A stretch of DNA of 53,560 nucleotides from a virus: positions 1-53,560 of IMG/VR virus record IMGVR_UViG_3300006754_000025. One strand, given 5' to 3'. Below are positions 1 to 53,560 of the stretch, one piece after another. The notes under the pieces were generated by a model. The model was not told the origin of the DNA. It searched no databases and worked only from the letters and a program-made list of their open reading frames with translations. A program made the translations under genes and the position numbers. Numbering within the stretch: the first letter of the stretch is position 1; each line of letters opens with the position of its first letter.

Positions 1-188
1 ATCTCGACGATCTCGACGATCTCGACGACCTCGACATCGCGATTCTCTCCTATCAAGCCGAATTGATTTGGATTGAGGCAGTCCGCTGCGAGGCGGACCA
101 CTTCAGCGGCGATGTTACGCTAAAGGCTGGCCGAAGTATCGACGACATGTTCGACGAATACGTGGCGCGACAGGCGGGCACGAAATGA
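1..188 (+). CDS. C-terminal fragment of unknown protein, cut by window edge
   Basis: An open frame runs from base 3 to a TGA at 186-188 and has no start inside the window. It gives 61 residues that begin with four Leu-Asp-(Asp) units encoded by a tandem ctcgacgat repeat, followed by an acidic tail containing IAILSYQAEL and SIDDMFDEYV. I do not recognise the family. It faces the minus-strand gene ending at 203, so the two are convergent with a 14-base gap. The 9-base tandem repeat at the very edge could also be an assembly boundary effect. Confidence 0.5.
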   Translation, partial: LDDLDDLDDLDIAILSYQAELIWIEAVRCEADHFSGDVTLKAGRSIDDMFDEYVARQAGTK

Positions 189-202
189 CCATCCCCGCGA
201 GT

Positions 203-1108
203 TCAGGCGGCGGGGTAGAGTCTGGCCAATTCACCATCTGAGACGGTCAATCCGTTGGAGCCGGCGGGCGCGGTCGGATCGTCAGGCAGGACGACAGAAG
301 CCGCCGCCCAAGCCCCGCCAGTCGACCAATGCCGCTCAGTGTCGTAGAGTCGCCCGTGGTCGCCCCGGTCGCGATCGTACGAGTCGAGGTATTCGCACAG
401 CCAGCGGCGGCGCTCGTCCTGCACCAGATCGCACCCGCAAATGGCGTGACCGCTTCGCCCGTAGCAGATGGGCATACGGTGCAAGAGGGCGCTGGCGAAC
501 TGCTCACGAGTGTCGAGCCGCACCCATTCGAGGACACGGAAGTGCTTGGCCGTAACCCGCCAGCCGTCTGGGAAGGCGTCTTTGGTCGCAAAGGGTGTGT
601 TTTGGTGGAAGTGGTGTCGGCACAGCTGTTTGGCGCGATCGTGGCACAGGGACAAGCCAGGGGCCTCTGACATGGCACTGGACGACTCAGGGAGTAGCCC
701 GACCTCCGTCAGGCGTTCCATAGCCCCCCACATCGTCGACCCCGAATGGCGACGGCGGGTCACGCAGCCGTAACCGGACATCGGCGAACACTTCATGACG
801 AAACGCTTGCCCAGCTGGCGGGTCCAGCAATACCGCCAAGTCGATTCCGCCGAGTTGTAGACGCACGAGGATTCTGGGGATTGGTCGTTCCAGGGGTCCA
901 GGTACAGTCGGCCCACATGCACAGTGCCCAGATTGACTTCTTGCTCACGCTTCACATCCGCCCATTCCGAGCGGTCGAAGACTCGCAGCGACGATGGCCA
1001 GGTGGCGCCAAACGTCGCGTCGCCCTCTGACGGGACGATTCCGCCCATGCCGGGAGGTAGCCGGAAGTCGTAATCGATATGGGAATCAGGGATGGCAACG
1101 CGTGTCAT
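203..1108 (-). CDS. Putative papain-like (C1-type) cysteine peptidase
   Basis: The protein has 301 residues, and its ATG shares an ATGA with the stop of the upstream gene. The pattern fits a papain fold: Gln76 and Cys82 in DQSPESSCVYNSAES (oxyanion Gln plus catalytic Cys), then a G-S-x(5)-A-x(5)-G-L-L-P-E stretch, His221 in SGHAICGCDLV, and Asp242 in YLDSYDRDRGDHGRLY, which sits where papains have N-S-W-G. The third catalytic residue would therefore be Asp rather than Asn. There is no signal peptide, and extra Cys residues (94, 107, 115, 155, 163, 215, 224, 226, 238) are scattered through it. It is the last gene of a four-gene minus-strand operon headed by a fibre-like protein, so it may act on virion proteins or on the host envelope. 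The fold is inferred from motifs only. Confidence 0.5.
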   Translation of the reverse strand: MTRVAIPDSHIDYDFRLPPGMGGIVPSEGDATFGATWPSSLRVFDRSEWADVKREQEVNLGTVHVGRLYLDPWNDQSPESSCVYNSAESTWRYCWTRQLGKRFVMKCSPMSGYGCVTRRRHSGSTMWGAMERLTEVGLLPESSSAMSEAPGLSLCHDRAKQLCRHHFHQNTPFATKDAFPDGWRVTAKHFRVLEWVRLDTREQFASALLHRMPICYGRSGHAICGCDLVQDERRRWLCEYLDSYDRDRGDHGRLYDTERHWSTGGAWAAASVVLPDDPTAPAGSNGLTVSDGELARLYPAA

Positions 1109-1821
1109 TTCACTTCCGCCAAGATGGCGTCCTTCGTGGCTGGAAGGTTTATCGCCTTCGTAATCGTGTCGCCCGCCATGAGGACAAGCGCCGGTAGCCC
1201 GATTTCGTTTGCCTTAACGATCGCCGGCGCCAGGAAAGCGGGGGCTTCTCCGGTTCCTGTTTGAACGCCGGCGCTGACGAAAAAAACGGGTTTGCCCTGC
1301 GATCGCAACTCGTTGGTAGCTCCCTCACCAGCGAGCGGCGGCCCGGCAAGCCCGTCGTAGATGATCGCGATCGCCGTCGTTTTGGTCGGCGCTGGATCTA
1401 CGGGGTCAGGATCTTTAGGCGGCGGCTGTGCGCCTTGGACGTGGATATTCCAAGACGCCGAGACTTCACCGGGCGGCCACACCATGACAAGGTCGCCATC
1501 GGCATCCGTTTTGACCTTGGCGTGATTGGCGAAGAACTCCACCTGGTAGCTGCCAGGTTTCCCGGTGCCGACGGCGGTCGTGTTGTCGTCGTACAGTCGC
1601 ACATCGAGGTCGCCGACCCGCCAGCGAATCCCGAACATCCGGTGACCGTCGGGAAGTTCGACGTTGGGCTTCAATTCAAACAGCGAGTATTCAGAGACGG
1701 TCAGATTCCCTCGCAGCGGCTGCCTAATGACGGTCGGCGGCAAGTATTCGGGCTCGACCGGACGCTGCAAGAGCGTGAACGCCATTGCGGTAAAGAACGT
1801 AAAAACGAATGCTGGTTTCAT
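1105..1821 (-). CDS. Putative secreted/anchored protein of unknown function
   Basis: This 238-residue protein opens with a hydrophobic segment (KPAFVFTFFTAMAF) that looks like a signal peptide or membrane anchor. Residues 30-125 look beta-rich (VRLYDDNTTAVGTGKPGSYQ), then a Pro/Asp linker (QPPPKDPDPVDPAPTK) leads to a small alpha/beta C-terminal domain with hydrophobic strands (IAIIYDGL, PVFFVSAG, ALVLMAGD). The linker end carries DGLAGPPLAGE, whose 34-bp coding sequence is repeated exactly in the tail gene at 31924-32685. A strong GGGAGGG lies 4 bases before the ATG. No family is recognised. It is coupled to the cysteine peptidase downstream. Confidence 0.7.
   Translation of the reverse strand: MKPAFVFTFFTAMAFTLLQRPVEPEYLPPTVIRQPLRGNLTVSEYSLFELKPNVELPDGHRMFGIRWRVGDLDVRLYDDNTTAVGTGKPGSYQVEFFANHAKVKTDADGDLVMVWPPGEVSASWNIHVQGAQPPPKDPDPVDPAPTKTTAIAIIYDGLAGPPLAGEGATNELRSQGKPVFFVSAGVQTGTGEAPAFLAPAIVKANEIGLPALVLMAGDTITKAINLPATKDAILAEVK
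1324..1357. repeat. 34-bp dispersed direct repeat, copy 1
   Basis: This is identical over 34 bases to 32452-32485 and in the same orientation. It is read in the same frame in both host genes, on the minus strand, and encodes DGLAGPPLAGE. Flanking DNA is unrelated. Confidence 0.9.
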
Positions 1822-1836
1822 GTCGCCCTCCCGGTC

Positions 1837-2085
1837 CTATTCAGACCACTCCACTTGCATGTTTGGGTGCGTAGCCAAGACCGTAACAACGTATCCCTTG
1901 CCCTCCAGCCACGACTGGATGTCCGCGACGAAACGATCTTCAATGTCCAAAACGGTCATCGTCGTTTCCGTTTGCTTTTCAGCGGCATTTACCAATCGCT
2001 GCACAATGGTTTTCTTCAGACGGCGAGTCAATGCAGCCTGCGCCCCTCGCCTGTTTCGCAATTCTTCCGGTGTCGGTAAATCCAT
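1837..2085 (-). CDS. Small basic-then-acidic protein, unknown function
   Basis: This is an 82-residue protein. Residues 1-30 are basic (LRNRRGAQAALTRRLKKTIVQRL) and predicted helical, and the C-terminal part (VLDIEDRFVADIQSWLEGKGYVVTVLATHPNMQVEWSE) looks like a helix followed by two strands. AGGAG lies 8 bases before the ATG and overlaps the stop region of the upstream fibre gene, so translation is probably coupled. The family is not recognised; the size and position fit a small virion or fibre-assembly accessory protein, but that is only a guess. Confidence 0.65.
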   Translation of the reverse strand: MDLPTPEELRNRRGAQAALTRRLKKTIVQRLVNAAEKQTETTMTVLDIEDRFVADIQSWLEGKGYVVTVLATHPNMQVEWSE

Positions 2086-2096
2086 CCCTGCATCTC

Positions 2097-3137
2097 CTAC
2101 GTGTATTCGCCAAGTGCGTGCATGACGAAGCGGTCAAGGTTTTTGATATATCGCACCAAGATCATTCGATAGCTCGACGGCGTGTCAAAACTCCAAGACG
2201 GCTCGCCGGTCACGTTTTCGTCTACCCAGTGAAACGTCGCTGAGCCTGACGAAGCCCAGGTTATACCGCGCGACATCATACCCGAATCTTGTTTGACATC
2301 GATAAACCCGATCATATCGCCGTTAGGTTCGGTGAGCGTGATCGTAACGTCGCCAGTTGCTGCCGCGAGGTCAAGGGCATAGGTGTTAGACGCTCCCAGG
2401 TCGAGCGTAACGGCGTTGCTGCTAATGGAGGCTGCATTCGATCCGTGTTGCAGGCCGACTTTGACTTCAATCTCGTCGTTCGTTTCGTCTAGCGTGAATG
2501 CGGTGGTGCCATCCACCGTAAAATGGACATCGTCAGATGTGTCGCAATAGATCGTGCCGCCAGTGCCAGATGCCGCGTTCAACATCGTGAATGTTTCATC
2601 GTTGTCGATCTGCAATCTGCCGCCAGCGACGTAAACCCTGGCTGTCGATCCACCAGCAGCGCCGAATACAACATTTCCCGTGCCGTGATCCCATGTCTGG
2701 ATATTACTGACCCCTGCGCCGCCAGCGTCAGTGCCGGACTGAAGTTTCAGCCGACCGGCTTGCATGAGAAAGTTCATCCACTTGTCGTCCGACGCTCCGC
2801 TCAAATCGACCAGCGAGATGTTTGCCCCACCGGCTGCGCCTTGAACCGACAGGTAGGCGCCATACGTGCCTTCATACAGCTGCAAGTACGAGTGTGCCGT
2901 AGCTGATGTCCAACTGGCAATCGTCTTCGGGTTCTGCGACTCAGAACCAACCGTCGCGTTCTGGCCGACATACAAATCAGCGTTCGCGTCGATGATCACG
3001 CTGCCAGCAGGCGCGAAGGTCAGGTCGCCGCTCGTCGTCGTCAGCCCGCCGGCAGCGGCGAACGTCAACGTCGTTCCGGTGATGGATCGGGTCGCGGCGA
3101 GGTCTAGCGCCGTCACGTCGATCGATGTTTGTAGCAC
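2097..3137 (-). CDS. Fibre-like beta-rich structural protein
   Basis: The gene encodes 346 residues from a GTG start with GGAG 7 bases upstream. The composition is Gly/Ala/Ser/Thr-rich with many short beta repeats (TFAAAGGLTTTSGDLTFAPAG; VYVAGGRLQIDNDETFTMLNAASGTGG), typical of trimeric phage fibres. The C-terminal roughly 100 residues (ALDLAAATGDVTITL ... GITWASSGSATFHWVDE) resemble the terminal domain of many tail fibres and also the small protein encoded at 25988-26359. It heads a four-gene minus-strand operon and has its own promoter and a hairpin-occluded ribosome site that match those of 25988-26359. It may be a host-recognition or capsid fibre. Confidence 0.65.
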   Translation of the reverse strand: MLQTSIDVTALDLAATRSITGTTLTFAAAGGLTTTSGDLTFAPAGSVIIDANADLYVGQNATVGSESQNPKTIASWTSATAHSYLQLYEGTYGAYLSVQGAAGGANISLVDLSGASDDKWMNFLMQAGRLKLQSGTDAGGAGVSNIQTWDHGTGNVVFGAAGGSTARVYVAGGRLQIDNDETFTMLNAASGTGGTIYCDTSDDVHFTVDGTTAFTLDETNDEIEVKVGLQHGSNAASISSNAVTLDLGASNTYALDLAAATGDVTITLTEPNGDMIGFIDVKQDSGMMSRGITWASSGSATFHWVDENVTGEPSWSFDTPSSYRMILVRYIKNLDRFVMHALGEYT

Positions 3138-3142
3138 TGGCT

Positions 3143-3187
3143 GCTCCTGGTTGGGGAGCGCCCGTCAGAGTAGGTCCGCCTAGTCTA
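3143..3187 (-). promoter_or_regulatory. Minus-strand promoter with conserved leader box and RBS-hiding hairpin
   Basis: On the minus strand an extended -10 (TGC-TAGACT, hexamer at 3182-3187) is followed after 7 bases by CCTACTCTGA (3165-3174), probably containing the transcription start. Then comes a hairpin GCTCC-ccaacca-GGAGC (3143-3159) whose right arm is the Shine-Dalgarno of the gene starting at 3137. The -35 is poor. The same arrangement with identical 7-base spacing lies at 26366-26412. Confidence 0.6.
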
Positions 3188-3296
3188 GCAAAAAAACCTG
3201 ACTTTTCACGGATGGCGTGCGGTTTTGGCCTAAAGGCTAAAAAGCGCGCGGTTTTAGCACAGAAAGCGCGAAGGGTTGCCGACTGCGCAAAAGAGT

Positions 3297-3334
3297 GGCC
3301 GCCGGCCCTGACGCGAAAGATTCGACCGGCGGCC
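3297..3334. repeat. 9-bp GC-rich inverted repeat in divergent control region
   Basis: GGCCGCCGG (3297-3305) and CCGGCGGCC (3326-3334) form a perfect 9-bp stem with a 20-base loop, followed by TTAA. It lies between the divergent genes at 3137 and 3456. It could be a protein-binding site, a weak terminator or a replication-origin hairpin. Just to the left, 3220-3275 holds two imperfect copies of a GCGYGCGGTTTTRGC motif. Confidence 0.5.
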
Positions 3335-3339
3335 TTAAC

Positions 3340-3436
3340 TCGTGACTATTGGCATTTTACAGGTTTGCAGCCGGCAGGAATACACTGCATAATGTTTTTT
3401 TCGTGACTCTCACGACTCGTGACTGACCTCGTGACT
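3340..3436 (+). promoter_or_regulatory. Early promoter with four TCGTGACT repeats
   Basis: A sigma70-like promoter TTGCAG (3365-3370), 17 bases, CATAAT (3388-3393) precedes the rightward gene at 3456. TCGTGACT occurs at 3340-3347, 3401-3408, 3417-3424 and 3429-3436, the last three lying at and just after the expected start site. Bases 3401-3415 also form a perfect palindrome, TCGTGA-ctc-TCACGA. This is the layout of an operator array that would block early transcription. The likely ligand is a phage regulator. Confidence 0.55.
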
Positions 3437-3455
3437 AAATGAAAAAGGGCTATCG

Positions 3456-4376
3456 ATGGCTAACAAGCGTGTTGACGTGCGCCGTGGGCTGGAAACTGCG
3501 GGGCGAGAAGAACTAATCAGCCTCGCAGCGGAGGAGAGGACACATATTCGCTGGGACGAAGCGGAAAGGGGGCGTCTGACCGAGGCGGTCACAACGGCGC
3601 TTGCCGAAGACCCCTCGAAATCGGTCTACCAACACCTGACTGTCGCGCAGGAGAAGGTTCTACCCGCTGATCGCAGACGATACAAGATCGCGTTTAGTGC
3701 ATCGACGTGCGGTTGGCTGCTCAAATCGGTTAGCAAACGACTCAGGACGATTGCTGAGTTGCAGCCGAATATGGTGAAAGTCGAGCAACAACGCGATTTC
3801 GCCCAAGACGAACTGAAGAGTGTTCGTGAAGATTTAGCCAAAGCGGTTTCCCTGCAGGACGATTGGCGAGGCGCCCTTGGCCGCGCTGAAGTACCCGACC
3901 TCATTGCCGCCATTATGTCACGGGGCGGCCAATACGGGCTCGCACTGATGGAGATGTTGGCCAGTATCGAGCAGAAATTGACCAACGTTGAAGCCGCGTC
4001 GTGGGCAATGCACGACGCGTTGAAGAACTCAAAGAGCGGTAGGCGACCCGCAGCCGCCGCTACCAACGGCGTAAAGGCCGCCGAGGCGCCGAATAAGTTG
4101 AAAATCCTCGTTGTTGGTGCAAACGGCACCTCCAAAAACGCCATCAGAAGCCGCACTAAGCACATCGGCGGGCTCATCACGCTCTGCTGGTGCGATGCAG
4201 ACAAGAAGTCGCCGCCGGCGTGCGACTACGCTTATGTGGGATCGAACGTGAAGGAGCGACACAAGATCATCAACGCGCTGAAGGACAAGATGCCGAGCCA
4301 GCGAATTTTCACTTGGCCAGGCGGAACGTCCTCGATTGTCAACGCGCTGAACGAATTAACTGGCGTCGCCGAGTAA
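3456..4376 (+). CDS. DUF2325-like protein, first gene of the early block
   Basis: This is a 306-residue protein. The N-terminal part (about 1-110) is helical and charged (HIRWDEAERGRLTEAV). Residues 105-200 look like a coiled coil (VEQQRDFAQDELKSVREDLAKAV). Residues 215-303 match the pattern I know for DUF2325: a beta-alpha start ILVVGANGTSKN, a GGLITLCWCDAD segment, a DYAYVGSNVKERHKI strand-helix and a final GGTSSIVNAL helix. DUF2325 proteins occur on phages and plasmids and their role is unknown. Its place directly behind the TCGTGACT operator array makes a regulatory role plausible, though nothing in the sequence proves DNA binding. AGGG lies 8 bases upstream of the ATG. Confidence 0.6.
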   Translation: MANKRVDVRRGLETAGREELISLAAEERTHIRWDEAERGRLTEAVTTALAEDPSKSVYQHLTVAQEKVLPADRRRYKIAFSASTCGWLLKSVSKRLRTIAELQPNMVKVEQQRDFAQDELKSVREDLAKAVSLQDDWRGALGRAEVPDLIAAIMSRGGQYGLALMEMLASIEQKLTNVEAASWAMHDALKNSKSGRRPAAAATNGVKAAEAPNKLKILVVGANGTSKNAIRSRTKHIGGLITLCWCDADKKSPPACDYAYVGSNVKERHKIINALKDKMPSQRIFTWPGGTSSIVNALNELTGVAE

Positions 4377-4460
4377 ACGTCCCCACGTAGATCCCGTGGG
4401 CAGGCATACCTGAACGGGCACGATGCTCCGTTCCCACCCTCATCTGAAAGGGGGCGGGAA

Positions 4461-4862
4461 ATGGATTTCTTTCCAGAGTTACTATCTATCGTCCATGATT
4501 TTTCGGACGGTAGCCTACCCCTCTTCAATCACTACTGCCATCACGTCCGCGTAGAGGGCATGAGCGTTCCCGACGCAAGTCGGGACTGGAACTCGCGTTT
4601 CCCGCATTGGAAATGCGCGTCCCCCATCACGTACCGCCGGAAAGCCGAGCGGTATCGCGATAAGATGCTCGAAGACATCGGCGACGCCGATGCAATCTTG
4701 CACCACTTTTGTGAGTGTCGACGGCGCGGAATGAAAGCAGAAGCGGCGCACCGAGACTGGAACAAGCGCCATCCCTCGCAGACCATACCAAGCGCAAGCG
4801 AATATTTCGTCAGGGCGCGTAGCCGTTTCGACGAAATAGAGGCGGCATTTGGCGACGAATGA
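4461..4862 (+). CDS. Small protein with an internal tandem duplication
   Basis: The protein has 133 residues and is built from two related segments of about 45 residues. The first contains HYCHHVRVEGMSVPDASRDWN followed by YRRKAERYRD; the second contains HFCECRRRGMKAEAAHRDWN followed by FVRARSRFDE. The shared pattern H-[YF]-C-x(4)-[VR]-x-G-M-x(4)-A-x-R-D-W-N suggests a helical DNA-binding or scaffolding repeat, possibly HTH-like. A long purine-rich ribosome site (AAAGGGGGCGGGAA) precedes the ATG. It stands alone between the DUF2325-like gene and the recombination genes. Its function is unknown. Confidence 0.65.
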   Translation: MDFFPELLSIVHDFSDGSLPLFNHYCHHVRVEGMSVPDASRDWNSRFPHWKCASPITYRRKAERYRDKMLEDIGDADAILHHFCECRRRGMKAEAAHRDWNKRHPSQTIPSASEYFVRARSRFDEIEAAFGDE

Positions 4863-4873
4863 GCGTACAAACC

Positions 4874-4957
4874 TGCACCAGTTTGAGGAAAAATAAAAAA
4901 AACCCCCGCATTATTCGCGGTGAATGCGAAACAAAATCACTGGTGCAAAATGCACCA
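4874..4957. promoter_or_regulatory. TGCACCA inverted-repeat cluster enclosing a minus-strand terminator
   Basis: TGCACCAGT (4874-4882) and ACTGGTGCA (4939-4947) form a perfect 9-bp inverted repeat, and a third half-site TGCACCA (4951-4957) pairs with the second across three As. Between them, on the minus strand, CGCATT-loop-AATGCG (4907-4928) runs into GGGGG and eight Ts (4895-4902), which is a Rho-independent terminator for leftward transcription. No minus-strand gene lies to the right, so it would end an antisense RNA or insulate the upstream genes. Confidence 0.55.
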
Positions 4958-4987
4958 CCCGAGGTTATGACGACCTCGTGAGCTAAA

Positions 4988-5020
4988 GTCCTTCCTGTCA
5001 ACAAAGGAACCAGGAAGGAC
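4988..5020 (+). promoter_or_regulatory. 10-bp hairpin hiding the ribosome site of the annealing-protein gene
   Basis: GTCCTTCCTG (4988-4997) and CAGGAAGGAC (5011-5020) pair perfectly around a 13-base loop. The right arm is the Shine-Dalgarno (GGAAGG) of the gene starting at 5024. Just upstream, 4973-4987 reads ACCTCGTGAGCTAAA, a one-insertion copy of the ACCTCGTGACTAAA found at 3426-3439. Confidence 0.7.
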
Positions 5021-5023
5021 AAC

Positions 5024-5860
5024 ATGGAAGATCGCGACGACGACCAGTTGATTGCCCCGGCACAAGCGGAGTTAATCGACACATCTGGACGCGAAGGCGT
5101 CCGTTTTGGCGAACTCACTATCGCCGATCCCGAAGCAGTTTTAACCACTGCGAAGCAAATCAGCGCCCGACTCAAAGACATCATCGTCGAGCGTAAGCTG
5201 TTCAAGCGGATCGGCCAGAAAGACCACGTCTACGTTGACGGCTGGACGACTCTAGCGTCCATGCTCGGCTGCTCGCCACGAACCGACGACGCCAGCGAGT
5301 CAAAGACCGTTGAAGGCGAATTCGTCGCGACCGTCTCAATCGTCCGATCGGACGGAACCATTGTCTCGACCGCCACCGCACTCTGTGGGCCAGACGAGAA
5401 GACCTGGCGCTCACGCACGCGACAGGCTCGCTGTTCGATGGCGCAAACCAGAGCGACCGGCAAAGCCTGCCGCCTGGCATTCTCTTGGGTGATGGAACTC
5501 GCCGGCTACGCTGTGACTCCGCTTGAAGAGATGGAGTCAGAACCGGCGTTCACGACACACGCCAACCCTCCACGAAACACAGACGCCCCAGCGGCTCAAA
5601 CTCGCAGCCAGCGACAGGAATTCTCTGAAGTGTCCTTGCCTCAGTTCATGCACATTTTCAGATGCTGGATCGAGGACACGCTAGGCATTCCCTACGAAGA
5701 CATCAACGCCGCCGAGCGGAAGAAGCACGGCAGTTCATTCATGGCATGGGTCAAGCTGACGACCGGTCGCGAATTCGACGTGAAGACACCAGCTGCATGG
5801 AAGCGAACGGAATACGTCGCTTGCTGCCGATCCCTCAATTTGGAGCCCCTCGATGAGTAA
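5024..5860 (+). CDS. Putative single-strand annealing/recombination protein
   Basis: The protein has 278 residues. Residues 60-165 carry a pattern I associate with a phage family found next to recombination nucleases: YVDGWTTLASMLGC, then a beta segment (GEFVATVSIVRSDGTIVSTATALC), then RSMAQTRATGKA-type helix residues (CSMAQTRATGKACRLAFSWVM) and AGY-x(3)-P-x-EEM. The G-K-A-x-R-[LF] helix resembles that of Rad52/Erf-type annealing proteins. Pairing with the PD-(D/E)XK nuclease that overlaps its 3' end by 8 bases supports a two-component recombination module (annealing protein plus exonuclease). The Ala/Thr/Gln-rich region at 185-205 is a linker to a C-terminal domain. The ribosome site sits in a stable hairpin, suggesting controlled translation. 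Confidence 0.5.
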   Translation: MEDRDDDQLIAPAQAELIDTSGREGVRFGELTIADPEAVLTTAKQISARLKDIIVERKLFKRIGQKDHVYVDGWTTLASMLGCSPRTDDASESKTVEGEFVATVSIVRSDGTIVSTATALCGPDEKTWRSRTRQARCSMAQTRATGKACRLAFSWVMELAGYAVTPLEEMESEPAFTTHANPPRNTDAPAAQTRSQRQEFSEVSLPQFMHIFRCWIEDTLGIPYEDINAAERKKHGSSFMAWVKLTTGREFDVKTPAAWKRTEYVACCRSLNLEPLDE

Positions 5861-6896
5861 GCGGCAACTTATTAAGAGGAACGACCCCGAGACGATCAAT
5901 TCGTTTTTCCTTACAGGAGAAAACCCCGTCCTGATCGTCGATCGGTCGACGTTGGAGAATTGGTCAGTCTGTCCGCTGCAAGGCAGCCTGTCGGGAAGTC
6001 AAATCGCCACCAACGCGATGGAAGCAGGTTCCGCGTCTCACGAGGCGATTGCGCGAGCGGTCGCCGAATACATCGCTTCAGAGGGCTCGTTGTCGCCATC
6101 GGACCTACGAACCGAACTCGACGCCTACCTGAAGACGAGTCGCCCCGACCTGGCCGACGACGTGTTCAACTCCGTCAAACGGAGCGTCTACACCTTCTCT
6201 GATTTTCTGGCCCGGCAAAGCCCCGTCAATATCTTGCGATTCGATAGTGGCGAAGGTGAACGCAGCGGTCAACTTGCTTACGACATCTCGACGGGCTCAC
6301 ACGTCGTGCGTGTCACAAGTGAGCTTGACTTGCTGTTTGCCGGACCCCAGCCAACATTGCTGCACGAAATAGACTGGAAGACCGGTCGCACCCGATGGAC
6401 GCGGTCGGATGTGGCCTCGTCTTTCCAGTTCCAGCTGCACGCATGGTTGATCTTCCAGAACTATCCCGACGTTGAAGCGGTTGAAATCAGCGTCTGGATG
6501 ACCCAGATGACTCAACAGACGTTCCCCGTCCTAGTCGAGCGGAAAGACCTTCATCTCATCGCGAGTCGCGTCTACACAGCGGCTCTTGAATACTCGAAGA
6601 ACCACGCGTTGGCGAAGCCGCCGGCTTGGCCAACGCTCGAAAAGTGCGAAAGCTGCCGAGTCGCAATGAATTGCGAGATTGGCCGCACTACCGATGTCGC
6701 CACCGTTGAAGACGACCCAGTTAACGCGGTGAAGGAATTGGCGGCGCTCAACGCCCAGGCGAAAGCCTACGAACGGGCGTTGGCAAAGCTAGTTGACAAA
6801 GATGGCGAGATTGAATTGGGCGACGGGGAGTGGTTCGGACGCGAAAAGCCGTCCACTCGGAAGAAGCCTGTCGCGACTTACAAAACTTGTGACTAA
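5853..6896 (+). CDS. PD-(D/E)XK nuclease, RecB/Cas4-like exonuclease
   Basis: This 347-residue protein has the RecB/Cas4-type motif order. S-x-L-E-N-W-S-V-C-P-L near residue 33 is the entry motif. G-S-A-S-H at 59-63 is the G-x-x-x-H motif. SELDLLF is followed by HEIDWKTGR around 170-178, with the Asp and Lys of the (D/E)-x-K core. QFQLHAW is the Gln/Tyr motif IV. A C-terminal Cys group (KCESCRVAMNCEIG, about 264-277), with one Cys (40) in the entry motif, matches the four-Cys Fe-S arrangement of Cas4/AddB-like enzymes. It starts inside the 3' end of the putative annealing gene (ATGAGTAA), so the two should be made together and resect and anneal DNA during phage recombination. Confidence 0.75.
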   Translation: MSKRQLIKRNDPETINSFFLTGENPVLIVDRSTLENWSVCPLQGSLSGSQIATNAMEAGSASHEAIARAVAEYIASEGSLSPSDLRTELDAYLKTSRPDLADDVFNSVKRSVYTFSDFLARQSPVNILRFDSGEGERSGQLAYDISTGSHVVRVTSELDLLFAGPQPTLLHEIDWKTGRTRWTRSDVASSFQFQLHAWLIFQNYPDVEAVEISVWMTQMTQQTFPVLVERKDLHLIASRVYTAALEYSKNHALAKPPAWPTLEKCESCRVAMNCEIGRTTDVATVEDDPVNAVKELAALNAQAKAYERALAKLVDKDGEIELGDGEWFGREKPSTRKKPVATYKTCD

Positions 6897-6908
6897 GGAG
6901 TGAGTGCT

Positions 6909-7898
6909 ATGGGACGTAGGAAGAAACTAGCGAAGGAACCGGGCTGGATCGTTGACGCACCGGGCGAACAGCTGATGGAGATGTGCGGAATTAACTGGGA
7001 GATTCAAGATGTCGACATCAAAGACATCGACCTGCGAGGCTCCCGCCACAACAACGCGAGAATCGAAACCGACAAACTCAATGATGAACTTGCCGCACAG
7101 TACGCCGAAGGGATGAAGACAGGCGTCCACTTCCCAATGCCGATCCTTCAGAAGGGGCGAGGACGAAGCAAGCTATTTACGCTTAGCGGCAATCACCGGG
7201 TCGCCGCTGCGGAGCAAGTCGACCAACCTATCCGAGCCTACGTCACCCGATGCACGGACGAGGAAGCAATCGACATCGTTGTCCGCGTCGCGAACAGTCT
7301 AAACGGCACGCAGTCGTCAGCGAAGGAGCGAATTGAGCAGATTTACCAGCTGCACCACGACCACGGGCGAAGCCTTCCCGACCTGGCCGCGCTGTTCAAT
7401 ATGAAACTGTCTACCGTGCAGTTTAAGATGCGATTGGAAGCCTTCCGGCACGAGTTGGCCGACCTTGGCATACAAGCCGCGACCCTTCCGCTGCACTCGC
7501 TCGACGCGATCAATAGGATTCGCACAAACGAACAAGTGATGGTCGGCGCTGCGGAGCTTGCTATTAGCCAAAACATGACTGCTGCCCGCGTTAAGGACAT
7601 GGTCGGCGAGGTTAAGGCGGAACGCGGCGAACGTAAACAACTTGCCGTCCTGAAGAACTGGAACGGTCAGGCGAAGCAAGAGAATCCCAAACGCGGCACG
7701 AACCTTGCGCGCAAGCCTCGCAAAACGAAACTGACGCGCTTTGTGAATACATTCGGTTCATTTCTGACGCACGGCTACAGCGGCGGCTCGGCGATCGATA
7801 CGCTGCGCAAGGCGCAAATCACGGGCGAGGACAAAGCCCCGATGCGACAGAAGTTGGAATCGCTGCGGGACCTCATTGACCTACTACTGGAGTCCTAA
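6909..7898 (+). CDS. ParB/Spo0J-type N-terminal domain protein
   Basis: The protein has 329 residues. The ATG at 6909 is preferred over the GTG at 6900 because AAGGAG lies 8 bases before it. Residues 30-130 fit the ParB-like nuclease/CTPase fold, with the signature LSGNHRVAAAEQ near residue 92 corresponding to the ParB G-x-H-R-x-x-A box. DLAALFNMKLSTVQFKMRL (about 155-175) is an HTH of the KorB/ParB class. The C-terminal 90 residues are basic and may bind DNA. Phage proteins of this kind serve as partition, transcription or replication factors. It lies between the recombination pair and a wHTH/zinc protein. Confidence 0.7.
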   Translation: MGRRKKLAKEPGWIVDAPGEQLMEMCGINWEIQDVDIKDIDLRGSRHNNARIETDKLNDELAAQYAEGMKTGVHFPMPILQKGRGRSKLFTLSGNHRVAAAEQVDQPIRAYVTRCTDEEAIDIVVRVANSLNGTQSSAKERIEQIYQLHHDHGRSLPDLAALFNMKLSTVQFKMRLEAFRHELADLGIQAATLPLHSLDAINRIRTNEQVMVGAAELAISQNMTAARVKDMVGEVKAERGERKQLAVLKNWNGQAKQENPKRGTNLARKPRKTKLTRFVNTFGSFLTHGYSGGSAIDTLRKAQITGEDKAPMRQKLESLRDLIDLLLES

Positions 7899-8416
7899 TG
7901 CCGACATACGGCTTTTCGCCGCCTACTGACGGACGGCGTCGGAGCTATCGGTTCACCACTCTCACCATCGTTCGCATCTTCGCCGGACGCGAGGACGAGT
8001 GGTTGCCCTTCGCTACGATTGCCGTCCCTCTCTACCCGGTTATTAACGCGGAGCAAGCTGCGGCGGCGTACCGGGACTACCATACTCGCTTGAGCCGCGA
8101 TCCCATCGGCGACCAAGTCACGAAGGGTCGGAGTCGGGTCGTTTTGAAAAGGCTCCACTTCATGGTGAAACTAGGATTCCTCGAACGAGAAGGCCAAGGC
8201 ACCACGTCTAAGTATCGTCTTAGCTGCTGGTTCTGCCAGCTGTGTGGACATCTGGCATCCAAGTCACGCCCTAACAAGGGCACTCTACTCTGCAACGAAT
8301 GCAAGGAACACGCTGATGCACATCATCACCGGGACAAGCGGAAAAAAAATCAAGCTAACGGCAGTCGAGCGAAAGCAACTCGCAAACGCGGTAGCTTTGG
8401 CAAGCTCGATCAGTGA
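7898..8416 (+). CDS. Winged-helix/zinc-ribbon protein
   Basis: This 172-residue protein starts in a TAATG overlap with the ParB-like gene. Residues 60-115 look like a winged helix (VVLKRLHFMVKLGFLEREGQGTTSKYRL). They are followed by a zinc ribbon CxxC-x(16)-CxxC (CQLCGH ... LLCNECK) and a very basic tail (HHHRDKRKKNQANGSRAKATRKRG). A DNA-binding role in replication or transcription is likely, but the family is not recognised. The last 100 bases overlap the next gene in another frame. Confidence 0.6.
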   Translation: MPTYGFSPPTDGRRRSYRFTTLTIVRIFAGREDEWLPFATIAVPLYPVINAEQAAAAYRDYHTRLSRDPIGDQVTKGRSRVVLKRLHFMVKLGFLEREGQGTTSKYRLSCWFCQLCGHLASKSRPNKGTLLCNECKEHADAHHHRDKRKKNQANGSRAKATRKRGSFGKLDQ

Positions 8417-8525
8417 CATCGCCGGTGCGATCCAGATGGACGCGGCGCAGCAAGCAGCGGCAGCGTCCAGTGTATCGCTGACATCGCTGCAAGCGGCGCT
8501 GGAGCCGGTCAGAGAGTCGCAATGA
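8316..8525 (+). CDS. Small overlapping protein, unknown
   Basis: This 69-residue protein starts at the ATG at 8316, about 100 bases inside the preceding gene, and its stop overlaps the next start (ATGA). The translation is helical and Ala-rich (VERKQLANAVALASSISDIAGAIQMDAAQQAAAASSVSL is the body). GGAA lies 8 bases before the ATG. The clean ATGA junction with the next gene supports it being real, but the long overlap leaves doubt. No function is suggested. Confidence 0.45.
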   Translation: MHIITGTSGKKIKLTAVERKQLANAVALASSISDIAGAIQMDAAQQAAAASSVSLTSLQAALEPVRESQ

Positions 8526-8959
8526 CCGTTGATACTCACACACTCGATTTGATCGCCAACGCGACAGAGATTGGACCCTATTTCAATATCGGCTTTTGGC
8601 GACATTGTGCGATCGGTCAGTATTGCGCCAGGTACGCCAACGACGCCTTGCAGATGGATCTAGGACCCTTTGGTGGGGACCCTTACCCGTTGATGCGCGA
8701 GCGGATGGTCGGTGGGATGCGGGCGGTGCAATGTCGGCTGGGTCTAAGCGAATATATCGTTCACTGGCTTTTCACCTCCCACACGGCACAATCGCCAGCC
8801 GCCATCGACCGCGACTCGGTCGTTCACCGGCTGCGAGTTACCGCCGACTACTACCGTCGCAAGCAAGCGGCGATCGATGAGCATGAACGGCTCATGTCGC
8901 TTCCAAAGCGCGACCGTTGGGCGATCCTACTAAACACGGAGTTGACGACCGCTAGTTAG
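8522..8959 (+). CDS. Hypothetical early protein
   Basis: A 145-residue protein coupled by ATGA to the gene before it. It has aromatic and His residues in the first half (FNIGFWRHCAIGQYCARYAND) and a helical, charged C-terminal half (HRLRVTADYYRRKQAAIDEHERLMSLPKRDRW). No known motif is recognised. The position between DNA-binding proteins and a replication-initiator-like domain points to an early DNA-metabolism accessory role. Confidence 0.6.
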   Translation: MTVDTHTLDLIANATEIGPYFNIGFWRHCAIGQYCARYANDALQMDLGPFGGDPYPLMRERMVGGMRAVQCRLGLSEYIVHWLFTSHTAQSPAAIDRDSVVHRLRVTADYYRRKQAAIDEHERLMSLPKRDRWAILLNTELTTAS

Positions 8960-8972
8960 TCGGACGGAGTCG

Positions 8973-9326
8973 ATGAAAAGAACAGCTTATCCACCTCTCT
9001 TTGAGGCGTTTTGGCGGGCGTACCCTCGCCGCGTCAAGAAACGACTCGCCTACGCCTCTTGGTGTAAGGCGGTTGAACAGATTACCGAGTCAAGCGGCTC
9101 GACAAGTGAGGACGCAGGTATATGGCTGATCGAACGAGCGAAATCCTACGCTTGTTCCGACGACGCCAAGGAAATTAGGTTCTGTCCCCACGCGTCAACG
9201 TGGCTTAATCAAGAGCGATACGACGACGACGACGACGGATGGTCACACGCGTCAGTTGAACCGGACAAGCCGAGCCCGACTGACTTCGTGGCAAAGTTAC
9301 GGAAGCGAGCAAATGAGGACGAGTGA
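8973..9326 (+). CDS. Replication-initiator C-terminal-like domain protein
   Basis: The protein has 117 residues. The pattern LFEAFWRAYPRRVKKRLAYASWCKA ... IRFCPHASTWLNQERYDD is the familiar module at the C-terminus of many phage replication initiators and helicase-loading proteins ([FW]-W-x-x-Y-P-[RK]-K ... F-x-P-H-x-x-[TS]-W-L-N-x-x-[RG]-[WY]-x-D). Here it stands alone, without the usual N-terminal winged helix. The end is acidic and disordered. The next gene, which carries a zinc-binding domain, overlaps it by 14 bases, so the two may form one replication or helicase-loading unit. Confidence 0.6.
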   Translation: MKRTAYPPLFEAFWRAYPRRVKKRLAYASWCKAVEQITESSGSTSEDAGIWLIERAKSYACSDDAKEIRFCPHASTWLNQERYDDDDDGWSHASVEPDKPSPTDFVAKLRKRANEDE

Positions 9327-9921
9327 CTTCGATAAATGGCTGGCGTATCACGTCGCGGCGTTCCCTGATCTAGCGGACTGGATCGGAAAGAACCCCGAAA
9401 CCGTACATCACTGGCAGCGTGCATTAGAGGGAGTCACGCTACACGAAGCGAAGCAGGCAACCGACGCGATGGTGAAGGGTCAAACCAAAGCGTTCGGTTA
9501 CCAGGATCATCCGTCTGCCATTCGGCGACTGATTGGCGACGATCGATCCAGCACGGCGCGGACGGGACCGAAACGGATTGATGGCACGGACAGTTTTGCC
9601 TGTCCGCTCTGTATGGATTCGGGGCTCGTCCGCGTTTTTTCACCACGGGCGATGAAGGTGTGTCACAGCGGCGAGCTTTCTGGACCTCGCGGCGCCAGGC
9701 TTTGCAACGTCGCCTGCCCGTGCGCCGCCGGCGACCGCTGGTTTGCTGGGACGAAACGATACAAGCCGATCCCGCGATTCAGTGAGCGGCGGATGGTTCG
9801 CGTCGATGGCTCGATGCCGAACAAGGCGGATTTCAAGGCGCTTTGTGACCATGTAAGGACCAGACGGAACGGTGAATTCGATGCATGGAATGCGCAAGAG
9901 GCGGCGAGGGAACAAACTTAA
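9313..9921 (+). CDS. Zinc-binding protein, possible helicase-loading partner
   Basis: This 203-residue protein starts at an ATG inside the end of the preceding gene. The first 90 residues are helical (FDKWLAYHVAAFPDLADWI ... WQRALEGVTLHEAKQATDAM), which resembles the N-terminal part of phage replication accessory proteins. Residues 100-145 hold a zinc-finger-like set CPLC-x(17)-C-x(12)-C-x(3)-CPC. It lies in the order initiator-like domain then zinc protein, which is common around phage replisome organisers. The exact family is not recognised. Confidence 0.6.
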   Translation: MRTSDFDKWLAYHVAAFPDLADWIGKNPETVHHWQRALEGVTLHEAKQATDAMVKGQTKAFGYQDHPSAIRRLIGDDRSSTARTGPKRIDGTDSFACPLCMDSGLVRVFSPRAMKVCHSGELSGPRGARLCNVACPCAAGDRWFAGTKRYKPIPRFSERRMVRVDGSMPNKADFKALCDHVRTRRNGEFDAWNAQEAAREQT

Positions 9922-10156
9922 TGTTGCTAACTACCTCGCCCACCTCGAAGAAGCGGATGAAGTGATGCGAGCGATCAACGCACAGTATTACGACGAGTTG
10001 CCAGTCGACGGCTGGCCGCCGCCACTGCGACGGTCTGGCCCAAGCTCTGGCTTTATAGCCCCAAGACCGCCGCCGCCACCGCGTCCACTCACGGACGATG
10101 AAGAACGTGAATACCGAAGGATCTGCAATGAGTATGAACGGGAGCGAGATTACTGA
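9881..10156 (+). CDS. Small proline-rich protein
   Basis: The protein has about 91 residues if started at the ATG at 9881 (GGTG 6 bases upstream); ATG 9890 and GTG 9872 are alternatives. It has a basic start (HGMRKRRRGNKLN), a helical segment, a run of prolines (APRPPPPPRPLTDDEE) and an acidic/basic end (REYRRICNEYERERDY). It overlaps the previous gene by about 40 bases and the next by 29. No function is suggested. Confidence 0.5.
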   Translation: MHGMRKRRRGNKLNVANYLAHLEEADEVMRAINAQYYDELPVDGWPPPLRRSGPSSGFIAPRPPPPPRPLTDDEEREYRRICNEYERERDY

Positions 10157-10523
10157 TCTGGTTCAAAAGGAAGTCGAAGAGGTTTTGGGCGACCTCATCG
10201 CGGACGTAATCCACCGCGCTCGCAATCTGCCTACTAGCATCGTGCTGCTGCATGTGCTGAGCGGCGTCACGCGAGCTAACGGCAACGCCCTGCTGCTCCT
10301 CGCTGATACCCTCCGACACGAAGGACACAGCAGCGGAATCGACGAAGAAACCGTGCGTAAATGCTCAGTGCAAATCCAAACCCTACTGATCACCGCGATC
10401 GCTGAGAAGGAGATTGCGAACGATGGACGACTCATCGACATCACCGAACAGATCGACGCCCTCTACGAACTCGCCGCCAAGCACACCCACACCGACGACT
10501 ACCGTCACGGTGAAGAGAATTGA
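10128..10523 (+). CDS. Hypothetical helical early protein
   Basis: This 131-residue protein starts at the ATG at 10128 (GGAT 6 bases upstream; 10134 is also possible). It is mostly predicted helix with heptad-like hydrophobics (LVQKEVEEVLGDLIADVIHRA; IQTLLITAIAEKEIAND). No family is recognised. It overlaps both neighbours in a tightly packed operon. Confidence 0.55.
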   Translation: MSMNGSEITDLVQKEVEEVLGDLIADVIHRARNLPTSIVLLHVLSGVTRANGNALLLLADTLRHEGHSSGIDEETVRKCSVQIQTLLITAIAEKEIANDGRLIDITEQIDALYELAAKHTHTDDYRHGEEN

Positions 10524-10674
10524 CGGCGGGCACTACTTGTATGAGATGCCGGAAAACGGAAACCCAACCGACGAGCAGATCGACGCAATAGCTAGATTCC
10601 TGCTGCGTCGAGCGATGGCGAGGAGAGAGGCAAAGGATGCCGGAACCAATAATCGTCAAACTGACGGCGGCTGA
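10423..10674 (+). CDS. Small hypothetical protein, Ser/Thr/Pro-rich N-terminus
   Basis: An 83-residue protein, ATG at 10423 with GGAG about 9 bases upstream. Residues 1-30 are low complexity (STSPNRSTPSTNSPPSTPTP); residues 35-75 hold a compact IDGGHYLYEMPEN ... DEQIDAIARFLLRRAM segment. It overlaps the previous gene by 101 bases and the next by 38, so only its second half is free of overlap. The coding call is moderate. Confidence 0.45.
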   Translation: MDDSSTSPNRSTPSTNSPPSTPTPTTTVTVKRIDGGHYLYEMPENGNPTDEQIDAIARFLLRRAMARREAKDAGTNNRQTDGG

Positions 10675-11128
10675 GTTTAACAACGCGGCGATGATTGGTT
10701 GCATACGGCGAATTACCGGGATCTATCGTGATTTGGTTGAGCCCTACGGGAAGCCGAAAAACGTCTGGGAAACGGACGTGCTTGGGGCGGCAGCGGAGCA
10801 AGCCGTCGCCAAGTTGCTGCGAGTGTACTGGCCGCCGGTCGCGACTCAGCCTGAGACAGCGAAAGGCGATTTGGCCTACGGAATCGAAGTGCGGCAGACT
10901 AAGACGCCCCACGGCTGCTTGATGTTGCACAGGAAAGACAGAGACGAGGCGCCATACGTCTTGGTCCGAGGAAAGGGACCAGACTTCGAGGTGGTCGGGT
11001 GGATGTTCGGGATCGATGGCAAGCAGGATAGGTTCTGGCGAACCGACATAGACAACACTGCCTATCTCGTCCCTGCACAGCACCTGACGGACATACGCGA
11101 ATTACAAGAGTGGATTCACACGCAATGA
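10637..11128 (+). CDS. Phage PD-(D/E)XK-like nuclease family protein
   Basis: This 163-residue protein has a pattern I recognise from many phages: LGAAAEQAVAKLL (Glu54), GDLAYGIEVRQTKTPHGCLMLHRKD (Asp78, Glu84, Arg86 in an E-V-R-x-T box), EAPYVLVRG-x(5)-FEVVGWMFG, and a final AYLVPAQHLTDI. The order E-x(n)-D-x(n)-E-x-[RK] fits a PD-(D/E)XK-like fold, with Arg in place of the usual Lys. The role in the cell is not established; a DNA repair or host-DNA-processing role fits the replication block. Confidence 0.6.
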   Translation: MPEPIIVKLTAAEFNNAAMIGCIRRITGIYRDLVEPYGKPKNVWETDVLGAAAEQAVAKLLRVYWPPVATQPETAKGDLAYGIEVRQTKTPHGCLMLHRKDRDEAPYVLVRGKGPDFEVVGWMFGIDGKQDRFWRTDIDNTAYLVPAQHLTDIRELQEWIHTQ

Positions 11129-11141
11129 AGGAGCGAAAAGG

Positions 11142-11495
11142 ATGCGACACGAATTAACGCTGCAAACGATGATGAACTTGGACGCTGGCCGAGTGGTCGA
11201 AGCGTTCAACCAAGCGATCCGCCGGGTAGCGCTCGACATGGACGATCGACCTGGCGACACCAAGTCTCGAAGTATCACGCTCAATTGTGAGCTTGTGCCA
11301 GTGATTGACGAGCAAGGCCAACTCGACACCGTGCGAGCCAAATTCAAAGTCACGGACAAGCTGCCGGCACGACGGTCGAAGGTCTACGAATTCGACTACC
11401 GGCGCGGCGGCCAAACCGGCTTGGTCTTCAATGACTTGTCGGATGACAGTGCGAAACAAATGACGATCGACCACAAGGAGGACGACAATGCTTAA
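11142..11495 (+). CDS. Conserved-type phage hypothetical protein
   Basis: The protein has 117 residues, with GGAG 9 bases before the ATG. It is beta-rich in the middle (KSRSITLNCELVPVIDEQGQ ... TVRAKFKVTDKLP) and ends FDYRRGGQTGLVFNDL followed by an acidic tail. Its stop overlaps the start of the next gene. This pairing, a small protein before a DUF2303-like protein, is one I associate with phage early operons; the function is unknown. Confidence 0.55.
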   Translation: MRHELTLQTMMNLDAGRVVEAFNQAIRRVALDMDDRPGDTKSRSITLNCELVPVIDEQGQLDTVRAKFKVTDKLPARRSKVYEFDYRRGGQTGLVFNDLSDDSAKQMTIDHKEDDNA

Positions 11496-12270
11496 GGAAG
11501 CCTTTCAATGGTTGCGACACCTAGCCGACGAAGCGATGGAGCCATCCGAACTGCGCATCAACGATGATGTCGTCATCGTACATCGCGGCACCGATCCGCC
11601 GGCAGTCTACGACGTGAACCCGCCACGACGGAGACATTTCGTCCGCGATCTGGATTCGCTAAAACGCGCCGTGAGGACGTGGGGCAGCGTCGATGCTTCG
11701 GACGCGGCGATTTTTATCGGTTCCCAGTCAATCACATTCGTCATCGACGATGGTGAGCGACGCGATTTCGTCGATATGAGGCTGACTAGATCGGAAGAGT
11801 TTGATTTCATCAGCCGACTCAAAGACTGCCACCGAATGGATCAAGCTGACCTCGTGCGGACTCTCAAATTCCGGCTGCCTGAAACGAACCCAGATCTGCG
11901 GTCGCTCGTTAAGTCGCTGCGAATGACTCGCAACGAAGAGTCAAAGGGAACGATCGCCGCTGGCGAGGAGTCACTTGGCCGGCAAGTGCAAAGCGCCGTC
12001 TTGTCGGAAGACGGGCAAGCCATCCCCGACCACGTCGAAGTCACCGTTCCTGTCTTCTCCAACCCAGGCTGCGGATTCGATGTCGCCGTGACGCTTGGGT
12101 TTACGGTGCTATTTGACACTCGCGAGTTCAACCTTGCGCCTATATACGGCGCCGTGCGGATCGCGCAGGATGACGCCATCCTATCGATCTTTCGCGAGTT
12201 GGCTGAATCGCTTCCCCAGACTCCGATTTTCCTTGGCCAGTTTCAGGATATGGATGAGGAATTGTTCTGA
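11488..12270 (+). CDS. DUF2303-like (YfdQ-type) protein
   Basis: This 260-residue protein has the general plan of the DUF2303 family: a start with L-R-I-N-D-x-V-V-I-V-H-R, a segment VRDLDSLKRAVRTWG ... AAIFIGSQSITFVIDDGERRD, a helical FDFISRLKDCHRMDQADLVRTLKFRL, and a late beta region (DHVEVTVPVFSNPG). Members are common beside phage recombination genes and have no proven role. It overlaps the small protein upstream by 8 bases and abuts the RuvC-like gene (TGATG), so all three are co-translated. Confidence 0.5.
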   Translation: MLKEAFQWLRHLADEAMEPSELRINDDVVIVHRGTDPPAVYDVNPPRRRHFVRDLDSLKRAVRTWGSVDASDAAIFIGSQSITFVIDDGERRDFVDMRLTRSEEFDFISRLKDCHRMDQADLVRTLKFRLPETNPDLRSLVKSLRMTRNEESKGTIAAGEESLGRQVQSAVLSEDGQAIPDHVEVTVPVFSNPGCGFDVAVTLGFTVLFDTREFNLAPIYGAVRIAQDDAILSIFRELAESLPQTPIFLGQFQDMDEELF

Positions 12271-12773
12271 TGCCAACGTATCGCTACATCGGAGTTGACC
12301 CCGGCAAAGACGGCGGCGTCGCATGGATCGACGAGACGGATCGCGGTCCTTTCGTCCAGGCGCATCGTATGCCGCCGACGCCTCGCGACATCGCCCTGCT
12401 GATGAACAAAGCGATGAACGGGGTTAATGCCGATTGTGCGTTTCTGCTGATCGAGAAGGTCAGCGCCATGCCAAAGCAAGGCGTGTCGTCAACCTTCAAG
12501 TTCGGCTTCAACGCTGGATTGCTGACCGGGCTAATCGTCACCCTCACCGTCGCCTACGAAGAGGTAAGGCCGACCAAATGGCAAGCACCGTTTTCGCTTA
12601 TGAAAGGCAAGGACGTTACCAGCGTTCAGAAGAAGAACAGCCACAAGCGCCGCGCCCAAGACCTGTTCCCGGCGATCGCCAAAATCACGCACATGACAGC
12701 CGACGCGCTGCTAATCGCTGAATACTGCCGGAGATACCGCAAGGGCATCTTGCAAACTCCACCTAACACCTAG
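12270..12773 (+). CDS. RuvC-like Holliday-junction resolvase
   Basis: This 167-residue protein has the RuvC/RNase H fold signature. Asp10 sits in YIGVDPGKDGGVAWI (first strand), Glu62 in LLIEKVSAMPKQGVSSTFKFG (second acid plus the phage-type A-M-P-K-Q-G motif), and Asp145 in HMTADALLIAEY (final acid). A basic stretch (KKNSHKRRAQDLFP) precedes the last helix and may contact DNA. It would cut branched DNA made during replication or recombination so that the terminase can package linear molecules. It is the last gene of the rightward block and converges on the virion operon with a gap of only 39 bases. That gap shows no clear hairpin. Confidence 0.8.
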   Translation: MPTYRYIGVDPGKDGGVAWIDETDRGPFVQAHRMPPTPRDIALLMNKAMNGVNADCAFLLIEKVSAMPKQGVSSTFKFGFNAGLLTGLIVTLTVAYEEVRPTKWQAPFSLMKGKDVTSVQKKNSHKRRAQDLFPAIAKITHMTADALLIAEYCRRYRKGILQTPPNT

Positions 12774-12812
12774 CGGACCTAAAATGACGGAAAAAAACTA
12801 TACGCATATTTG

Positions 12813-13133
12813 CTAGTCTCTTTCCCGTCGCGGCTTGTATTCACTTGGCCGAGGCTGCCGGCGAGGATCGTACGGTGAGTCGCCCGCAGCTGTGCCAGGT
12901 GCATAGTCGTCAACGTCGCCAACGCGACCCGGCGAGTACGCATCCATCGCCAGCGTCGTGCCAGGCACGTAGTCGGTTCGGGCCTGCTTCCGAGGCATGT
13001 ACGGCGTCTGCGTTTCGACCTCTACCACGGCAGTTGCAGCAGCGTAACCAACTCGCGGGATGAAGCCGGTGCCGCCAACTTGCATCCCGCCAGAGATGGA
13101 AAAGCCAAGGGTGACGATTGTCGAAACGCTCAT
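12813..13133 (-). CDS. Small Tyr/Pro-rich protein at the end of the virion operon
   Basis: A 106-residue protein that starts in a TAATG overlap with the long fibre gene. The first 40 residues are hydrophobic and glycine-rich (TLGFSISGGMQVGGTGFIPRVGYAAATAVV); the rest repeats a loose [DE]-Y-x-P-[GR] motif (DYVPGTT, AYSPGRV, DYAPGTA, PYDPRR, EYKPRR). It may be a short fibre tip, a chaperone for the fibre upstream, or a disordered virion protein. No family is recognised. Confidence 0.6.
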   Translation of the reverse strand: MSVSTIVTLGFSISGGMQVGGTGFIPRVGYAAATAVVEVETQTPYMPRKQARTDYVPGTTLAMDAYSPGRVGDVDDYAPGTAAGDSPYDPRRQPRPSEYKPRRERD

Positions 13134-15910
13134 TACGTCGCCCGTGTAACAGAGGTCGGATCATCGGCGTCGTTCAAGGTGAACGTCGCGGCGGTTGTCG
13201 TTCCGTCTAACTGCCTCAGCGTCTTGGTGGTAAGCGTCAGGTCAAACTCGCCAACATGCGCGTTGATGATGTAGAGCAACTGGGCGCCCGTCATCGCCGA
13301 CCCATCCGTGCCGTACGCTTCGGTGAGCGCCGTCGTCCAGATGTCAGCGGCTGACAAGTCATTGAGCGCCGCGATCGCAGTCGCGTTCGAGTCAACCACC
13401 GTGTCGATCGTCGACAGCTGCGTGTCCAGGTTCGCCGACGCCAGCCCGACCGCCGTGCGAATATTCGCCTGCGACAGATCGTTGAGCGCCGCCACTGCTG
13501 ACTGAGTCGTCGAGTGCTGCGTGTCCTGGGCGGTATCCAACGCGTCCAGCGTCGTAATCGTTCCGCTGATCGTGAAACCAGCCTTGTCTGTAAGAGCCCT
13601 GGTTGCCACGCTCCACACGTCAGCGGCTGCATGGGTACTGAATCCAGTTGCGGTCACCCAGGTCGTCACACCGTCGCCAACAGCCTTGCCGAACGTGCCG
13701 GCGGACGTGTGGCCCGCGTACGCTTCATCCCAAACCGCGTCGGCCACAGCTGCCGCCGTTGGTGCGGTCGCGTTGTCCAATGCCTCGGCGGTGCTGCCGG
13801 ACGTTCCTGAATGGTCCGCGATTGCCTCTTCCCAGACCTGATCCGCAACAGCTGCAGCAGTCGGTGGGGTTGTTGTGTTCCAATCGCCTTTGCCGTCGAG
13901 TGAACTAGCGCCAAAGTCACCCGCTGCGAGAGTGAAACCAAGAGCCGACAGGGTACGCGTACCGCTCGTCCAGACATCGGCAGCTGAATGGGTGCTAAAT
14001 CCAGTCGCGGTCACCCAGGTCGTTACACTATCACCGACTGCTTTACCGTAGGTCCCCGCAGTAGTGTGGCCGCTCGTCGCTTCGTCCCACACCGCGTCTG
14101 TAATAGCCGCAGCCGTTGGGGGCGTCGTGGTATTCCAGTCCCCCTTGCCATCCAGAGCGCTCGCCGCGATCCCGGCTGCCGTCAACCAGTTCGACGTGAT
14201 CGAAGGTAGGTTCGTCAAGTTGGTGGTTGTGGCGACCGTCGTCACGTTGACGACCGTGTCCGATGCAGGGTCAAAGTCATTCATGTTGCCGATGAGGTAG
14301 CCAGCTGATCCAGCCCCGTACGCACCGGGAAGCGCCGTCGACCAAGGGTCGCCAGCCGCGCCAGCCGCGTTCAAAGCCTCCGCTGTCGATCCAGATGACC
14401 CAGAGTGGTCGGCCAGCGTCTCAAGCCAGACTTGATCCGCGATCGCACCAACCGTGGGCGGGGTCGTGGTATTCCAGTCCCCCTTGCCATCCAGAGCGCT
14501 CGCCGCAATACCAGCCGCCGTCAACCAGTTGGATGTAATCGCCGGCAGGTTCGTCAGGTCAGTGGTCGTCGCGACCAAGGTCACGTTGGCCACAGTGTCC
14601 GCAGCTGGGTCGAAGTACGAAGCAGCGGCGAGCGTGCGTGCGTTGAATTCAGCGACCGTCGGAATGTCCGCAATGCCCGCCGTGTGGTCAGCCGTCTGGG
14701 GCGTGTTGCCTGTGTAGGTGGTCAGCGTGTTGACTAGATTCACGGTTCCCACGACGCCAGAGGACGACATTGTAATCGCCGACGCATCGCTGGTGATATT
14801 CGTAGCGGCGCTCAATGTTCGCGTACCGCTCGTCCAAACGTCAGCTGCGCTATGCGTGCTGAATCCCGCCGCCGTCACCCACGTTGTGACCCCATCCCCA
14901 ACCGCTTTACCGTAGGTTCCCGGCGTCGTGTGGCCGCTCGTCGCTTCGTCCCACACCGCGTCGGTGATCGCCGCCGCCGTTGGGGGCGTCGTCGTATTCC
15001 AATCGCCCTTACCATCCAAAGCCGACGCGGCAATGCCAGCCGCCGTCAACCAGTTCGACGTGATCGAAGGTAGGTTCGTCAGGTCGGTGGTCGTTGCGAC
15101 CAAAGTGACATTGGCCACAGTGTCCGCCGCCGGGTCGAAATACGAAGCAGCGGCAAGCGTGCGTGCCGATATGACCGCGTCCAAATTGGTGCCGAGAATA
15201 AAACCCGCCGTGCCACCACCATACGCGCCCGGCAAAGCTGTTGACCACGGATCGCCGGCAGAAGAGGCTGCAGCCAATGCTTCTGCCGTGCTACCCGATG
15301 TGCCGCTATGATCGGCAATTGCTTCTTCCCAGACCTGATCGGCAATTGCAGCTGCAGTCGGATCGTTAAGTGCAGTGAAACTTGAACCGTCTTCAGTCGC
15401 AGCCATCGCAGAGTCTGTGCCCCGCTGGTCGCTATTGGTCGTCGTCGTGTTAACTAGATTGGTCGTCGTCGCCGACAAGTTGACCGATGTCGACTGATTC
15501 TCAACATTCGCCCAGTCGATGCCTATGTTTCCAGTCGCCGTTAGATTCAAAGCCGCTGACAGGAAATTGTCAGGGATCGAAACCATTTCAGGGGCTGCCC
15601 CAGCATTCACCACGTCAAGCATTTGCGAGCCGATGCAGGCGTCCCCCTCAGCTGGTGAGCCGCCAGCGCGATCGTAGGCGGTAACGTGATACAAACCGTC
15701 TACGATCCAGCTAGGCAGTTGCGCCGTGTAGTATCCGCTCGCTGTCCCCTGCTCCGTGCCTGCGACATCGTAGTCCGCGATCGCAGCCGTCGAGTAGGTT
15801 TCAAACGCAAGGTCGGTCGCCACGTCAGCAATGTTGCCGTCGCGATCGCGGATGAAGAAATAGACGTTGTTGCCAGTCGTGTATTGGATACCCAGGACAT
15901 CGTTAGCCAT
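13133..15910 (-). CDS. Long repetitive phage fibre protein
   Basis: This 925-residue, Ala/Thr/Asp-rich protein has a globular start (IQYTTGNNVYFFIRDRDGNIADV, about 1-100), a repeat-built shaft, and a short C-terminal cap (FDLTLTTKTLRQLDGTTTAATFTL). The shaft alternates two related units. One is QVWEEAIADHSGTSGSTAEAL (three copies); the other is DAVWDEATSGHTTAGTYGKA followed by VTTWVTATGFSTHSAADVW (three copies). They are joined by a spacer LDGKGDWNTTTPPTAAA and a VANVTLVATTTDLTNL segment. The 'AxVWDEA..GHTTxGT' module is widespread in phage fibre and virion proteins. DNA copies are nearly identical (44 exact bases at 14124-14167 and 14463-14506), so repeat number can change by recombination. 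Confidence 0.75.
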   Translation of the reverse strand: MANDVLGIQYTTGNNVYFFIRDRDGNIADVATDLAFETYSTAAIADYDVAGTEQGTASGYYTAQLPSWIVDGLYHVTAYDRAGGSPAEGDACIGSQMLDVVNAGAAPEMVSIPDNFLSAALNLTATGNIGIDWANVENQSTSVNLSATTTNLVNTTTTNSDQRGTDSAMAATEDGSSFTALNDPTAAAIADQVWEEAIADHSGTSGSTAEALAAASSAGDPWSTALPGAYGGGTAGFILGTNLDAVISARTLAAASYFDPAADTVANVTLVATTTDLTNLPSITSNWLTAAGIAASALDGKGDWNTTTPPTAAAITDAVWDEATSGHTTPGTYGKAVGDGVTTWVTAAGFSTHSAADVWTSGTRTLSAATNITSDASAITMSSSGVVGTVNLVNTLTTYTGNTPQTADHTAGIADIPTVAEFNARTLAAASYFDPAADTVANVTLVATTTDLTNLPAITSNWLTAAGIAASALDGKGDWNTTTPPTVGAIADQVWLETLADHSGSSGSTAEALNAAGAAGDPWSTALPGAYGAGSAGYLIGNMNDFDPASDTVVNVTTVATTTNLTNLPSITSNWLTAAGIAASALDGKGDWNTTTPPTAAAITDAVWDEATSGHTTAGTYGKAVGDSVTTWVTATGFSTHSAADVWTSGTRTLSALGFTLAAGDFGASSLDGKGDWNTTTPPTAAAVADQVWEEAIADHSGTSGSTAEALDNATAPTAAAVADAVWDEAYAGHTSAGTFGKAVGDGVTTWVTATGFSTHAAADVWSVATRALTDKAGFTISGTITTLDALDTAQDTQHSTTQSAVAALNDLSQANIRTAVGLASANLDTQLSTIDTVVDSNATAIAALNDLSAADIWTTALTEAYGTDGSAMTGAQLLYIINAHVGEFDLTLTTKTLRQLDGTTTAATFTLNDADDPTSVTRAT
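13690..15345. repeat. Coding repeats inside the long fibre gene
   Basis: Three long, nearly identical DNA segments start near 14100, 14440 and 14966 and cover the spacer and shaft units. The longest exact match I followed by eye is 44 bases (14124-14167 versus 14463-14506). Units near 13720-13800 and 15280-15345 are more diverged. Confidence 0.8.
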
Positions 15911-18900
15911 TACCGGCCCTCGCGTTCACGTTGTTCCCGCAGCAATTTGTTTCGCTTTTGCATCGCTGAGATGAGGCGTTGCATTCGTTCAGCCTCTGCC
16001 CGCTCCTCTTTCGGCATCGCCTCTTTCTCGTCCGCTGAGAAAAACGCCCGCTTGAATGTGCCGGCGCCCATCCCCTTGAGCCTGTCGAACGCCGCCTCTC
16101 GCGTCGCCCGTGTCTGCGCGGCGGGTGAAATGTCAGTGACACGGAAGCCAGTGAGTTGATTCAGCGCGTTGTAGAAGATGTCGGTGGGCGACCCTAGTTT
16201 GCGAGGATCTGTCGCGCTACGCAGCCGAGTAACACCACGGCTCGTCGGAAGGTTCGACATGAGCAGTTCAAACGTCTGATTCGTCTTGACTGGCCCCTTG
16301 CCCTCTTCTCGCAAGCCAGTGAGTTCGCCAAGGTTAGACATCAGGCGACCAATAGGCGGATCAGCTGACGCCAACTCGCGAGGCCCCATCGGGCCTCGCT
16401 GGAAGAAACTTTGGCCGGTCGCCATTTCTAGCGGCGCTTTAATCATCGGGTTCATTCGCGACATGCCTTCGAGGAGCGTGTTACGAACGTCCGGCCCGAA
16501 CCCCAACGTGTCCTCGATCGCCAGGCCGCCACCTGTCAGGTATCGCGGCGACCCGTCAGACGCTGTGCCGATGTTGGCGGTGAACTGGTCTTTCAAGTAG
16601 TTCGGCAACGGGGCTTCCTGCTGTCGCTGTGCTTCCATGCCAGCGTAGTTGTAGCCTCGCACCGTCTGCCCCATCGCGCCGCCCGGCTTCTCCAACAACC
16701 GCTTCCAAATCACCGGAGCGATGCGACGAGAGAAGGTGTAGAAGGGCACGAGCCGCCGCATTCCCTGCTTCTCAAACGGCGTCAACCGGCTGTAATCGAA
16801 GTGCAATTCCTCAACTTTGTGCGCCGCCGCGATCGGGTCCCAGCCCTGCTTTTTCAGGTAGAGGTAAAGCGGTACGCGGTTGAACCACTCAACCTGTTGG
16901 TTCAGCTTGCCGCCCGTGTACGCGCCGGTCCTCGCAGCTGTTCGGATTTTCTCTAACCCGCGTCGGAGCCGTTCGAGTTTACCCCACGGCTTCTTGCCGC
17001 CGCTCGCATCCGCACCGAACAATGGATTGTTCGCGACCCATTGCGACTGCTCTTGCCACGTCGTCCTAACGTCTCTCGCACGTTCCGGCACGACGCCCTT
17101 GCTCGTTCGCAAGTTGAAGATGTCCGTATCGATCCCGTGTCCCAATACCTCGTACGCCTCTAACTCACGCAACAAGTCCCGATCGTCGGTCGTCAACGAC
17201 TTGATGTCCTTCCGCGCCTTATTCAGTAGCTCCTTTGCGAATTTGGCGAATTTGGCGTAATCGCCAACGTCTCGTGGAGTCTCCATCAACCCCGACGCCA
17301 TGTTGACATGCTGGCCGGATACCAAGTTGCGAAGCTGGAACGACGGCGTACCGAACCCAACGGTGACGCCTGCCTTCCAGTAACGCATGACCTTATCGAT
17401 ACCCTCGCCAATCACGCCGAACCATTCAGGGTCGGAGTTCAGTTTCTGCAGCGAGACGAACGCGTCCGCAAGATCAGGCTGAACTCGCATCTTTGCAAGC
17501 TCATCGACGTTGGTTTGGGTCTTCTCAGCCAAGTGAACCAATGCCTTGAGCGGCCCATCTGCACCCTCTTTCGCGGTCATGCCCGTTGACCTGAATACCG
17601 ACGCGATGTCCGGCGCTTCCGCAAACCCCTCGTCCCCAGCGTTTATGTAGGATGCAGGGTCGGCCAGCGTCTCATGGAATGCTTCTAGGTTGCCCCTCGC
17701 TCGCGCAAGTTGCTTCTGGTATCGCATGAAGTCGTCCGTGAGGTTCTTCGTGAACATCTCATGCGACTTCCGGCCTTTCAGCCACTCGTCAATCGCCCAG
17801 GCGTGCGCCTCGACGCCTTCATACACTTTGCCGTCGTGCGTGAACGCGTCTTTGTCCCACCATTTATTCGGCTTAATGTCGTCCCCCATGCCCTTGCCGT
17901 GGAATTCCGCATCGAGGTAGCGACCGTACTTTTTGAGGATGTAGTCGTAGCCCTCTTCGCGTACCTGTGGATCGGTCAGCAAGAGGTTGACGATGCCGGC
18001 AGGCAGTGTGCGAATCGCTGGCTGCCGGGCTCGGGCCGCATCAATTTGGACGCTCCATTCTCGCGTCTTGCCTAAGCCCAGTTTGTCGGCCAGCTTCTTA
18101 TCGACTGACCGGGGCGCATATTGATACGAAACGGCGTCGATCATGCTCACGTCGCCGCCCATTTCCTCGTACGGCTCCAACGCCTTCAGCATGCCACGAT
18201 GTAACTTGCCGGCCAACTCGTACGTTTGATCCCGCAACGCAAGGTTGGCAATCTCGTCGCCGCTCAGCATCGAGTCAAAGACCTTGCGAAGCTCAGGGCT
18301 CATCAGCTGGTCAATATTCTTGCCGTCCGCCCCCAGGTACTTTGACCGAATCCCCTGATAGAGCGTCTTCAACCACTGCTTAAGCGACTTGAATACCCGC
18401 TCCAACTTTCGCGTCGGCGACTTCCCCGACCGCATGTACAGTTCAAACGATTCCGCGAAGACCTCTTCCGCCTCTTCGGTCCACCGACCATCCGCATCAA
18501 CTACCTGTGTCGCCTTGTTGAGACGCCCCGCCCTGGCGAGTTGATCCAAGACGCCGCTTTCGGCGTCCCTAAGCAACTGTGGGTCAATGTCCGCAAGATG
18601 CCGCCGGAAGATGTGCGATGTCTCGTGAATAAAGGACGTGAGGTCGCCGCTGCTGTCGCCCGTCTTCGCGTTGCGGAACGCGGCAAAGATCGATTCCTTT
18701 TGCGCATTGAATGCGACGGCGGCCTTCGCCGTATTGCCCCTACCCTGGTGAAAAATGTCTTGGATTGTGACATCCGCATCGTCGAAAATCACGAAGTTGT
18801 TTTTACCCTTCGCGGCTTGTTTTGCCTTTTCCAATTGGTCGACGTATCGTAACTCCATTCGTGATAAACGCTTCAGTCGCGGTGCGGTGTCCGGTTGATC

Positions 18901-21900
18901 TGCGATCTTCTTGCGGAGTTCAGCGATGCGATTCTGAATCCAGGTCACCTGTGACCTCGCGTTCATCACGGACGCGCGCGACGAACCGTCGAAGTATTTG
19001 ATTCCGCGAATACCCGCCTTGCGCAATTCGTCCGACGCGGCTACCTTGCCGCCAACGCTCTTTGAGAGGTCGTGGTAAACATCTTTCGCGGGCTTATTCC
19101 AATTCGATTCCAGGTATCGCTTTTGTGCTTCCCAAAACTCAGGACTCCCTTTCGCTGCGATAAACTCGTCGGTGATACCTGAGCCGTCAGGGCCAATCCT
19201 CTCGCGGAACGCCTTCTTCACTACGTCGGATTGCTCAGACAGTGGTAAGTCCCACTTCAAATAATCATCGTCCGCCGGCGCAAGGTCAACTTTATAGAGA
19301 CGACCTGTCCCCTTATCGAGCGAGACATCTCCTTCCTTCAAGTCTGACATGAACCGATATACGTCCTCCTGGTCCGACAATGTCTCTTTCGCTCGCTTCC
19401 AGTCCGCCTCGTCCCACGAAAGATTACCCCACCGCTCGGGATTAACCGGCTTTCCTAGCCGACCCTCTCGCTTCAGCCCGTCGATATGCCGGAACTTGTC
19501 GTCAGCGCGGCGCAAGTCAAGCTCAATCGACTCCATTTGTTTCGCTAACGCGTCGTCGAACGACTGCCCGCCTTCCAGTAACCACGACAGCTGTGTAACA
19601 TGGTCACGTTTCGATCCCCCTAGTACGCGAGTGGCAAGTTCACCTTTGTATTTGACTACTGGACGCGAACTCAACGTGTCCTTGTAATACCGGGCGATGT
19701 CCTCAGTTTCCGTGAAGTACAAACCATGCCCATACGCCGCCGCGCCCTCGCCTGTCCCAATCTTCGACGAGTCAAACTTGTCAAACTCGTGCGGTGACCC
19801 GTGCCATGCGGTTTGATAAAGGATGTCCTCGTGATTGCTGCCATCGACGGACATCATGTTCCCGTATCTTTGAGAATCTGCACGTCCACCAACACTCCCG
19901 GTGGCATCCTCGGACTCGGCGAATAACTTGTACTCGCCATCTGTGGATTTCGTCACCGATGAAGCATCCGGCCAATTGTTCTTGGCACGACTTAAGGCGT
20001 GGCCCGAATTAAGACCCTTGACTTGATCGTAACTGAATGTTCCATCTGGCCATTCCACACGCACGGACTGCACGAACGGGAACCGTTGTTCTTCAAATCC
20101 ACGCAGCTGATAAAGGATGTCACCTGGAATTGCATCGCGCACCGGAACAACCGTCGAGCCTTGTTCTTTGACCATTCCGGTGCGGCCAACAATCAACTCG
20201 TCCTCTGGAACCTGGAACCTGCGAGATTCCCATCCCTCGTCGAAGCTATCCACGACCCACGCGTGGCCACGTTTCGCCCTCTTGGTGCCGGCGTGTTTCA
20301 TCGGCTTACTGAATTGGTAGCCCTCTTTGCCTTTAACTTTGCGCTGGACGGTAGCGTTCCGCTGTACGGGAATATTTGGCTGCTCGTGAAAGAAGTCAGT
20401 GCCGTATTTGAAATCCTGGCCGGCGTAGCCTGACTTCTCTGCCAGCTGCTTAATTAGCGGATGTAACGATTTCCGCTCGTCTCGCGACAACTTGATCGCG
20501 CCCGACTTGATACTGTCCGTTGCCTTGAACGCCCCTTCCTGATCTGTTAGTTGCCGCAAACGCGAATCGCTAACGTCCCACCCCTTACGCAGCAGATCCT
20601 TGAACGAGTCCTGTCGGAACAGGGACGTAGCGTCCCAGGCACCCGCCACGCCATCGTGCTGCAACGCGTCTAGGAGTCGATTGAAGTTGTTGGCTTTGAG
20701 TCCCTTAAGTCTTTCGCGATGCACAGACAACGCGATAATGCCGCCCCACACTTGCTCCTGAATCTGGGCGGGGGCGATGCCCATCTTTTTAGCCACTTCA
20801 CGGAAAACGGCTGCCGACGATGCGTAAAGCCAATTCTTACCAAACTCGCCACCGAGCTTGTAAGCGGCCTTGCCGTCACGTGCGAGCAGCTTTTTCCCGC
20901 CGAACATCAGCATTGACGCTTCCAACCAGTTGGCGGCCCGAGCCATCCATGTGTCTAGCGGAAGCGGATCGTCCTTGCCCTCTGTCGCCCGCTGAAAGTT
21001 GGGTTGCTTCATCCACTCCTCGCTGCCAGCCCTTAATTCACCCGCGTCAGGAGTATTTGAATTCACGACGCGTTTGATGTTCTTGACGTGTGTGCCAGTG
21101 GCTTTGATGACAGGCTCCCCCTTGACTTCGGATATTCCAATCACGCGAGCCCGAACCGCATTCTTGGTTTCGATGAGTAGCTTATCGATCACTGCATCGT
21201 CAGTTGTGTAGTCGCTGGCTTTCCATCTCACGAGGAAATCAAGCGCCAACTGGTCGTGCTTCTCGACGACGGTCTGTGCCGAAAACGCCGAGCGGAGCGC
21301 CGCGAATCGCCTAGCGTCTGCTGTGCCCAACAGGTTCTTGTAGATGGCGGCACCACGCTTGTATTCACCACCGACAGACTCACCAATTTGAGCCAGCGCC
21401 TTGATCGACGTTCGATCCCAAGTGTTGCTGTAGAACATTTCCATCGACTTGAGCGCCGTTGGGTTCTTGTTTGCTATCGCATCCAGTTCCGCGTCACTGT
21501 AATGCGACAACATCTTGAGGTACTTGTTCGCCACCTCTGGTCCCTGCTTCTTCTCCACGTTCAAAGCCGCTCGTTGTGCTTCTTCTGGGATTCGCCTGTA
21601 CGTCGATTTGGCGGCTCGCGTCGCTTTGGGTCCAAGTGTCTCGTTAAACCGCTGGAACAGGGTCTTGCTTCCGCCGATCGCAGAGTCGTTGTCACGCAGC
21701 GCCTTCATGTCGCCGGCTTCTAGCGTGTCCCATGTTACGTCTTCGTAGAACTTACCGGTCGAGTGGTCGAACAGGTCAAACGTCTGCTTTTCGATTTCGT
21801 AACCGGCTCGGCCCTCCAGTTCATCATTGCCAGCTTCATAGATGTCGTCGGCAATCTGTTTCAGTTTCGCTGAATTAAGCCGGAATGTTTCAAGGTTATT

Positions 21901-23877
21901 CCCTGCCATGCGAGTCCATCCGTAGTGACGCGCAGCGTAAAGCCTCGGGTCGACATTGCCGTTGTAACGCGCCATTTCGAGCAACTCAGGCGAATAATTC
22001 TCGACCTCTCGCAACGCCTCGGGGTTGTTGTGTGCGGCTTCCGCGATCATCTCCGACACAGACTGGAAGTCATCGGCGTCGTCAAAACCTAGTTTGTCTG
22101 CGAGGTCGCGGCGAATAGCAGCCAGCGCCAAGACTTCGTGATTGTCGCCGATGGCCCCGTCTGCAAACCGTACACTCCCGCCTTCCAGCCAGAATTCGCC
22201 GCGCAAGTCTCGCTGCTCAAGCGTTCCGGTGCTGGAATGCTTCTTGGTCGCCGCTATCCACCCATCCATCGTGTCGTATATCTCTCCACCCTTGAACGTC
22301 TTGTAGAAATCGTCCGCCGTTCGGCCAGCCTTCGCCATCGCCCACGTTCGCGCGTACGAATCGACCACCGGCATGAAGCCGTCCGATTGTGAACCGTATA
22401 GCTCGCGTGCGGTCTTGGAGAAGAAGTCGCGACCCTCGCCGAACTCCATCGTCTTCCGCCACTGGGCAACGACTGGATTGTCTTTCGGCAGGTACAAAGC
22501 GAACGCCGAGTCGACATCGCCTGTCTCGCGAGTGAATCGCAAAATGTCTTCGGCGACTTTGCCGTACTCCATCTTCCGCCAGGCGCTGGCCTCGTCTGTT
22601 CCGCGACGATGGGTCACGTCTAGGTTAACGTCTGAGCCGTCTGGCATCTTGTAGGCTGGCGCTGCATCCCCAGCCTTGTAACCGATTTCGCGACTCGCCC
22701 CAGTCTCAGGGTTGCGGAAGAAGACAGTCGTTTCGTCATCTGCGATCTTCGTCACCCGACCGTAGTTGTCCAGGTCCGAGGATTTGACCACGTCGCCAAC
22801 CTGCAAGCCGTGCGGGTCCGCCAGCGCGTTGTCCATCTCTGGCCGAAGCCCGAAGACCTCGTCAATGGAATCGCTATACTCGTCAACCGTCTCGCGGAAT
22901 TCCAGCGAAGCCTTGGCGGCGATCTTGTCGTACACACGACGCCTGGCGTCCGCCTTCCGCGCCAACTCCTGGTGATGCTTCTTGAAGAAGCCTTGCGACG
23001 CTGCATCGAATAGTCCGCGACCGGCTCGGGCGACCTTCGTGTTGCTCAGCCAAGCGCCAGCCGTGTCCATCGCTCGGTTGTACGCCATGCCGCGTTTGCC
23101 GGCGGCGCTGCCGAAGTTCTTCACCGGACCGTACAACGGGACATCGACTGACCACGCGCTGGTCAAGGGTGTGTCACCCAACCGCTTACCGTCAACCATC
23201 ATGTTCAGTGCATCAGCCGCGCTGTCGGTTTTGTACTTACGCTTGAGCGTCCCTGTGATGGCGTCGCGACTTGCACTGTCGCCGAATCGCAAGATGTCCT
23301 CGATAGTCGATGTCGCCCTCGCTTCCCGCACCCCGATCTTGCGACCGAGTTTCCCGGCGCCAGCCTTCGCGGCGGCTTTAGCGGTTGCGGCTGCGGCGAT
23401 ACTCGACCCCTTGACTCCCGCCTTGCCGACTAAGCCCAGCGCCTTTGTCGCCGCGCCGAATCCTCCAACATACGTTAACGGGTCAAGCGCTATTTCAACG
23501 CCCAGGCCCCCCCAAAAGTTTCGCCAATTGTCCTCTTTGCCAGCCCAGCCCAGCTCACGCGCCATATCGCGACCGCTGATGCGAGTGTCAGCGGTCGTCA
23601 TGTTCCAAGGCAACCATTGATCAAACGGATTTCGCCCCGATAGCGTGTCGCGAACCGAACTGCCTGGTAAGTCTAGGACGTTGCCAAGCGCAGCCACCGT
23701 TCCCAGTCCTTGGCCCACGAGCGACTGTGTCGCGTCTGATTCTTCATCTGGCGACATAGCCCGTGACTGCGGACGACTACGATACCTACTCTGGTAGGGC
23801 TTCGGTGCAGCAGCCTGCTGCATCAGGCTGCTCATCGTCGGCAGTGCCGGCATCCCCGGCATCGGCAGTCGAGTCAT
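15910..23877 (-). CDS. Giant polyvalent virion protein: metallopeptidase and ADP-ribosyltransferase-like domains
   Basis: The protein has 2655 residues and covers 15% of the window. After a disordered Pro/Gln start it contains an Ala/Gly-rich hydrophobic stretch (about 135-180). Near 1355-1385 lies an ADP-ribosyltransferase-like signature WHGSPHEFDKF ... IGTGEGAAAYGHGLYF (His and Tyr of the H-Y-[EQ] group). Near 1750 is HETSHIF (HExxH zinc peptidase) with a later AEEVFAESFELYM that could give the third ligand. The last 600 residues include YWKAGVTVGFGTPSFQLRN and LTPFEKQGMRRLVPFYTFSRR, segments typical of large polyvalent phage proteins that are packaged and injected with DNA. It sits between a Pro/Gln-rich protein and the long fibre, at the end of the virion operon. 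A second role as tape measure cannot be excluded. I saw no internal frameshift. Confidence 0.7.
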   Translation of the reverse strand: MTRLPMPGMPALPTMSSLMQQAAAPKPYQSRYRSRPQSRAMSPDEESDATQSLVGQGLGTVAALGNVLDLPGSSVRDTLSGRNPFDQWLPWNMTTADTRISGRDMARELGWAGKEDNWRNFWGGLGVEIALDPLTYVGGFGAATKALGLVGKAGVKGSSIAAAATAKAAAKAGAGKLGRKIGVREARATSTIEDILRFGDSASRDAITGTLKRKYKTDSAADALNMMVDGKRLGDTPLTSAWSVDVPLYGPVKNFGSAAGKRGMAYNRAMDTAGAWLSNTKVARAGRGLFDAASQGFFKKHHQELARKADARRRVYDKIAAKASLEFRETVDEYSDSIDEVFGLRPEMDNALADPHGLQVGDVVKSSDLDNYGRVTKIADDETTVFFRNPETGASREIGYKAGDAAPAYKMPDGSDVNLDVTHRRGTDEASAWRKMEYGKVAEDILRFTRETGDVDSAFALYLPKDNPVVAQWRKTMEFGEGRDFFSKTARELYGSQSDGFMPVVDSYARTWAMAKAGRTADDFYKTFKGGEIYDTMDGWIAATKKHSSTGTLEQRDLRGEFWLEGGSVRFADGAIGDNHEVLALAAIRRDLADKLGFDDADDFQSVSEMIAEAAHNNPEALREVENYSPELLEMARYNGNVDPRLYAARHYGWTRMAGNNLETFRLNSAKLKQIADDIYEAGNDELEGRAGYEIEKQTFDLFDHSTGKFYEDVTWDTLEAGDMKALRDNDSAIGGSKTLFQRFNETLGPKATRAAKSTYRRIPEEAQRAALNVEKKQGPEVANKYLKMLSHYSDAELDAIANKNPTALKSMEMFYSNTWDRTSIKALAQIGESVGGEYKRGAAIYKNLLGTADARRFAALRSAFSAQTVVEKHDQLALDFLVRWKASDYTTDDAVIDKLLIETKNAVRARVIGISEVKGEPVIKATGTHVKNIKRVVNSNTPDAGELRAGSEEWMKQPNFQRATEGKDDPLPLDTWMARAANWLEASMLMFGGKKLLARDGKAAYKLGGEFGKNWLYASSAAVFREVAKKMGIAPAQIQEQVWGGIIALSVHRERLKGLKANNFNRLLDALQHDGVAGAWDATSLFRQDSFKDLLRKGWDVSDSRLRQLTDQEGAFKATDSIKSGAIKLSRDERKSLHPLIKQLAEKSGYAGQDFKYGTDFFHEQPNIPVQRNATVQRKVKGKEGYQFSKPMKHAGTKRAKRGHAWVVDSFDEGWESRRFQVPEDELIVGRTGMVKEQGSTVVPVRDAIPGDILYQLRGFEEQRFPFVQSVRVEWPDGTFSYDQVKGLNSGHALSRAKNNWPDASSVTKSTDGEYKLFAESEDATGSVGGRADSQRYGNMMSVDGSNHEDILYQTAWHGSPHEFDKFDSSKIGTGEGAAAYGHGLYFTETEDIARYYKDTLSSRPVVKYKGELATRVLGGSKRDHVTQLSWLLEGGQSFDDALAKQMESIELDLRRADDKFRHIDGLKREGRLGKPVNPERWGNLSWDEADWKRAKETLSDQEDVYRFMSDLKEGDVSLDKGTGRLYKVDLAPADDDYLKWDLPLSEQSDVVKKAFRERIGPDGSGITDEFIAAKGSPEFWEAQKRYLESNWNKPAKDVYHDLSKSVGGKVAASDELRKAGIRGIKYFDGSSRASVMNARSQVTWIQNRIAELRKKIADQPDTAPRLKRLSRMELRYVDQLEKAKQAAKGKNNFVIFDDADVTIQDIFHQGRGNTAKAAVAFNAQKESIFAAFRNAKTGDSSGDLTSFIHETSHIFRRHLADIDPQLLRDAESGVLDQLARAGRLNKATQVVDADGRWTEEAEEVFAESFELYMRSGKSPTRKLERVFKSLKQWLKTLYQGIRSKYLGADGKNIDQLMSPELRKVFDSMLSGDEIANLALRDQTYELAGKLHRGMLKALEPYEEMGGDVSMIDAVSYQYAPRSVDKKLADKLGLGKTREWSVQIDAARARQPAIRTLPAGIVNLLLTDPQVREEGYDYILKKYGRYLDAEFHGKGMGDDIKPNKWWDKDAFTHDGKVYEGVEAHAWAIDEWLKGRKSHEMFTKNLTDDFMRYQKQLARARGNLEAFHETLADPASYINAGDEGFAEAPDIASVFRSTGMTAKEGADGPLKALVHLAEKTQTNVDELAKMRVQPDLADAFVSLQKLNSDPEWFGVIGEGIDKVMRYWKAGVTVGFGTPSFQLRNLVSGQHVNMASGLMETPRDVGDYAKFAKFAKELLNKARKDIKSLTTDDRDLLRELEAYEVLGHGIDTDIFNLRTSKGVVPERARDVRTTWQEQSQWVANNPLFGADASGGKKPWGKLERLRRGLEKIRTAARTGAYTGGKLNQQVEWFNRVPLYLYLKKQGWDPIAAAHKVEELHFDYSRLTPFEKQGMRRLVPFYTFSRRIAPVIWKRLLEKPGGAMGQTVRGYNYAGMEAQRQQEAPLPNYLKDQFTANIGTASDGSPRYLTGGGLAIEDTLGFGPDVRNTLLEGMSRMNPMIKAPLEMATGQSFFQRGPMGPRELASADPPIGRLMSNLGELTGLREEGKGPVKTNQTFELLMSNLPTSRGVTRLRSATDPRKLGSPTDIFYNALNQLTGFRVTDISPAAQTRATREAAFDRLKGMGAGTFKRAFFSADEKEAMPKEERAEAERMQRLISAMQKRNKLLREQREREGR

Positions 23878-23897
23878 TAGGATTCCCTATCACTTCT

Positions 23898-25976
23898 TCA
23901 CTGCATGTATCGATACGACGTGGGCGGTGCCGGCGGCTGCATGCGTCGTCGGTTCTGTCGGTTTGGGTCCCACTTCACCCCGTCATCATCCCAGTACACA
24001 CCGCCGGGAAATATCTGAACATCGTCTGAGTCTGAGTGAGGCACCTGGAAGAGAGGTCGGACAAGGTTGCCCAACCCGCTCGCCATATACTCGCCCAACT
24101 TGTCCCATTTGCCGCCCCTTCGTCCTCTGCCTTGTGGTTGTGGCGCTTGTGGTTGTGGCGCTTGTGGCACGGGCAAAGACGCGTGGTCAGGTGACGGAGG
24201 CTGTGACGGAGGCTGTGACGGAGGCTGTGACGGAGGCCGTGACGGAGGCTGTGACGGAGGCTGTGACGGAGGCTGTGACGGAGGCTGACTACCCTGCGAT
24301 CCGCCGCCGTATTGGACAGGTCCAGGCGGTTGCTGCGACTCGTACTGTTGCTGCAACTCGTCCAGCATGCCCTGGATTTGCGCCTTCGCCTCGGGATCGG
24401 TGGCGTCTTGTAGCGCCCCCATTAAATCCAGCCGCTGTTTGAAATAGTTAGCTTCAGCCTCTCTCCGATCTTTGCCCTTCATGTAATCCTGCCCCCATTT
24501 GAACTCCGCGTCTCTAAAATCGCCCTGCCTATTTCTGTGTGCCTGCTGATTCAGCATCTCCTGTTCCCGAAGCCTGTTGGCCATCATCGCCTGCTGGTTC
24601 TGCATGCCCATGTGCTGGCCTCGCTGTTGCATCGCCGCCAATGCGGTCGCGGTCTTCGTCGGGTCACGCTGCATCGCTCGCATCATCGCCCAGTTACCGA
24701 TGCCGCCTTGGCCGCCGCCTTGGCTGGCCTGCGCCTTCCGCATCGCCATTCGCTGCTGGCGTTGGGCGGATTTCATCTGCGCCTTGGCTCGCACTCCCAC
24801 CTGCCGATCGGCTTTCACCGCACGTCGGTCATGTAGCCGTTTGTTGCGGAGTGCCGCAAGTCGGCCTGCTTCACCGGGCGCACCCATTCGGGTCTTCGCC
24901 TGAACGTCTTTGATCATCGCTCGGCGTCGCTCTGCAGCACGAGCAATCTCGGCGTCACCATCACTCGAGCGGCCCAGCGATAGGTTTCCGCCACGTCCTA
25001 TTGCCGCCGCACCGCTCTTTTCCCCCGGTGCGTAATGTTGGTACATGGACGGAATCTTAAGAGCAACTTCCCGTGCCCTCTCGTCCAGCCCTGTCGTATC
25101 CCACGGGCTGCCCTTCTCGTGCAAGAGCGCTCGGTCTTCACGAGCGAAAGCCGCTGCCTGCGGGTCTTGCTGGCGTTGCGTTCCAGGCACTGGCGGTCCA
25201 CCCTGCGGCATCGGGACACTCCCAACCGGAGCCTCCCACCCAGATCGGTAGCGATTCATGCCACGGTTTCGACCCGCTGACGACTCCCACGTCCCCTGCT
25301 CCTCAATCTCAGCTGGCAGGTTCCGTTGAGCCGCAATATGGGCGCGGCGACCCGCAATAAGGTCTCGCTTGGCCTGGATCGCTGGCGTCGGCGCTTGGCC
25401 GGAGAAGTCGATTGGCTTCTTCTCCAGGCTGGGGCTGCGGTAGGCGTTGAGGATCTCTAAGTTCGACCTGCCGCCACTAGCCGGCGCTCGCTGTGGCCAC
25501 TCAGCGGCTTCACCACGCTCTGGAGTAAGTAGTCCCAAAACACGCGGATCGACAGGCGGTTGACCTGGACTTTGAGGCGGTTGGGCCGGTGGCGGTGATG
25601 CAAACGCATCACGCGGATCGACATATCCAGCCTGAACAGAGGGGACGCCGCCGTACTGCGCTGCCGATTGCGCCAGTATTTGGGGCGTATTCTCTCCGAC
25701 AGCACGCGGGTCACTTTGGGGCGGTGGCGGCAAATCAAACGGCGCAGCAGCCGGTATAGAAGGAGCAGGTGGCGCAGCAGCAGCTACCGGTTGACCGACC
25801 GAGGGCGGACGACCGTTCGGAGTCAGCGGCGGCGCTGCTCCCATCTGCGCCGGATATTGCTGGACCTGGTTGGTCGGCGTCGGCTTTTTTATCGTTGACA
25901 GTTGCGGCGCATTAGTCGCAGCGTACTTTTGCGACCGTCGTTGCGCCCGTCGTTGCGCCCATCGGTTATTACCCAT
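23898..25976 (-). CDS. Pro/Gln/Arg-rich virion protein with PPSQ repeats
   Basis: This 692-residue, largely disordered protein has a basic start (RWAQRRAQRRSQKYAAT), a long Pro/Ala region, a Gln/Met/Arg-rich coiled-coil-like middle (MMRAMQRDPTKTATALAAMQ; MQNQQAMMANRLREQEML) and a run of PPSQ units (one PPSR) encoded by a 12-base tandem repeat. A compact C-terminal part follows (KLGEYMASGLGNLVRPLFQV; GVYWDDDGVKWDPNRQN). It lies directly upstream of the giant polyvalent protein and is separated from it by 20 bases. A role as an internal or ejected virion protein or scaffold for the giant protein is plausible; no family is recognised. Confidence 0.6.
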   Translation of the reverse strand: MGNNRWAQRRAQRRSQKYAATNAPQLSTIKKPTPTNQVQQYPAQMGAAPPLTPNGRPPSVGQPVAAAAPPAPSIPAAAPFDLPPPPQSDPRAVGENTPQILAQSAAQYGGVPSVQAGYVDPRDAFASPPPAQPPQSPGQPPVDPRVLGLLTPERGEAAEWPQRAPASGGRSNLEILNAYRSPSLEKKPIDFSGQAPTPAIQAKRDLIAGRRAHIAAQRNLPAEIEEQGTWESSAGRNRGMNRYRSGWEAPVGSVPMPQGGPPVPGTQRQQDPQAAAFAREDRALLHEKGSPWDTTGLDERAREVALKIPSMYQHYAPGEKSGAAAIGRGGNLSLGRSSDGDAEIARAAERRRAMIKDVQAKTRMGAPGEAGRLAALRNKRLHDRRAVKADRQVGVRAKAQMKSAQRQQRMAMRKAQASQGGGQGGIGNWAMMRAMQRDPTKTATALAAMQQRGQHMGMQNQQAMMANRLREQEMLNQQAHRNRQGDFRDAEFKWGQDYMKGKDRREAEANYFKQRLDLMGALQDATDPEAKAQIQGMLDELQQQYESQQPPGPVQYGGGSQGSQPPSQPPSQPPSQPPSRPPSQPPSQPPSQPPSPDHASLPVPQAPQPQAPQPQGRGRRGGKWDKLGEYMASGLGNLVRPLFQVPHSDSDDVQIFPGGVYWDDDGVKWDPNRQNRRRMQPPAPPTSYRYMQ
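24191..24286. repeat. Eight 12-bp tandem repeats
   Basis: Eight consecutive copies of gtgacggaggct; the fourth ends in c, turning Gln into Arg. On the coding (minus) strand they encode PPSQ units. Immediately to the left, 24132-24170 has about 2.5 copies of a 15-base cttgtggttgtggcg repeat encoding PQ/APQ units. Confidence 0.95.
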
Positions 25977-25987
25977 CTAACTATTCC

Positions 25988-26359
25988 TTATGCTTCAAAG
26001 CGGTGGATGGCGCAAAGCACTGCCCCGCCACCATTGGATTGCATGCGCAAAGTCGCAGCTGACGCGAATTGGAACAACGCGAACCCACCGATACCGATGG
26101 TCCCGATGTCCTTCATGGTGGTGTCACTTGCACCCCATGTAACTGTGCTGGCTGCGTCAAGATTGACGATCAGAATCCAGCCGTCACCCGAGACATCGCC
26201 GAAGCTGATGTCCTCTTCCGACGTTCCTACACTGACCAACCCAGGATTGCCGCCGCCCGACCCGGTCAGGTCAAACGTCTGCGAACCAGGATTGTAGTCG
26301 AAGTAGAAAGAGTTCTTGGCGACTGTGAATTGAAGGGCGATCGCGATTTCGTCGGCCAT
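25988..26359 (-). CDS. Small fibre-type beta protein
   Basis: This 123-residue protein starts at the ATG at 26359, which has GGGAG 7 bases upstream; an in-frame ATG at 26389 lacks a ribosome site and lies at the expected transcript start. The sequence is a run of beta strands (AIALQFTVAKNSFYFDY; GDGWILIVNLDAASTVTWG; IGGFALFQFASAATLRM) like the C-terminal domain of the fibre protein encoded at 2097-3137. Both genes share the same unusual promoter leader. It is the first gene of the sub-operon that runs through the Pro/Gln-rich, giant and long-fibre genes. Confidence 0.65.
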   Translation of the reverse strand: MADEIAIALQFTVAKNSFYFDYNPGSQTFDLTGSGGGNPGLVSVGTSEEDISFGDVSGDGWILIVNLDAASTVTWGASDTTMKDIGTIGIGGFALFQFASAATLRMQSNGGGAVLCAIHRFEA

Positions 26360-26365
26360 CGACGG

Positions 26366-26434
26366 GCTCCCGTGGTTAGGGAGCGTCATTCAGAGTAGGA
26401 CTTTAGATTGTACCGCAATTCGATTATAGCTCAA
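26366..26434 (-). promoter_or_regulatory. Internal late promoter with conserved leader box and RBS-hiding hairpin
   Basis: On the minus strand TTGAGC (26429-26434), 16 bases, TACAAT (26407-26412) is followed after 7 bases by CCTACTCTGA (26390-26399) and a hairpin GCTCCC-taaccac-GGGAGC (26366-26384). The hairpin's right arm is the Shine-Dalgarno of the gene starting at 26359. A second TATAAT (26423-26428) with its own TTGAGC (26443-26448, spacing 14) overlaps. The layout matches 3143-3187 base for base in spacing. Confidence 0.7.
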
Positions 26435-26444
26435 CTTCGCTCGC

Positions 26445-27311
26445 TCAACTCCATAGTGCCAAAACCGCCGTCACGTCCGTTTCCGCTGATGGGGATTCCG
26501 CCCATACCGGGATTGGAGGGAACGGCGGCTCGCTCGGCAATTGGAACCAGTCGCCAGTCGTCCGCAGGATCTGACCACTGGTCGCATTAGCGTATATATT
26601 GCCGAGGACGCCTGCTCGGCTCTCCCCATAAATCAACAGGTGGTCATCCATCTGTAGACCAGACCATTTACCCCACCCCGCCGCGCACGACCCCCGTGGG
26701 AGGTGCGGGCCATCGGCGATCAGAAATGACACCGGCTCCCAGGTGACAGAAAGCGCCCAGTACCAGAACCCGTTCGCCAGAATCGACAAGCCGTCATCCC
26801 CCGCCGCTGGCTCAAAAACCCCTTGATAGTTCGTGCCGGCGAAAAAGCCCGTCCACGTCAAATTCGTCCTCGTGATAATCGATGTCCCGGCGAATCGCAT
26901 GCAAAAGCTCGATCCGCTCGGGTCACTTTGGCTTCGCCGCTTACCGAACAAGCCAATTTGATCGCCAGCGTCGACGACGCCGATCAACGGGTATCCCTGA
27001 ACGGGTTGCGAATCGAACAGGCTACTTCCCCCGCTAACTGGACCGAATAACCGCCCCGTGGTCGCCGTCCCCGAATACTGCGACAGAAATGGCACATCGA
27101 ACGTGCATTGACCGTAGCCGCCCGGCTGCATGGTCTTTGGACTATTAAAACAGGTTGTCTCAATGGCATCGTCGCTGACCTGTTGAACCGCAATGACATC
27201 ATCAGCGCCAACGGCGACGTATTCCATCGCCGCATGCGCGTTCAACTCCACGTCGCCAACATTCTGGCAAGGCGCCCATCGTTGTTGGTTGTAGGATGTT
27301 CGCGGTTCCAT
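26445..27311 (-). CDS. Tail-tip paralogue 3 of 3
   Basis: The protein has 288 residues, starting at an ATG that shares bases with the stop of paralogue 2. The N-terminal half follows the shared plan: YNQQRWAPCQNVG, MEYVAVGADDVIAVQQVS, TTCFNSPKTMQPGGYGQCTFDVPFLSQY, then GRLFGPVSG and YPLIGVVDAGDQIGLF. The C-terminal half (GVFEPAAGDDGLSIL ... ILRTTGDWFQLPSEP) differs from the others. Three neighbouring copies of one design suggest subunits of a tail-tip or fibre-base complex. It is followed by a new promoter. Confidence 0.65.
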   Translation of the reverse strand: MEPRTSYNQQRWAPCQNVGDVELNAHAAMEYVAVGADDVIAVQQVSDDAIETTCFNSPKTMQPGGYGQCTFDVPFLSQYSGTATTGRLFGPVSGGSSLFDSQPVQGYPLIGVVDAGDQIGLFGKRRSQSDPSGSSFCMRFAGTSIITRTNLTWTGFFAGTNYQGVFEPAAGDDGLSILANGFWYWALSVTWEPVSFLIADGPHLPRGSCAAGWGKWSGLQMDDHLLIYGESRAGVLGNIYANATSGQILRTTGDWFQLPSEPPFPPIPVWAESPSAETDVTAVLALWS

Positions 27312-28216
27312 TAGTGACCCCACACTGTAAGGGTCGCAGTTACATCAAAGGTCGCGTCCTCATCGCTCGCGATTGTCGGATTGATCGCGCCCGTCGCTGA
27401 AAATGCGCGGAGTTCCGTCGACGATAGGGTCCCAGACACGTACGCTACCTCGAATTCATCGACTAAGTGATGTGTTAGCCGTGTCAATTTTGACCACTTC
27501 AGTGTTTCGACCGGGTTTGTCCCGCCGCTCTTTTGGCCACACGTCACACCCCAGTACTTAATGAACCAGCCAGCACCCCCAACGCCCCACGGAGTCGGTG
27601 GGATGTCATCGGCCTTATCTTTGATCGTGAAGGATGATGACAGTGAAATGCGGTAAACGCCGATTTTGAGGACGTTGATTCCCGCACCGCCGACGCTCAA
27701 CACGCCACCATTACCGACGCCAACGGTGTACCCTTGCGAGTCGACCGTCATCGACTGGTAAGCACCTGTCCCGTCCGTCGTCCCTGTCAGGCTGACGGTT
27801 AGCGACGGCAAGCCCGACGCTCCGTAGTCGAACAGAGCGAGGCGATTGATCGAATCAATATCCCCGATGACTCCAAAGCCGTTACCTGTCACGTTGGAGT
27901 TGTAGCGCGACGTGACAGCCGGCCCGAAGATTTGACCGTGAAACGGCCCGACCGAAGGCGGGTCGTACGCTCCAATACATGGCGTCTCGAATGTAACGGA
28001 ACCGTAGTCGCCAGCACCCATCCCCTTGGGTCCGTTGAAACACGTATTCCCCACGCCGGCGACCGAAGGGGCTTGCACGCGAACAACCTCTGTTCCTTCC
28101 GCATCCACGTCGACGCCAGTGTATTCGACCACGCCGAATGGAACGACAGCCCCCAAGCCCACGTTTCGGCACGGAACCCATCGTTGCTGCGAATACTGGT
28201 CGTACGTGCAACTCAT
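27311..28216 (-). CDS. Tail-tip paralogue 2 of 3
   Basis: This 301-residue protein starts in an ATGA overlap with paralogue 1. Shared features with paralogue 3: QYSQQRWVPCRNVG, VVEYTGVDVDAEGTEVVRVQ, NTCFNGPKGMGAGDYGSVTF, FHGQIFGPAVTS and GFGVIGDIDSINRLALFDYG. The C-terminal half is a separate beta-rich region with a Trp-rich block (TPWGVGGAGWFIKYWGVTC). The conserved Cys pair (PC-[RQ]-NVG and TCFN-[GS]-PK) is shared with paralogue 3 but lost in paralogue 1. It probably belongs to the tail tip; the exact function is unknown. Confidence 0.65.
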   Translation of the reverse strand: MSCTYDQYSQQRWVPCRNVGLGAVVPFGVVEYTGVDVDAEGTEVVRVQAPSVAGVGNTCFNGPKGMGAGDYGSVTFETPCIGAYDPPSVGPFHGQIFGPAVTSRYNSNVTGNGFGVIGDIDSINRLALFDYGASGLPSLTVSLTGTTDGTGAYQSMTVDSQGYTVGVGNGGVLSVGGAGINVLKIGVYRISLSSSFTIKDKADDIPPTPWGVGGAGWFIKYWGVTCGQKSGGTNPVETLKWSKLTRLTHHLVDEFEVAYVSGTLSSTELRAFSATGAINPTIASDEDATFDVTATLTVWGH

Positions 28217-29088
28217 GACATCCTCAGAAATCGCGTCTTGCCCTTCGCGCGCCAACCGAATTCGTCGCGGAGTGAGTTCCTAATCTTCATGTTCCACAGT
28301 GTGAGAAAGCTACCTTGTCCGTTGCTCCGAACTCGCAACCGGTACTCTTTCTGAAACGCTTCGGCGCCAAATGTGTGTTGCACGAGATTTCCCCATTGAA
28401 CCTCTAGGCGTACTTCAGTGTTTCCCCCTGGCGTAACGAGAATACAGCCAGCGTTCGACTCCTCGCTCCACGTCCAAGGAACAAATATCCGTTCCTCGAC
28501 TTCGAGATGCCACGTCGCCGCCATGTGGATGATCAATCGCTGCGATTGAACCGTCCACGTTTCGGGACTCTCAGGAATACCTGCGCCCCCATCACCTGCC
28601 TCGCCCCAGATAATAGGAATTTCATGCCACTGATCGGTAGGAGGAAACGAAAAGAGTGGCATCTCGTGCAGCGTATAAAACCAGCCAGCGCCGACATCTT
28701 GATCCTTGACTCGCTCGACGATCGCGCGTCCGTCTTCGTTTCCAATGATGATCCAGTGATTGACGCCTCGGCGCAGGGCTCCCGAACCAGGGTTCGTTCC
28801 CCAATGTTCGCCAGCCTGCGGGAACCCATCCGAGACGTTGTAGTTAGCCGTCGCCGGACCAGTGAATGTCACCATGCCATATTGGTTCGCCCCGAGCAGC
28901 ATTGCGCCATTGATCGCGGTGGCGTGGGTCGGTTGGGCGACCTGGCGGACGCGGACGACCTCTTCAAGGCCGCCGCGAAACTCCGTGCCAACGTGTTCGC
29001 AAACGTCAAACGGCTGAATGTCGGTCGTCCCAGCGTTGATCGCTTGAACAAACCGTTGGAGCCGAAAGGGCGCCGTTCGATTTGACAT
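28213..29088 (-). CDS. Tail-tip paralogue 1 of 3
   Basis: This 291-residue protein starts at the ATG at 29088, overlapping the hub gene stop (TGATG). It follows the plan of its two neighbours more loosely: RLQRFVQAINAG in place of QQRW.PC.NVG, EEVVRVRQVAQPTHATAINGAMLLGANQYGMVTFTGP in place of the Cys/GPK block, and VNHWIIIGNEDGRAIVERV. The C-terminus is Trp-rich and beta-like (LIIHMAATWHLEVEERIFVPWTWSEE). It is the most diverged copy and the one nearest the hub gene. Confidence 0.6.
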   Translation of the reverse strand: MSNRTAPFRLQRFVQAINAGTTDIQPFDVCEHVGTEFRGGLEEVVRVRQVAQPTHATAINGAMLLGANQYGMVTFTGPATANYNVSDGFPQAGEHWGTNPGSGALRRGVNHWIIIGNEDGRAIVERVKDQDVGAGWFYTLHEMPLFSFPPTDQWHEIPIIWGEAGDGGAGIPESPETWTVQSQRLIIHMAATWHLEVEERIFVPWTWSEESNAGCILVTPGGNTEVRLEVQWGNLVQHTFGAEAFQKEYRLRVRSNGQGSFLTLWNMKIRNSLRDEFGWRAKGKTRFLRMS

Positions 29089-30602
29089 CAACCTCCCCCA
29101 TGAAGAAAGTCGAAGTCCATGTTGGTGCTGGCGCGCGTTGTCGCTAGTTCGCCGTTGCCCCAGCGGAATTCGCATCGCTCGATCTTGCCATTGGGAAAGC
29201 AGTCGTTGCGGAAGCCGTCGTATTCGATGTCCTTCGCTTCGTCGAACTTAGTTTCCAGCAAGTCGATATAAGCGTCGCAGGCGTCACGGATGTCCGACAG
29301 GTTGTCGTCGTTATTGTTCTTCAGCCAATCCCCAACAAACGAGTATTGCTGGACAAACCGGCGCACGAGGTCTTCGCGGTAAACGACGGCGACGCCATCG
29401 CTGGCCGGTTCAATCTCCCGTTCGCGGACGTAGCGGTCCAGTTGCCCATTCTCATGGCGAGCGTTGTAGGCGCAGCGGAGATACAACCGGGCTTCGTCTG
29501 TCTGGCCGAGCGTGAACTTGTAGACGGGAAGCGGGAAAAAGACTCGCCCCTCATCGCCCTGGACCTCAAAGTCGCCCAGGTACTCAGTGTTTCCGCTGGT
29601 CGTCGCCATCACCATGTGACCGTTCGCAAACTCACCGAATATCTTAGCGCCTTGCGACAGCTGCTCGGCGGTCAACTTGTCTTCCGCTGACTCCAACAGG
29701 TGGTCGAGGATTGGCCGCGCCTGCTTGGGGTCAAAGATGTCGTCAGGGTCCATTTCTGGAACATCGAGCGGCGCATCTTCCCACCAACTGATTTGGTAAT
29801 ACCGCCAAACCGTCTTCAGCGCCAAGTAGCGATTCGCTCCGACGCCGGCGAACGATTCAGGAGACTCCGAACCCCAGCCAAAAAAGGGACGGTAGCTCAA
29901 GTCGATTGGCTGTTTCCACGTCCCGTCAGACTCTTGCCCGATTGCTCGCAACCGAAACATTGCTTGGAACTCTGTCGGCCCGCACACGACGCGGACGTAT
30001 CGCGGCTTAGCCGACTGCATCGTCCGCTGCGAGTTGTTCATGCTGCCGGAAGTTGGCAAATCGTCGCCCTCGCCAACTTTATGGACCTTATAGCTGCCAT
30101 CTTCAACTGGGCAGAACGCCAACCCCTCTTGCCGGCAAAGCGAATTGATCGCGTCGACTGAGTCGGAGGCGTCCCAATCAACATCGGGGTAGCTGTCGCC
30201 GTCCGCACTCGCGCTGTCGATCGTGATGTCCAGTTGGTCCGCAATCTCGTCGAACAACTCTTGGGCAGACTTCTTGTTGGCGTCGTCAACCGGCTCGTTG
30301 TCGCCGCCTCGCCGATTGAACCGACCGCCGAGCTTGCCTTGCTCGATCTTCCACCGCTGGTCCTTAATGCGATGGCGCATCAGGAACTTTCCGCCACGCC
30401 TCAGAAACACGCTGCGGACGATCCGAATGTCGGGGAAGTTGATCGTCGTCCCGCCGTACGCGAGCGTCAGCGTATCGATGATTGGCGTCGTGTTGGCCGC
30501 TTCGGTGTAGATGATCCCCTCGCCGGGCGCAGCACCAGGCGTAAGCGACAAATAGCCGCCGACAGAACGAAGCGTAGAGAGTGTTGCGGTTCCTTGTGGC
30601 AT
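29088..30602 (-). CDS. Tail hub / baseplate hub-like protein
   Basis: This 504-residue protein has features of phage tail hub proteins. A start domain with IRIVRSVFLRRGGKFLMRHRI is followed by KKSAQELFDEIADQLDITID and WDASDSVDAINSLCRQEGLAFCPVEDGSYKVHKVG, the pattern seen in gpD/gp27-like hub folds where a peptide-binding helix and a small beta domain recur. It lies after the distal tail candidate and before the three paralogues, the right place for a hub. The end (EFRWGNGELATTRAS) is beta-rich. No lysozyme or peptidase motif is visible. Confidence 0.6.
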   Translation of the reverse strand: MPQGTATLSTLRSVGGYLSLTPGAAPGEGIIYTEAANTTPIIDTLTLAYGGTTINFPDIRIVRSVFLRRGGKFLMRHRIKDQRWKIEQGKLGGRFNRRGGDNEPVDDANKKSAQELFDEIADQLDITIDSASADGDSYPDVDWDASDSVDAINSLCRQEGLAFCPVEDGSYKVHKVGEGDDLPTSGSMNNSQRTMQSAKPRYVRVVCGPTEFQAMFRLRAIGQESDGTWKQPIDLSYRPFFGWGSESPESFAGVGANRYLALKTVWRYYQISWWEDAPLDVPEMDPDDIFDPKQARPILDHLLESAEDKLTAEQLSQGAKIFGEFANGHMVMATTSGNTEYLGDFEVQGDEGRVFFPLPVYKFTLGQTDEARLYLRCAYNARHENGQLDRYVREREIEPASDGVAVVYREDLVRRFVQQYSFVGDWLKNNNDDNLSDIRDACDAYIDLLETKFDEAKDIEYDGFRNDCFPNGKIERCEFRWGNGELATTRASTNMDFDFLHGGG

Positions 30603-30603
30603 A

Positions 30604-31920
30604 TCACGTCGTTGCGGCGAATGTGACCTTCACGTCGCACGGCGGGTCCCACACACGTAGGTCCTTCGTCGTGATTCCGTTCAGATCAAGACCCGCCGAC
30701 AGTGTCGCGATGCCTAGCGGATCGGCGTAGCCGGCTCCCTTATAAAGGTCCACCGCGCCCAGGCTCTTGACTCGCGGATCGTTTCGTAGGTCAATGATTC
30801 CACGATCGTAGGCGGCGATTGTGCCAGTGCCGGCAGCCCCCTCGATCAATAGCGTCGTGTACTTGAGGGTGAAGTTGGTCGAGCCCGATTCTGACCGCTG
30901 ATAGTACGTTCCGCCGCCGCCCTTGCCGTCGACCGTGGTCGGCGATGTTAGCGCGTAGACCTTGCCTCCGCTCATGTTCACCGTCCCGTACGTCCCGCTA
31001 CCCAGCGTCACTGTTGCGTTCGATCCGAGGTTGAGCGTGTCGACTTCCGCCGAGTTCCCGTCGCCGACTCCAAATTCAACATCGCCACCGGTGACCGTCC
31101 ACGTTGAAGTGATTGTCGAAGCGGTGATGATGTTGACCGGCGCTTGCGTCGAGCGTACGGCGGTCTGATACACCAAGCCGTTAACCGTTGACGCGGTACT
31201 GGTATCGACTTTGACCCAACTCATCGAATTAGTGCCGGCTTGCTCGCCATTAACACCGACATTGACGGCGATCGTCCCCGTCCCAATTTCCAAATGCGTT
31301 GGTAGCATCTCAGGATATGGGTACGAAGGATCATCGACGTTGATTGCTGGCAGCCCAACCGGATATTTGCAGTCTTTCCGGTAGTCCACTTCCGCGAGGT
31401 TGACGGCTGCTTGGTTGATTCCAAACTTAAGCGGCGAGGTCGCTCGGTAGTCGAAGATCGCGGTGTCGCCGGTACTCGGCGCTGTCCCACCTTCCCAGTT
31501 GGCCGCCGTCCCCCACGCGGCGCCGCTACCCGCTGCGATGTCCACTGATTGCAGCGTCGTGCCGGACCCTGACGTGTCCGACCAATTCAGAGTGAACGGA
31601 CGCCCGTCTACCTTGCCGACGAAATTGAGGGTTGTCGTCGCAGTCGTATACGTGACCGCTGACAACTGCCGGAATTCACCGTACGCCGATCCAAGCCCCG
31701 TAACGCTTGACCCGCTCGTCAGTGACCCGTTGCCCGTCATCATGTAGACCACGTCGTTGCCGATGTCATTGAGCGACGCACTGCCCAGCGTCAACGTCAA
31801 CGAAACCGCGCCGTCTAGGTCGATCGTAATCGTCTCGGACGCGGACCACGTCCCGCCCAAACCGACCGACTCCTCTTTAGCGACATTCGACGCGCCGCCG
31901 ATCCATGCGATATTTGCCAT
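30604..31920 (-). CDS. Beta-rich tail protein
   Basis: A 438-residue protein with AGAGG 6 bases before the ATG. It is built of short beta repeats with little charge (ITIDLDGAVSLTLTLGSASL; VDTLNLGSNATVTLGSGTYG), and contains AAWGTAANWEGGTAPSTGD, a 'W.....NW.GG..P..GD' motif common to beta-helix phage and surface proteins. The middle repeats look like a beta-solenoid. It sits between the distal tail candidate and the hub, so a tail-tip or fibre role is likely. Confidence 0.6.
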   Translation of the reverse strand: MANIAWIGGASNVAKEESVGLGGTWSASETITIDLDGAVSLTLTLGSASLNDIGNDVVYMMTGNGSLTSGSSVTGLGSAYGEFRQLSAVTYTTATTTLNFVGKVDGRPFTLNWSDTSGSGTTLQSVDIAAGSGAAWGTAANWEGGTAPSTGDTAIFDYRATSPLKFGINQAAVNLAEVDYRKDCKYPVGLPAINVDDPSYPYPEMLPTHLEIGTGTIAVNVGVNGEQAGTNSMSWVKVDTSTASTVNGLVYQTAVRSTQAPVNIITASTITSTWTVTGGDVEFGVGDGNSAEVDTLNLGSNATVTLGSGTYGTVNMSGGKVYALTSPTTVDGKGGGGTYYQRSESGSTNFTLKYTTLLIEGAAGTGTIAAYDRGIIDLRNDPRVKSLGAVDLYKGAGYADPLGIATLSAGLDLNGITTKDLRVWDPPCDVKVTFAATT

Positions 31921-31923
31921 TTT

Positions 31924-32685
31924 CTACCTCTTTTCAGGCTCGTCCACGGGGTTAAACCCAATGGGTGCCTCGAATTCGTAGTACCACGTTGTCTTGAAAT
32001 TCTCGAAACCGTTACGTTGGTGGTGCGCGCTGGTGTGACCGACTCGCGTCTTGTCATGTTTAAGGAACGTGGCCCACTGCGGCACGGCTGGCAGCATGTA
32101 AGGTCCGTACGCCATCACAGCGTGACCCCACTGACGGGCACGCCCTTTAGTGAATTCATGCGTGGTCTGGACGACTGGCGGCCCAATCTCGTATTCGTAA
32201 ACCTCGAACCGAGGTCCGCCTGTCCCAATGACTTGAATCTCGTTGTGCCATTCCAGTAGGTTTTGATCGAACTGACCGCTATCAACCGGATACTCTGCCT
32301 TCAATGTGATTTGCAACGTCCGTTGGGTCGCCAACTCCGCGCCATCGTTGCCCGTGAAGTTCATCCGTAAAACTTGAATGCCGTTGATCGATCCGGTCGC
32401 GTCGATGACGTGCGACGTTGGCGTACCGTCATCCCAGAACAAGCCGGCCTGCTCACCAGCGAGCGGCGGCCCGGCAAGCCCGTCGAATCCGTACCCCGTC
32501 CGCAACTCGGAAAGCTCGGTATCGAAGTTCGATTGGCCGGTCGTGCAGATGACGACTTCTGTCGTGAACACCTCGATGCGGCGGAATTGGTGTCCGCGAT
32601 TGCTGTACGTCTGCTGCATATCGTGCGACAGCAAGTTGACTTCTGAGACGGGATGCTCGAAATCGCGGAACTTGAAGATGGTCAT
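31924..32685 (-). CDS. Putative distal tail protein
   Basis: The protein has 253 residues, and its ATG overlaps the stop of the proline-rich gene upstream (ATGA). N-terminal residues (FKFRDFEHPVSEVNLLSHDM ... QFRRIEVFTTEVVICTT) and the following beta-rich body fit a distal-tail-type protein, and the order tube, chaperones, (tape measure), this gene, hub supports it. It contains DGLAGPPLAGE, encoded by the 34-bp repeat shared with 1105-1821. The C-terminus is Trp/His-rich. Motif support is weak; the call is positional. Confidence 0.45.
   Translation of the reverse strand: MTIFKFRDFEHPVSEVNLLSHDMQQTYSNRGHQFRRIEVFTTEVVICTTGQSNFDTELSELRTGYGFDGLAGPPLAGEQAGLFWDDGTPTSHVIDATGSINGIQVLRMNFTGNDGAELATQRTLQITLKAEYPVDSGQFDQNLLEWHNEIQVIGTGGPRFEVYEYEIGPPVVQTTHEFTKGRARQWGHAVMAYGPYMLPAVPQWATFLKHDKTRVGHTSAHHQRNGFENFKTTWYYEFEAPIGFNPVDEPEKR
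32452..32485. repeat. 34-bp dispersed direct repeat, copy 2
   Basis: Identical to 1324-1357 and in the same reading frame (DGLAGPPLAGE) inside an otherwise unrelated tail gene 31 kb away. Confidence 0.9.
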
Positions 32686-33668
32686 TCGCTGGTGAACCTC
32701 GCGTCTTCGAGTTGACGAACAGACGAGGTGACGCCACGAATATGATCAGCGATGCTGCCGAACATCTGAATGACTACGTCTTCCAGTTGGTCAATCTGTT
32801 CATTGACTTCCTCGCCGGCCTGCTCGATGCCCGCCGTGTCGAAGTCGCCTTGGCCGCCCTGATCGTGCGTCTGCGTGCCTTGGACGCTCTGCGATCCGGC
32901 GTTCTGTGTAATGTTGTCGCCAAAGTATCCGTCAGCGTTTTGGTTCGACCACTGAGGTTCGTAAGCCTTGGGCGCCTGTTCAGTCGGAACCGCTGGCGGT
33001 GGAACGTCATCAAGCGGAGGATGACTCGTAAACGCACCCCCGACGCGCGGTGAGGTTTCAATTCCCGGCGCCGGAGGTGTCAGCAACGATGCGGGTTGAG
33101 GTAACCCACTACCACCCCAAGGCGCCCCAGTAGCAGGAGGAGAGGCGCTAGGAGTTTCGGGCGCCGCTACCGGCGCGAGGTCTTCTGCGAATGCCGGCTG
33201 CGGATCTTGCCATGCCGACTCTGGAAGTGGCGGAATGCTCGCCGACTGCTGCACCTGGCCGAGCGGTTTGCGGTGCGCCTCGGCCATTTCCCACGGGTTG
33301 GTCGGTAGATCATCCGCCGTGGTTCGACGAGCCTCGCCGCCGAACATTGATGGATCAATTGACGTGGCCGGAAAGTCAGTGGCCTCATAAGGCTCCCACC
33401 CCGCCGGCAGTTCTTGGTCCGGTAGCTTTGGTGATTCACCTACTTCAGCGGCGGGTAGTTCAGCGTCGGGCAACCCCTCTTCTCGCAACGGAGCGTCAGG
33501 AAGGTCGGTGTCGGGCAACCCCTCTTCGGGTGACGGTATGTCGAACGGATCGTCGTCGGCGAAGTCGGCATCACTGACCTCGGGCGGGGTTTCCAAGTCG
33601 ATCTGGAACTCGCCGCCCTCGTGAAAGTAGCCGTCGCCGTATTCGTATTCTTCGTATTCGTTAGGCAT
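32682..33668 (-). CDS. Proline-rich acidic protein in the tape-measure position
   Basis: The protein has 328 residues. The first 200 are very acidic and proline-rich with loose repeats (EEGLPDTDLPDAPLREEGLP; DAELPAAEVGESPKLPDQEL); the middle is Pro/Ala-rich; the last 60 form a likely coiled coil (AGEEVNEQIDQLEDVVIQMF ... IRGVTSSVRQLEDARFTSE). It overlaps the chaperone GT frame by 8 bases and the next gene by 4. In siphoviruses the gene right after the G/GT chaperones is the tape measure, which is normally long and helical. This one is short and mostly disordered, so it is either an unusual tape measure or an extra protein in that slot. Confidence 0.55.
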   Translation of the reverse strand: MPNEYEEYEYGDGYFHEGGEFQIDLETPPEVSDADFADDDPFDIPSPEEGLPDTDLPDAPLREEGLPDAELPAAEVGESPKLPDQELPAGWEPYEATDFPATSIDPSMFGGEARRTTADDLPTNPWEMAEAHRKPLGQVQQSASIPPLPESAWQDPQPAFAEDLAPVAAPETPSASPPATGAPWGGSGLPQPASLLTPPAPGIETSPRVGGAFTSHPPLDDVPPPAVPTEQAPKAYEPQWSNQNADGYFGDNITQNAGSQSVQGTQTHDQGGQGDFDTAGIEQAGEEVNEQIDQLEDVVIQMFGSIADHIRGVTSSVRQLEDARFTSE

Positions 33669-33987
33669 TTGCTTTCGCCGCCCATTCCTTGGCGTTCCGA
33701 ATAACCACCGCGTTGCGCCTCACGATCGCGTCGCGAGGAAACGAACCGACCGCCTCGCACTCCCGATGGAACTGCCAGGCCAGTCGGTTTTGCTCTGTCA
33801 AAGCCCGGTTGTGGTCGGGTGTTCCTTTGGGGCATCCAACGTCCGTTTCGCACATCGGCTTGGTGTATCGTTTCATCGGTTCGCCGCGCCGAATCATAGG
33901 CTGTCCTGTCGCCTCGTCATATTGCCATTTCAGGCACGTTTGACATTCGCGAGATGAGACGAGCGGATACACCAACGCCAGCTTCAC
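33661..33987 (-). CDS. Tail assembly chaperone, T part of the G-T frameshift product
   Basis: This frame encodes 108 residues from a GTG at 33987 with a poor ribosome site. It is best read as the C-terminal part of a fusion made by -1 frameshifting at the AAAAAAC at the end of the upstream frame; the fused protein would have 113 + 4 + 108 = 225 residues. It has a Cys set (ECQTCLKW ... MCETDVGCPKG) and a helical end (WQFHRECEAVGSFPRDAIVRR) typical of the T segment in some phages. In known systems G and GT coat the tape measure during tail assembly and leave before maturation. Confidence 0.75.
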   Translation of the reverse strand: MKLALVYPLVSSRECQTCLKWQYDEATGQPMIRRGEPMKRYTKPMCETDVGCPKGTPDHNRALTEQNRLAWQFHRECEAVGSFPRDAIVRRNAVVIRNAKEWAAKANA

Positions 33988-33995
33988 CCCGCTAC

Positions 33996-34337
33996 TCAGT
34001 TTTTTGCCGCTTCCTCGGCGGGTTGGTTTGCCATGACCTGTTCAAACATCTTCAGCTTGACTTTGGGATGCAGCCTCGCGACGTGCTGCGGATGGATCGG
34101 AACTGTACCGTCGTTGCCATCCCGCACATCCCATTCGACCATTGACCCCGCAATCGCCACGTCGACGATGTCTTCTCGGTTCCGCCCCTCCGCATGCAAT
34201 TTCATTCGCGAGTAGACTTCCGCTCGATCGCCGCCGAACTTGGGGCGAAACAGGAAGTTGACTTCAGGGTGCAACCCATCGACCGCGTTGATGCGGCCCG
34301 GCTGTGTGTACCCGTCATAGATGTACGCTGCTGGCAT
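33996..34337 (-). CDS. Tail assembly chaperone, G part
   Basis: A 113-residue protein directly downstream of the tail tube gene. It contains YSRMKLHAEGRNREDIVDVAIAG and a segment of helix and strand with DGTVPIHPQHVARLHPKVKLKMFEQVM typical of G-type chaperones, and ends EEAAKN at a TGA. The last two codons before the stop, with the preceding base, form A-AAA-AAC in the correct phase for -1 slippage. In lambda-like phages a few percent of ribosomes shift and make the G-T fusion, and the ratio matters for tail assembly. Confidence 0.75.
   Translation of the reverse strand: MPAAYIYDGYTQPGRINAVDGLHPEVNFLFRPKFGGDRAEVYSRMKLHAEGRNREDIVDVAIAGSMVEWDVRDGNDGTVPIHPQHVARLHPKVKLKMFEQVMANQPAEEAAKN
33999..34005 (-). 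other. Programmed -1 ribosomal frameshift site (A AAA AAC)
   Basis: On the minus strand the heptamer AAAAAAC lies in phase X-XXX-XXZ (GCA AAA AAC TGA) immediately before the G stop codon. After a -1 slip translation continues CTG AGT AGC GGG GTG, which enters the downstream frame at its GTG. Slippery sequence, position and the gene pair all match the known tail chaperone frameshift. Confidence 0.85.
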
Positions 34338-34340
34338 CTG

Positions 34341-35246
34341 TTACACCGTTGCATCATTGGTTACGACTAGTTCTTTCGCCGCGTCCGTTTCGTAGGCGAC
34401 GAGTTTCACGTAATTGGTAATCTCGCGTTTCCCCTGCACCTTTGGCGTTCGCGGCTCTTGGTGCAACGCAGGGAATGTAAAGAGTGTGCTGACCGATCCA
34501 TTGGTGAATGTTAGCGTCCCCGTCTTCGCCGTCGTCCCGTCCGTGTACACGTCGACTTCGTCAGCCGAATTGAACGGCAACGTGAATTCGAGACTAATGG
34601 ACCGCGTCGTCGGGCAAAGACTGGTCGGAGTCAGCGAGTTGGTGAACCGCATGTCAATGCCGTTGTCGATCGTAAGCCGCCAGTTCATCATGGCGATCGC
34701 GTCACTAGCCAGAACCAGCGCACCCGTCGAGTCACTATGCACGTAGGGCTGATCCGCCGCCGTTGATCCCATGCCGCCGGCTGGAACCCATGACGATGGC
34801 GTCGCGTCTTCGGTCGTCCCCATGAACTGCACTTTCAGTTCAACCAACCCGCCAGCCTGCGACTGGAAGATCGCACGGTTGACGTGGCAGCCGGTGAAGT
34901 CGAAGTATTCGCCGTCTAGATACTTGGCGATCGCCACTGCTGGAATCGTCTCAGCCAACGCGAAGGTGTCGCCGGACGCTGCCGCGCCTAAGATCATCGG
35001 CAACCAGACATCCAAGTCGGCTGGCGAAGGATGAGTTGTAATCTCACCTTGCACAAACTGCGCACGATCGCGGGTGCGATTCGAGTGAAGCGACCGCGTG
35101 CCGCGAACGCCATCGCTGTTGACGATCGAGATAATCTGCTCGATCGACTCATTAGTGAATTCGACTTCGTATGCCGATGACGTAATCGCCGCTGCTTGCT
35201 CGATTGCCAGTCGTGCTTGGGCGCCTTGTGAAGCGTTGCATGCCAT
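34341..35246 (-). CDS. Major tail (tube) protein
   Basis: This 301-residue protein has the tail-tube plan: an N-terminal S-A-Y-E-V-E-F-T-N-E-S-I-E-Q-I segment, GVRGTRSLHSNRTRDRAQFVQGE, GEITTHPSPADLDVWLPMILGA, a core of beta strands, and a C-terminal part with NYVKLVAYETDAAKELVVTND. It would stack as hexamer rings round the tape measure. The neighbours (terminator-like protein upstream, G/GT chaperones downstream) agree. The highly basic HSNRTRDR stretch is typical of the loop region. Confidence 0.7.
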   Translation of the reverse strand: MACNASQGAQARLAIEQAAAITSSAYEVEFTNESIEQIISIVNSDGVRGTRSLHSNRTRDRAQFVQGEITTHPSPADLDVWLPMILGAAASGDTFALAETIPAVAIAKYLDGEYFDFTGCHVNRAIFQSQAGGLVELKVQFMGTTEDATPSSWVPAGGMGSTAADQPYVHSDSTGALVLASDAIAMMNWRLTIDNGIDMRFTNSLTPTSLCPTTRSISLEFTLPFNSADEVDVYTDGTTAKTGTLTFTNGSVSTLFTFPALHQEPRTPKVQGKREITNYVKLVAYETDAAKELVVTNDATV

Positions 35247-35248
35247 GT

Positions 35249-35689
35249 TTAATTTCCTCTCTCTTCACGAGAGATGCAGATAATAGCCATCGTCGTCGCG
35301 ATGTGGTTCTTACGCCACTTGTCTGGTATGACGACGTGACCAAACCGAACGTGTACGGTGTGAACGCTCGTGACGCCGGACAGCCGCTGATGGATAAATT
35401 CACGTCGAATCTTTTGTCGCCAGGTCGCGATGCGGCCAACGTGGTCCGACTCGCTCCCGCTAGTTCCGCGAACGATCGTCACCATGATTGGGTAGGCGAT
35501 GTCGTCGCAGGTGTTCGTGCCTTCTAACTCCCATTCCTTTTCCGGCAGGTGGACTGTTACGCCCGAGTGGATCTTGTGTTGATCCCAAGGCGCAATCCGC
35601 TTGTTCACGCCGTTGTCGCCAAGCCCGTCTAGGCTCAACGCATCAATTTGCGTGACAATCTGATCCATGCTGTCTTCAAGGACGCTCAT
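35249..35689 (-). CDS. Putative tail terminator / tail completion protein
   Basis: A 146-residue protein between the connector and the tail tube genes. It starts with a helix (EDSMDQIVTQIDALSL), followed by beta strands IHSGVTVHLPEKEWELEGTN, and a final VHTVHVRFGHVVIPDKW. The layout resembles gpU/tail-terminator-like proteins that cap the tail tube and join it to the head. No sequence motif is diagnostic; the call is from position and size. Confidence 0.5.
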   Translation of the reverse strand: MSVLEDSMDQIVTQIDALSLDGLGDNGVNKRIAPWDQHKIHSGVTVHLPEKEWELEGTNTCDDIAYPIMVTIVRGTSGSESDHVGRIATWRQKIRREFIHQRLSGVTSVHTVHVRFGHVVIPDKWRKNHIATTMAIICISREERGN

Positions 35690-36864
35690 TAAGTGGGACT
35701 CGCGTTAACAACTTCGTCCGGTACTGTTGACCAACCGCGCCAATGGAACGGGTGTTGAACAGACCCAGACGACGAGTTTCGGTTTCGTGAGTCGCCGCCG
35801 GCTGCCTCTTGCAGCGCCAACATCGCCAGCTGCACGTACTCCGCGCGATCCTCTCGCTTCGTCAGTAACGCGAACTGGGCTTCGCACGCGCGAAGGAAAT
35901 ACGTGTGCATCGTGTCTGTCGTAAAGTCGAGCGGGTCGCTAATCGAATACTTCACGCCAGACGCGCCGATACCTGGCACAGCGTCGATGGTGAGGCTGGT
36001 CGTTGACGCAACCTCATCGACGATTCGGTAAGCGGTGTACGGGTTGTCGCCCTCGCGATCGGTAGGAACCGTGGACGAATCCGACGAAAAGCGAATCACC
36101 GCGCCTTCGTGGTTGGCGGCGCTAAACGCGGTTCCCGTGCCAGTGACGGTCGTCGAAGCCGCGCCATGATCGATCGTGCCGGTGGACTCACTGAATACCC
36201 GCAGCGGTCGCGGGCCGGCTTGGTAGTTGAATTCGTACGTGCGTGCCGTCGATGGCGGCGGGCTTAGCGTCATCGTCAACGCGCCGTAGTAGTCCGAGTC
36301 GCCAGCGTTGATCGTGAAGATGGTCGGCGTGCTGGGCGTCTGATACCAAATCGAGTGGCCTAGCGCTTCGGGCGGGTCGCGATAGTCGATCGCGTAGTTG
36401 CCGATGACATCCCACGCCTTATCGATCTTGCGGAAGTTCGACGGGAATGGATAGGAAGCCCGGTAGCAGATGTAGGAAGTTCCAGCAACTACATCTGCAC
36501 CGGGATTCAACTGTTCGGAAAGCGTCACGGTCGTTGACGAACCGTAAGACTCGATCGGGTAATGCGCCTGATCGCTGGCGAAGTAGATTCGGTACAGATC
36601 CGCGTTCGTCGGAAACGTGTCGCCCGTCAACGTGACGGTTCGCGTGGAATGCGTGTAGGCGACGCTTCCGTCTGACACCGACGCTTCACTGCGGATCGAA
36701 TAGCGTCGCTCGTAGTACCGCCACTTATAGACGTTCGGCAAAGCTCGATACGCAGCAAGGATCGCTCGGCGCACATTGCGACCTTCCCGCCCCGTCGTGT
36801 CAACATCGAAGACATCAACGACGTGGTCGTAAGCATCCTTATACGTGTAAAGCTCAATCGACAT
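35689..36864 (-). CDS. Head-tail connector/adaptor-like protein
   Basis: This 391-residue protein starts at the ATG at 36864 (GGTGG 5 bases upstream). Residues 1-70 are helical (YKDAYDHVVDVFDV ... RRAILAAYRALPNVYKWRYY) and resemble the start of adaptor proteins. Two Ig-like beta repeats follow (SVAYTHSTRTVTLTGDTFP and GAASTTVTGTGTAFSAANHE). The end is helical with a basic Ser/Arg-rich tail. It follows the portal-proximal genes and precedes the tail terminator candidate, where a connector is expected. Confidence 0.55.
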   Translation of the reverse strand: MSIELYTYKDAYDHVVDVFDVDTTGREGRNVRRAILAAYRALPNVYKWRYYERRYSIRSEASVSDGSVAYTHSTRTVTLTGDTFPTNADLYRIYFASDQAHYPIESYGSSTTVTLSEQLNPGADVVAGTSYICYRASYPFPSNFRKIDKAWDVIGNYAIDYRDPPEALGHSIWYQTPSTPTIFTINAGDSDYYGALTMTLSPPPSTARTYEFNYQAGPRPLRVFSESTGTIDHGAASTTVTGTGTAFSAANHEGAVIRFSSDSSTVPTDREGDNPYTAYRIVDEVASTTSLTIDAVPGIGASGVKYSISDPLDFTTDTMHTYFLRACEAQFALLTKREDRAEYVQLAMLALQEAAGGDSRNRNSSSGSVQHPFHWRGWSTVPDEVVNASPT

Positions 36865-37429
36865 GGTTTCCACCGTGTTTTTCGATGATGTCCGCCGTCT
36901 CGGTCTTGACGTTCAATTCAGGATTGGCCGCCTGCCGTTCGCGCAGGTGACGAGCGACAATATCCTTCCCTAACGTCACGCGTCTTTTGCGGGCTCGCTC
37001 CGGTCGCGCCGGGGCTTCCGCATCCGTGACCTTGCACGAGCCCTCGCACGGTACGCCTCGTTCGATGCACCGCTCTTGGACTTCGCCTCGCGATTTCACA
37101 AACGCTTGTGGGTCGCCTTCGTCGTCGGCCAGGCCAGGTTGATAGAAGTCGCCCGGCATCGGCGTGTAGCCTTTGGCTTTCGCCTTGGCAACGATTCGTG
37201 CAAGCCCTGCTGGATCGTCGGCGAACTGCTTATCCAACGTGCCAACGCCCGCGAAGAATGTTGAGTCGGTGACACAGCCCGGCGCTTTCCCTGCCTTGGC
37301 CATTTCGCGCATTCGCTGCTTGTCCCTCGCGATCTGTTCGTCAGGCAGAGGCGGGTCGTACACCGTTTTGCCGGCGACGATGGTTGCGCGATAAGACACA
37401 CCGTTGATTTTCGTAGTCCAACCAGCCAC
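36854..37429 (-). CDS. Conserved-type phage hypothetical protein
   Basis: A 191-residue protein from a GTG at 37429 with AAGGAG 7 bases upstream; the longer frame starting at 37522 would overlap the upstream gene. It contains a run of features I have seen in other phages: CVTDSTFFAGVGTLDKQF, KGYTPMPGDFYQPGLADDEGDPQAFVKSRGEVQERC and a Cys pair (GVPCEGSCKV). The C-terminus is basic. Function is unknown; the Cys-rich EVQERCIERGVPCEGSC segment may bind a metal. Confidence 0.6.
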   Translation of the reverse strand: MAGWTTKINGVSYRATIVAGKTVYDPPLPDEQIARDKQRMREMAKAGKAPGCVTDSTFFAGVGTLDKQFADDPAGLARIVAKAKAKGYTPMPGDFYQPGLADDEGDPQAFVKSRGEVQERCIERGVPCEGSCKVTDAEAPARPERARKRRVTLGKDIVARHLRERQAANPELNVKTETADIIEKHGGNHVD

Positions 37430-37433
37430 GTAA

Positions 37434-37760
37434 TTACTCCTTGATGTAGCGGAACCAGCCTGTGACGCGACCGGTCGTGGTAAGCACGACTTGGAACGCT
37501 TCCCCGGCGACGCATTGAACAACCGGAATCAATTGATTGGCCGGTTTGTCGATCGCCCCGCCTGCGATCAAGCCGACAGGACCGATCTTCACCGTCGCCG
37601 CACTCGTTAGCGAAACGTCGTTCGCGGCGACCGCACGGAGATGGGCTTCGTAGACTGTGATGCGTTGCCCCGCCGTCAACGCAACAACCTCATGCGTCGC
37701 CGCCGTTGCTTCATCGAACTGGACGGTCACCAGTTTCTTAGGGTCAGTTAGAATCGTCAT
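37434..37760 (-). CDS. Small beta-rich head protein
   Basis: This 108-residue protein starts inside the 3' end of the portal gene. It is a short beta-sandwich-like sequence (HEVVALTAGQRITVYEAHLRA ... GEAFQVVLTTTGRVTGWFRYI). The size and composition resemble head decoration or Ig-like phage proteins. No family is recognised. Confidence 0.55.
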   Translation of the reverse strand: MTILTDPKKLVTVQFDEATAATHEVVALTAGQRITVYEAHLRAVAANDVSLTSAATVKIGPVGLIAGGAIDKPANQLIPVVQCVAGEAFQVVLTTTGRVTGWFRYIKE

Positions 37761-40176
37761 TGTTTCCCTCCGACGCTGGCTTCTTATCGATCAGCGTCAG
37801 TTGTTTTTGCTTCAGCTTGATGTCCTGCTTTTTCAACTCGATGTCGAGTTCTTTCAGGTCCACTTCCAACTTCTTTTCTTCCACGTCGTACTGAGCGATT
37901 GCCACGTCAGCCGCTGACTGCATCGCAGCCGACTGAGCATTGACGCCAGCTTCCTCAGTCTTGATGCGAGTCTCTTCCACCTTCGCCATCGCGTCGGCTT
38001 GCTTCAGCGCGGCGTCTTGCTGCTTGGTTTGGGCGTCGGCTTGCTTGACGGCAAGTTCCAGCTGGGCGGACTGGGCCGCCGTTTGTGCTTGGACCTGCGC
38101 TTTCTGCATCTCGATTTGCGCTTTCTGTTGGTCAACGGCTGCCTGCGCCTGCGCCGCCTGTATGTCGACTTGCGACTTCTGGATCGCCAGTTGCCCCTTC
38201 TGCAACTCGGCCTGCGCCTTCGCTTGCTCGGCTTCCGCCTGCTGCTGCATCATTTGCTGCTGCTCTGGCGTCGGCGGCGGCGGCGGTGCCGGCGTACGAG
38301 GACCCATCCGAAGCTCGTCAACGTCCATCTCGATCGCATCGCCCCATTGCTCGACAAACGCGTTGAGCGGGTTCGTGTCCGACGTAGCGTCGGCGTGCTT
38401 GTCCAGCACCGGGAAGAGGGTCGAAACGACCGCGTTGATATTCTCGGTGTCTCGCTCTTTATTAGGCTTGCGCATCGAACCGGCGGTGACTGTAGCGCGC
38501 ATTTCCCGCACGACGACTTCCGGTTCTACGCCAACGACCTTCTCGTCCCAGAGACGAGCGCCCACCGGGCCAACGAGGTCTTGGATGTCTTTTCCCTCGA
38601 CAAACCACCGCGCGACGAACTTCTCCATGTCCGCCGCTAGTTCCATCCACGCTTCGACACGCCTAGCCATATAGTCTGGCCGGACTTGGCTGTTCTTGTT
38701 CTTGATTTTGCTGTCGGTCGCCGAACGACTCTGCGCGCCGCCAGGATTCAAGCCGTACACCAACTCGTTCAAGCCGGTACGTTGCTCAAACAGATGTGTG
38801 ATTCGGTCGATCATTTGGAACGCGTCGGTATTCACGTTCGGCTGGTCGATCCATTGAATGCACTGCTTCAGGTCTTTATTGACTTCGCTGATCTTGATGA
38901 TCGCCAAGTCTTCCGCCGATCGTAGCGGTCCCTCGACTTCCGCAGCCGCCCGCTCCAAGACCGCGATGATGTCACGGCTGCTCGACCACGTTCGCCCAGC
39001 AAGATGGCTGATGAAGATATTGAGGTAAGTCAACTCGCCCAAGCCGGGCGCCATCGGTGCGATTGGGTACGGCGATTTGGGGTTCGGGTAGAAGTCCAAC
39101 ATCGCAAACGGCCATTTGTCATCGCGCCAAAACGGGATCGGCCAACGAAACCGCTTCTCGATCTGATCGTCCGATTCCCTCTCAATCGCGTCGCTTGGCG
39201 CGTTGAGCGGCCAGTCGCAGCCCTCGCAAACAACGACGTAGCAATAGTCGCCGCAAACCTCGTCCAACGTCTCTCGCAAGGACGTGTCAACGCCGGTCAG
39301 TCGTCCGCCGCAACCCATCTTCGACCAGATACGGTAGAAGACGATTAGGTCGTTCGTCACGCCCTGCTTGCGATGAAACGACGCCAGGTCGTCGCCCCTC
39401 TGCTCACCTCGACCGTTGTGGCTTTCGGCAGTCGCTTTGTCCTTCAGCGAATCCTTCGGCAGATTGAATTCGCGTTCGACCTTCCAGTACGGCAAGACCT
39501 CTCGTTTCGCCACCCACCAAGCGTCGTCGAGCGAGGTGCAATCGGGGTCATAAAACAGATTCTCTTGCGAGTCGAAAAAACATCCGGTCAGCGTTCGCTG
39601 CGAACCCGGCATCTTATACTGGCGCGGCCAGACGACCCCTCGCCCTGACACCAACGCCTCGGTGATTGCTGAATGAGAGTTTTCGGCGAGGCCGCCGAAC
39701 GGCTGCTCGTCCGGCGTGTAGTTCAGATAGAGTTCCATCAACTGGGTGCGGATGTCGTCATCCATGTCGCGCTTCAACTGCTCTTGCACAACCTGCTGAA
39801 ACATCGGCGACTCTTCCCCGCCGAACATCTGAGGGTCAGGCTCGAACTGTTTACGCGGGCGGACGGCACGAGCCGGATTCTGGTGGTACATCGTGGGTCC
39901 AAAGATGGACACCAACTCGAATCCCTTTTGCAGCGTGATCTTAAAACGCGGCTTCATCTTGCCGTTGAGGTACTTCGCTTGGAACTTGTCGTCCCACATG
40001 AAGCCCATTTCGCCGCTGAAAAAATGGTGGCACTGGTTCGCAATCGAGTCCCACGGTTTGCGCACAGCTATCGCCTGCTGGATCTTGCCGAGCCAGCCAC
40101 TAACGAGCGGTCGCATTACTTCCGTCTTCTTCGTCGGATCGGGCGACACGCGTGAGGATTCGAGGGCGCTAATCAT
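37744..40176 (-). CDS. Portal protein
   Basis: This 810-residue protein has features of long portals: a helical start, IFGPTMYHQNPARAVRPR near residue 80, GRGVVWPRQY near 180, and a stem/wing part (RTGLNELVYGLNPGGAQSRSATDSKIKNKN, with the Arg/Lys stretch lining the channel). Residues 640-800 are a long Gln/Ala/Lys coiled coil (QAKAQAELQKGQLAIQKSQ) that probably forms the internal crown or barrel. Twelve copies would form the DNA channel. It overlaps the small HTH gene upstream by ATGA and lies next to the terminase, which is normal. Confidence 0.8.
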   Translation of the reverse strand: MISALESSRVSPDPTKKTEVMRPLVSGWLGKIQQAIAVRKPWDSIANQCHHFFSGEMGFMWDDKFQAKYLNGKMKPRFKITLQKGFELVSIFGPTMYHQNPARAVRPRKQFEPDPQMFGGEESPMFQQVVQEQLKRDMDDDIRTQLMELYLNYTPDEQPFGGLAENSHSAITEALVSGRGVVWPRQYKMPGSQRTLTGCFFDSQENLFYDPDCTSLDDAWWVAKREVLPYWKVEREFNLPKDSLKDKATAESHNGRGEQRGDDLASFHRKQGVTNDLIVFYRIWSKMGCGGRLTGVDTSLRETLDEVCGDYCYVVVCEGCDWPLNAPSDAIERESDDQIEKRFRWPIPFWRDDKWPFAMLDFYPNPKSPYPIAPMAPGLGELTYLNIFISHLAGRTWSSSRDIIAVLERAAAEVEGPLRSAEDLAIIKISEVNKDLKQCIQWIDQPNVNTDAFQMIDRITHLFEQRTGLNELVYGLNPGGAQSRSATDSKIKNKNSQVRPDYMARRVEAWMELAADMEKFVARWFVEGKDIQDLVGPVGARLWDEKVVGVEPEVVVREMRATVTAGSMRKPNKERDTENINAVVSTLFPVLDKHADATSDTNPLNAFVEQWGDAIEMDVDELRMGPRTPAPPPPPTPEQQQMMQQQAEAEQAKAQAELQKGQLAIQKSQVDIQAAQAQAAVDQQKAQIEMQKAQVQAQTAAQSAQLELAVKQADAQTKQQDAALKQADAMAKVEETRIKTEEAGVNAQSAAMQSAADVAIAQYDVEEKKLEVDLKELDIELKKQDIKLKQKQLTLIDKKPASEGNNDDSN

Positions 40177-40679
40177 TCAGTCGATCCTGCGGTTACGCGT
40201 TGGGTCGTTCGGCTCTTAATCACGCTACTAACCGTCATGGCGTTCCACTTGCCGCCGACTTCTTTCGCAATCTCTTTATTGGACTTGCCGGCTGCGTTCA
40301 GTCGCATAATCTGCACACGCTCTTGCTCGCCCGTCTCCGCTTCAGCGACGTGGGCCTGCGCTTGACGCGATTTCGCGATACGTTCCGCGTCCTTGAGTTG
40401 CTGGCGCTGAATCGATTCACTGAGCGTTTCCCAGAGTCCGTACTGGGCGGCGACTGGGTCTTGGACATCCGTTAGCACATGGTTGACGTTGCGTCGCAGA
40501 ACGAACTGCATCGCGTGCTTGGGAAGCGTCGCCAAGTGGCAGCGATTGAGATAATCGATGTCGGTGACGACCGCTGCGATCGGCGTCGCTCGCGTGTCGC
40601 CCTTCTCGTAAAACACGACCTGACAACCGATGACCGTTGTCTCGCCACTGTCGAAGCCTTCTCGCTGTTTGCTACTCAT
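40173..40679 (-). CDS. Small HTH protein, candidate small terminase or packaging regulator
   Basis: This 168-residue protein starts at the ATG at 40679, which overlaps the terminase stop (ATGA); the longer frame to 40757 would run into the terminase gene. Residues 1-70 are beta-rich (TVIGCQVVFYEKGDTRATPI), residues 80-125 helical, and the end has an HTH (IMRLNAAGKSNKEIAKEVG, then WNAMTVSSVI). Its place between the large terminase and the portal fits a DNA-recognition subunit. In most phages the small terminase lies before the large one, so this order is unusual. Confidence 0.45.
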   Translation of the reverse strand: MSSKQREGFDSGETTVIGCQVVFYEKGDTRATPIAAVVTDIDYLNRCHLATLPKHAMQFVLRRNVNHVLTDVQDPVAAQYGLWETLSESIQRQQLKDAERIAKSRQAQAHVAEAETGEQERVQIMRLNAAGKSNKEIAKEVGGKWNAMTVSSVIKSRTTQRVTAGSTE

Positions 40680-42427
40680 CGTTGGGAAACCTCGTTTGTT
40701 GTTGCGCCGGGTCCACACGTCACTGACATGCGATCCTGCTTCGGCGCTGGGGACCACTGACTACGGAAATACTCAAGCGCCGGACTGGCCGGCATAGCGT
40801 TGATTGGCGGCGGCGCGTACTGGAAGTCGCCAGCACACCAGTAGCGGATGCAGTCACAAAGAGGATCGATCTGCCGGCCTGCCGGCTTCTCGCCTGTGAC
40901 GCCGGACGAGGGATGTTCCTCTTTGCGGTACATCGCCATCTGTTTGATAAACGCCGGGCAGTTGCCGGTAACCAGGCGCAGCTTGGGGCGACCGTTCCGG
41001 CGGATGTATAGTGCTTCGCGGACGGCTTCGATTCCGCCCATCAAGTCATCGCTACCCATGCGGAATGTGCCGCCAGTCGAGACGCATCGCAGACTTAGAA
41101 GATTGAACGCGTCTTCGTAATGCTCGCGAACCGTTTTACTGAAGCCCATCGGCGTCGTTCGGCCAGCGTGCGAGTCCATCACGAAGTAATGGAACGACTG
41201 ACTCTTCGCCTTGTGCAAAACGTGCTTCGCCAGCGTGTGGGCGTCGCAGCTGGGGATATAGACTTCGTCGTAAATGACGTGAACATCGCCACCGCATACC
41301 TCGGCAACGTCAGGCGGGGCGATCGCGGTCAGCAGGACGCCAGGGTGCGAGTGACCAGGGTCGAGGATCAAACCGCGACACCAATTCGTCGGCGGCATCC
41401 CGCCGTTCTTCGCGAGGATCTTATCTGCCGCGTCGTAGTCGCCTTCGCTGGCCGGCGGCGTACGGTGAACGAATTCGCTGAAGTTCGGGTAGACACGAGA
41501 CGCGCCGAAGACGAACTCGCCGTCATCACGCGACTTGATTTCCTCTGCGCTCCAGCCCTCTCGCCGCTTCCGTTTCTCGTCTTCCTTGATGAACGGGTTG
41601 TCGCTGAATCGCAAGACGACTTCTTCAACGTCCGGCTTCTTCCGGTCCTGTTGATCTTTCGCCCGTTTGCTCAAATCGACGACGACGTGCGAGCCGTGGC
41701 CAGGCCAAACCGACCAGACGATGCGTCCCTCATGGTCAGAGATACGCGCTTGCCACTCCGCGTAGTGACCAGGAAATTTGATTTTCTCATCGATCCAGAT
41801 GTAGTCGACCGGGTCGCCCATCTTCGGGTCAGCCACCGACGTGAACGCGTAGATGGTCGTGCCGTTCGTTAACTCGCATTTGGTGAACAGGCGGTTGGCT
41901 TTGTCTTTCCAACCCCAGCCTTTGGGGTTAATCAGCCTTTTGGGAATCGCCGGCGGCGAGGGGCGGCGATCGGCTTGACGGTCCTGATCCGTTTCAGGGT
42001 CATACGCTCGCCACTTGTCCGTCTCAAGGTCTTTGACCATGTCGAACAAGCCGCGTTGAAACAGCAATCGATGCAGCGTCTGGCCGATGTGCTTTTCGCC
42101 AAGCCCGATCGTCCACATCGTCATCGGGCGGTTCTGCTCGTGCGCAAAAGCGTGCGGCCCATAGATCGGAAGACTATTGCCGTCACTGTCATAGATCGGA
42201 ATCCCAGTACACGCCGACGCGAACAACATCGCAGCGCACACCGACTTGCCCGATCGGTTGCCGCCTCGCAACAGCAATTCCGACGCGCCCGAATAGAAGA
42301 CCTTCAGTTGGTTGGGCTTGGGACGAAATATATTCAACGCCTCTTTCTCCAACCGCGATCGATGCGCGGCGAGTTTTAAGAGTCGCTGTTGATTGCTAGG
42401 CGTAATGCTACGCTGCGTCTTCGTCAT
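40676..42427 (-). CDS. Large terminase subunit
   Basis: The protein has 583 residues. Walker A GGNRSGKS (55-62) lies in LLLRGGNRSGKSVCAAMLFA; Walker B DYIWIDE lies near 207-213; a nuclease Asp sits in RGLILDPGHSHPGVLL near 350; further nuclease acids are in FHYFVMDSHAGRTTPMG and the C-terminal DPLCDCIRYW. It would pump DNA into the capsid and cut it. It overlaps the zinc-binding gene upstream by 20 bases and the HTH gene downstream by ATGA. It is a clear phage marker. Confidence 0.9.
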   Translation of the reverse strand: MTKTQRSITPSNQQRLLKLAAHRSRLEKEALNIFRPKPNQLKVFYSGASELLLRGGNRSGKSVCAAMLFASACTGIPIYDSDGNSLPIYGPHAFAHEQNRPMTMWTIGLGEKHIGQTLHRLLFQRGLFDMVKDLETDKWRAYDPETDQDRQADRRPSPPAIPKRLINPKGWGWKDKANRLFTKCELTNGTTIYAFTSVADPKMGDPVDYIWIDEKIKFPGHYAEWQARISDHEGRIVWSVWPGHGSHVVVDLSKRAKDQQDRKKPDVEEVVLRFSDNPFIKEDEKRKRREGWSAEEIKSRDDGEFVFGASRVYPNFSEFVHRTPPASEGDYDAADKILAKNGGMPPTNWCRGLILDPGHSHPGVLLTAIAPPDVAEVCGGDVHVIYDEVYIPSCDAHTLAKHVLHKAKSQSFHYFVMDSHAGRTTPMGFSKTVREHYEDAFNLLSLRCVSTGGTFRMGSDDLMGGIEAVREALYIRRNGRPKLRLVTGNCPAFIKQMAMYRKEEHPSSGVTGEKPAGRQIDPLCDCIRYWCAGDFQYAPPPINAMPASPALEYFRSQWSPAPKQDRMSVTCGPGATTNEVSQR

Positions 42428-42935
42428 TTTCGTCCGCCAATAAACGCAATCCCATTTGGGACGCCATGCGCTCCACTTCGGCGCTTACGTCTTCCAACTC
42501 CATCGCGTCGATGTCTGTATTGGCGGGGCGATGTTCAGCTGCTTTCATGTGCAGCCGGACCAAGTCACGGAAGTAGTCAAGCACCAGCCGCGAACCAGGG
42601 TTCCTTGACATGGCGGTGTCGACTTGGTGTTTCCACTCAAGGCAGAAACCCTCAAGCCCGCCATGCATCGACATCATGCGATCGCACACCTGGACGACTT
42701 CGGCGTATTTGTCGCCAGCTTGCAAAAGGATGCTGCTGGTCTGCTTCATCAACTCGCGCTTCTCGCGGCTGATGGTCGGGTCTACTTCCGGCTTTCCCTC
42801 TTTCGCCATCTGGGCGTCGAGGCGGCATTGTCGACACAGGTTGTAATGCTGACCGTCCACGCTCTTACGAATCGGGCGCTTGCAATCAGAATTGCGACAC
42901 TTGTGTTTTTTGTCGTTGCCGTTGTTTTCAGTCAT
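42408..42935 (-). CDS. Zinc-binding protein upstream of the terminase
   Basis: A 175-residue protein with an N-terminal Cys4 cluster CRNSDCKRPIRK ... YNLCRQCRLD (C-x(4)-C-x(14)-CxxC), followed by helices (RELMKQTSSILLQAGDKYAEVVQV) and an acidic end (ADENDEDAA). It overlaps the terminase by 20 bases. A DNA-binding or packaging-complex role, possibly replacing the small terminase, is plausible. Its start lies only 9 bases past the T-run of a strong terminator. Confidence 0.5.
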   Translation of the reverse strand: MTENNGNDKKHKCRNSDCKRPIRKSVDGQHYNLCRQCRLDAQMAKEGKPEVDPTISREKRELMKQTSSILLQAGDKYAEVVQVCDRMMSMHGGLEGFCLEWKHQVDTAMSRNPGSRLVLDYFRDLVRLHMKAAEHRPANTDIDAMELEDVSAEVERMASQMGLRLLADENDEDAA

Positions 42936-42944
42936 CGCCTTACC

Positions 42945-42983
42945 AAAAAAGCCGCGACTCGGTTTACTACGCCGAATCGCGGC
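42945..42983 (-). terminator. Rho-independent terminator between capsid and packaging genes
   Basis: On the minus strand GCCGCGATTCGG (42972-42983) and CCGAGTCGCGGC (42951-42962) form a 12-base stem (one mismatch) with a 9-base loop, followed by TTTTTT (42945-42950). It splits the virion operon after the capsid and decoration genes and before the packaging genes. Confidence 0.9.
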
Positions 42984-42985
42984 TC

Positions 42986-43007
42986 CCTACTCTGGAACTG
43001 ACGCTCC
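42986..43007 (+). repeat. CCTACTCT-n-GACGCTCC element, copy 3 (plus strand)
   Basis: The 22-base stretch has CCTACTCT, 6 bases, GACGCTCC. Its 3' part also forms a small hairpin CTGGA-actgacgc-TCCAG. It lies between the end of the decoration gene (43024) and the terminator, and has no -10 at the usual distance. Confidence 0.5.
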
Positions 43008-43023
43008 AGTGATTCAGCTTTTG

Positions 43024-43536
43024 TTAGGAATACAACAGGTTCAGCCACACCCGCCCGGTCGTGCTGGCGATCCCCGCCATAGCGCGGCCAACATCGTTGT
43101 CCGTTGGAGGGGATGAGGCGTTGTCGATCTTGCCGCCGGCAGCGCAAGCGACAATCGTGTCAGCCGTAACCGTTCCGAGCGCGTGCGCAGTACACGGACC
43201 CTCTTGAACGATCCAGAACCAGCTACCGACGGGCACGCCGCCTGAGCCGATGTATTCATCCACTAGCCCAGCCGGCTGATCGGTCGCAGCTGCATAGTCG
43301 TCGACTACTTTGCCGAACGAACCAGCCTCATAAGTGACGAGCAAAGACGCGGTAAGCGTCGTCGCATCGTTGTTTTGAACCAACCGACATTTGACGAGCG
43401 AGTTGCTATTGCGAGGCTTCACGCCTTGCTGCGACCAGTCAACGTCGGGGAACCACTTGACCAAGCCTTCCGCATCCGACGGAATACTCGTCCAAGACTT
43501 ACCTCGGGGCATTGAACCCATTCCAGCACCAGCCAT
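43024..43536 (-). CDS. Head decoration-like protein
   Basis: A 170-residue protein with a disordered start (GAGMGSMPRGKSWTSIPSDAE), then beta-rich sequence (LVKCRLVQNNDATTLTASLL; GGVPVGSWFWIVQEGPCTAHALG; TVTADTIVACAAGGKID). The GSWFWIVQEGPC.A segment resembles capsid-associated DUF2190-type proteins. It sits right after the capsid genes and before the terminator, so it is probably made in large amounts with the capsid. Confidence 0.55.
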   Translation of the reverse strand: MAGAGMGSMPRGKSWTSIPSDAEGLVKWFPDVDWSQQGVKPRNSNSLVKCRLVQNNDATTLTASLLVTYEAGSFGKVVDDYAAATDQPAGLVDEYIGSGGVPVGSWFWIVQEGPCTAHALGTVTADTIVACAAGGKIDNASSPPTDNDVGRAMAGIASTTGRVWLNLLYS

Positions 43537-43619
43537 CAGATCACCTCTCTCTCAAAAAGTTCCGCCTGCGTGCTGTCGGGGTTCACCCTGTTCACTCACA
43601 CGCAGCCGCTTGTTCCGCT

Positions 43620-44060
43620 TTACGCGAAGGTGATGGCGTCCGATGCGACCAACTTCCCATTGGGAAGAACGACGATCAGATACCATGTGTCGATGCTCGA
43701 CTCTTCAACATTGATGTCGAAGTCGCCGTCAGATTCACTCGTGACAAACCCGGCTTTGTCAGCCGTCGTTTCTTCCAGCACGCCGTCGGTGCCGATCGAG
43801 ATTCCAGAGTCCGGCGCCGTACTAGCGATCGAATCGCCGTTCGCGTCGTCGGACAGATAAACCCGCACGCACGAACGAACTGTCATGTCGAGGCCGCCGG
43901 CGTCCAGCAGCTGCACCGCCACGTTGATGACATCTGTCGCTTCAGTGCCAACCGTGATGGTTGCGCCATCCACGCCAAACTTGCCAACGACATCCGCAGC
44001 GGCGGCGTTGCTCCCAAGCGCCGTCGTCAAGGCCGGCACTGTTCCTGATTTCAAAGCCAT
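43620..44060 (-). CDS. Capsid decoration/Ig-like protein
   Basis: The protein has 146 residues; the ATG at 44060 has GGAG 8 bases upstream, and the codon before it is TTG. It is acidic and beta-rich (GATITVGTEATDVINVAVQLL; RSCVRVYLSDDANGDSI; IDTWYLIVVLPNGKLVASDAI). The pattern fits a one-domain Ig-like decoration protein that binds the outside of the head. Position, between the major capsid gene and a second decoration-like gene, supports this. Confidence 0.6.
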   Translation of the reverse strand: MALKSGTVPALTTALGSNAAAADVVGKFGVDGATITVGTEATDVINVAVQLLDAGGLDMTVRSCVRVYLSDDANGDSIASTAPDSGISIGTDGVLEETTADKAGFVTSESDGDFDINVEESSIDTWYLIVVLPNGKLVASDAITFA

Positions 44061-44077
44061 CAAATCGCTCCTTCGGC

Positions 44078-45175
44078 TTAGGCCAAGTCTTTGATCAGCG
44101 CGAAGTATTTCGGCTGATACCGTGCGTTGCCGAAGAAGCCGGCTTTGAAGAGGTACGCATCCGACTTGATGTCGTAGTACGGTCCTCGTGTGCCGAACAA
44201 AACGTCATCCCAGGACGCGAGTTCCATCTGATGGACGTTGATCGCGTAGACTTCCGTCGCCGGCACGTCAAATTCGTACTTGACCATCACGCCGTCTTGA
44301 TTGAGCGTGTCGGGGAAGCCGAGGTCGCGGGCTTCGGGGTGAGGGATAATGTTCCGAAACTTCGCTTCGTGATAGTCTTGGAAGCCGTTGAACTTGTTGT
44401 TGCCCATCATGTAACAAGTTGGCCGACCATCTTTGCCGCCGTTCTTCGTGAGCCAGGTCGTGGTTCGACGAAGGATCTTGCCGCAATTGTCTTCCCAGTT
44501 GGTCGTCGCACCCCAAGCGGTGGACGAACTGTTGACGATGATCGGCGACAGGTAGTCGTAATCACTGTCGCCTTTGCCGTCCGGCCAGTCGGTGTTGATC
44601 GTCGAGTTGGGCTTCGTGCCAAGGTCGGTCGACCATTGGCCCGACTCCGACGCGAGCGCCGTCGATCGAGTGCCATACGTGTCGCTAGGAACAGCGACAA
44701 TATCGCCAGCGGCGACGGTTCCGTAGCCAAGGAACGACTGCAGACCGTGAAGCCGGTTGCCGTTTCCAGTGGCGTAGCCGTCGATGTAAAGCTCACCGTG
44801 GAAGTGGTCGTCCAACGACTTCTTCAGGTTGGGCATAATCCGCTTGTAGCGATTGATGATCGCCACGTTGCCCTTGTTCATCAGCGTGTTCTTAAAGTCC
44901 ATCTTGTCCGTGGCGACATAGCCGCGAACATCGACGTTAAGCTGCCGATAGAGGTCGTGTTCGTCGAACGAATACTCGCCACTGGCGCCATGCGATTGCA
45001 CGGGCGGTTGCGAAAATTCGACGTTCCAATAACAGGACTCCCCGTTTTCGTTGAACGAAATTCGTCCAGCTTCGGACAGCAGTCGTAGGAAGAGTCGCCG
45101 CCGTACCGTCAGGTCGGCAGCGCCTGCGAAATACTTTCGCGCAGTCGTGTTAACGACCGTGAGGGCTTCAGCCAT
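44078..45175 (-). CDS. Major capsid protein
   Basis: The protein has 365 residues and lies directly after the scaffold-like gene. Features include a helical start (TARKYFAGAADLTVRRRLFLRLL), the central GEYSFDEHDLYRQLNVDVRGYVATDKMDFKNTLM and RYKRIMPNLKKSLDDHFHGELYIDG segments, and TCYMMGNNKFNGFQDYHEAKF. I associate this design with an HK97-fold capsid family lacking a fused protease. No cleavage site is evident. GGAG precedes the ATG. Confidence 0.75.
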   Translation of the reverse strand: MAEALTVVNTTARKYFAGAADLTVRRRLFLRLLSEAGRISFNENGESCYWNVEFSQPPVQSHGASGEYSFDEHDLYRQLNVDVRGYVATDKMDFKNTLMNKGNVAIINRYKRIMPNLKKSLDDHFHGELYIDGYATGNGNRLHGLQSFLGYGTVAAGDIVAVPSDTYGTRSTALASESGQWSTDLGTKPNSTINTDWPDGKGDSDYDYLSPIIVNSSSTAWGATTNWEDNCGKILRRTTTWLTKNGGKDGRPTCYMMGNNKFNGFQDYHEAKFRNIIPHPEARDLGFPDTLNQDGVMVKYEFDVPATEVYAINVHQMELASWDDVLFGTRGPYYDIKSDAYLFKAGFFGNARYQPKYFALIKDLA

Positions 45176-45189
45176 CTCTTAGACTCCGT

Positions 45190-46434
45190 TTAGATGATGC
45201 CTTGTTTCTTCGATTCCTCGTCAACCATTTCCGCGAAGTCCATGTCCTCCGCTGCACGCTCAGCAGCAGCTGCGACACGCCGATTAGTTGGCGGCGTATC
45301 TGGCTGGCCGTTGATGCGGTTCTTCTCTTTCGCGAAGCCCTCTTTCAATCGCTCATTGCGATGTTTCGGAAGCTCCGGCGAAGTTGGCGCGGTTGGTTGA
45401 GGGGTTTCCTCGCCGCTCGTTGCTGTTTCAGATGGCGATGGAGCGGCGGGGCGCCAATGCTCCATCGCGTAGTCGTTGAGCGCGTTGTCGTCGGCTTCAA
45501 TGTTGTATTTCTCGAAGAAGGCGCGTCCCTGTTCACGGACGGCTAAGAATTGCTGGCCTTCTTCGGACACCTTTGCTGCGCCATCGCCCTGCAGCTGGTA
45601 ACCGCCGTCCGCATCCAAGGCGAACAGCTGCTCACGGTAATGGTGCAAAAAGCCGTTGTACTGCTGGTCGGATTCGCTGAGTTGCTGTTGCTGTCCGAAG
45701 TAGTCTTTGATTTGCGATTGGACTCGCTCATCGAAGTCACCTACTTGTTGTTCAACCAGGCGTTGCGTGGCTTGCTCGACCAGGGTTGGGAATTCGCGAA
45801 CCAGCTTGCGGGCGTGGTCGGCTTCCCAGCGTCGTGCCGTCGTAATCTTGTCGGCGATGGATTGGTCAACCCAGTCCCTCGCGGCGACGAAACGACCCGC
45901 TTCGGCGTCGTACTCGATGTCGCCTCTCGCGACGAGGGCTTCCCACTCGTCGCTAACTTCCGGCGGCGTCCAGTCCGCGAACGGTCCAGGCGTCTCTTCC
46001 TCTGGTTCTGGCTCTGGCTCAGGCGGGGCTTGGCGTTGCTCTTGCCACTCTTGGTAGGCCGGATCGCGAAGCCGTTCAGCGGCGTCCATTCCATCGAGTG
46101 CTTGCCGTTCAAGCTGGGCGACGAAGTCGGCGTCTGTCTCGTAGCCTTCTAGGTCGATCCCCCGTGATCGGTACGCGTCGAGGATTGGCGTGCTAACTGT
46201 CTCAGTTGGCTCGACCGCTGTCTCAGGCTCAGGCTCGGACGGCGTCGTGGGCGCAATCGACTCGGGTGACGGTAGCAAAGCGCTTGAGGGGTCGGCGGTT
46301 TTGTCGTCGCCGCCCTGCAGCTTGGCAGCAGCTTCAGTGAAGACATCAAGCGGAGTTCCACCATTGACGGGGGCGCCCAGCGTCTCTGGGGCACCTTCGT
46401 TCATGTCATCTGTGAAGTCGTGTTGCTTTGCCAT
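45190..46434 (-). CDS. Scaffolding-like protein, first gene of the virion operon
   Basis: This 414-residue, acidic, Pro/Glu/Gln-rich protein is predicted to be mostly disordered at the start (PSPESIAPTTPSEPEPETAV) and helical or coiled coil in the middle (KLVREFPTLVEQATQRLVEQ; DFDERVQSQIKDYFGQQQQL). The C-terminus is basic then acidic, like scaffold proteins whose C-terminus binds the capsid protein. It lies directly upstream of the major capsid gene, and no separate protease is seen. It could also be partly a head-maturation protein. Confidence 0.65.
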   Translation of the reverse strand: MAKQHDFTDDMNEGAPETLGAPVNGGTPLDVFTEAAAKLQGGDDKTADPSSALLPSPESIAPTTPSEPEPETAVEPTETVSTPILDAYRSRGIDLEGYETDADFVAQLERQALDGMDAAERLRDPAYQEWQEQRQAPPEPEPEPEEETPGPFADWTPPEVSDEWEALVARGDIEYDAEAGRFVAARDWVDQSIADKITTARRWEADHARKLVREFPTLVEQATQRLVEQQVGDFDERVQSQIKDYFGQQQQLSESDQQYNGFLHHYREQLFALDADGGYQLQGDGAAKVSEEGQQFLAVREQGRAFFEKYNIEADDNALNDYAMEHWRPAAPSPSETATSGEETPQPTAPTSPELPKHRNERLKEGFAKEKNRINGQPDTPPTNRRVAAAAERAAEDMDFAEMVDEESKKQGII

Positions 46435-46511
46435 CTCGTCTCCCGGCTGCTCGTTGCTGGATGCAACTCGTAACCGAGGGACCGCGCAAACTTAAAACAC
46501 CTCAGCAGCGG

Positions 46512-46541
46512 TTGGCCGTAGACAGGGGGACACGGTAGAAT
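46512..46541 (+). promoter_or_regulatory. Putative promoter for the DUF1580-type gene
   Basis: TTGGCC (46512-46517), 18 bases, TAGAAT (46536-46541), about 30 bases before the first ribosome site. It lies in the divergent gap with the virion operon, for which I could not find a convincing minus-strand promoter. Confidence 0.5.
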
Positions 46542-46576
46542 AAAAGCAGACCCGGTAATTCATGGAGAGAAAATCG

Positions 46577-46852
46577 ATGTCCTGCGCAATCTTGGATGAA
46601 TCGCCGTTTATCATCACTGACGCCAAACACAAGTGTGTCTACAGTTACCGCCAGCTAGAGCGGTGGTCGCGGGAAGGACTCAGGGCTGGCGACGACAAAA
46701 AGGGGCCGATCGTCAAGCTCGAAACAGTTCGCATGACGACAGGGAAAGCGACCAGCCTGGCGGCAATCCGCCGATTCCTACTGGCGCTCAACGACTCGTC
46801 AGAGAAGTGCGACCGCGCTAGAATCGAAAACTACGTTCCATCACGGCAGTAA
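46577..46852 (+). CDS. DUF1580-type small DNA-binding-like protein
   Basis: This 91-residue protein starts at the ATG at 46577 with GGAGAG 7 bases upstream; the ATG at 46562 lacks a ribosome site. The sequence VYSYRQLERWSREGLRAG ... VKLETVRMTTGKATSLAAIRRFLLAL follows the DUF1580 plan (L-x-R-W-[SA]-R-x-G-[VL] ... LE-x-x-[RV]-x-G-x-x-x-T-S-x-x-A-[LI]-x-R-F), a small family common in planctomycetes and resembling MerR/excisionase-type winged helices. It may be an excisionase or a transcription factor for the accessory block. It is the best clue to the host lineage. Confidence 0.65.
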   Translation: MSCAILDESPFIITDAKHKCVYSYRQLERWSREGLRAGDDKKGPIVKLETVRMTTGKATSLAAIRRFLLALNDSSEKCDRARIENYVPSRQ

Positions 46853-46894
46853 TTTTGGTAGGATCACCGGGTGTCTGACATAAGGAGCAAACAG

Positions 46895-47029
46895 ATGGCA
46901 AATTCCAGTGGCGCCCAAAAGGGCGGAAGCAACAGTGGACAAGGCGGACGCGGCCCGACGAAACTTCCGAGCAAGAAGATGACCACCGTCAAAGGTGCGG
47001 CTATCAAAGGCCAAACGTCCAAGAAGTAG
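46895..47029 (+). CDS. 44-residue Gly/Lys-rich peptide
   Basis: An ATG with AAGGAG 7 bases upstream opens a 44-residue frame: Gly/Ser-rich first half (SSGAQKGGSNSGQGGRG) and Lys/Thr-rich second half (KLPSKKMTTVKGAAIKGQ). No family is recognised. The strong ribosome site and the position between two clear genes on the same strand support it being real. Confidence 0.6.
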   Translation: MANSSGAQKGGSNSGQGGRGPTKLPSKKMTTVKGAAIKGQTSKK

Positions 47030-47095
47030 AAACAGCCCGCTGCGGGGTGGAGCCCGCAACGAGCCTCACAACGAACCCTAATAGGAGGGAACGTC

Positions 47096-48229
47096 ATGTC
47101 TGATGACATTCTAAAACGCTGCAGCAAGTGTGGGCAAGAGAAGCCTCGCGACGACTTCTACAACTCGATCGCTGACGAAGACGGCAAAAAGCCTGACTGC
47201 AAAGCCTGCTACACGCGAGGCACACGCAAGAAAGTTCGTCAAACGCCACTCTGGCGTGAGAAGAAGGCGCTTGACGCCAAGATCGCGAAACTCAATAGCG
47301 AACGCGAAGACCTCGTCTTCTTCGAGGCGTTTGAAGCCGACCGCGAACCCAAGATGTTCGAGTACATCCGCGTGTCGGACGACAAGCAGGTGGATAGCGG
47401 CTTGGGGCTTCAAGCCCAGGACCGGCGGCTGCATCACTTCTCGGCGATGATCGCAGAGTCAAACGACATCGACCCCAAAGCAACCGAGCGGTTTTCCGAG
47501 GAGGGTGTGTCTGCCGCCAAGATACCGCTTATCGAGCGCCCCGCCGGCAAGAAGTTGAACTCGAAGCTGCGTCGCGGCGACCACGTCGTCTTCGCTAAAG
47601 TCGATCGCTGCTTTCGCAACCAGAAAGATTTCGTCCTCACGCAAGAACTGTTCAACGCTAAAGGCGTCAAGATGCATTTCGCAGACTTGGGCATCGACAC
47701 GTCGACTCCCCAGGGTGAGATGATGCTGACTACTCTCGTCGCATTTGCGCAGTTGGAGTCACGCCAGACTGGTGAGCGAGTCAAGGAAAGCGTCGCAGCT
47801 GGCCGGCAGAACGGCTATTGGGCCGGACCCTCGCCAGCGGGTTACGAATCCGTGCGAGTCAAAGGTGAGAAGGGACGCAAGCGGCTGCGGATCAAATACG
47901 AACTCACGGCGTACATGCGTCTGATCTTCCGCTACCGCCACACCTACCGCATGCCCTTCGAGCAGATCAGCGACGCGATCGAAGTTGCGATGGCTCGCAA
48001 GCAAAACCGCAAGCCGTATCACCGAATCACCTGCAACGGTAAGAACGACCGCTACTTCAAGGTTGCACGGATTCGGTGTCTGTACCGCAATTACTGCAAA
48101 CACACCGCCAAGGTCGAACCATTGACCGTCGAAATCGATCCGACCCCACAAGGACAGATGATTGGCCGTATCGCTGCGGAGAAAGTCGGCGGGCTCCCCC
48201 GCACCGACAGGAAACGTAAACCCGCTTAA
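47096..48229 (+). CDS. Serine recombinase with N-terminal zinc finger
   Basis: The protein has 377 residues. A strong ribosome site (AGGAGGG) precedes the ATG. Residues 9-38 form CxxC-x(22)-CxxC (C9, C12, C35, C38), an HNH-like zinc finger. Then FEYIRVSDDKQVDSGLGLQAQ holds the catalytic Ser94 of the resolvase domain, with KVDRCFRN as the conserved DR-x-x-R motif and TLVAFAQLESRQTGERVKE as the E-helix. A recombinase domain follows (AGPSPAGYESVRVKGEKG ... IFRYRHTYRMPFEQISDAI). The usual C-terminal zinc ribbon and coiled coil of large serine integrases are absent. It could integrate the phage or invert a segment. Confidence 0.8.
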   Translation: MSDDILKRCSKCGQEKPRDDFYNSIADEDGKKPDCKACYTRGTRKKVRQTPLWREKKALDAKIAKLNSEREDLVFFEAFEADREPKMFEYIRVSDDKQVDSGLGLQAQDRRLHHFSAMIAESNDIDPKATERFSEEGVSAAKIPLIERPAGKKLNSKLRRGDHVVFAKVDRCFRNQKDFVLTQELFNAKGVKMHFADLGIDTSTPQGEMMLTTLVAFAQLESRQTGERVKESVAAGRQNGYWAGPSPAGYESVRVKGEKGRKRLRIKYELTAYMRLIFRYRHTYRMPFEQISDAIEVAMARKQNRKPYHRITCNGKNDRYFKVARIRCLYRNYCKHTAKVEPLTVEIDPTPQGQMIGRIAAEKVGGLPRTDRKRKPA

Positions 48230-48240
48230 GGACCGAAACG

Positions 48241-48477
48241 ATGGCCGAAGAATATCGCTACCCAACTGTAATTCACCCCGACGCCCTTTATGGCTTCCAA
48301 CACCTGCGCAAAGAGATGGGTTTTGGCGAATCGCTACTCGCCCGAATCAAGAGCGAAGGCGGCGAAATCTACTACTACGGACGTGGCGCCTGCATCACCG
48401 GCGCCACGCTGATCGCGCACATTAAAAAACATGGTCGCAAGGAGCATCCGAACGCATCAAAACCCGTCGGTGGGTGA
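48241..48477 (+). CDS. Small Xis-like/HTH protein
   Basis: This 78-residue protein begins 11 bases after the recombinase stop. HPDALYGFQHLRKEMGFGES is followed by LLARIKSEGGEIYYYGRGAC and ITGATLIAHIKKHGRKEH, the plan of MerR/excisionase-like winged helices in which a Gly-Ser-x-I/L-x-Y-x-x-[GR] wing follows a helix pair. Together with the recombinase next to it, it is a likely recombination directionality factor. Confidence 0.6.
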   Translation: MAEEYRYPTVIHPDALYGFQHLRKEMGFGESLLARIKSEGGEIYYYGRGACITGATLIAHIKKHGRKEHPNASKPVGG

Positions 48478-48481
48478 AAAT

Positions 48482-48562
48482 TTGCATGCCCGCGACTTAT
48501 ACGCTATAGTGGCGATCCAGTTACTAAGGTATCCGATCGCTCGACTCGTGACTAATCGTGAC
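48482..48562 (+). promoter_or_regulatory. Promoter with TCGTGACT elements
   Basis: TTGCAT (48482-48487), 17 bases, TATAGT (48505-48510) is a good sigma70-type promoter pointing right. TCGTGACT (48546-48553) and TCGTGAC (48556-48562) lie about 36 bases further on, matching the repeats at 3340-3436. The transcript would be antisense to 48552-48833 and would then reach 48852. Confidence 0.45.
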
Positions 48563-48833
48563 GCTCGATCGGTGAAAACCACGGTTCGATGAAGAACCCG
48601 TCGACAGCCCAGTCCAGTTCGTCTGAAGCTCGCTTCATATCGTCTGCGACCAAGCCTTCGTGCAGGTATTCAAAGAAAGTGGTCCCGTGTAGACGCAACC
48701 GACAAAGTCGATAAAGGCATTCACCTTCGTCTGTCGGGGTGCGCACTGCGACCGTCCAGGTTTCGACGTGAGGGATCTGGTTGTGCCAGGGGCCGCCGAA
48801 GAATCGTATCCTTCCACTCATGTTTAGATTCAT
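48552..48833 (-). CDS. Small FxGGPxH-type phage protein
   Basis: A 93-residue protein (ATG 48833; 48821 is also possible, both with weak ribosome sites). It opens with the IRFFGGPWHNQ pattern found in many small phage proteins, followed by beta strands (VETWTVAVRTPTDEGECLYRLCRLRLHG) and a helix-strand end (ELDWAVDGFFIEPWF). Function is unknown. It is divergent from the gene at 48852 with only an 18-base gap. Confidence 0.6.
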   Translation of the reverse strand: MNLNMSGRIRFFGGPWHNQIPHVETWTVAVRTPTDEGECLYRLCRLRLHGTTFFEYLHEGLVADDMKRASDELDWAVDGFFIEPWFSPIERHD

Positions 48834-48851
48834 ACCCGAAAAGGGGACGCT

Positions 48852-49277
48852 GTGGCAAAAAAATCGAGTGCTGTCCAATACGGGGCGAGGCTTTCATGGA
48901 CTCGGGCTCGCCGATTAGCTGAACTCTGCGAGTTAGAGGAAGTGGGCGAAGTGCGTGGATTCCTGTCAGAGTTGAAAAAGGCTGGCCGCTCTGACGACAT
49001 CGAGTTGCTTGACGACGAGGGCAACGACAAACGCAACCCGACCATCAAAACAATGGCCGAGGAATGCAAAAAACACCTAGCGAAGCCGAAAAAAACGCCG
49101 ACTTCCCGAAAGCCACGAGCCGCCAGGGCAGCGTCTGCCGCCGTCGTCTCGGTCGCTCAGCAGGAAGCCACCGACACGTTCGCCCTGCTCAAAGAGATTC
49201 GGTCGTTGCAGAACAAGTACGGTTCCAAGGAAGTTAAAGAAGCGACCGCTTTCGTCGCTGATCTGCGAGGCGACTGA
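48852..49277 (+). CDS. Hypothetical helical protein
   Basis: This 141-residue protein starts at a GTG with GGGGA 6 bases upstream. Residues 10-60 are helical and charged (RARRLAELCELEEVGEVRGFL; ELKKAGRSDDIELLDDEG); residues 75-105 are a basic linker (KPKKTPTSRKPRAARAAS); the end is helical (DTFALLKEIRSLQNKYGSKEV). A DNA-associated accessory protein is possible; no family is recognised. It overlaps the next gene by TGATG. Confidence 0.55.
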   Translation: MAKKSSAVQYGARLSWTRARRLAELCELEEVGEVRGFLSELKKAGRSDDIELLDDEGNDKRNPTIKTMAEECKKHLAKPKKTPTSRKPRAARAASAAVVSVAQQEATDTFALLKEIRSLQNKYGSKEVKEATAFVADLRGD

Positions 49278-49702
49278 TGAAGATCGGGGCGAACAAACTC
49301 GCGCGGCCTGGCCACTGCTTCGAGGACACGTTCTGCATTCATCACAACGGCTGGTATGACGAGTTGGATGCCGAATGCCTGCTTGTCCACGGCTACCCGC
49401 ATCTGACCGACAACATCGACAGCGGGCACGCTAAAGGTACGCCCTTTGGCCACGCTTGGCTGGAAATCGACCTTCCTCTCAAAGGCTTCGGGGCCGAGGT
49501 ATTGCCGTGCGTCATCGATCCGTTGTACGGCTTCACTGACCACGCGAAGCCGATGCCGCGTAAACTGTACTACATGGTTGGCGAAATTGAGGAAGCGGAC
49601 GTGCGCCGCTACACCAAACGGGAAGCCCGCCAGATGACTGTGGAGCATAAGCACTACGGCATCTGGCATGACGGACCAGAAGGAGCGATCTTTACTGACT
49701 AA
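49277..49702 (+). CDS. Putative Cys/His/Asp hydrolase-fold protein
   Basis: A 141-residue protein with a Cys-His-Asp arrangement: Cys14 (RPGHCFEDTF), His59 (FGHAWLEID) and Asp81 (VIDPLYGF). LLVHG followed by GHAW-x-E and a downstream Asp is the pattern I know from small phage proteins of the papain/transglutaminase class. A helical end (RRYTKREARQMTVEHKHYGIW) follows. The activity is unproven; it might process a host protein or peptidoglycan peptide. Confidence 0.45.
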   Translation: MKIGANKLARPGHCFEDTFCIHHNGWYDELDAECLLVHGYPHLTDNIDSGHAKGTPFGHAWLEIDLPLKGFGAEVLPCVIDPLYGFTDHAKPMPRKLYYMVGEIEEADVRRYTKREARQMTVEHKHYGIWHDGPEGAIFTD

Positions 49703-49865
49703 TCTGATAGACTAATCCGTGTGCGTGGCCAGGATGGTCGGACGTACGAGGTCTGTTGACGGCGATCGGGAACGACCCTGCCGCCAATGCAAGTCGGTTT
49801 CACACCGGCTGCTTTGGTGGCACCCGGCGCACGTTAGCGGATATTGATAGACAGAGACAGGATTA

Positions 49866-49879
49866 GTTTGGTCCCAAAC
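49866..49879. promoter_or_regulatory. Palindromic operator candidate upstream of the HTH gene
   Basis: GTTTGG-tc-CCAAAC is a perfect 14-bp inverted repeat 15 bases before the ATG of the HTH protein at 49895. That is a normal place for autorepression. Confidence 0.55.
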
Positions 49880-49894
49880 AAAAGAGGGATCGTT

Positions 49895-50131
49895 ATGGAT
49901 CATGCAGCCGAGCGGCGTTTGAAGAACGGCGTCAAGAATGTACTCACAGAATTGGAGGAATCCCGCGTAGACCAGCGAGTGTCCTGGGCGGTGCTTTCCA
50001 GCCGATCGGGAGTTAGTGAATCGACCTGTCGCCGCGTCCTCGCCTACACGTCCAAAACAGTCAATTTTCTCAGCGTATGCAAAGTCGCAGCTGCGTTGGG
50101 ACACCGTATCTCCTTCAGGGAGAGAAACTAA
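49895..50131 (+). CDS. Small HTH regulator
   Basis: The protein has 78 residues; the ATG at 49895 has GAGGGAT 5 bases upstream and is preferred over the ATG at 49844. Residues 28-70 fit a lambda-repressor-type HTH (SWAVLSSRSGVSESTCRRVL ... NFLSVCKVAAALGHRISF). A 14-bp palindrome lies just upstream. It is the only compact Cro/repressor-like protein in the window and the best candidate for a lysogeny switch, although it lacks a cleavage or dimerisation domain. The preceding 49703-49843 shows no gene. Confidence 0.6.
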   Translation: MDHAAERRLKNGVKNVLTELEESRVDQRVSWAVLSSRSGVSESTCRRVLAYTSKTVNFLSVCKVAAALGHRISFRERN

Positions 50132-50153
50132 CGTCTTTTATGGAGCGACAATC

Positions 50154-50429
50154 ATGGAATGGGTGACCATCTTAGCGCCGATCTTTCTGAAACTCTTCGA
50201 GCGTTGTCAGGAAGATAATAATAAATCGCGGGCCAACCGCATCAAGCGAAACGGACCACTTGTTCGGATGCGACTCGCCAGCCAGTTGCGAGGGCAGGGT
50301 TACCGAGGCAAGCGACTTCGACGCGCGCTCAACGACGCGCGGGACGACATCGCATCGGCGTCTGAAGAGGAAATCGAATTGTTCCTCGACGACGTGGAGC
50401 GGGAACACGCAGCTGCATCTGCCAACTAA
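50154..50429 (+). CDS. Small basic/acidic helical protein
   Basis: This 91-residue protein has GGAG 9 bases before the ATG. A short hydrophobic start (MEWVTILAPIFLKLFERC) is followed by a basic middle (KSRANRIKRNGPLVRMRLASQLRGQGYRGKRLRRALND) and an acidic end. The start could be a membrane or lipid-facing helix. No family is recognised. It is followed by a large inverted repeat. Confidence 0.55.
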   Translation: MEWVTILAPIFLKLFERCQEDNNKSRANRIKRNGPLVRMRLASQLRGQGYRGKRLRRALNDARDDIASASEEEIELFLDDVEREHAAASAN

Positions 50430-50436
50430 GGAATGT

Positions 50437-50495
50437 GGGGACGCCGGGTTTTTTTCACTCTTGTGGACAAATGTTCTACCGGCGTCCCCCGTTTT
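50437..50495 (+). terminator. Long-stem inverted repeat, likely terminator
   Basis: GGGGACGCCGG (50437-50447) and CCGGCGTCCCC (50479-50489) form an 11-bp stem with a 31-base loop, followed by C-GTTTTT. A run of seven Ts also follows the left arm. The remaining bases to 50625 hold no gene. Confidence 0.6.
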
Positions 50496-50625
50496 TCTCT
50501 CGTGGCTTTCTGCAAATACATCTCCGACCCTGACGGCGGGTTGTCGCCAGGGGCGTTAACACCCTGGGCGCTCGCGATCCGTTAGGCAAGAGCGTCGCCG
50601 TTCGGATGGAGAAGAGGGAGAAATC

Positions 50626-50868
50626 ATGAAGCTCAGCGAAACGATGATTAGCCCAGCTGGCGTTCTTCGATGTTGCCTCGCCCACTGCTTCGACGGCATG
50701 GCGGACGATACGGAAGTCGAGCTTGGGCAGACGATCGCTTGTAAACACTGCGAGCGTGAATTCACGCTGACGACTGGCGAAACGCGATTCACGAGGGTTC
50801 AGTCTGTGCGACTCGCCGAGTGGCGCCCAACCGATGAGGACCAAGCTAACGCCACGACCGAACCCTGA
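50626..50868 (+). CDS. Small Cys-rich zinc-binding protein
   Basis: An 80-residue protein with GAGGGAG 6 bases before the ATG. A Cys/His set (LRCCLAHCF ... IACKHCEREF) suggests a zinc ribbon, the last part being the familiar C-x-H-C-x-x-x-F-T-L of transcription- or DnaJ-like ribbons. It converges with the lysis cassette, overlapping the end of 50846-51202 by 23 bases. Confidence 0.55.
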   Translation: MKLSETMISPAGVLRCCLAHCFDGMADDTEVELGQTIACKHCEREFTLTTGETRFTRVQSVRLAEWRPTDEDQANATTEP

Positions 50869-51202
50869 ACCATTGGCCGTTGCTGGCTTGGCACGCGGCG
50901 TCGCCAGTCAGCGTCATCCCGTAGCCAGGCACGCACGTCCCACAACTCGGCGTGGAGCCAACGCCCCAGCCTTCAAAGTTGCCGATGTTCGCGCCAACAT
51001 GGTAGTAGGCGTAGTTGGCCGCCATGTAGTTCGCTTCGGCCACGCATCGCTCTTGATCGTTGGCGGCGACGCCCCAGACGTTGACGTACGTGTAAGCGTA
51101 ACTTGTGGACCGTTGGCGAAACCATCGGCGTCGCGCTTGGGTTTCTGGCGTGACGGCGGCGAAGAGAAACAGCACGCCGAGCAGCGAGAGTAGATATTTC
51201 AT
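50846..51202 (-). CDS. Secreted planctomycete-type Cys protein
   Basis: This 118-residue protein has a clear signal peptide (KYLLSLLGVLFLFAAVTPETQA) followed by a mature part with ERCVAEANYMAANYAYYHVG, FEGWGVGSTPSCGTCVPGYG, MTLTGDAACQASNGQWFRVR and a final SWR. This A-x-Y-M-A-x-N ... F-E-G-x-G-x-G ... TC-x-P ... GM-x-LTGDA ... R-V-R-x-W-R pattern is one I associate with secreted proteins of planctomycetes. It is the last of three overlapping minus-strand genes behind the holin-like gene, so it may act on the host envelope during lysis. Confidence 0.65.
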   Translation of the reverse strand: MKYLLSLLGVLFLFAAVTPETQARRRWFRQRSTSYAYTYVNVWGVAANDQERCVAEANYMAANYAYYHVGANIGNFEGWGVGSTPSCGTCVPGYGMTLTGDAACQASNGQWFRVRSWR

Positions 51203-51567
51203 TTGACTTTCTGTTCCAGGTTTTTGACGCGTTCTTCTAAATCGATCACATCGCGAATAACACCTTGGGGATGAGGAAGCCCGTCAGGACCGAGATTACA
51301 GTGAGCATCAAGGTCAGTTCTAACGCGCTCAATGCTTCGCTTGAGCGAGACTGTTTCCTCTTTGAGTGTTTCCTCAATGCGTTCCAGCCGACCGCGATTC
51401 TCACGAATGTCGAATTCAAGAGCGGCACGCGTCGAATAGTAAGCGCCAATAATACCGCCAATTGGCACCAGCAAGACCAGTAAACCACGAGCGGCGTTAA
51501 GGAGTTTTGCATCAGTAGATTGGCATGGCGCCAACCTTCTCGATTCATTGCGTTCTTCATTTGCCAT
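51199..51567 (-). CDS. Membrane-anchored coiled-coil protein, spanin-like
   Basis: The protein has 122 residues, from the ATG at 51567 (GGGGGC 6 bases upstream). A charged start is followed by one membrane segment (LLVLLVPIGGIIGAYYSTRAA), then a coiled coil (ENRGRLERIEETLKEETVSLK and VIDLEERVKNLEQKV). Anchor plus periplasmic coiled coil resembles an inner-membrane spanin or a holin partner. It overlaps the holin-like gene by 11 bases and the secreted gene by 4. Confidence 0.55.
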   Translation of the reverse strand: MANEERNESRRLAPCQSTDAKLLNAARGLLVLLVPIGGIIGAYYSTRAALEFDIRENRGRLERIEETLKEETVSLKRSIERVRTDLDAHCNLGPDGLPHPQGVIRDVIDLEERVKNLEQKVK

Positions 51568-51796
51568 CTTTGCCCCCGATAGGACGTTCAATAGGGGCAC
51601 CCGTAAGGAGCCTCAACACTGCGTTGCCAACGCCAATGAACACCGTAATCCACGGCAGGGCTTTGGGGGTGGTGATTGCGTTAGCGCCGATGGCTAGATC
51701 GATCGCAAGCAACGCGAGAGTGATCGCGTTGAACCAAAGAGTTTTGGAGAGATACCAAGGTTTCGCGCCATTGGGCGCATCAGGAGCATTGGACAT
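51557..51796 (-). CDS. Holin-like membrane protein
   Basis: The protein has 79 residues, from the ATG at 51796; a GTG at 51868 would add 24 residues but has a poor ribosome site. Sequence WYLSKTLWFNAITLALLAID followed by PWITVFIGVGNAVLRLLTGA has two membrane segments, the SKT-[VL]-W-F-N start and the N-x-x-L-R-L-x-T-x-x-P-I end that I associate with a phage holin class. It would form the lysis pore. No endolysin is recognisable beside it; the cysteine peptidase at 203-1108 or the hydrolase-like protein at 49277-49702 could serve. Confidence 0.65.
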   Translation of the reverse strand: MSNAPDAPNGAKPWYLSKTLWFNAITLALLAIDLAIGANAITTPKALPWITVFIGVGNAVLRLLTGAPIERPIGGKDGK

Positions 51797-51978
51797 TTGC
51801 CTGTCACTTTCCTGAAACCTCGCCCGCCATTCTAGGAAACTCGCCCATGATCGCCAACCGGAAAACACCGCCCCCGTCTAAGAAAGCCGAGATGGTCGCT
51901 GGCGTCCTTGAACGCGGCATTCAGCCCGCGCCATAACTGCGATGACGCTTGACGGTAGCGGCAGAATCCGTACGCTGG

Positions 51979-52093
51979 GCGGATGACCGGCGCATAAAAT
52001 ACGCAAGCTGCTCCTTGGCGGCTCAGCGCGGGCGGGCGTCATCCGCAACACTCAATGCCTCGCCGAGTAGTGATCCCTCGGCGGGGTGTTTTT
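51979..52093 (+). ncRNA. Structured leader or small RNA ending in a terminator
   Basis: GCGGATGAC (51979-51987) and GTCATCCGC (52038-52046) form a perfect 9-bp stem enclosing 50 bases. After 11 bases CCTCGCCGAG (52058-52067) pairs with CTCGGCGGGG (52077-52086), one G-T pair, followed by TGTTTTT. This is a folded RNA ending in a terminator 30 bases before the secreted-peptide gene, which fits either an sRNA or an attenuator. The rest of the 51797-52123 gap holds only a doubtful 29-codon frame at 51848-51937. Confidence 0.5.
52058..52093 (+). terminator. Rho-independent terminator
   Basis: A 10-base stem (52058-52067 with 52077-52086), 9-base loop and TGTTTTT tail, directly upstream of the gene at 52124. 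Confidence 0.75.
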
Positions 52094-52123
52094 CAGTCCA
52101 CGAGAATTCCACGGAGCAAGAGA

Positions 52124-52357
52124 ATGCGAACCGCCGTAATCCTGATCGCCCTACTATTCGCCACCCCTGCCTTTGCTGGCCGACTGGTCCCAGTCCAGAA
52201 GTCAGCCCAGAAGGTAGCGGCCCAGAAGTCCGCCCCCGTCGCAGCCCAGAAGGCGTCGCAGAAAGGCGCCGTCCAGAAAGGCGCTCGACGCGTCCGACGA
52301 ATCCGGCTGTTTGGCTCGCGTCGAGCCCGAGCCTGTGCCGCCGGCGTTTGCCGATGA
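52124..52357 (+). CDS. Small secreted basic peptide with QKS/QKA repeats
   Basis: A 77-residue protein, ATG 52124 with GGAG 7 bases upstream. A signal peptide (RTAVILIALLFATPAFA) precedes repeats of the type [VA]-Q-K-[SAG] (VQKSAQKVAAQKSAPVAAQK) and an Arg-rich end (ARRVRRIRLFGSRRARACAAG). Small secreted proteins of this style are frequent in planctomycetes. The mature part would be strongly cationic and could bind DNA, RNA or the envelope. Function is unknown. Confidence 0.6.
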   Translation: MRTAVILIALLFATPAFAGRLVPVQKSAQKVAAQKSAPVAAQKASQKGAVQKGARRVRRIRLFGSRRARACAAGVCR

Positions 52358-52379
52358 CCAACTACCACCGGGGGGGGAA

Positions 52380-52424
52380 GTTCGATCGTTCGGTAACTGT
52401 TCGCCGAACGATCGAACCCCTTTT
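52380..52424 (+). terminator. Strong 14-bp hairpin terminator
   Basis: GTTCGATCGTTCGG (52380-52393) and CCGAACGATCGAAC (52404-52417) are a perfect stem with a 10-base loop, preceded by a G run and followed by CCCTTTT. It ends the secreted-peptide transcript. Confidence 0.8.
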
Positions 52425-52621
52425 CAGGCGCGGAGTTACCGCTATATTGGCTCCCGTTGGACCCAGTCCAACACACTGACCGGGCCGTCTACCTGCCCCA
52501 GGCGAGCCGGTCGCTTTTATGCGCCGTATGACTGGGCGGCGTCGGGGTCAGGTCCAGCCCACGTTGGCCGCCCGGCGCCGTTCGGATCATGGAAGCGGTT
52601 GGCGGTTCGTTTTCTTTGCCG

Positions 52622-52705
52622 CCATTTGGGTTTCAGTAGGCCACGCTTCCACCATTTGGGTCAAAAATGGGTCAATTTTGACCTACGTCGCATTTGTCGT
52701 ACAAT
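52622..52705 (+). promoter_or_regulatory. Promoter with palindromic operator upstream of a small RNA
   Basis: TTGACC (52678-52683), 16 bases, TACAAT (52700-52705). The -35 is the right half of a perfect palindrome GGTCAA-tt-TTGACC (52670-52683), and a third half-site GGTCAA lies at 52659-52664 (GGTCAAAA also pairs with TTTTGACC). CCATTTGGGT is repeated at 52622-52631 and 52652-52661. The first 200 bases of the gap (52425-52621) show no gene I can support. Confidence 0.65.
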
Positions 52706-52711
52706 CCAGGC

Positions 52712-52779
52712 TCCCCATGTTACTCAACATGGCCTCCAGCCGCTGATGTAGTGTCCCCCCAATACATCAGCGGTTTTTT
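52712..52779 (+). ncRNA. Putative phage small RNA, about 68 nt
   Basis: The RNA would start about 7 bases after the TACAAT. It has a first hairpin CCATGTT-actc-AACATGG (52715-52732) and a second, CCGCTGATGTA (52740-52750) with TACATCAGCGG (52763-52773), followed by six Ts. Both stems are perfect. No frame of useful length fits between promoter and terminator. Nothing matches a family I know. Confidence 0.6.
52740..52779 (+). terminator. Perfect 11-bp terminator of the small RNA
   Basis: CCGCTGATGTA, 12-base loop, TACATCAGCGG, TTTTTT. The T-run leads straight into TCGTGACT (52779-52786), a copy of the repeated control element. Confidence 0.9.
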
Positions 52780-52798
52780 CGTGACTGGGCGACTCTAA

Positions 52799-53065
52799 AT
52801 GCTGAAATCAACTCGCAATAAACACGAGTTCGTCCGCCAGTGGGTTGATCGCGGCGCGAAGATTCGCGAGGTCCTTGAGGCTGACGGCAGCCGACGTGGA
52901 AGACTTTTGCGGCGAATACCGCAATGCAATCAGCGACAAAAGGTTTTGATTGACGCCCCGGCCAAAATCACTACAACCAGGCGTACCTACTCTACCGACG
53001 CTCCTCTGGTTGCCAACGCACCGGGGAAACCAAGCGAAACGCAGCCCAAATACTCGCCCGAGTAG
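52799..53065 (+). CDS. Doubtful basic small protein
   Basis: An 88-codon frame with an ATG 19 bases after the small RNA terminator but no clear ribosome site. The first half looks coding (KSTRNKHEFVRQWVDRGAKI; REVLEADGSRRGRLLRRI), the second half is Thr/Pro-rich and less convincing. An overlapping minus-strand frame is also open. TCGTGACT lies just upstream. I keep it with low confidence. Confidence 0.35.
   Translation: MLKSTRNKHEFVRQWVDRGAKIREVLEADGSRRGRLLRRIPQCNQRQKVLIDAPAKITTTRRTYSTDAPLVANAPGKPSETQPKYSPE
52986..53004 (+). repeat. CCTACTCT-n-GACGCTCC element, copy 4 (plus strand)
   Basis: CCTACTCT, 3 bases, GACGCTCC. It lies inside the doubtful frame 52799-53065 and lacks a -10 at the usual distance. 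Confidence 0.5.
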
Positions 53066-53560
53066 GAAGGCGAAACCGGCAGCTGTCGCCGTCATGGAAG
53101 GGTCTGAAACGACCCGCTACACAACCATCGAAGACAGTCGAAGTCGTCAGGATCGGCCAAAAACCGAAACACGCAAGACGCTTCAACGTGGTGGACCTCC
53201 GAGTGTCCCACGCCCCCAAAATGGTATGGGGACCCGTTATGCGCTGACACAAACGATCGTAGCGCGAACCGCACCGTATCTCCGCTTGAGCCGGAAAAAC
53301 GGACTCGAAGGGATGTCCCGCTGAAGCCCCCTAGCGGCCTCACTGGCGAGGGTTAGCGTTCCGCCTCTCCCTACCCGCCAAATCGTGCGAGGTGAATAGA
53401 CAGGCGAAGGGTGGATGACAGAAACGGGGGAAAAATCTCCAGGGTTGATAATACAATAAACGCACGCCCGCGCGTGGGCACCGCCCCCTGGGTTCGGTCG
53501 CCGTAAGTCGTTTGACTGCAACGGGTTAGGCGCTGCCCGACGGTCCCGATTTTCCCCGCC
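53066..53560. other. Right end, no supported gene
   Basis: I see no frame with a ribosome site here. An imperfect inverted repeat TAAGTCGTT/AACGGGTTA (53504-53528) and a GC-rich hairpin-prone stretch (53461-53490) are present. A stop at 53527-53529 shows that the partial gene at 1-188 does not simply continue across a circular join with a normal start, so circularity is not supported by the reading frame. Confidence 0.5.

Follow-up and report, generated by a model that had tools for sequence, protein, structure and literature searches.

Phage-encoded, self-terminated small RNAs (sRNAs) are already known as a kind. Lambda PreS (LPR1) and VpdS are short phage RNAs (~50-90 nt) that act in trans (PMC12197685), and lambda OOP, which is antisense to cII, is a short, self-terminated transcript made from pO near the replication region (PMC3985674; PMC12197685). 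For pO, which makes this RNA beside ori-lambda, it is the promoter activity, not the RNA, that affects replication (PMC3985674). In the lambda 6S/pR'-tR' arrangement, a strong promoter meets a terminator at once, with a long operon downstream, and Q antitermination needs a -10-like pause sequence within the first transcribed bases (PMC6606751). The put RNA, ~70 nt long with two stem-loops, lies next to PL (PMC9378689), and HK022 put suppresses terminators.

Here, we analyzed a 53,560-base stretch of viral DNA (the window; IMG/VR virus record IMGVR_UViG_3300006754_000025), extended to a 65.8-kb genome with 12.2 kb past its right end from a near-identical contig (99.98% identity to the window over 34081-53560). 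By a modest preponderance, and as judged from the sequence, we take 52657-52779 to be a genuine free-standing, repressible sRNA gene, producing a non-coding RNA of ~68 nt (RNA B), and the second of two tandem units, A and B (Table 1). RNA B resembles PreS and VpdS in being a short phage RNA, with the trans action known for them being proposed here; it differs in having no sequence relation to them, in belonging to another phage lineage and host phylum, and in its tandem pairing and the operator over its promoter. Like OOP, it is predicted to be short, self-terminated, and near a replication region, whereas no recognized gene lies opposite 52712-52779, and an OOP-type antisense role was rejected because no minus-strand gene was recognized there. 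HK022 put has a similar layout (~70 nt and two stem-loops directly after a promoter), and differs in that the second stem-loop of RNA B is itself a terminator. RNA B is without sequence relatives.

The sequence-only reading had proposed a TTGACC-16-TACAAT promoter with its -35 inside a GGTCAA-tt-TTGACC palindrome and a third half-site upstream, and all of these elements are present base for base. Promoter B has the second-best sigma70 weight-matrix score in the 65.8 kb (12.80), under promoter and terminator rules that are derived from E. coli rather than from the host. The palindrome (GGTCAA-TT-TTGACC, 52670-52683) covers the -35, the third GGTCAA half-site stands at 52659, and the octamer copies are spaced 11 bp apart. 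Among 23 promoter-like sites, promoter B is the only one with its -35 inside a perfect palindrome whose arms are 6 bp long. The genome's plus strand has four TGGGTCAA octamers, two of which fall there. The palindrome by itself is weak evidence, since GGTCAA-NN-TTGACC with at most two mismatches gave five matches against 2.3 expected.

Table 1. Features of the control region around units A and B, in window coordinates.
Feature	Position	Strand	Detail
Small signal-peptide gene	52124-52357	+	77 aa; QKS/AQK repeats; in control region
Perfect inverted repeat	52380-52417	.	14 bp; GTTCGATCGTTCGG...CCGAACGATCGAAC; follows gene 52124-52357, ahead of promoter A
Promoter A	52421-52448	+	TTTTCA-16-TATATT; best weight-matrix score in 65.8 kb, 12.85
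Predicted RNA A, tandem partner	52449-52518	+	GGCTCCC, 7-bp hairpin, weaker terminator-like hairpin
Direct repeat	52619-52631 and 52649-52661	.	CC[G/A]CCATTTGGGT; 30 bp apart, upstream of operator
Operator-like block	52657-52683	.	TGGGTCAA at 52657 and 52668, plus palindrome over -35
Promoter B	52678-52705	+	TTGACC-16-TACAAT; 10/12
-35 of promoter B	52678-52683	+	TTGACC; read directly; 16-nt spacer follows
-10 of promoter B	52700-52705	+	TACAAT; read directly
GGCTCCC at expected start site of B	52709-52715	+	common to promoter A
Predicted small RNA B	52712-52779	+	~68 nt; from fold and promoter-plus-terminator scan
Hairpin 1 of RNA B	52715-52732	+	7 bp; loop ACUC
Intrinsic terminator of RNA B	52740-52779	+	stem of 11 bp, or 13 when flanking pairs are counted; loop GUGUCCCCCCAA; U6
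Weak ORF	52799-53065	+	88 aa; starts 20 nt past terminator B; codon score +0.084 per codon
E2, conserved non-coding element	53421-53537	+	GAAAAAT...GGGTTG...ATACAAT...GTTAGGCGCTGCC

The two perfect hairpins that had been described for RNA B were likewise recovered. Specifically, these are a 7-bp hairpin (CCATGTT 52715-52721, ACTC, AACATGG 52726-52732) and an 11-bp terminator stem (CCGCTGATGTA 52740-52750, the 12-nt loop GTGTCCCCCCAA, TACATCAGCGG 52763-52773) that runs into six Ts (52774-52779). The predicted fold, at -28.5 kcal/mol (z = -8.2), is the strongest window within 51.8-54.15 kb, and none of 200 shuffles was as stable. The mechanically called ORFs that cross the unit (52335-52751 and 52519-52746) have codon-use scores below zero, and a 9-codon ATG frame within RNA B (52718-52747) has no Shine-Dalgarno, in agreement with the earlier statement that no protein frame fits. 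At the sequence level, the locus has its own promoter, its own intrinsic terminator, and no coding signal, three of the attributes expected of an sRNA gene.

The unit is more than chance. Both strands of the 65.8 kb were scanned for promoters scoring 10/12 or better that have a terminator stem of 11 bp or longer in the next 220 bases. One pair emerged, at the promoter B locus, and the same rule returned none in 60 dinucleotide shuffles. Matching a consensus does not show function, and conservation does not extend beyond one species, as would be expected of promoter-like and terminator-like sequences assembled by chance in a 2.2-kb non-coding stretch and never transcribed; given the absence of joint occurrence among the shuffles, the unique operator, and a tandem partner built to the same plan, we regard such an origin as very unlikely.

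That partner, unit A, was overlooked by the sequence-only reading. Its promoter lies 257 bp upstream of promoter B on the same strand, and the two are the genome's best sigma70 promoters by weight matrix. Further, both units follow one plan, in which GGCTCCC leads into a perfect 7-bp hairpin no more than about 10 bases from the start and then into a terminator-like hairpin. In RNA A, these elements are GGCTCCC at 52449-52455, the hairpin GTTGGAC-cca-GTCCAAC at 52456-52472, and a terminator-like hairpin formed by GACCGG (52478-52483) and CCGGTC (52507-52512), followed by GCTTTT. Terminator A is weaker than that of B (a 6-bp outer stem and an inner stem, then GCUUUUA, with only four Ts), and the fold of unit A is less extreme (z -3.2). 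A start-proximal 7-bp hairpin occurs at two of the 92 predicted promoters, namely A and B, against a background of 0.56% per 30-nt window (a chance of ~0.2-0.6% for each), and at none of 106 promoters in the relative G005. The inverted repeat just ahead of promoter A probably terminates gene 52124-52357, serves promoter A as an operator, or does both. A third unit considered at 51949-52095 was rejected, having a good terminator hairpin but no convincing promoter at the right distance.

Taken together, the extreme fold of RNA B, the unique promoter and terminator pair, the unique operator, and the plan common to A and B carry the reading of 52657-52779 as an sRNA gene. The earlier proposal, a free-standing sRNA gene with an operator over its promoter, is partly supported, in that it best accounts for the strong promoter, the start-proximal hairpin, the complete terminator, and the absence of both a coding frame and an antiterminator fold.

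The 2.2 kb that contain units A and B are mostly non-coding and precede an iteron-like array and the early operon. Leftward membrane/lysis-like genes close the coding stretch near 51.87 kb, and B is followed, in order, by ORF 52799-53065, E2, 11-bp tandem repeats, and the rightward operon from 54084, the first gene of which encodes an AAA/clamp-loader-like ATPase. Most early-operon genes start with GAAACGATG, often preceded by ACCAGGAGTT. Across L024:3062-13000, a near-invariant translation start, often ACCAGGAGTTGAAACGATG, precedes ~15 early-operon genes, which have GC-rich spacers. The position of ORF 52799-53065 just past the terminator, and its slightly positive codon score, would fit a role of unit B as the attenuator or leader of this ORF, by a type III toxin-antitoxin-like arrangement or by translational attenuation. 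The ORF has no Shine-Dalgarno, homologue, or Pfam, NCBIfam, or PADLOC match, and there are neither antitoxin repeats nor an alternative fold, such that we give this role hardly any credence; its type III toxin-antitoxin form was rejected, as there are no tandem RNA repeats and the ORF matches no family.

More weight attaches to the operon itself. No rightward promoter ahead of 54084 is stronger than A and B (further on, the top sigma70 match on that strand scores 8.3, versus 12.8), and lambdoid early genes often have terminators ahead of them (PMC9378689). It is, accordingly, unlikely but not negligible that a repressor controls A and B as early promoters, with terminators that are overcome later by an antitermination factor, as in lambda pR'-tR'/6S, or by the RNA itself, as in HK022 put, the 68-nt RNA being a by-product. 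Unit B shares with lambda pR'-tR' the strong promoter, the immediate terminator, and the long operon downstream (PMC6606751); it differs in lacking the pause element (there is no -10-like sequence of at least 4/6 in the start region, the best, CATGTT, matching TATAAT at 3/6), in lacking a recognized Q homologue (no N/Q-like protein was recognized among the proteins scanned, which were part of the set), and in having a separate promoter-like element, E2, nearer the operon. An alternative antiterminator fold was sought for RNA B and none was found, the second stem being itself the terminator, and the operon begins ~1.3 kb beyond B, across DNA that is mostly non-coding.

E2 is an element of ~115 nt that occurs in the window and at L025 14649-14759 (minus) within otherwise diverged control regions, and it is common to the window and the relative phages G004/G005. 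Its core, GAAAAATNTNCNGGGTTGNNNATACAAT, is followed 67-70 nt on by GTTAGGCGCTGCC, and the local alignment between the window and G005 scores 62; among 300 shuffles, the highest score was 35. It is the only DNA element in common between the two control regions, and in each phage it precedes the first early genes. It is the best candidate for a common early-operon promoter, or for an att/origin site. Beyond these two phage species, a scan for the conserved pattern returned only chance matches in coding sequence. As a separate promoter-like element nearer the operon, E2 weakens the case for A and B as early-operon promoters. The earlier preference for an sRNA over an mRNA leader, argued from the completeness of the terminator, is thus retained on the strength of E2 and the missing antiterminator fold, and it is softened by the probability that we leave to a terminated leader.

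The region between E2 and the operon bears on a further alternative. At L024:2603-2982, beyond the window end and ahead of the early operon, lie 11-bp tandem repeats (CGCCAAGTGCC, CGCCAACCGTT) that are iteron-like and possibly mark a replication origin; the corresponding region of G005 has GGTCGGCAGG-type repeats. Transcription itself could tune replication initiation, or interfere with neighboring promoters, the RNA having no role in trans, and lambda pO offers a precedent for promoter activity affecting replication (PMC3985674). We consider this improbable, given that the iterons lie ~0.85 kb downstream of terminator B, that the origin is only putative, and that B is co-directional with the operon, not opposed to it.

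Capsid and terminase searches yielded ~10 related viral contigs. Only the near-identical contigs 3300006927 and 3300025133 hold A and B. Collection scans for the promoter with its hairpin, for the operator, and for the holin-like gene returned these two contigs alone, and a collection scan for the first early gene returned only 3300025133. In the relatives found by capsid and terminase (L004-L009, L043-L051), the region is absent or, in G005, has no A/B cassette. Terminase and capsid searches revealed no prophage in bacterial genomes and no relative of the lineage among 50,697 phage records, a DNA search of phage records with the locus gave no match, and Rfam, at gathering and relaxed cut-offs, gave nothing credible for RNA B. 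When the literature was searched for small RNAs and lysogeny in planctomycete phages, a single unrelated review came up. The known copies of the locus do not differ from one another and have no homologue beyond the near-identical contigs, which leaves no variation for testing covariation or conservation.

Two serine recombinase genes, at 47096-48229 and L024:12679-14487, suggest that the phage is temperate; the latter encodes 602 aa with the full large-serine-recombinase domain set and a C-terminal helix-turn-helix. A second, weaker promoter and terminator pair (TTGCCC-18-TAGAAT, stem 12-13 bp) lies at 47137-47034 (-), where the 47096-48229 recombinase gene starts. Directly upstream of this recombinase, 46562-46852 (+) encodes a DUF1580-like, putative DNA-binding protein with 56% identity in relatives. 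The DUF1580 matches, at E = 0.0015 for the 46562 gene and 0.004 for a relative, are weak and below the curated cut-off, and they lend a little weight to the planctomycete host guessed from the sequence at the outset. With the QK-rich signal-peptide protein of 52124-52357, which we take to resemble planctomycete secreted proteins, they point to a host that is probably a planctomycete.

How might such a gene work? In the sRNA gene reading, the sigma70-type promoter B, with its -35 in a tandem/palindromic GGTCAA operator, would drive a ~68-nt RNA to the strong intrinsic terminator. A phage or host repressor, presumed to bind the GGTCAA half-sites, would keep B silent in one state, of which lysogeny is the simplest candidate, and release in the other state would yield a stable 68-nt RNA. 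Its unpaired bases (C13 U8 A2 G1) include the C/U-rich linker CCUCC and loop GUGUCCCCCC, and through such parts the RNA may act in trans by pairing with mRNAs of the host or the phage where these have purine-rich runs resembling a Shine-Dalgarno, with GGCCUCCAG and GUGUCCCCCC as candidate pairing stretches for host mRNAs. Staphylococcal C-rich-loop sRNAs have single-stranded, C-rich, anti-Shine-Dalgarno-like stretches; RNA B resembles them in its C-rich single strands only, with no homology.

For phage mRNAs, no target is supported. Accessibility-weighted duplex energies of RNA B against 41 phage translation starts averaged -1.6 kcal/mol, weaker than the -2.9 of shuffled RNAs, and the early-operon motif ACCAGGAGTTGAAACGATG, included in this test, showed no enrichment. 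One outlier paired GUGUCCCCC of the terminator loop with GGGGGACAC at 46525-46533, in the 46512-46541 stretch ahead of the DUF1580-like gene. It was set aside, as this 9-mer has a single plus-strand occurrence, which chance allows, and falls inside the spacer of a predicted promoter. Counted against the sRNA reading are the pairing with phage translation starts, weaker than for shuffled RNAs, the lack of an outside homologue, the absence of the cassette from G005, the empty Rfam result, the E. coli-derived rules, and the four-T terminator A.

A broader proposal, which we hold to be doubtful, is that the tandem repressible sRNAs, built to one plan (a GGCUCCC start, a 7-bp hairpin, C/U-rich single strands, and a terminator), form an RNA part of the lysis-lysogeny switch in an uncultured lineage of planctomycete phages, with anti-Shine-Dalgarno-like loops that would reach many mRNAs. 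If transcribed, unit B would constitute a self-contained sRNA locus in the control region of a planctomycete phage, and its tandem arrangement and operator would make the locus a candidate part of the phage developmental switch.
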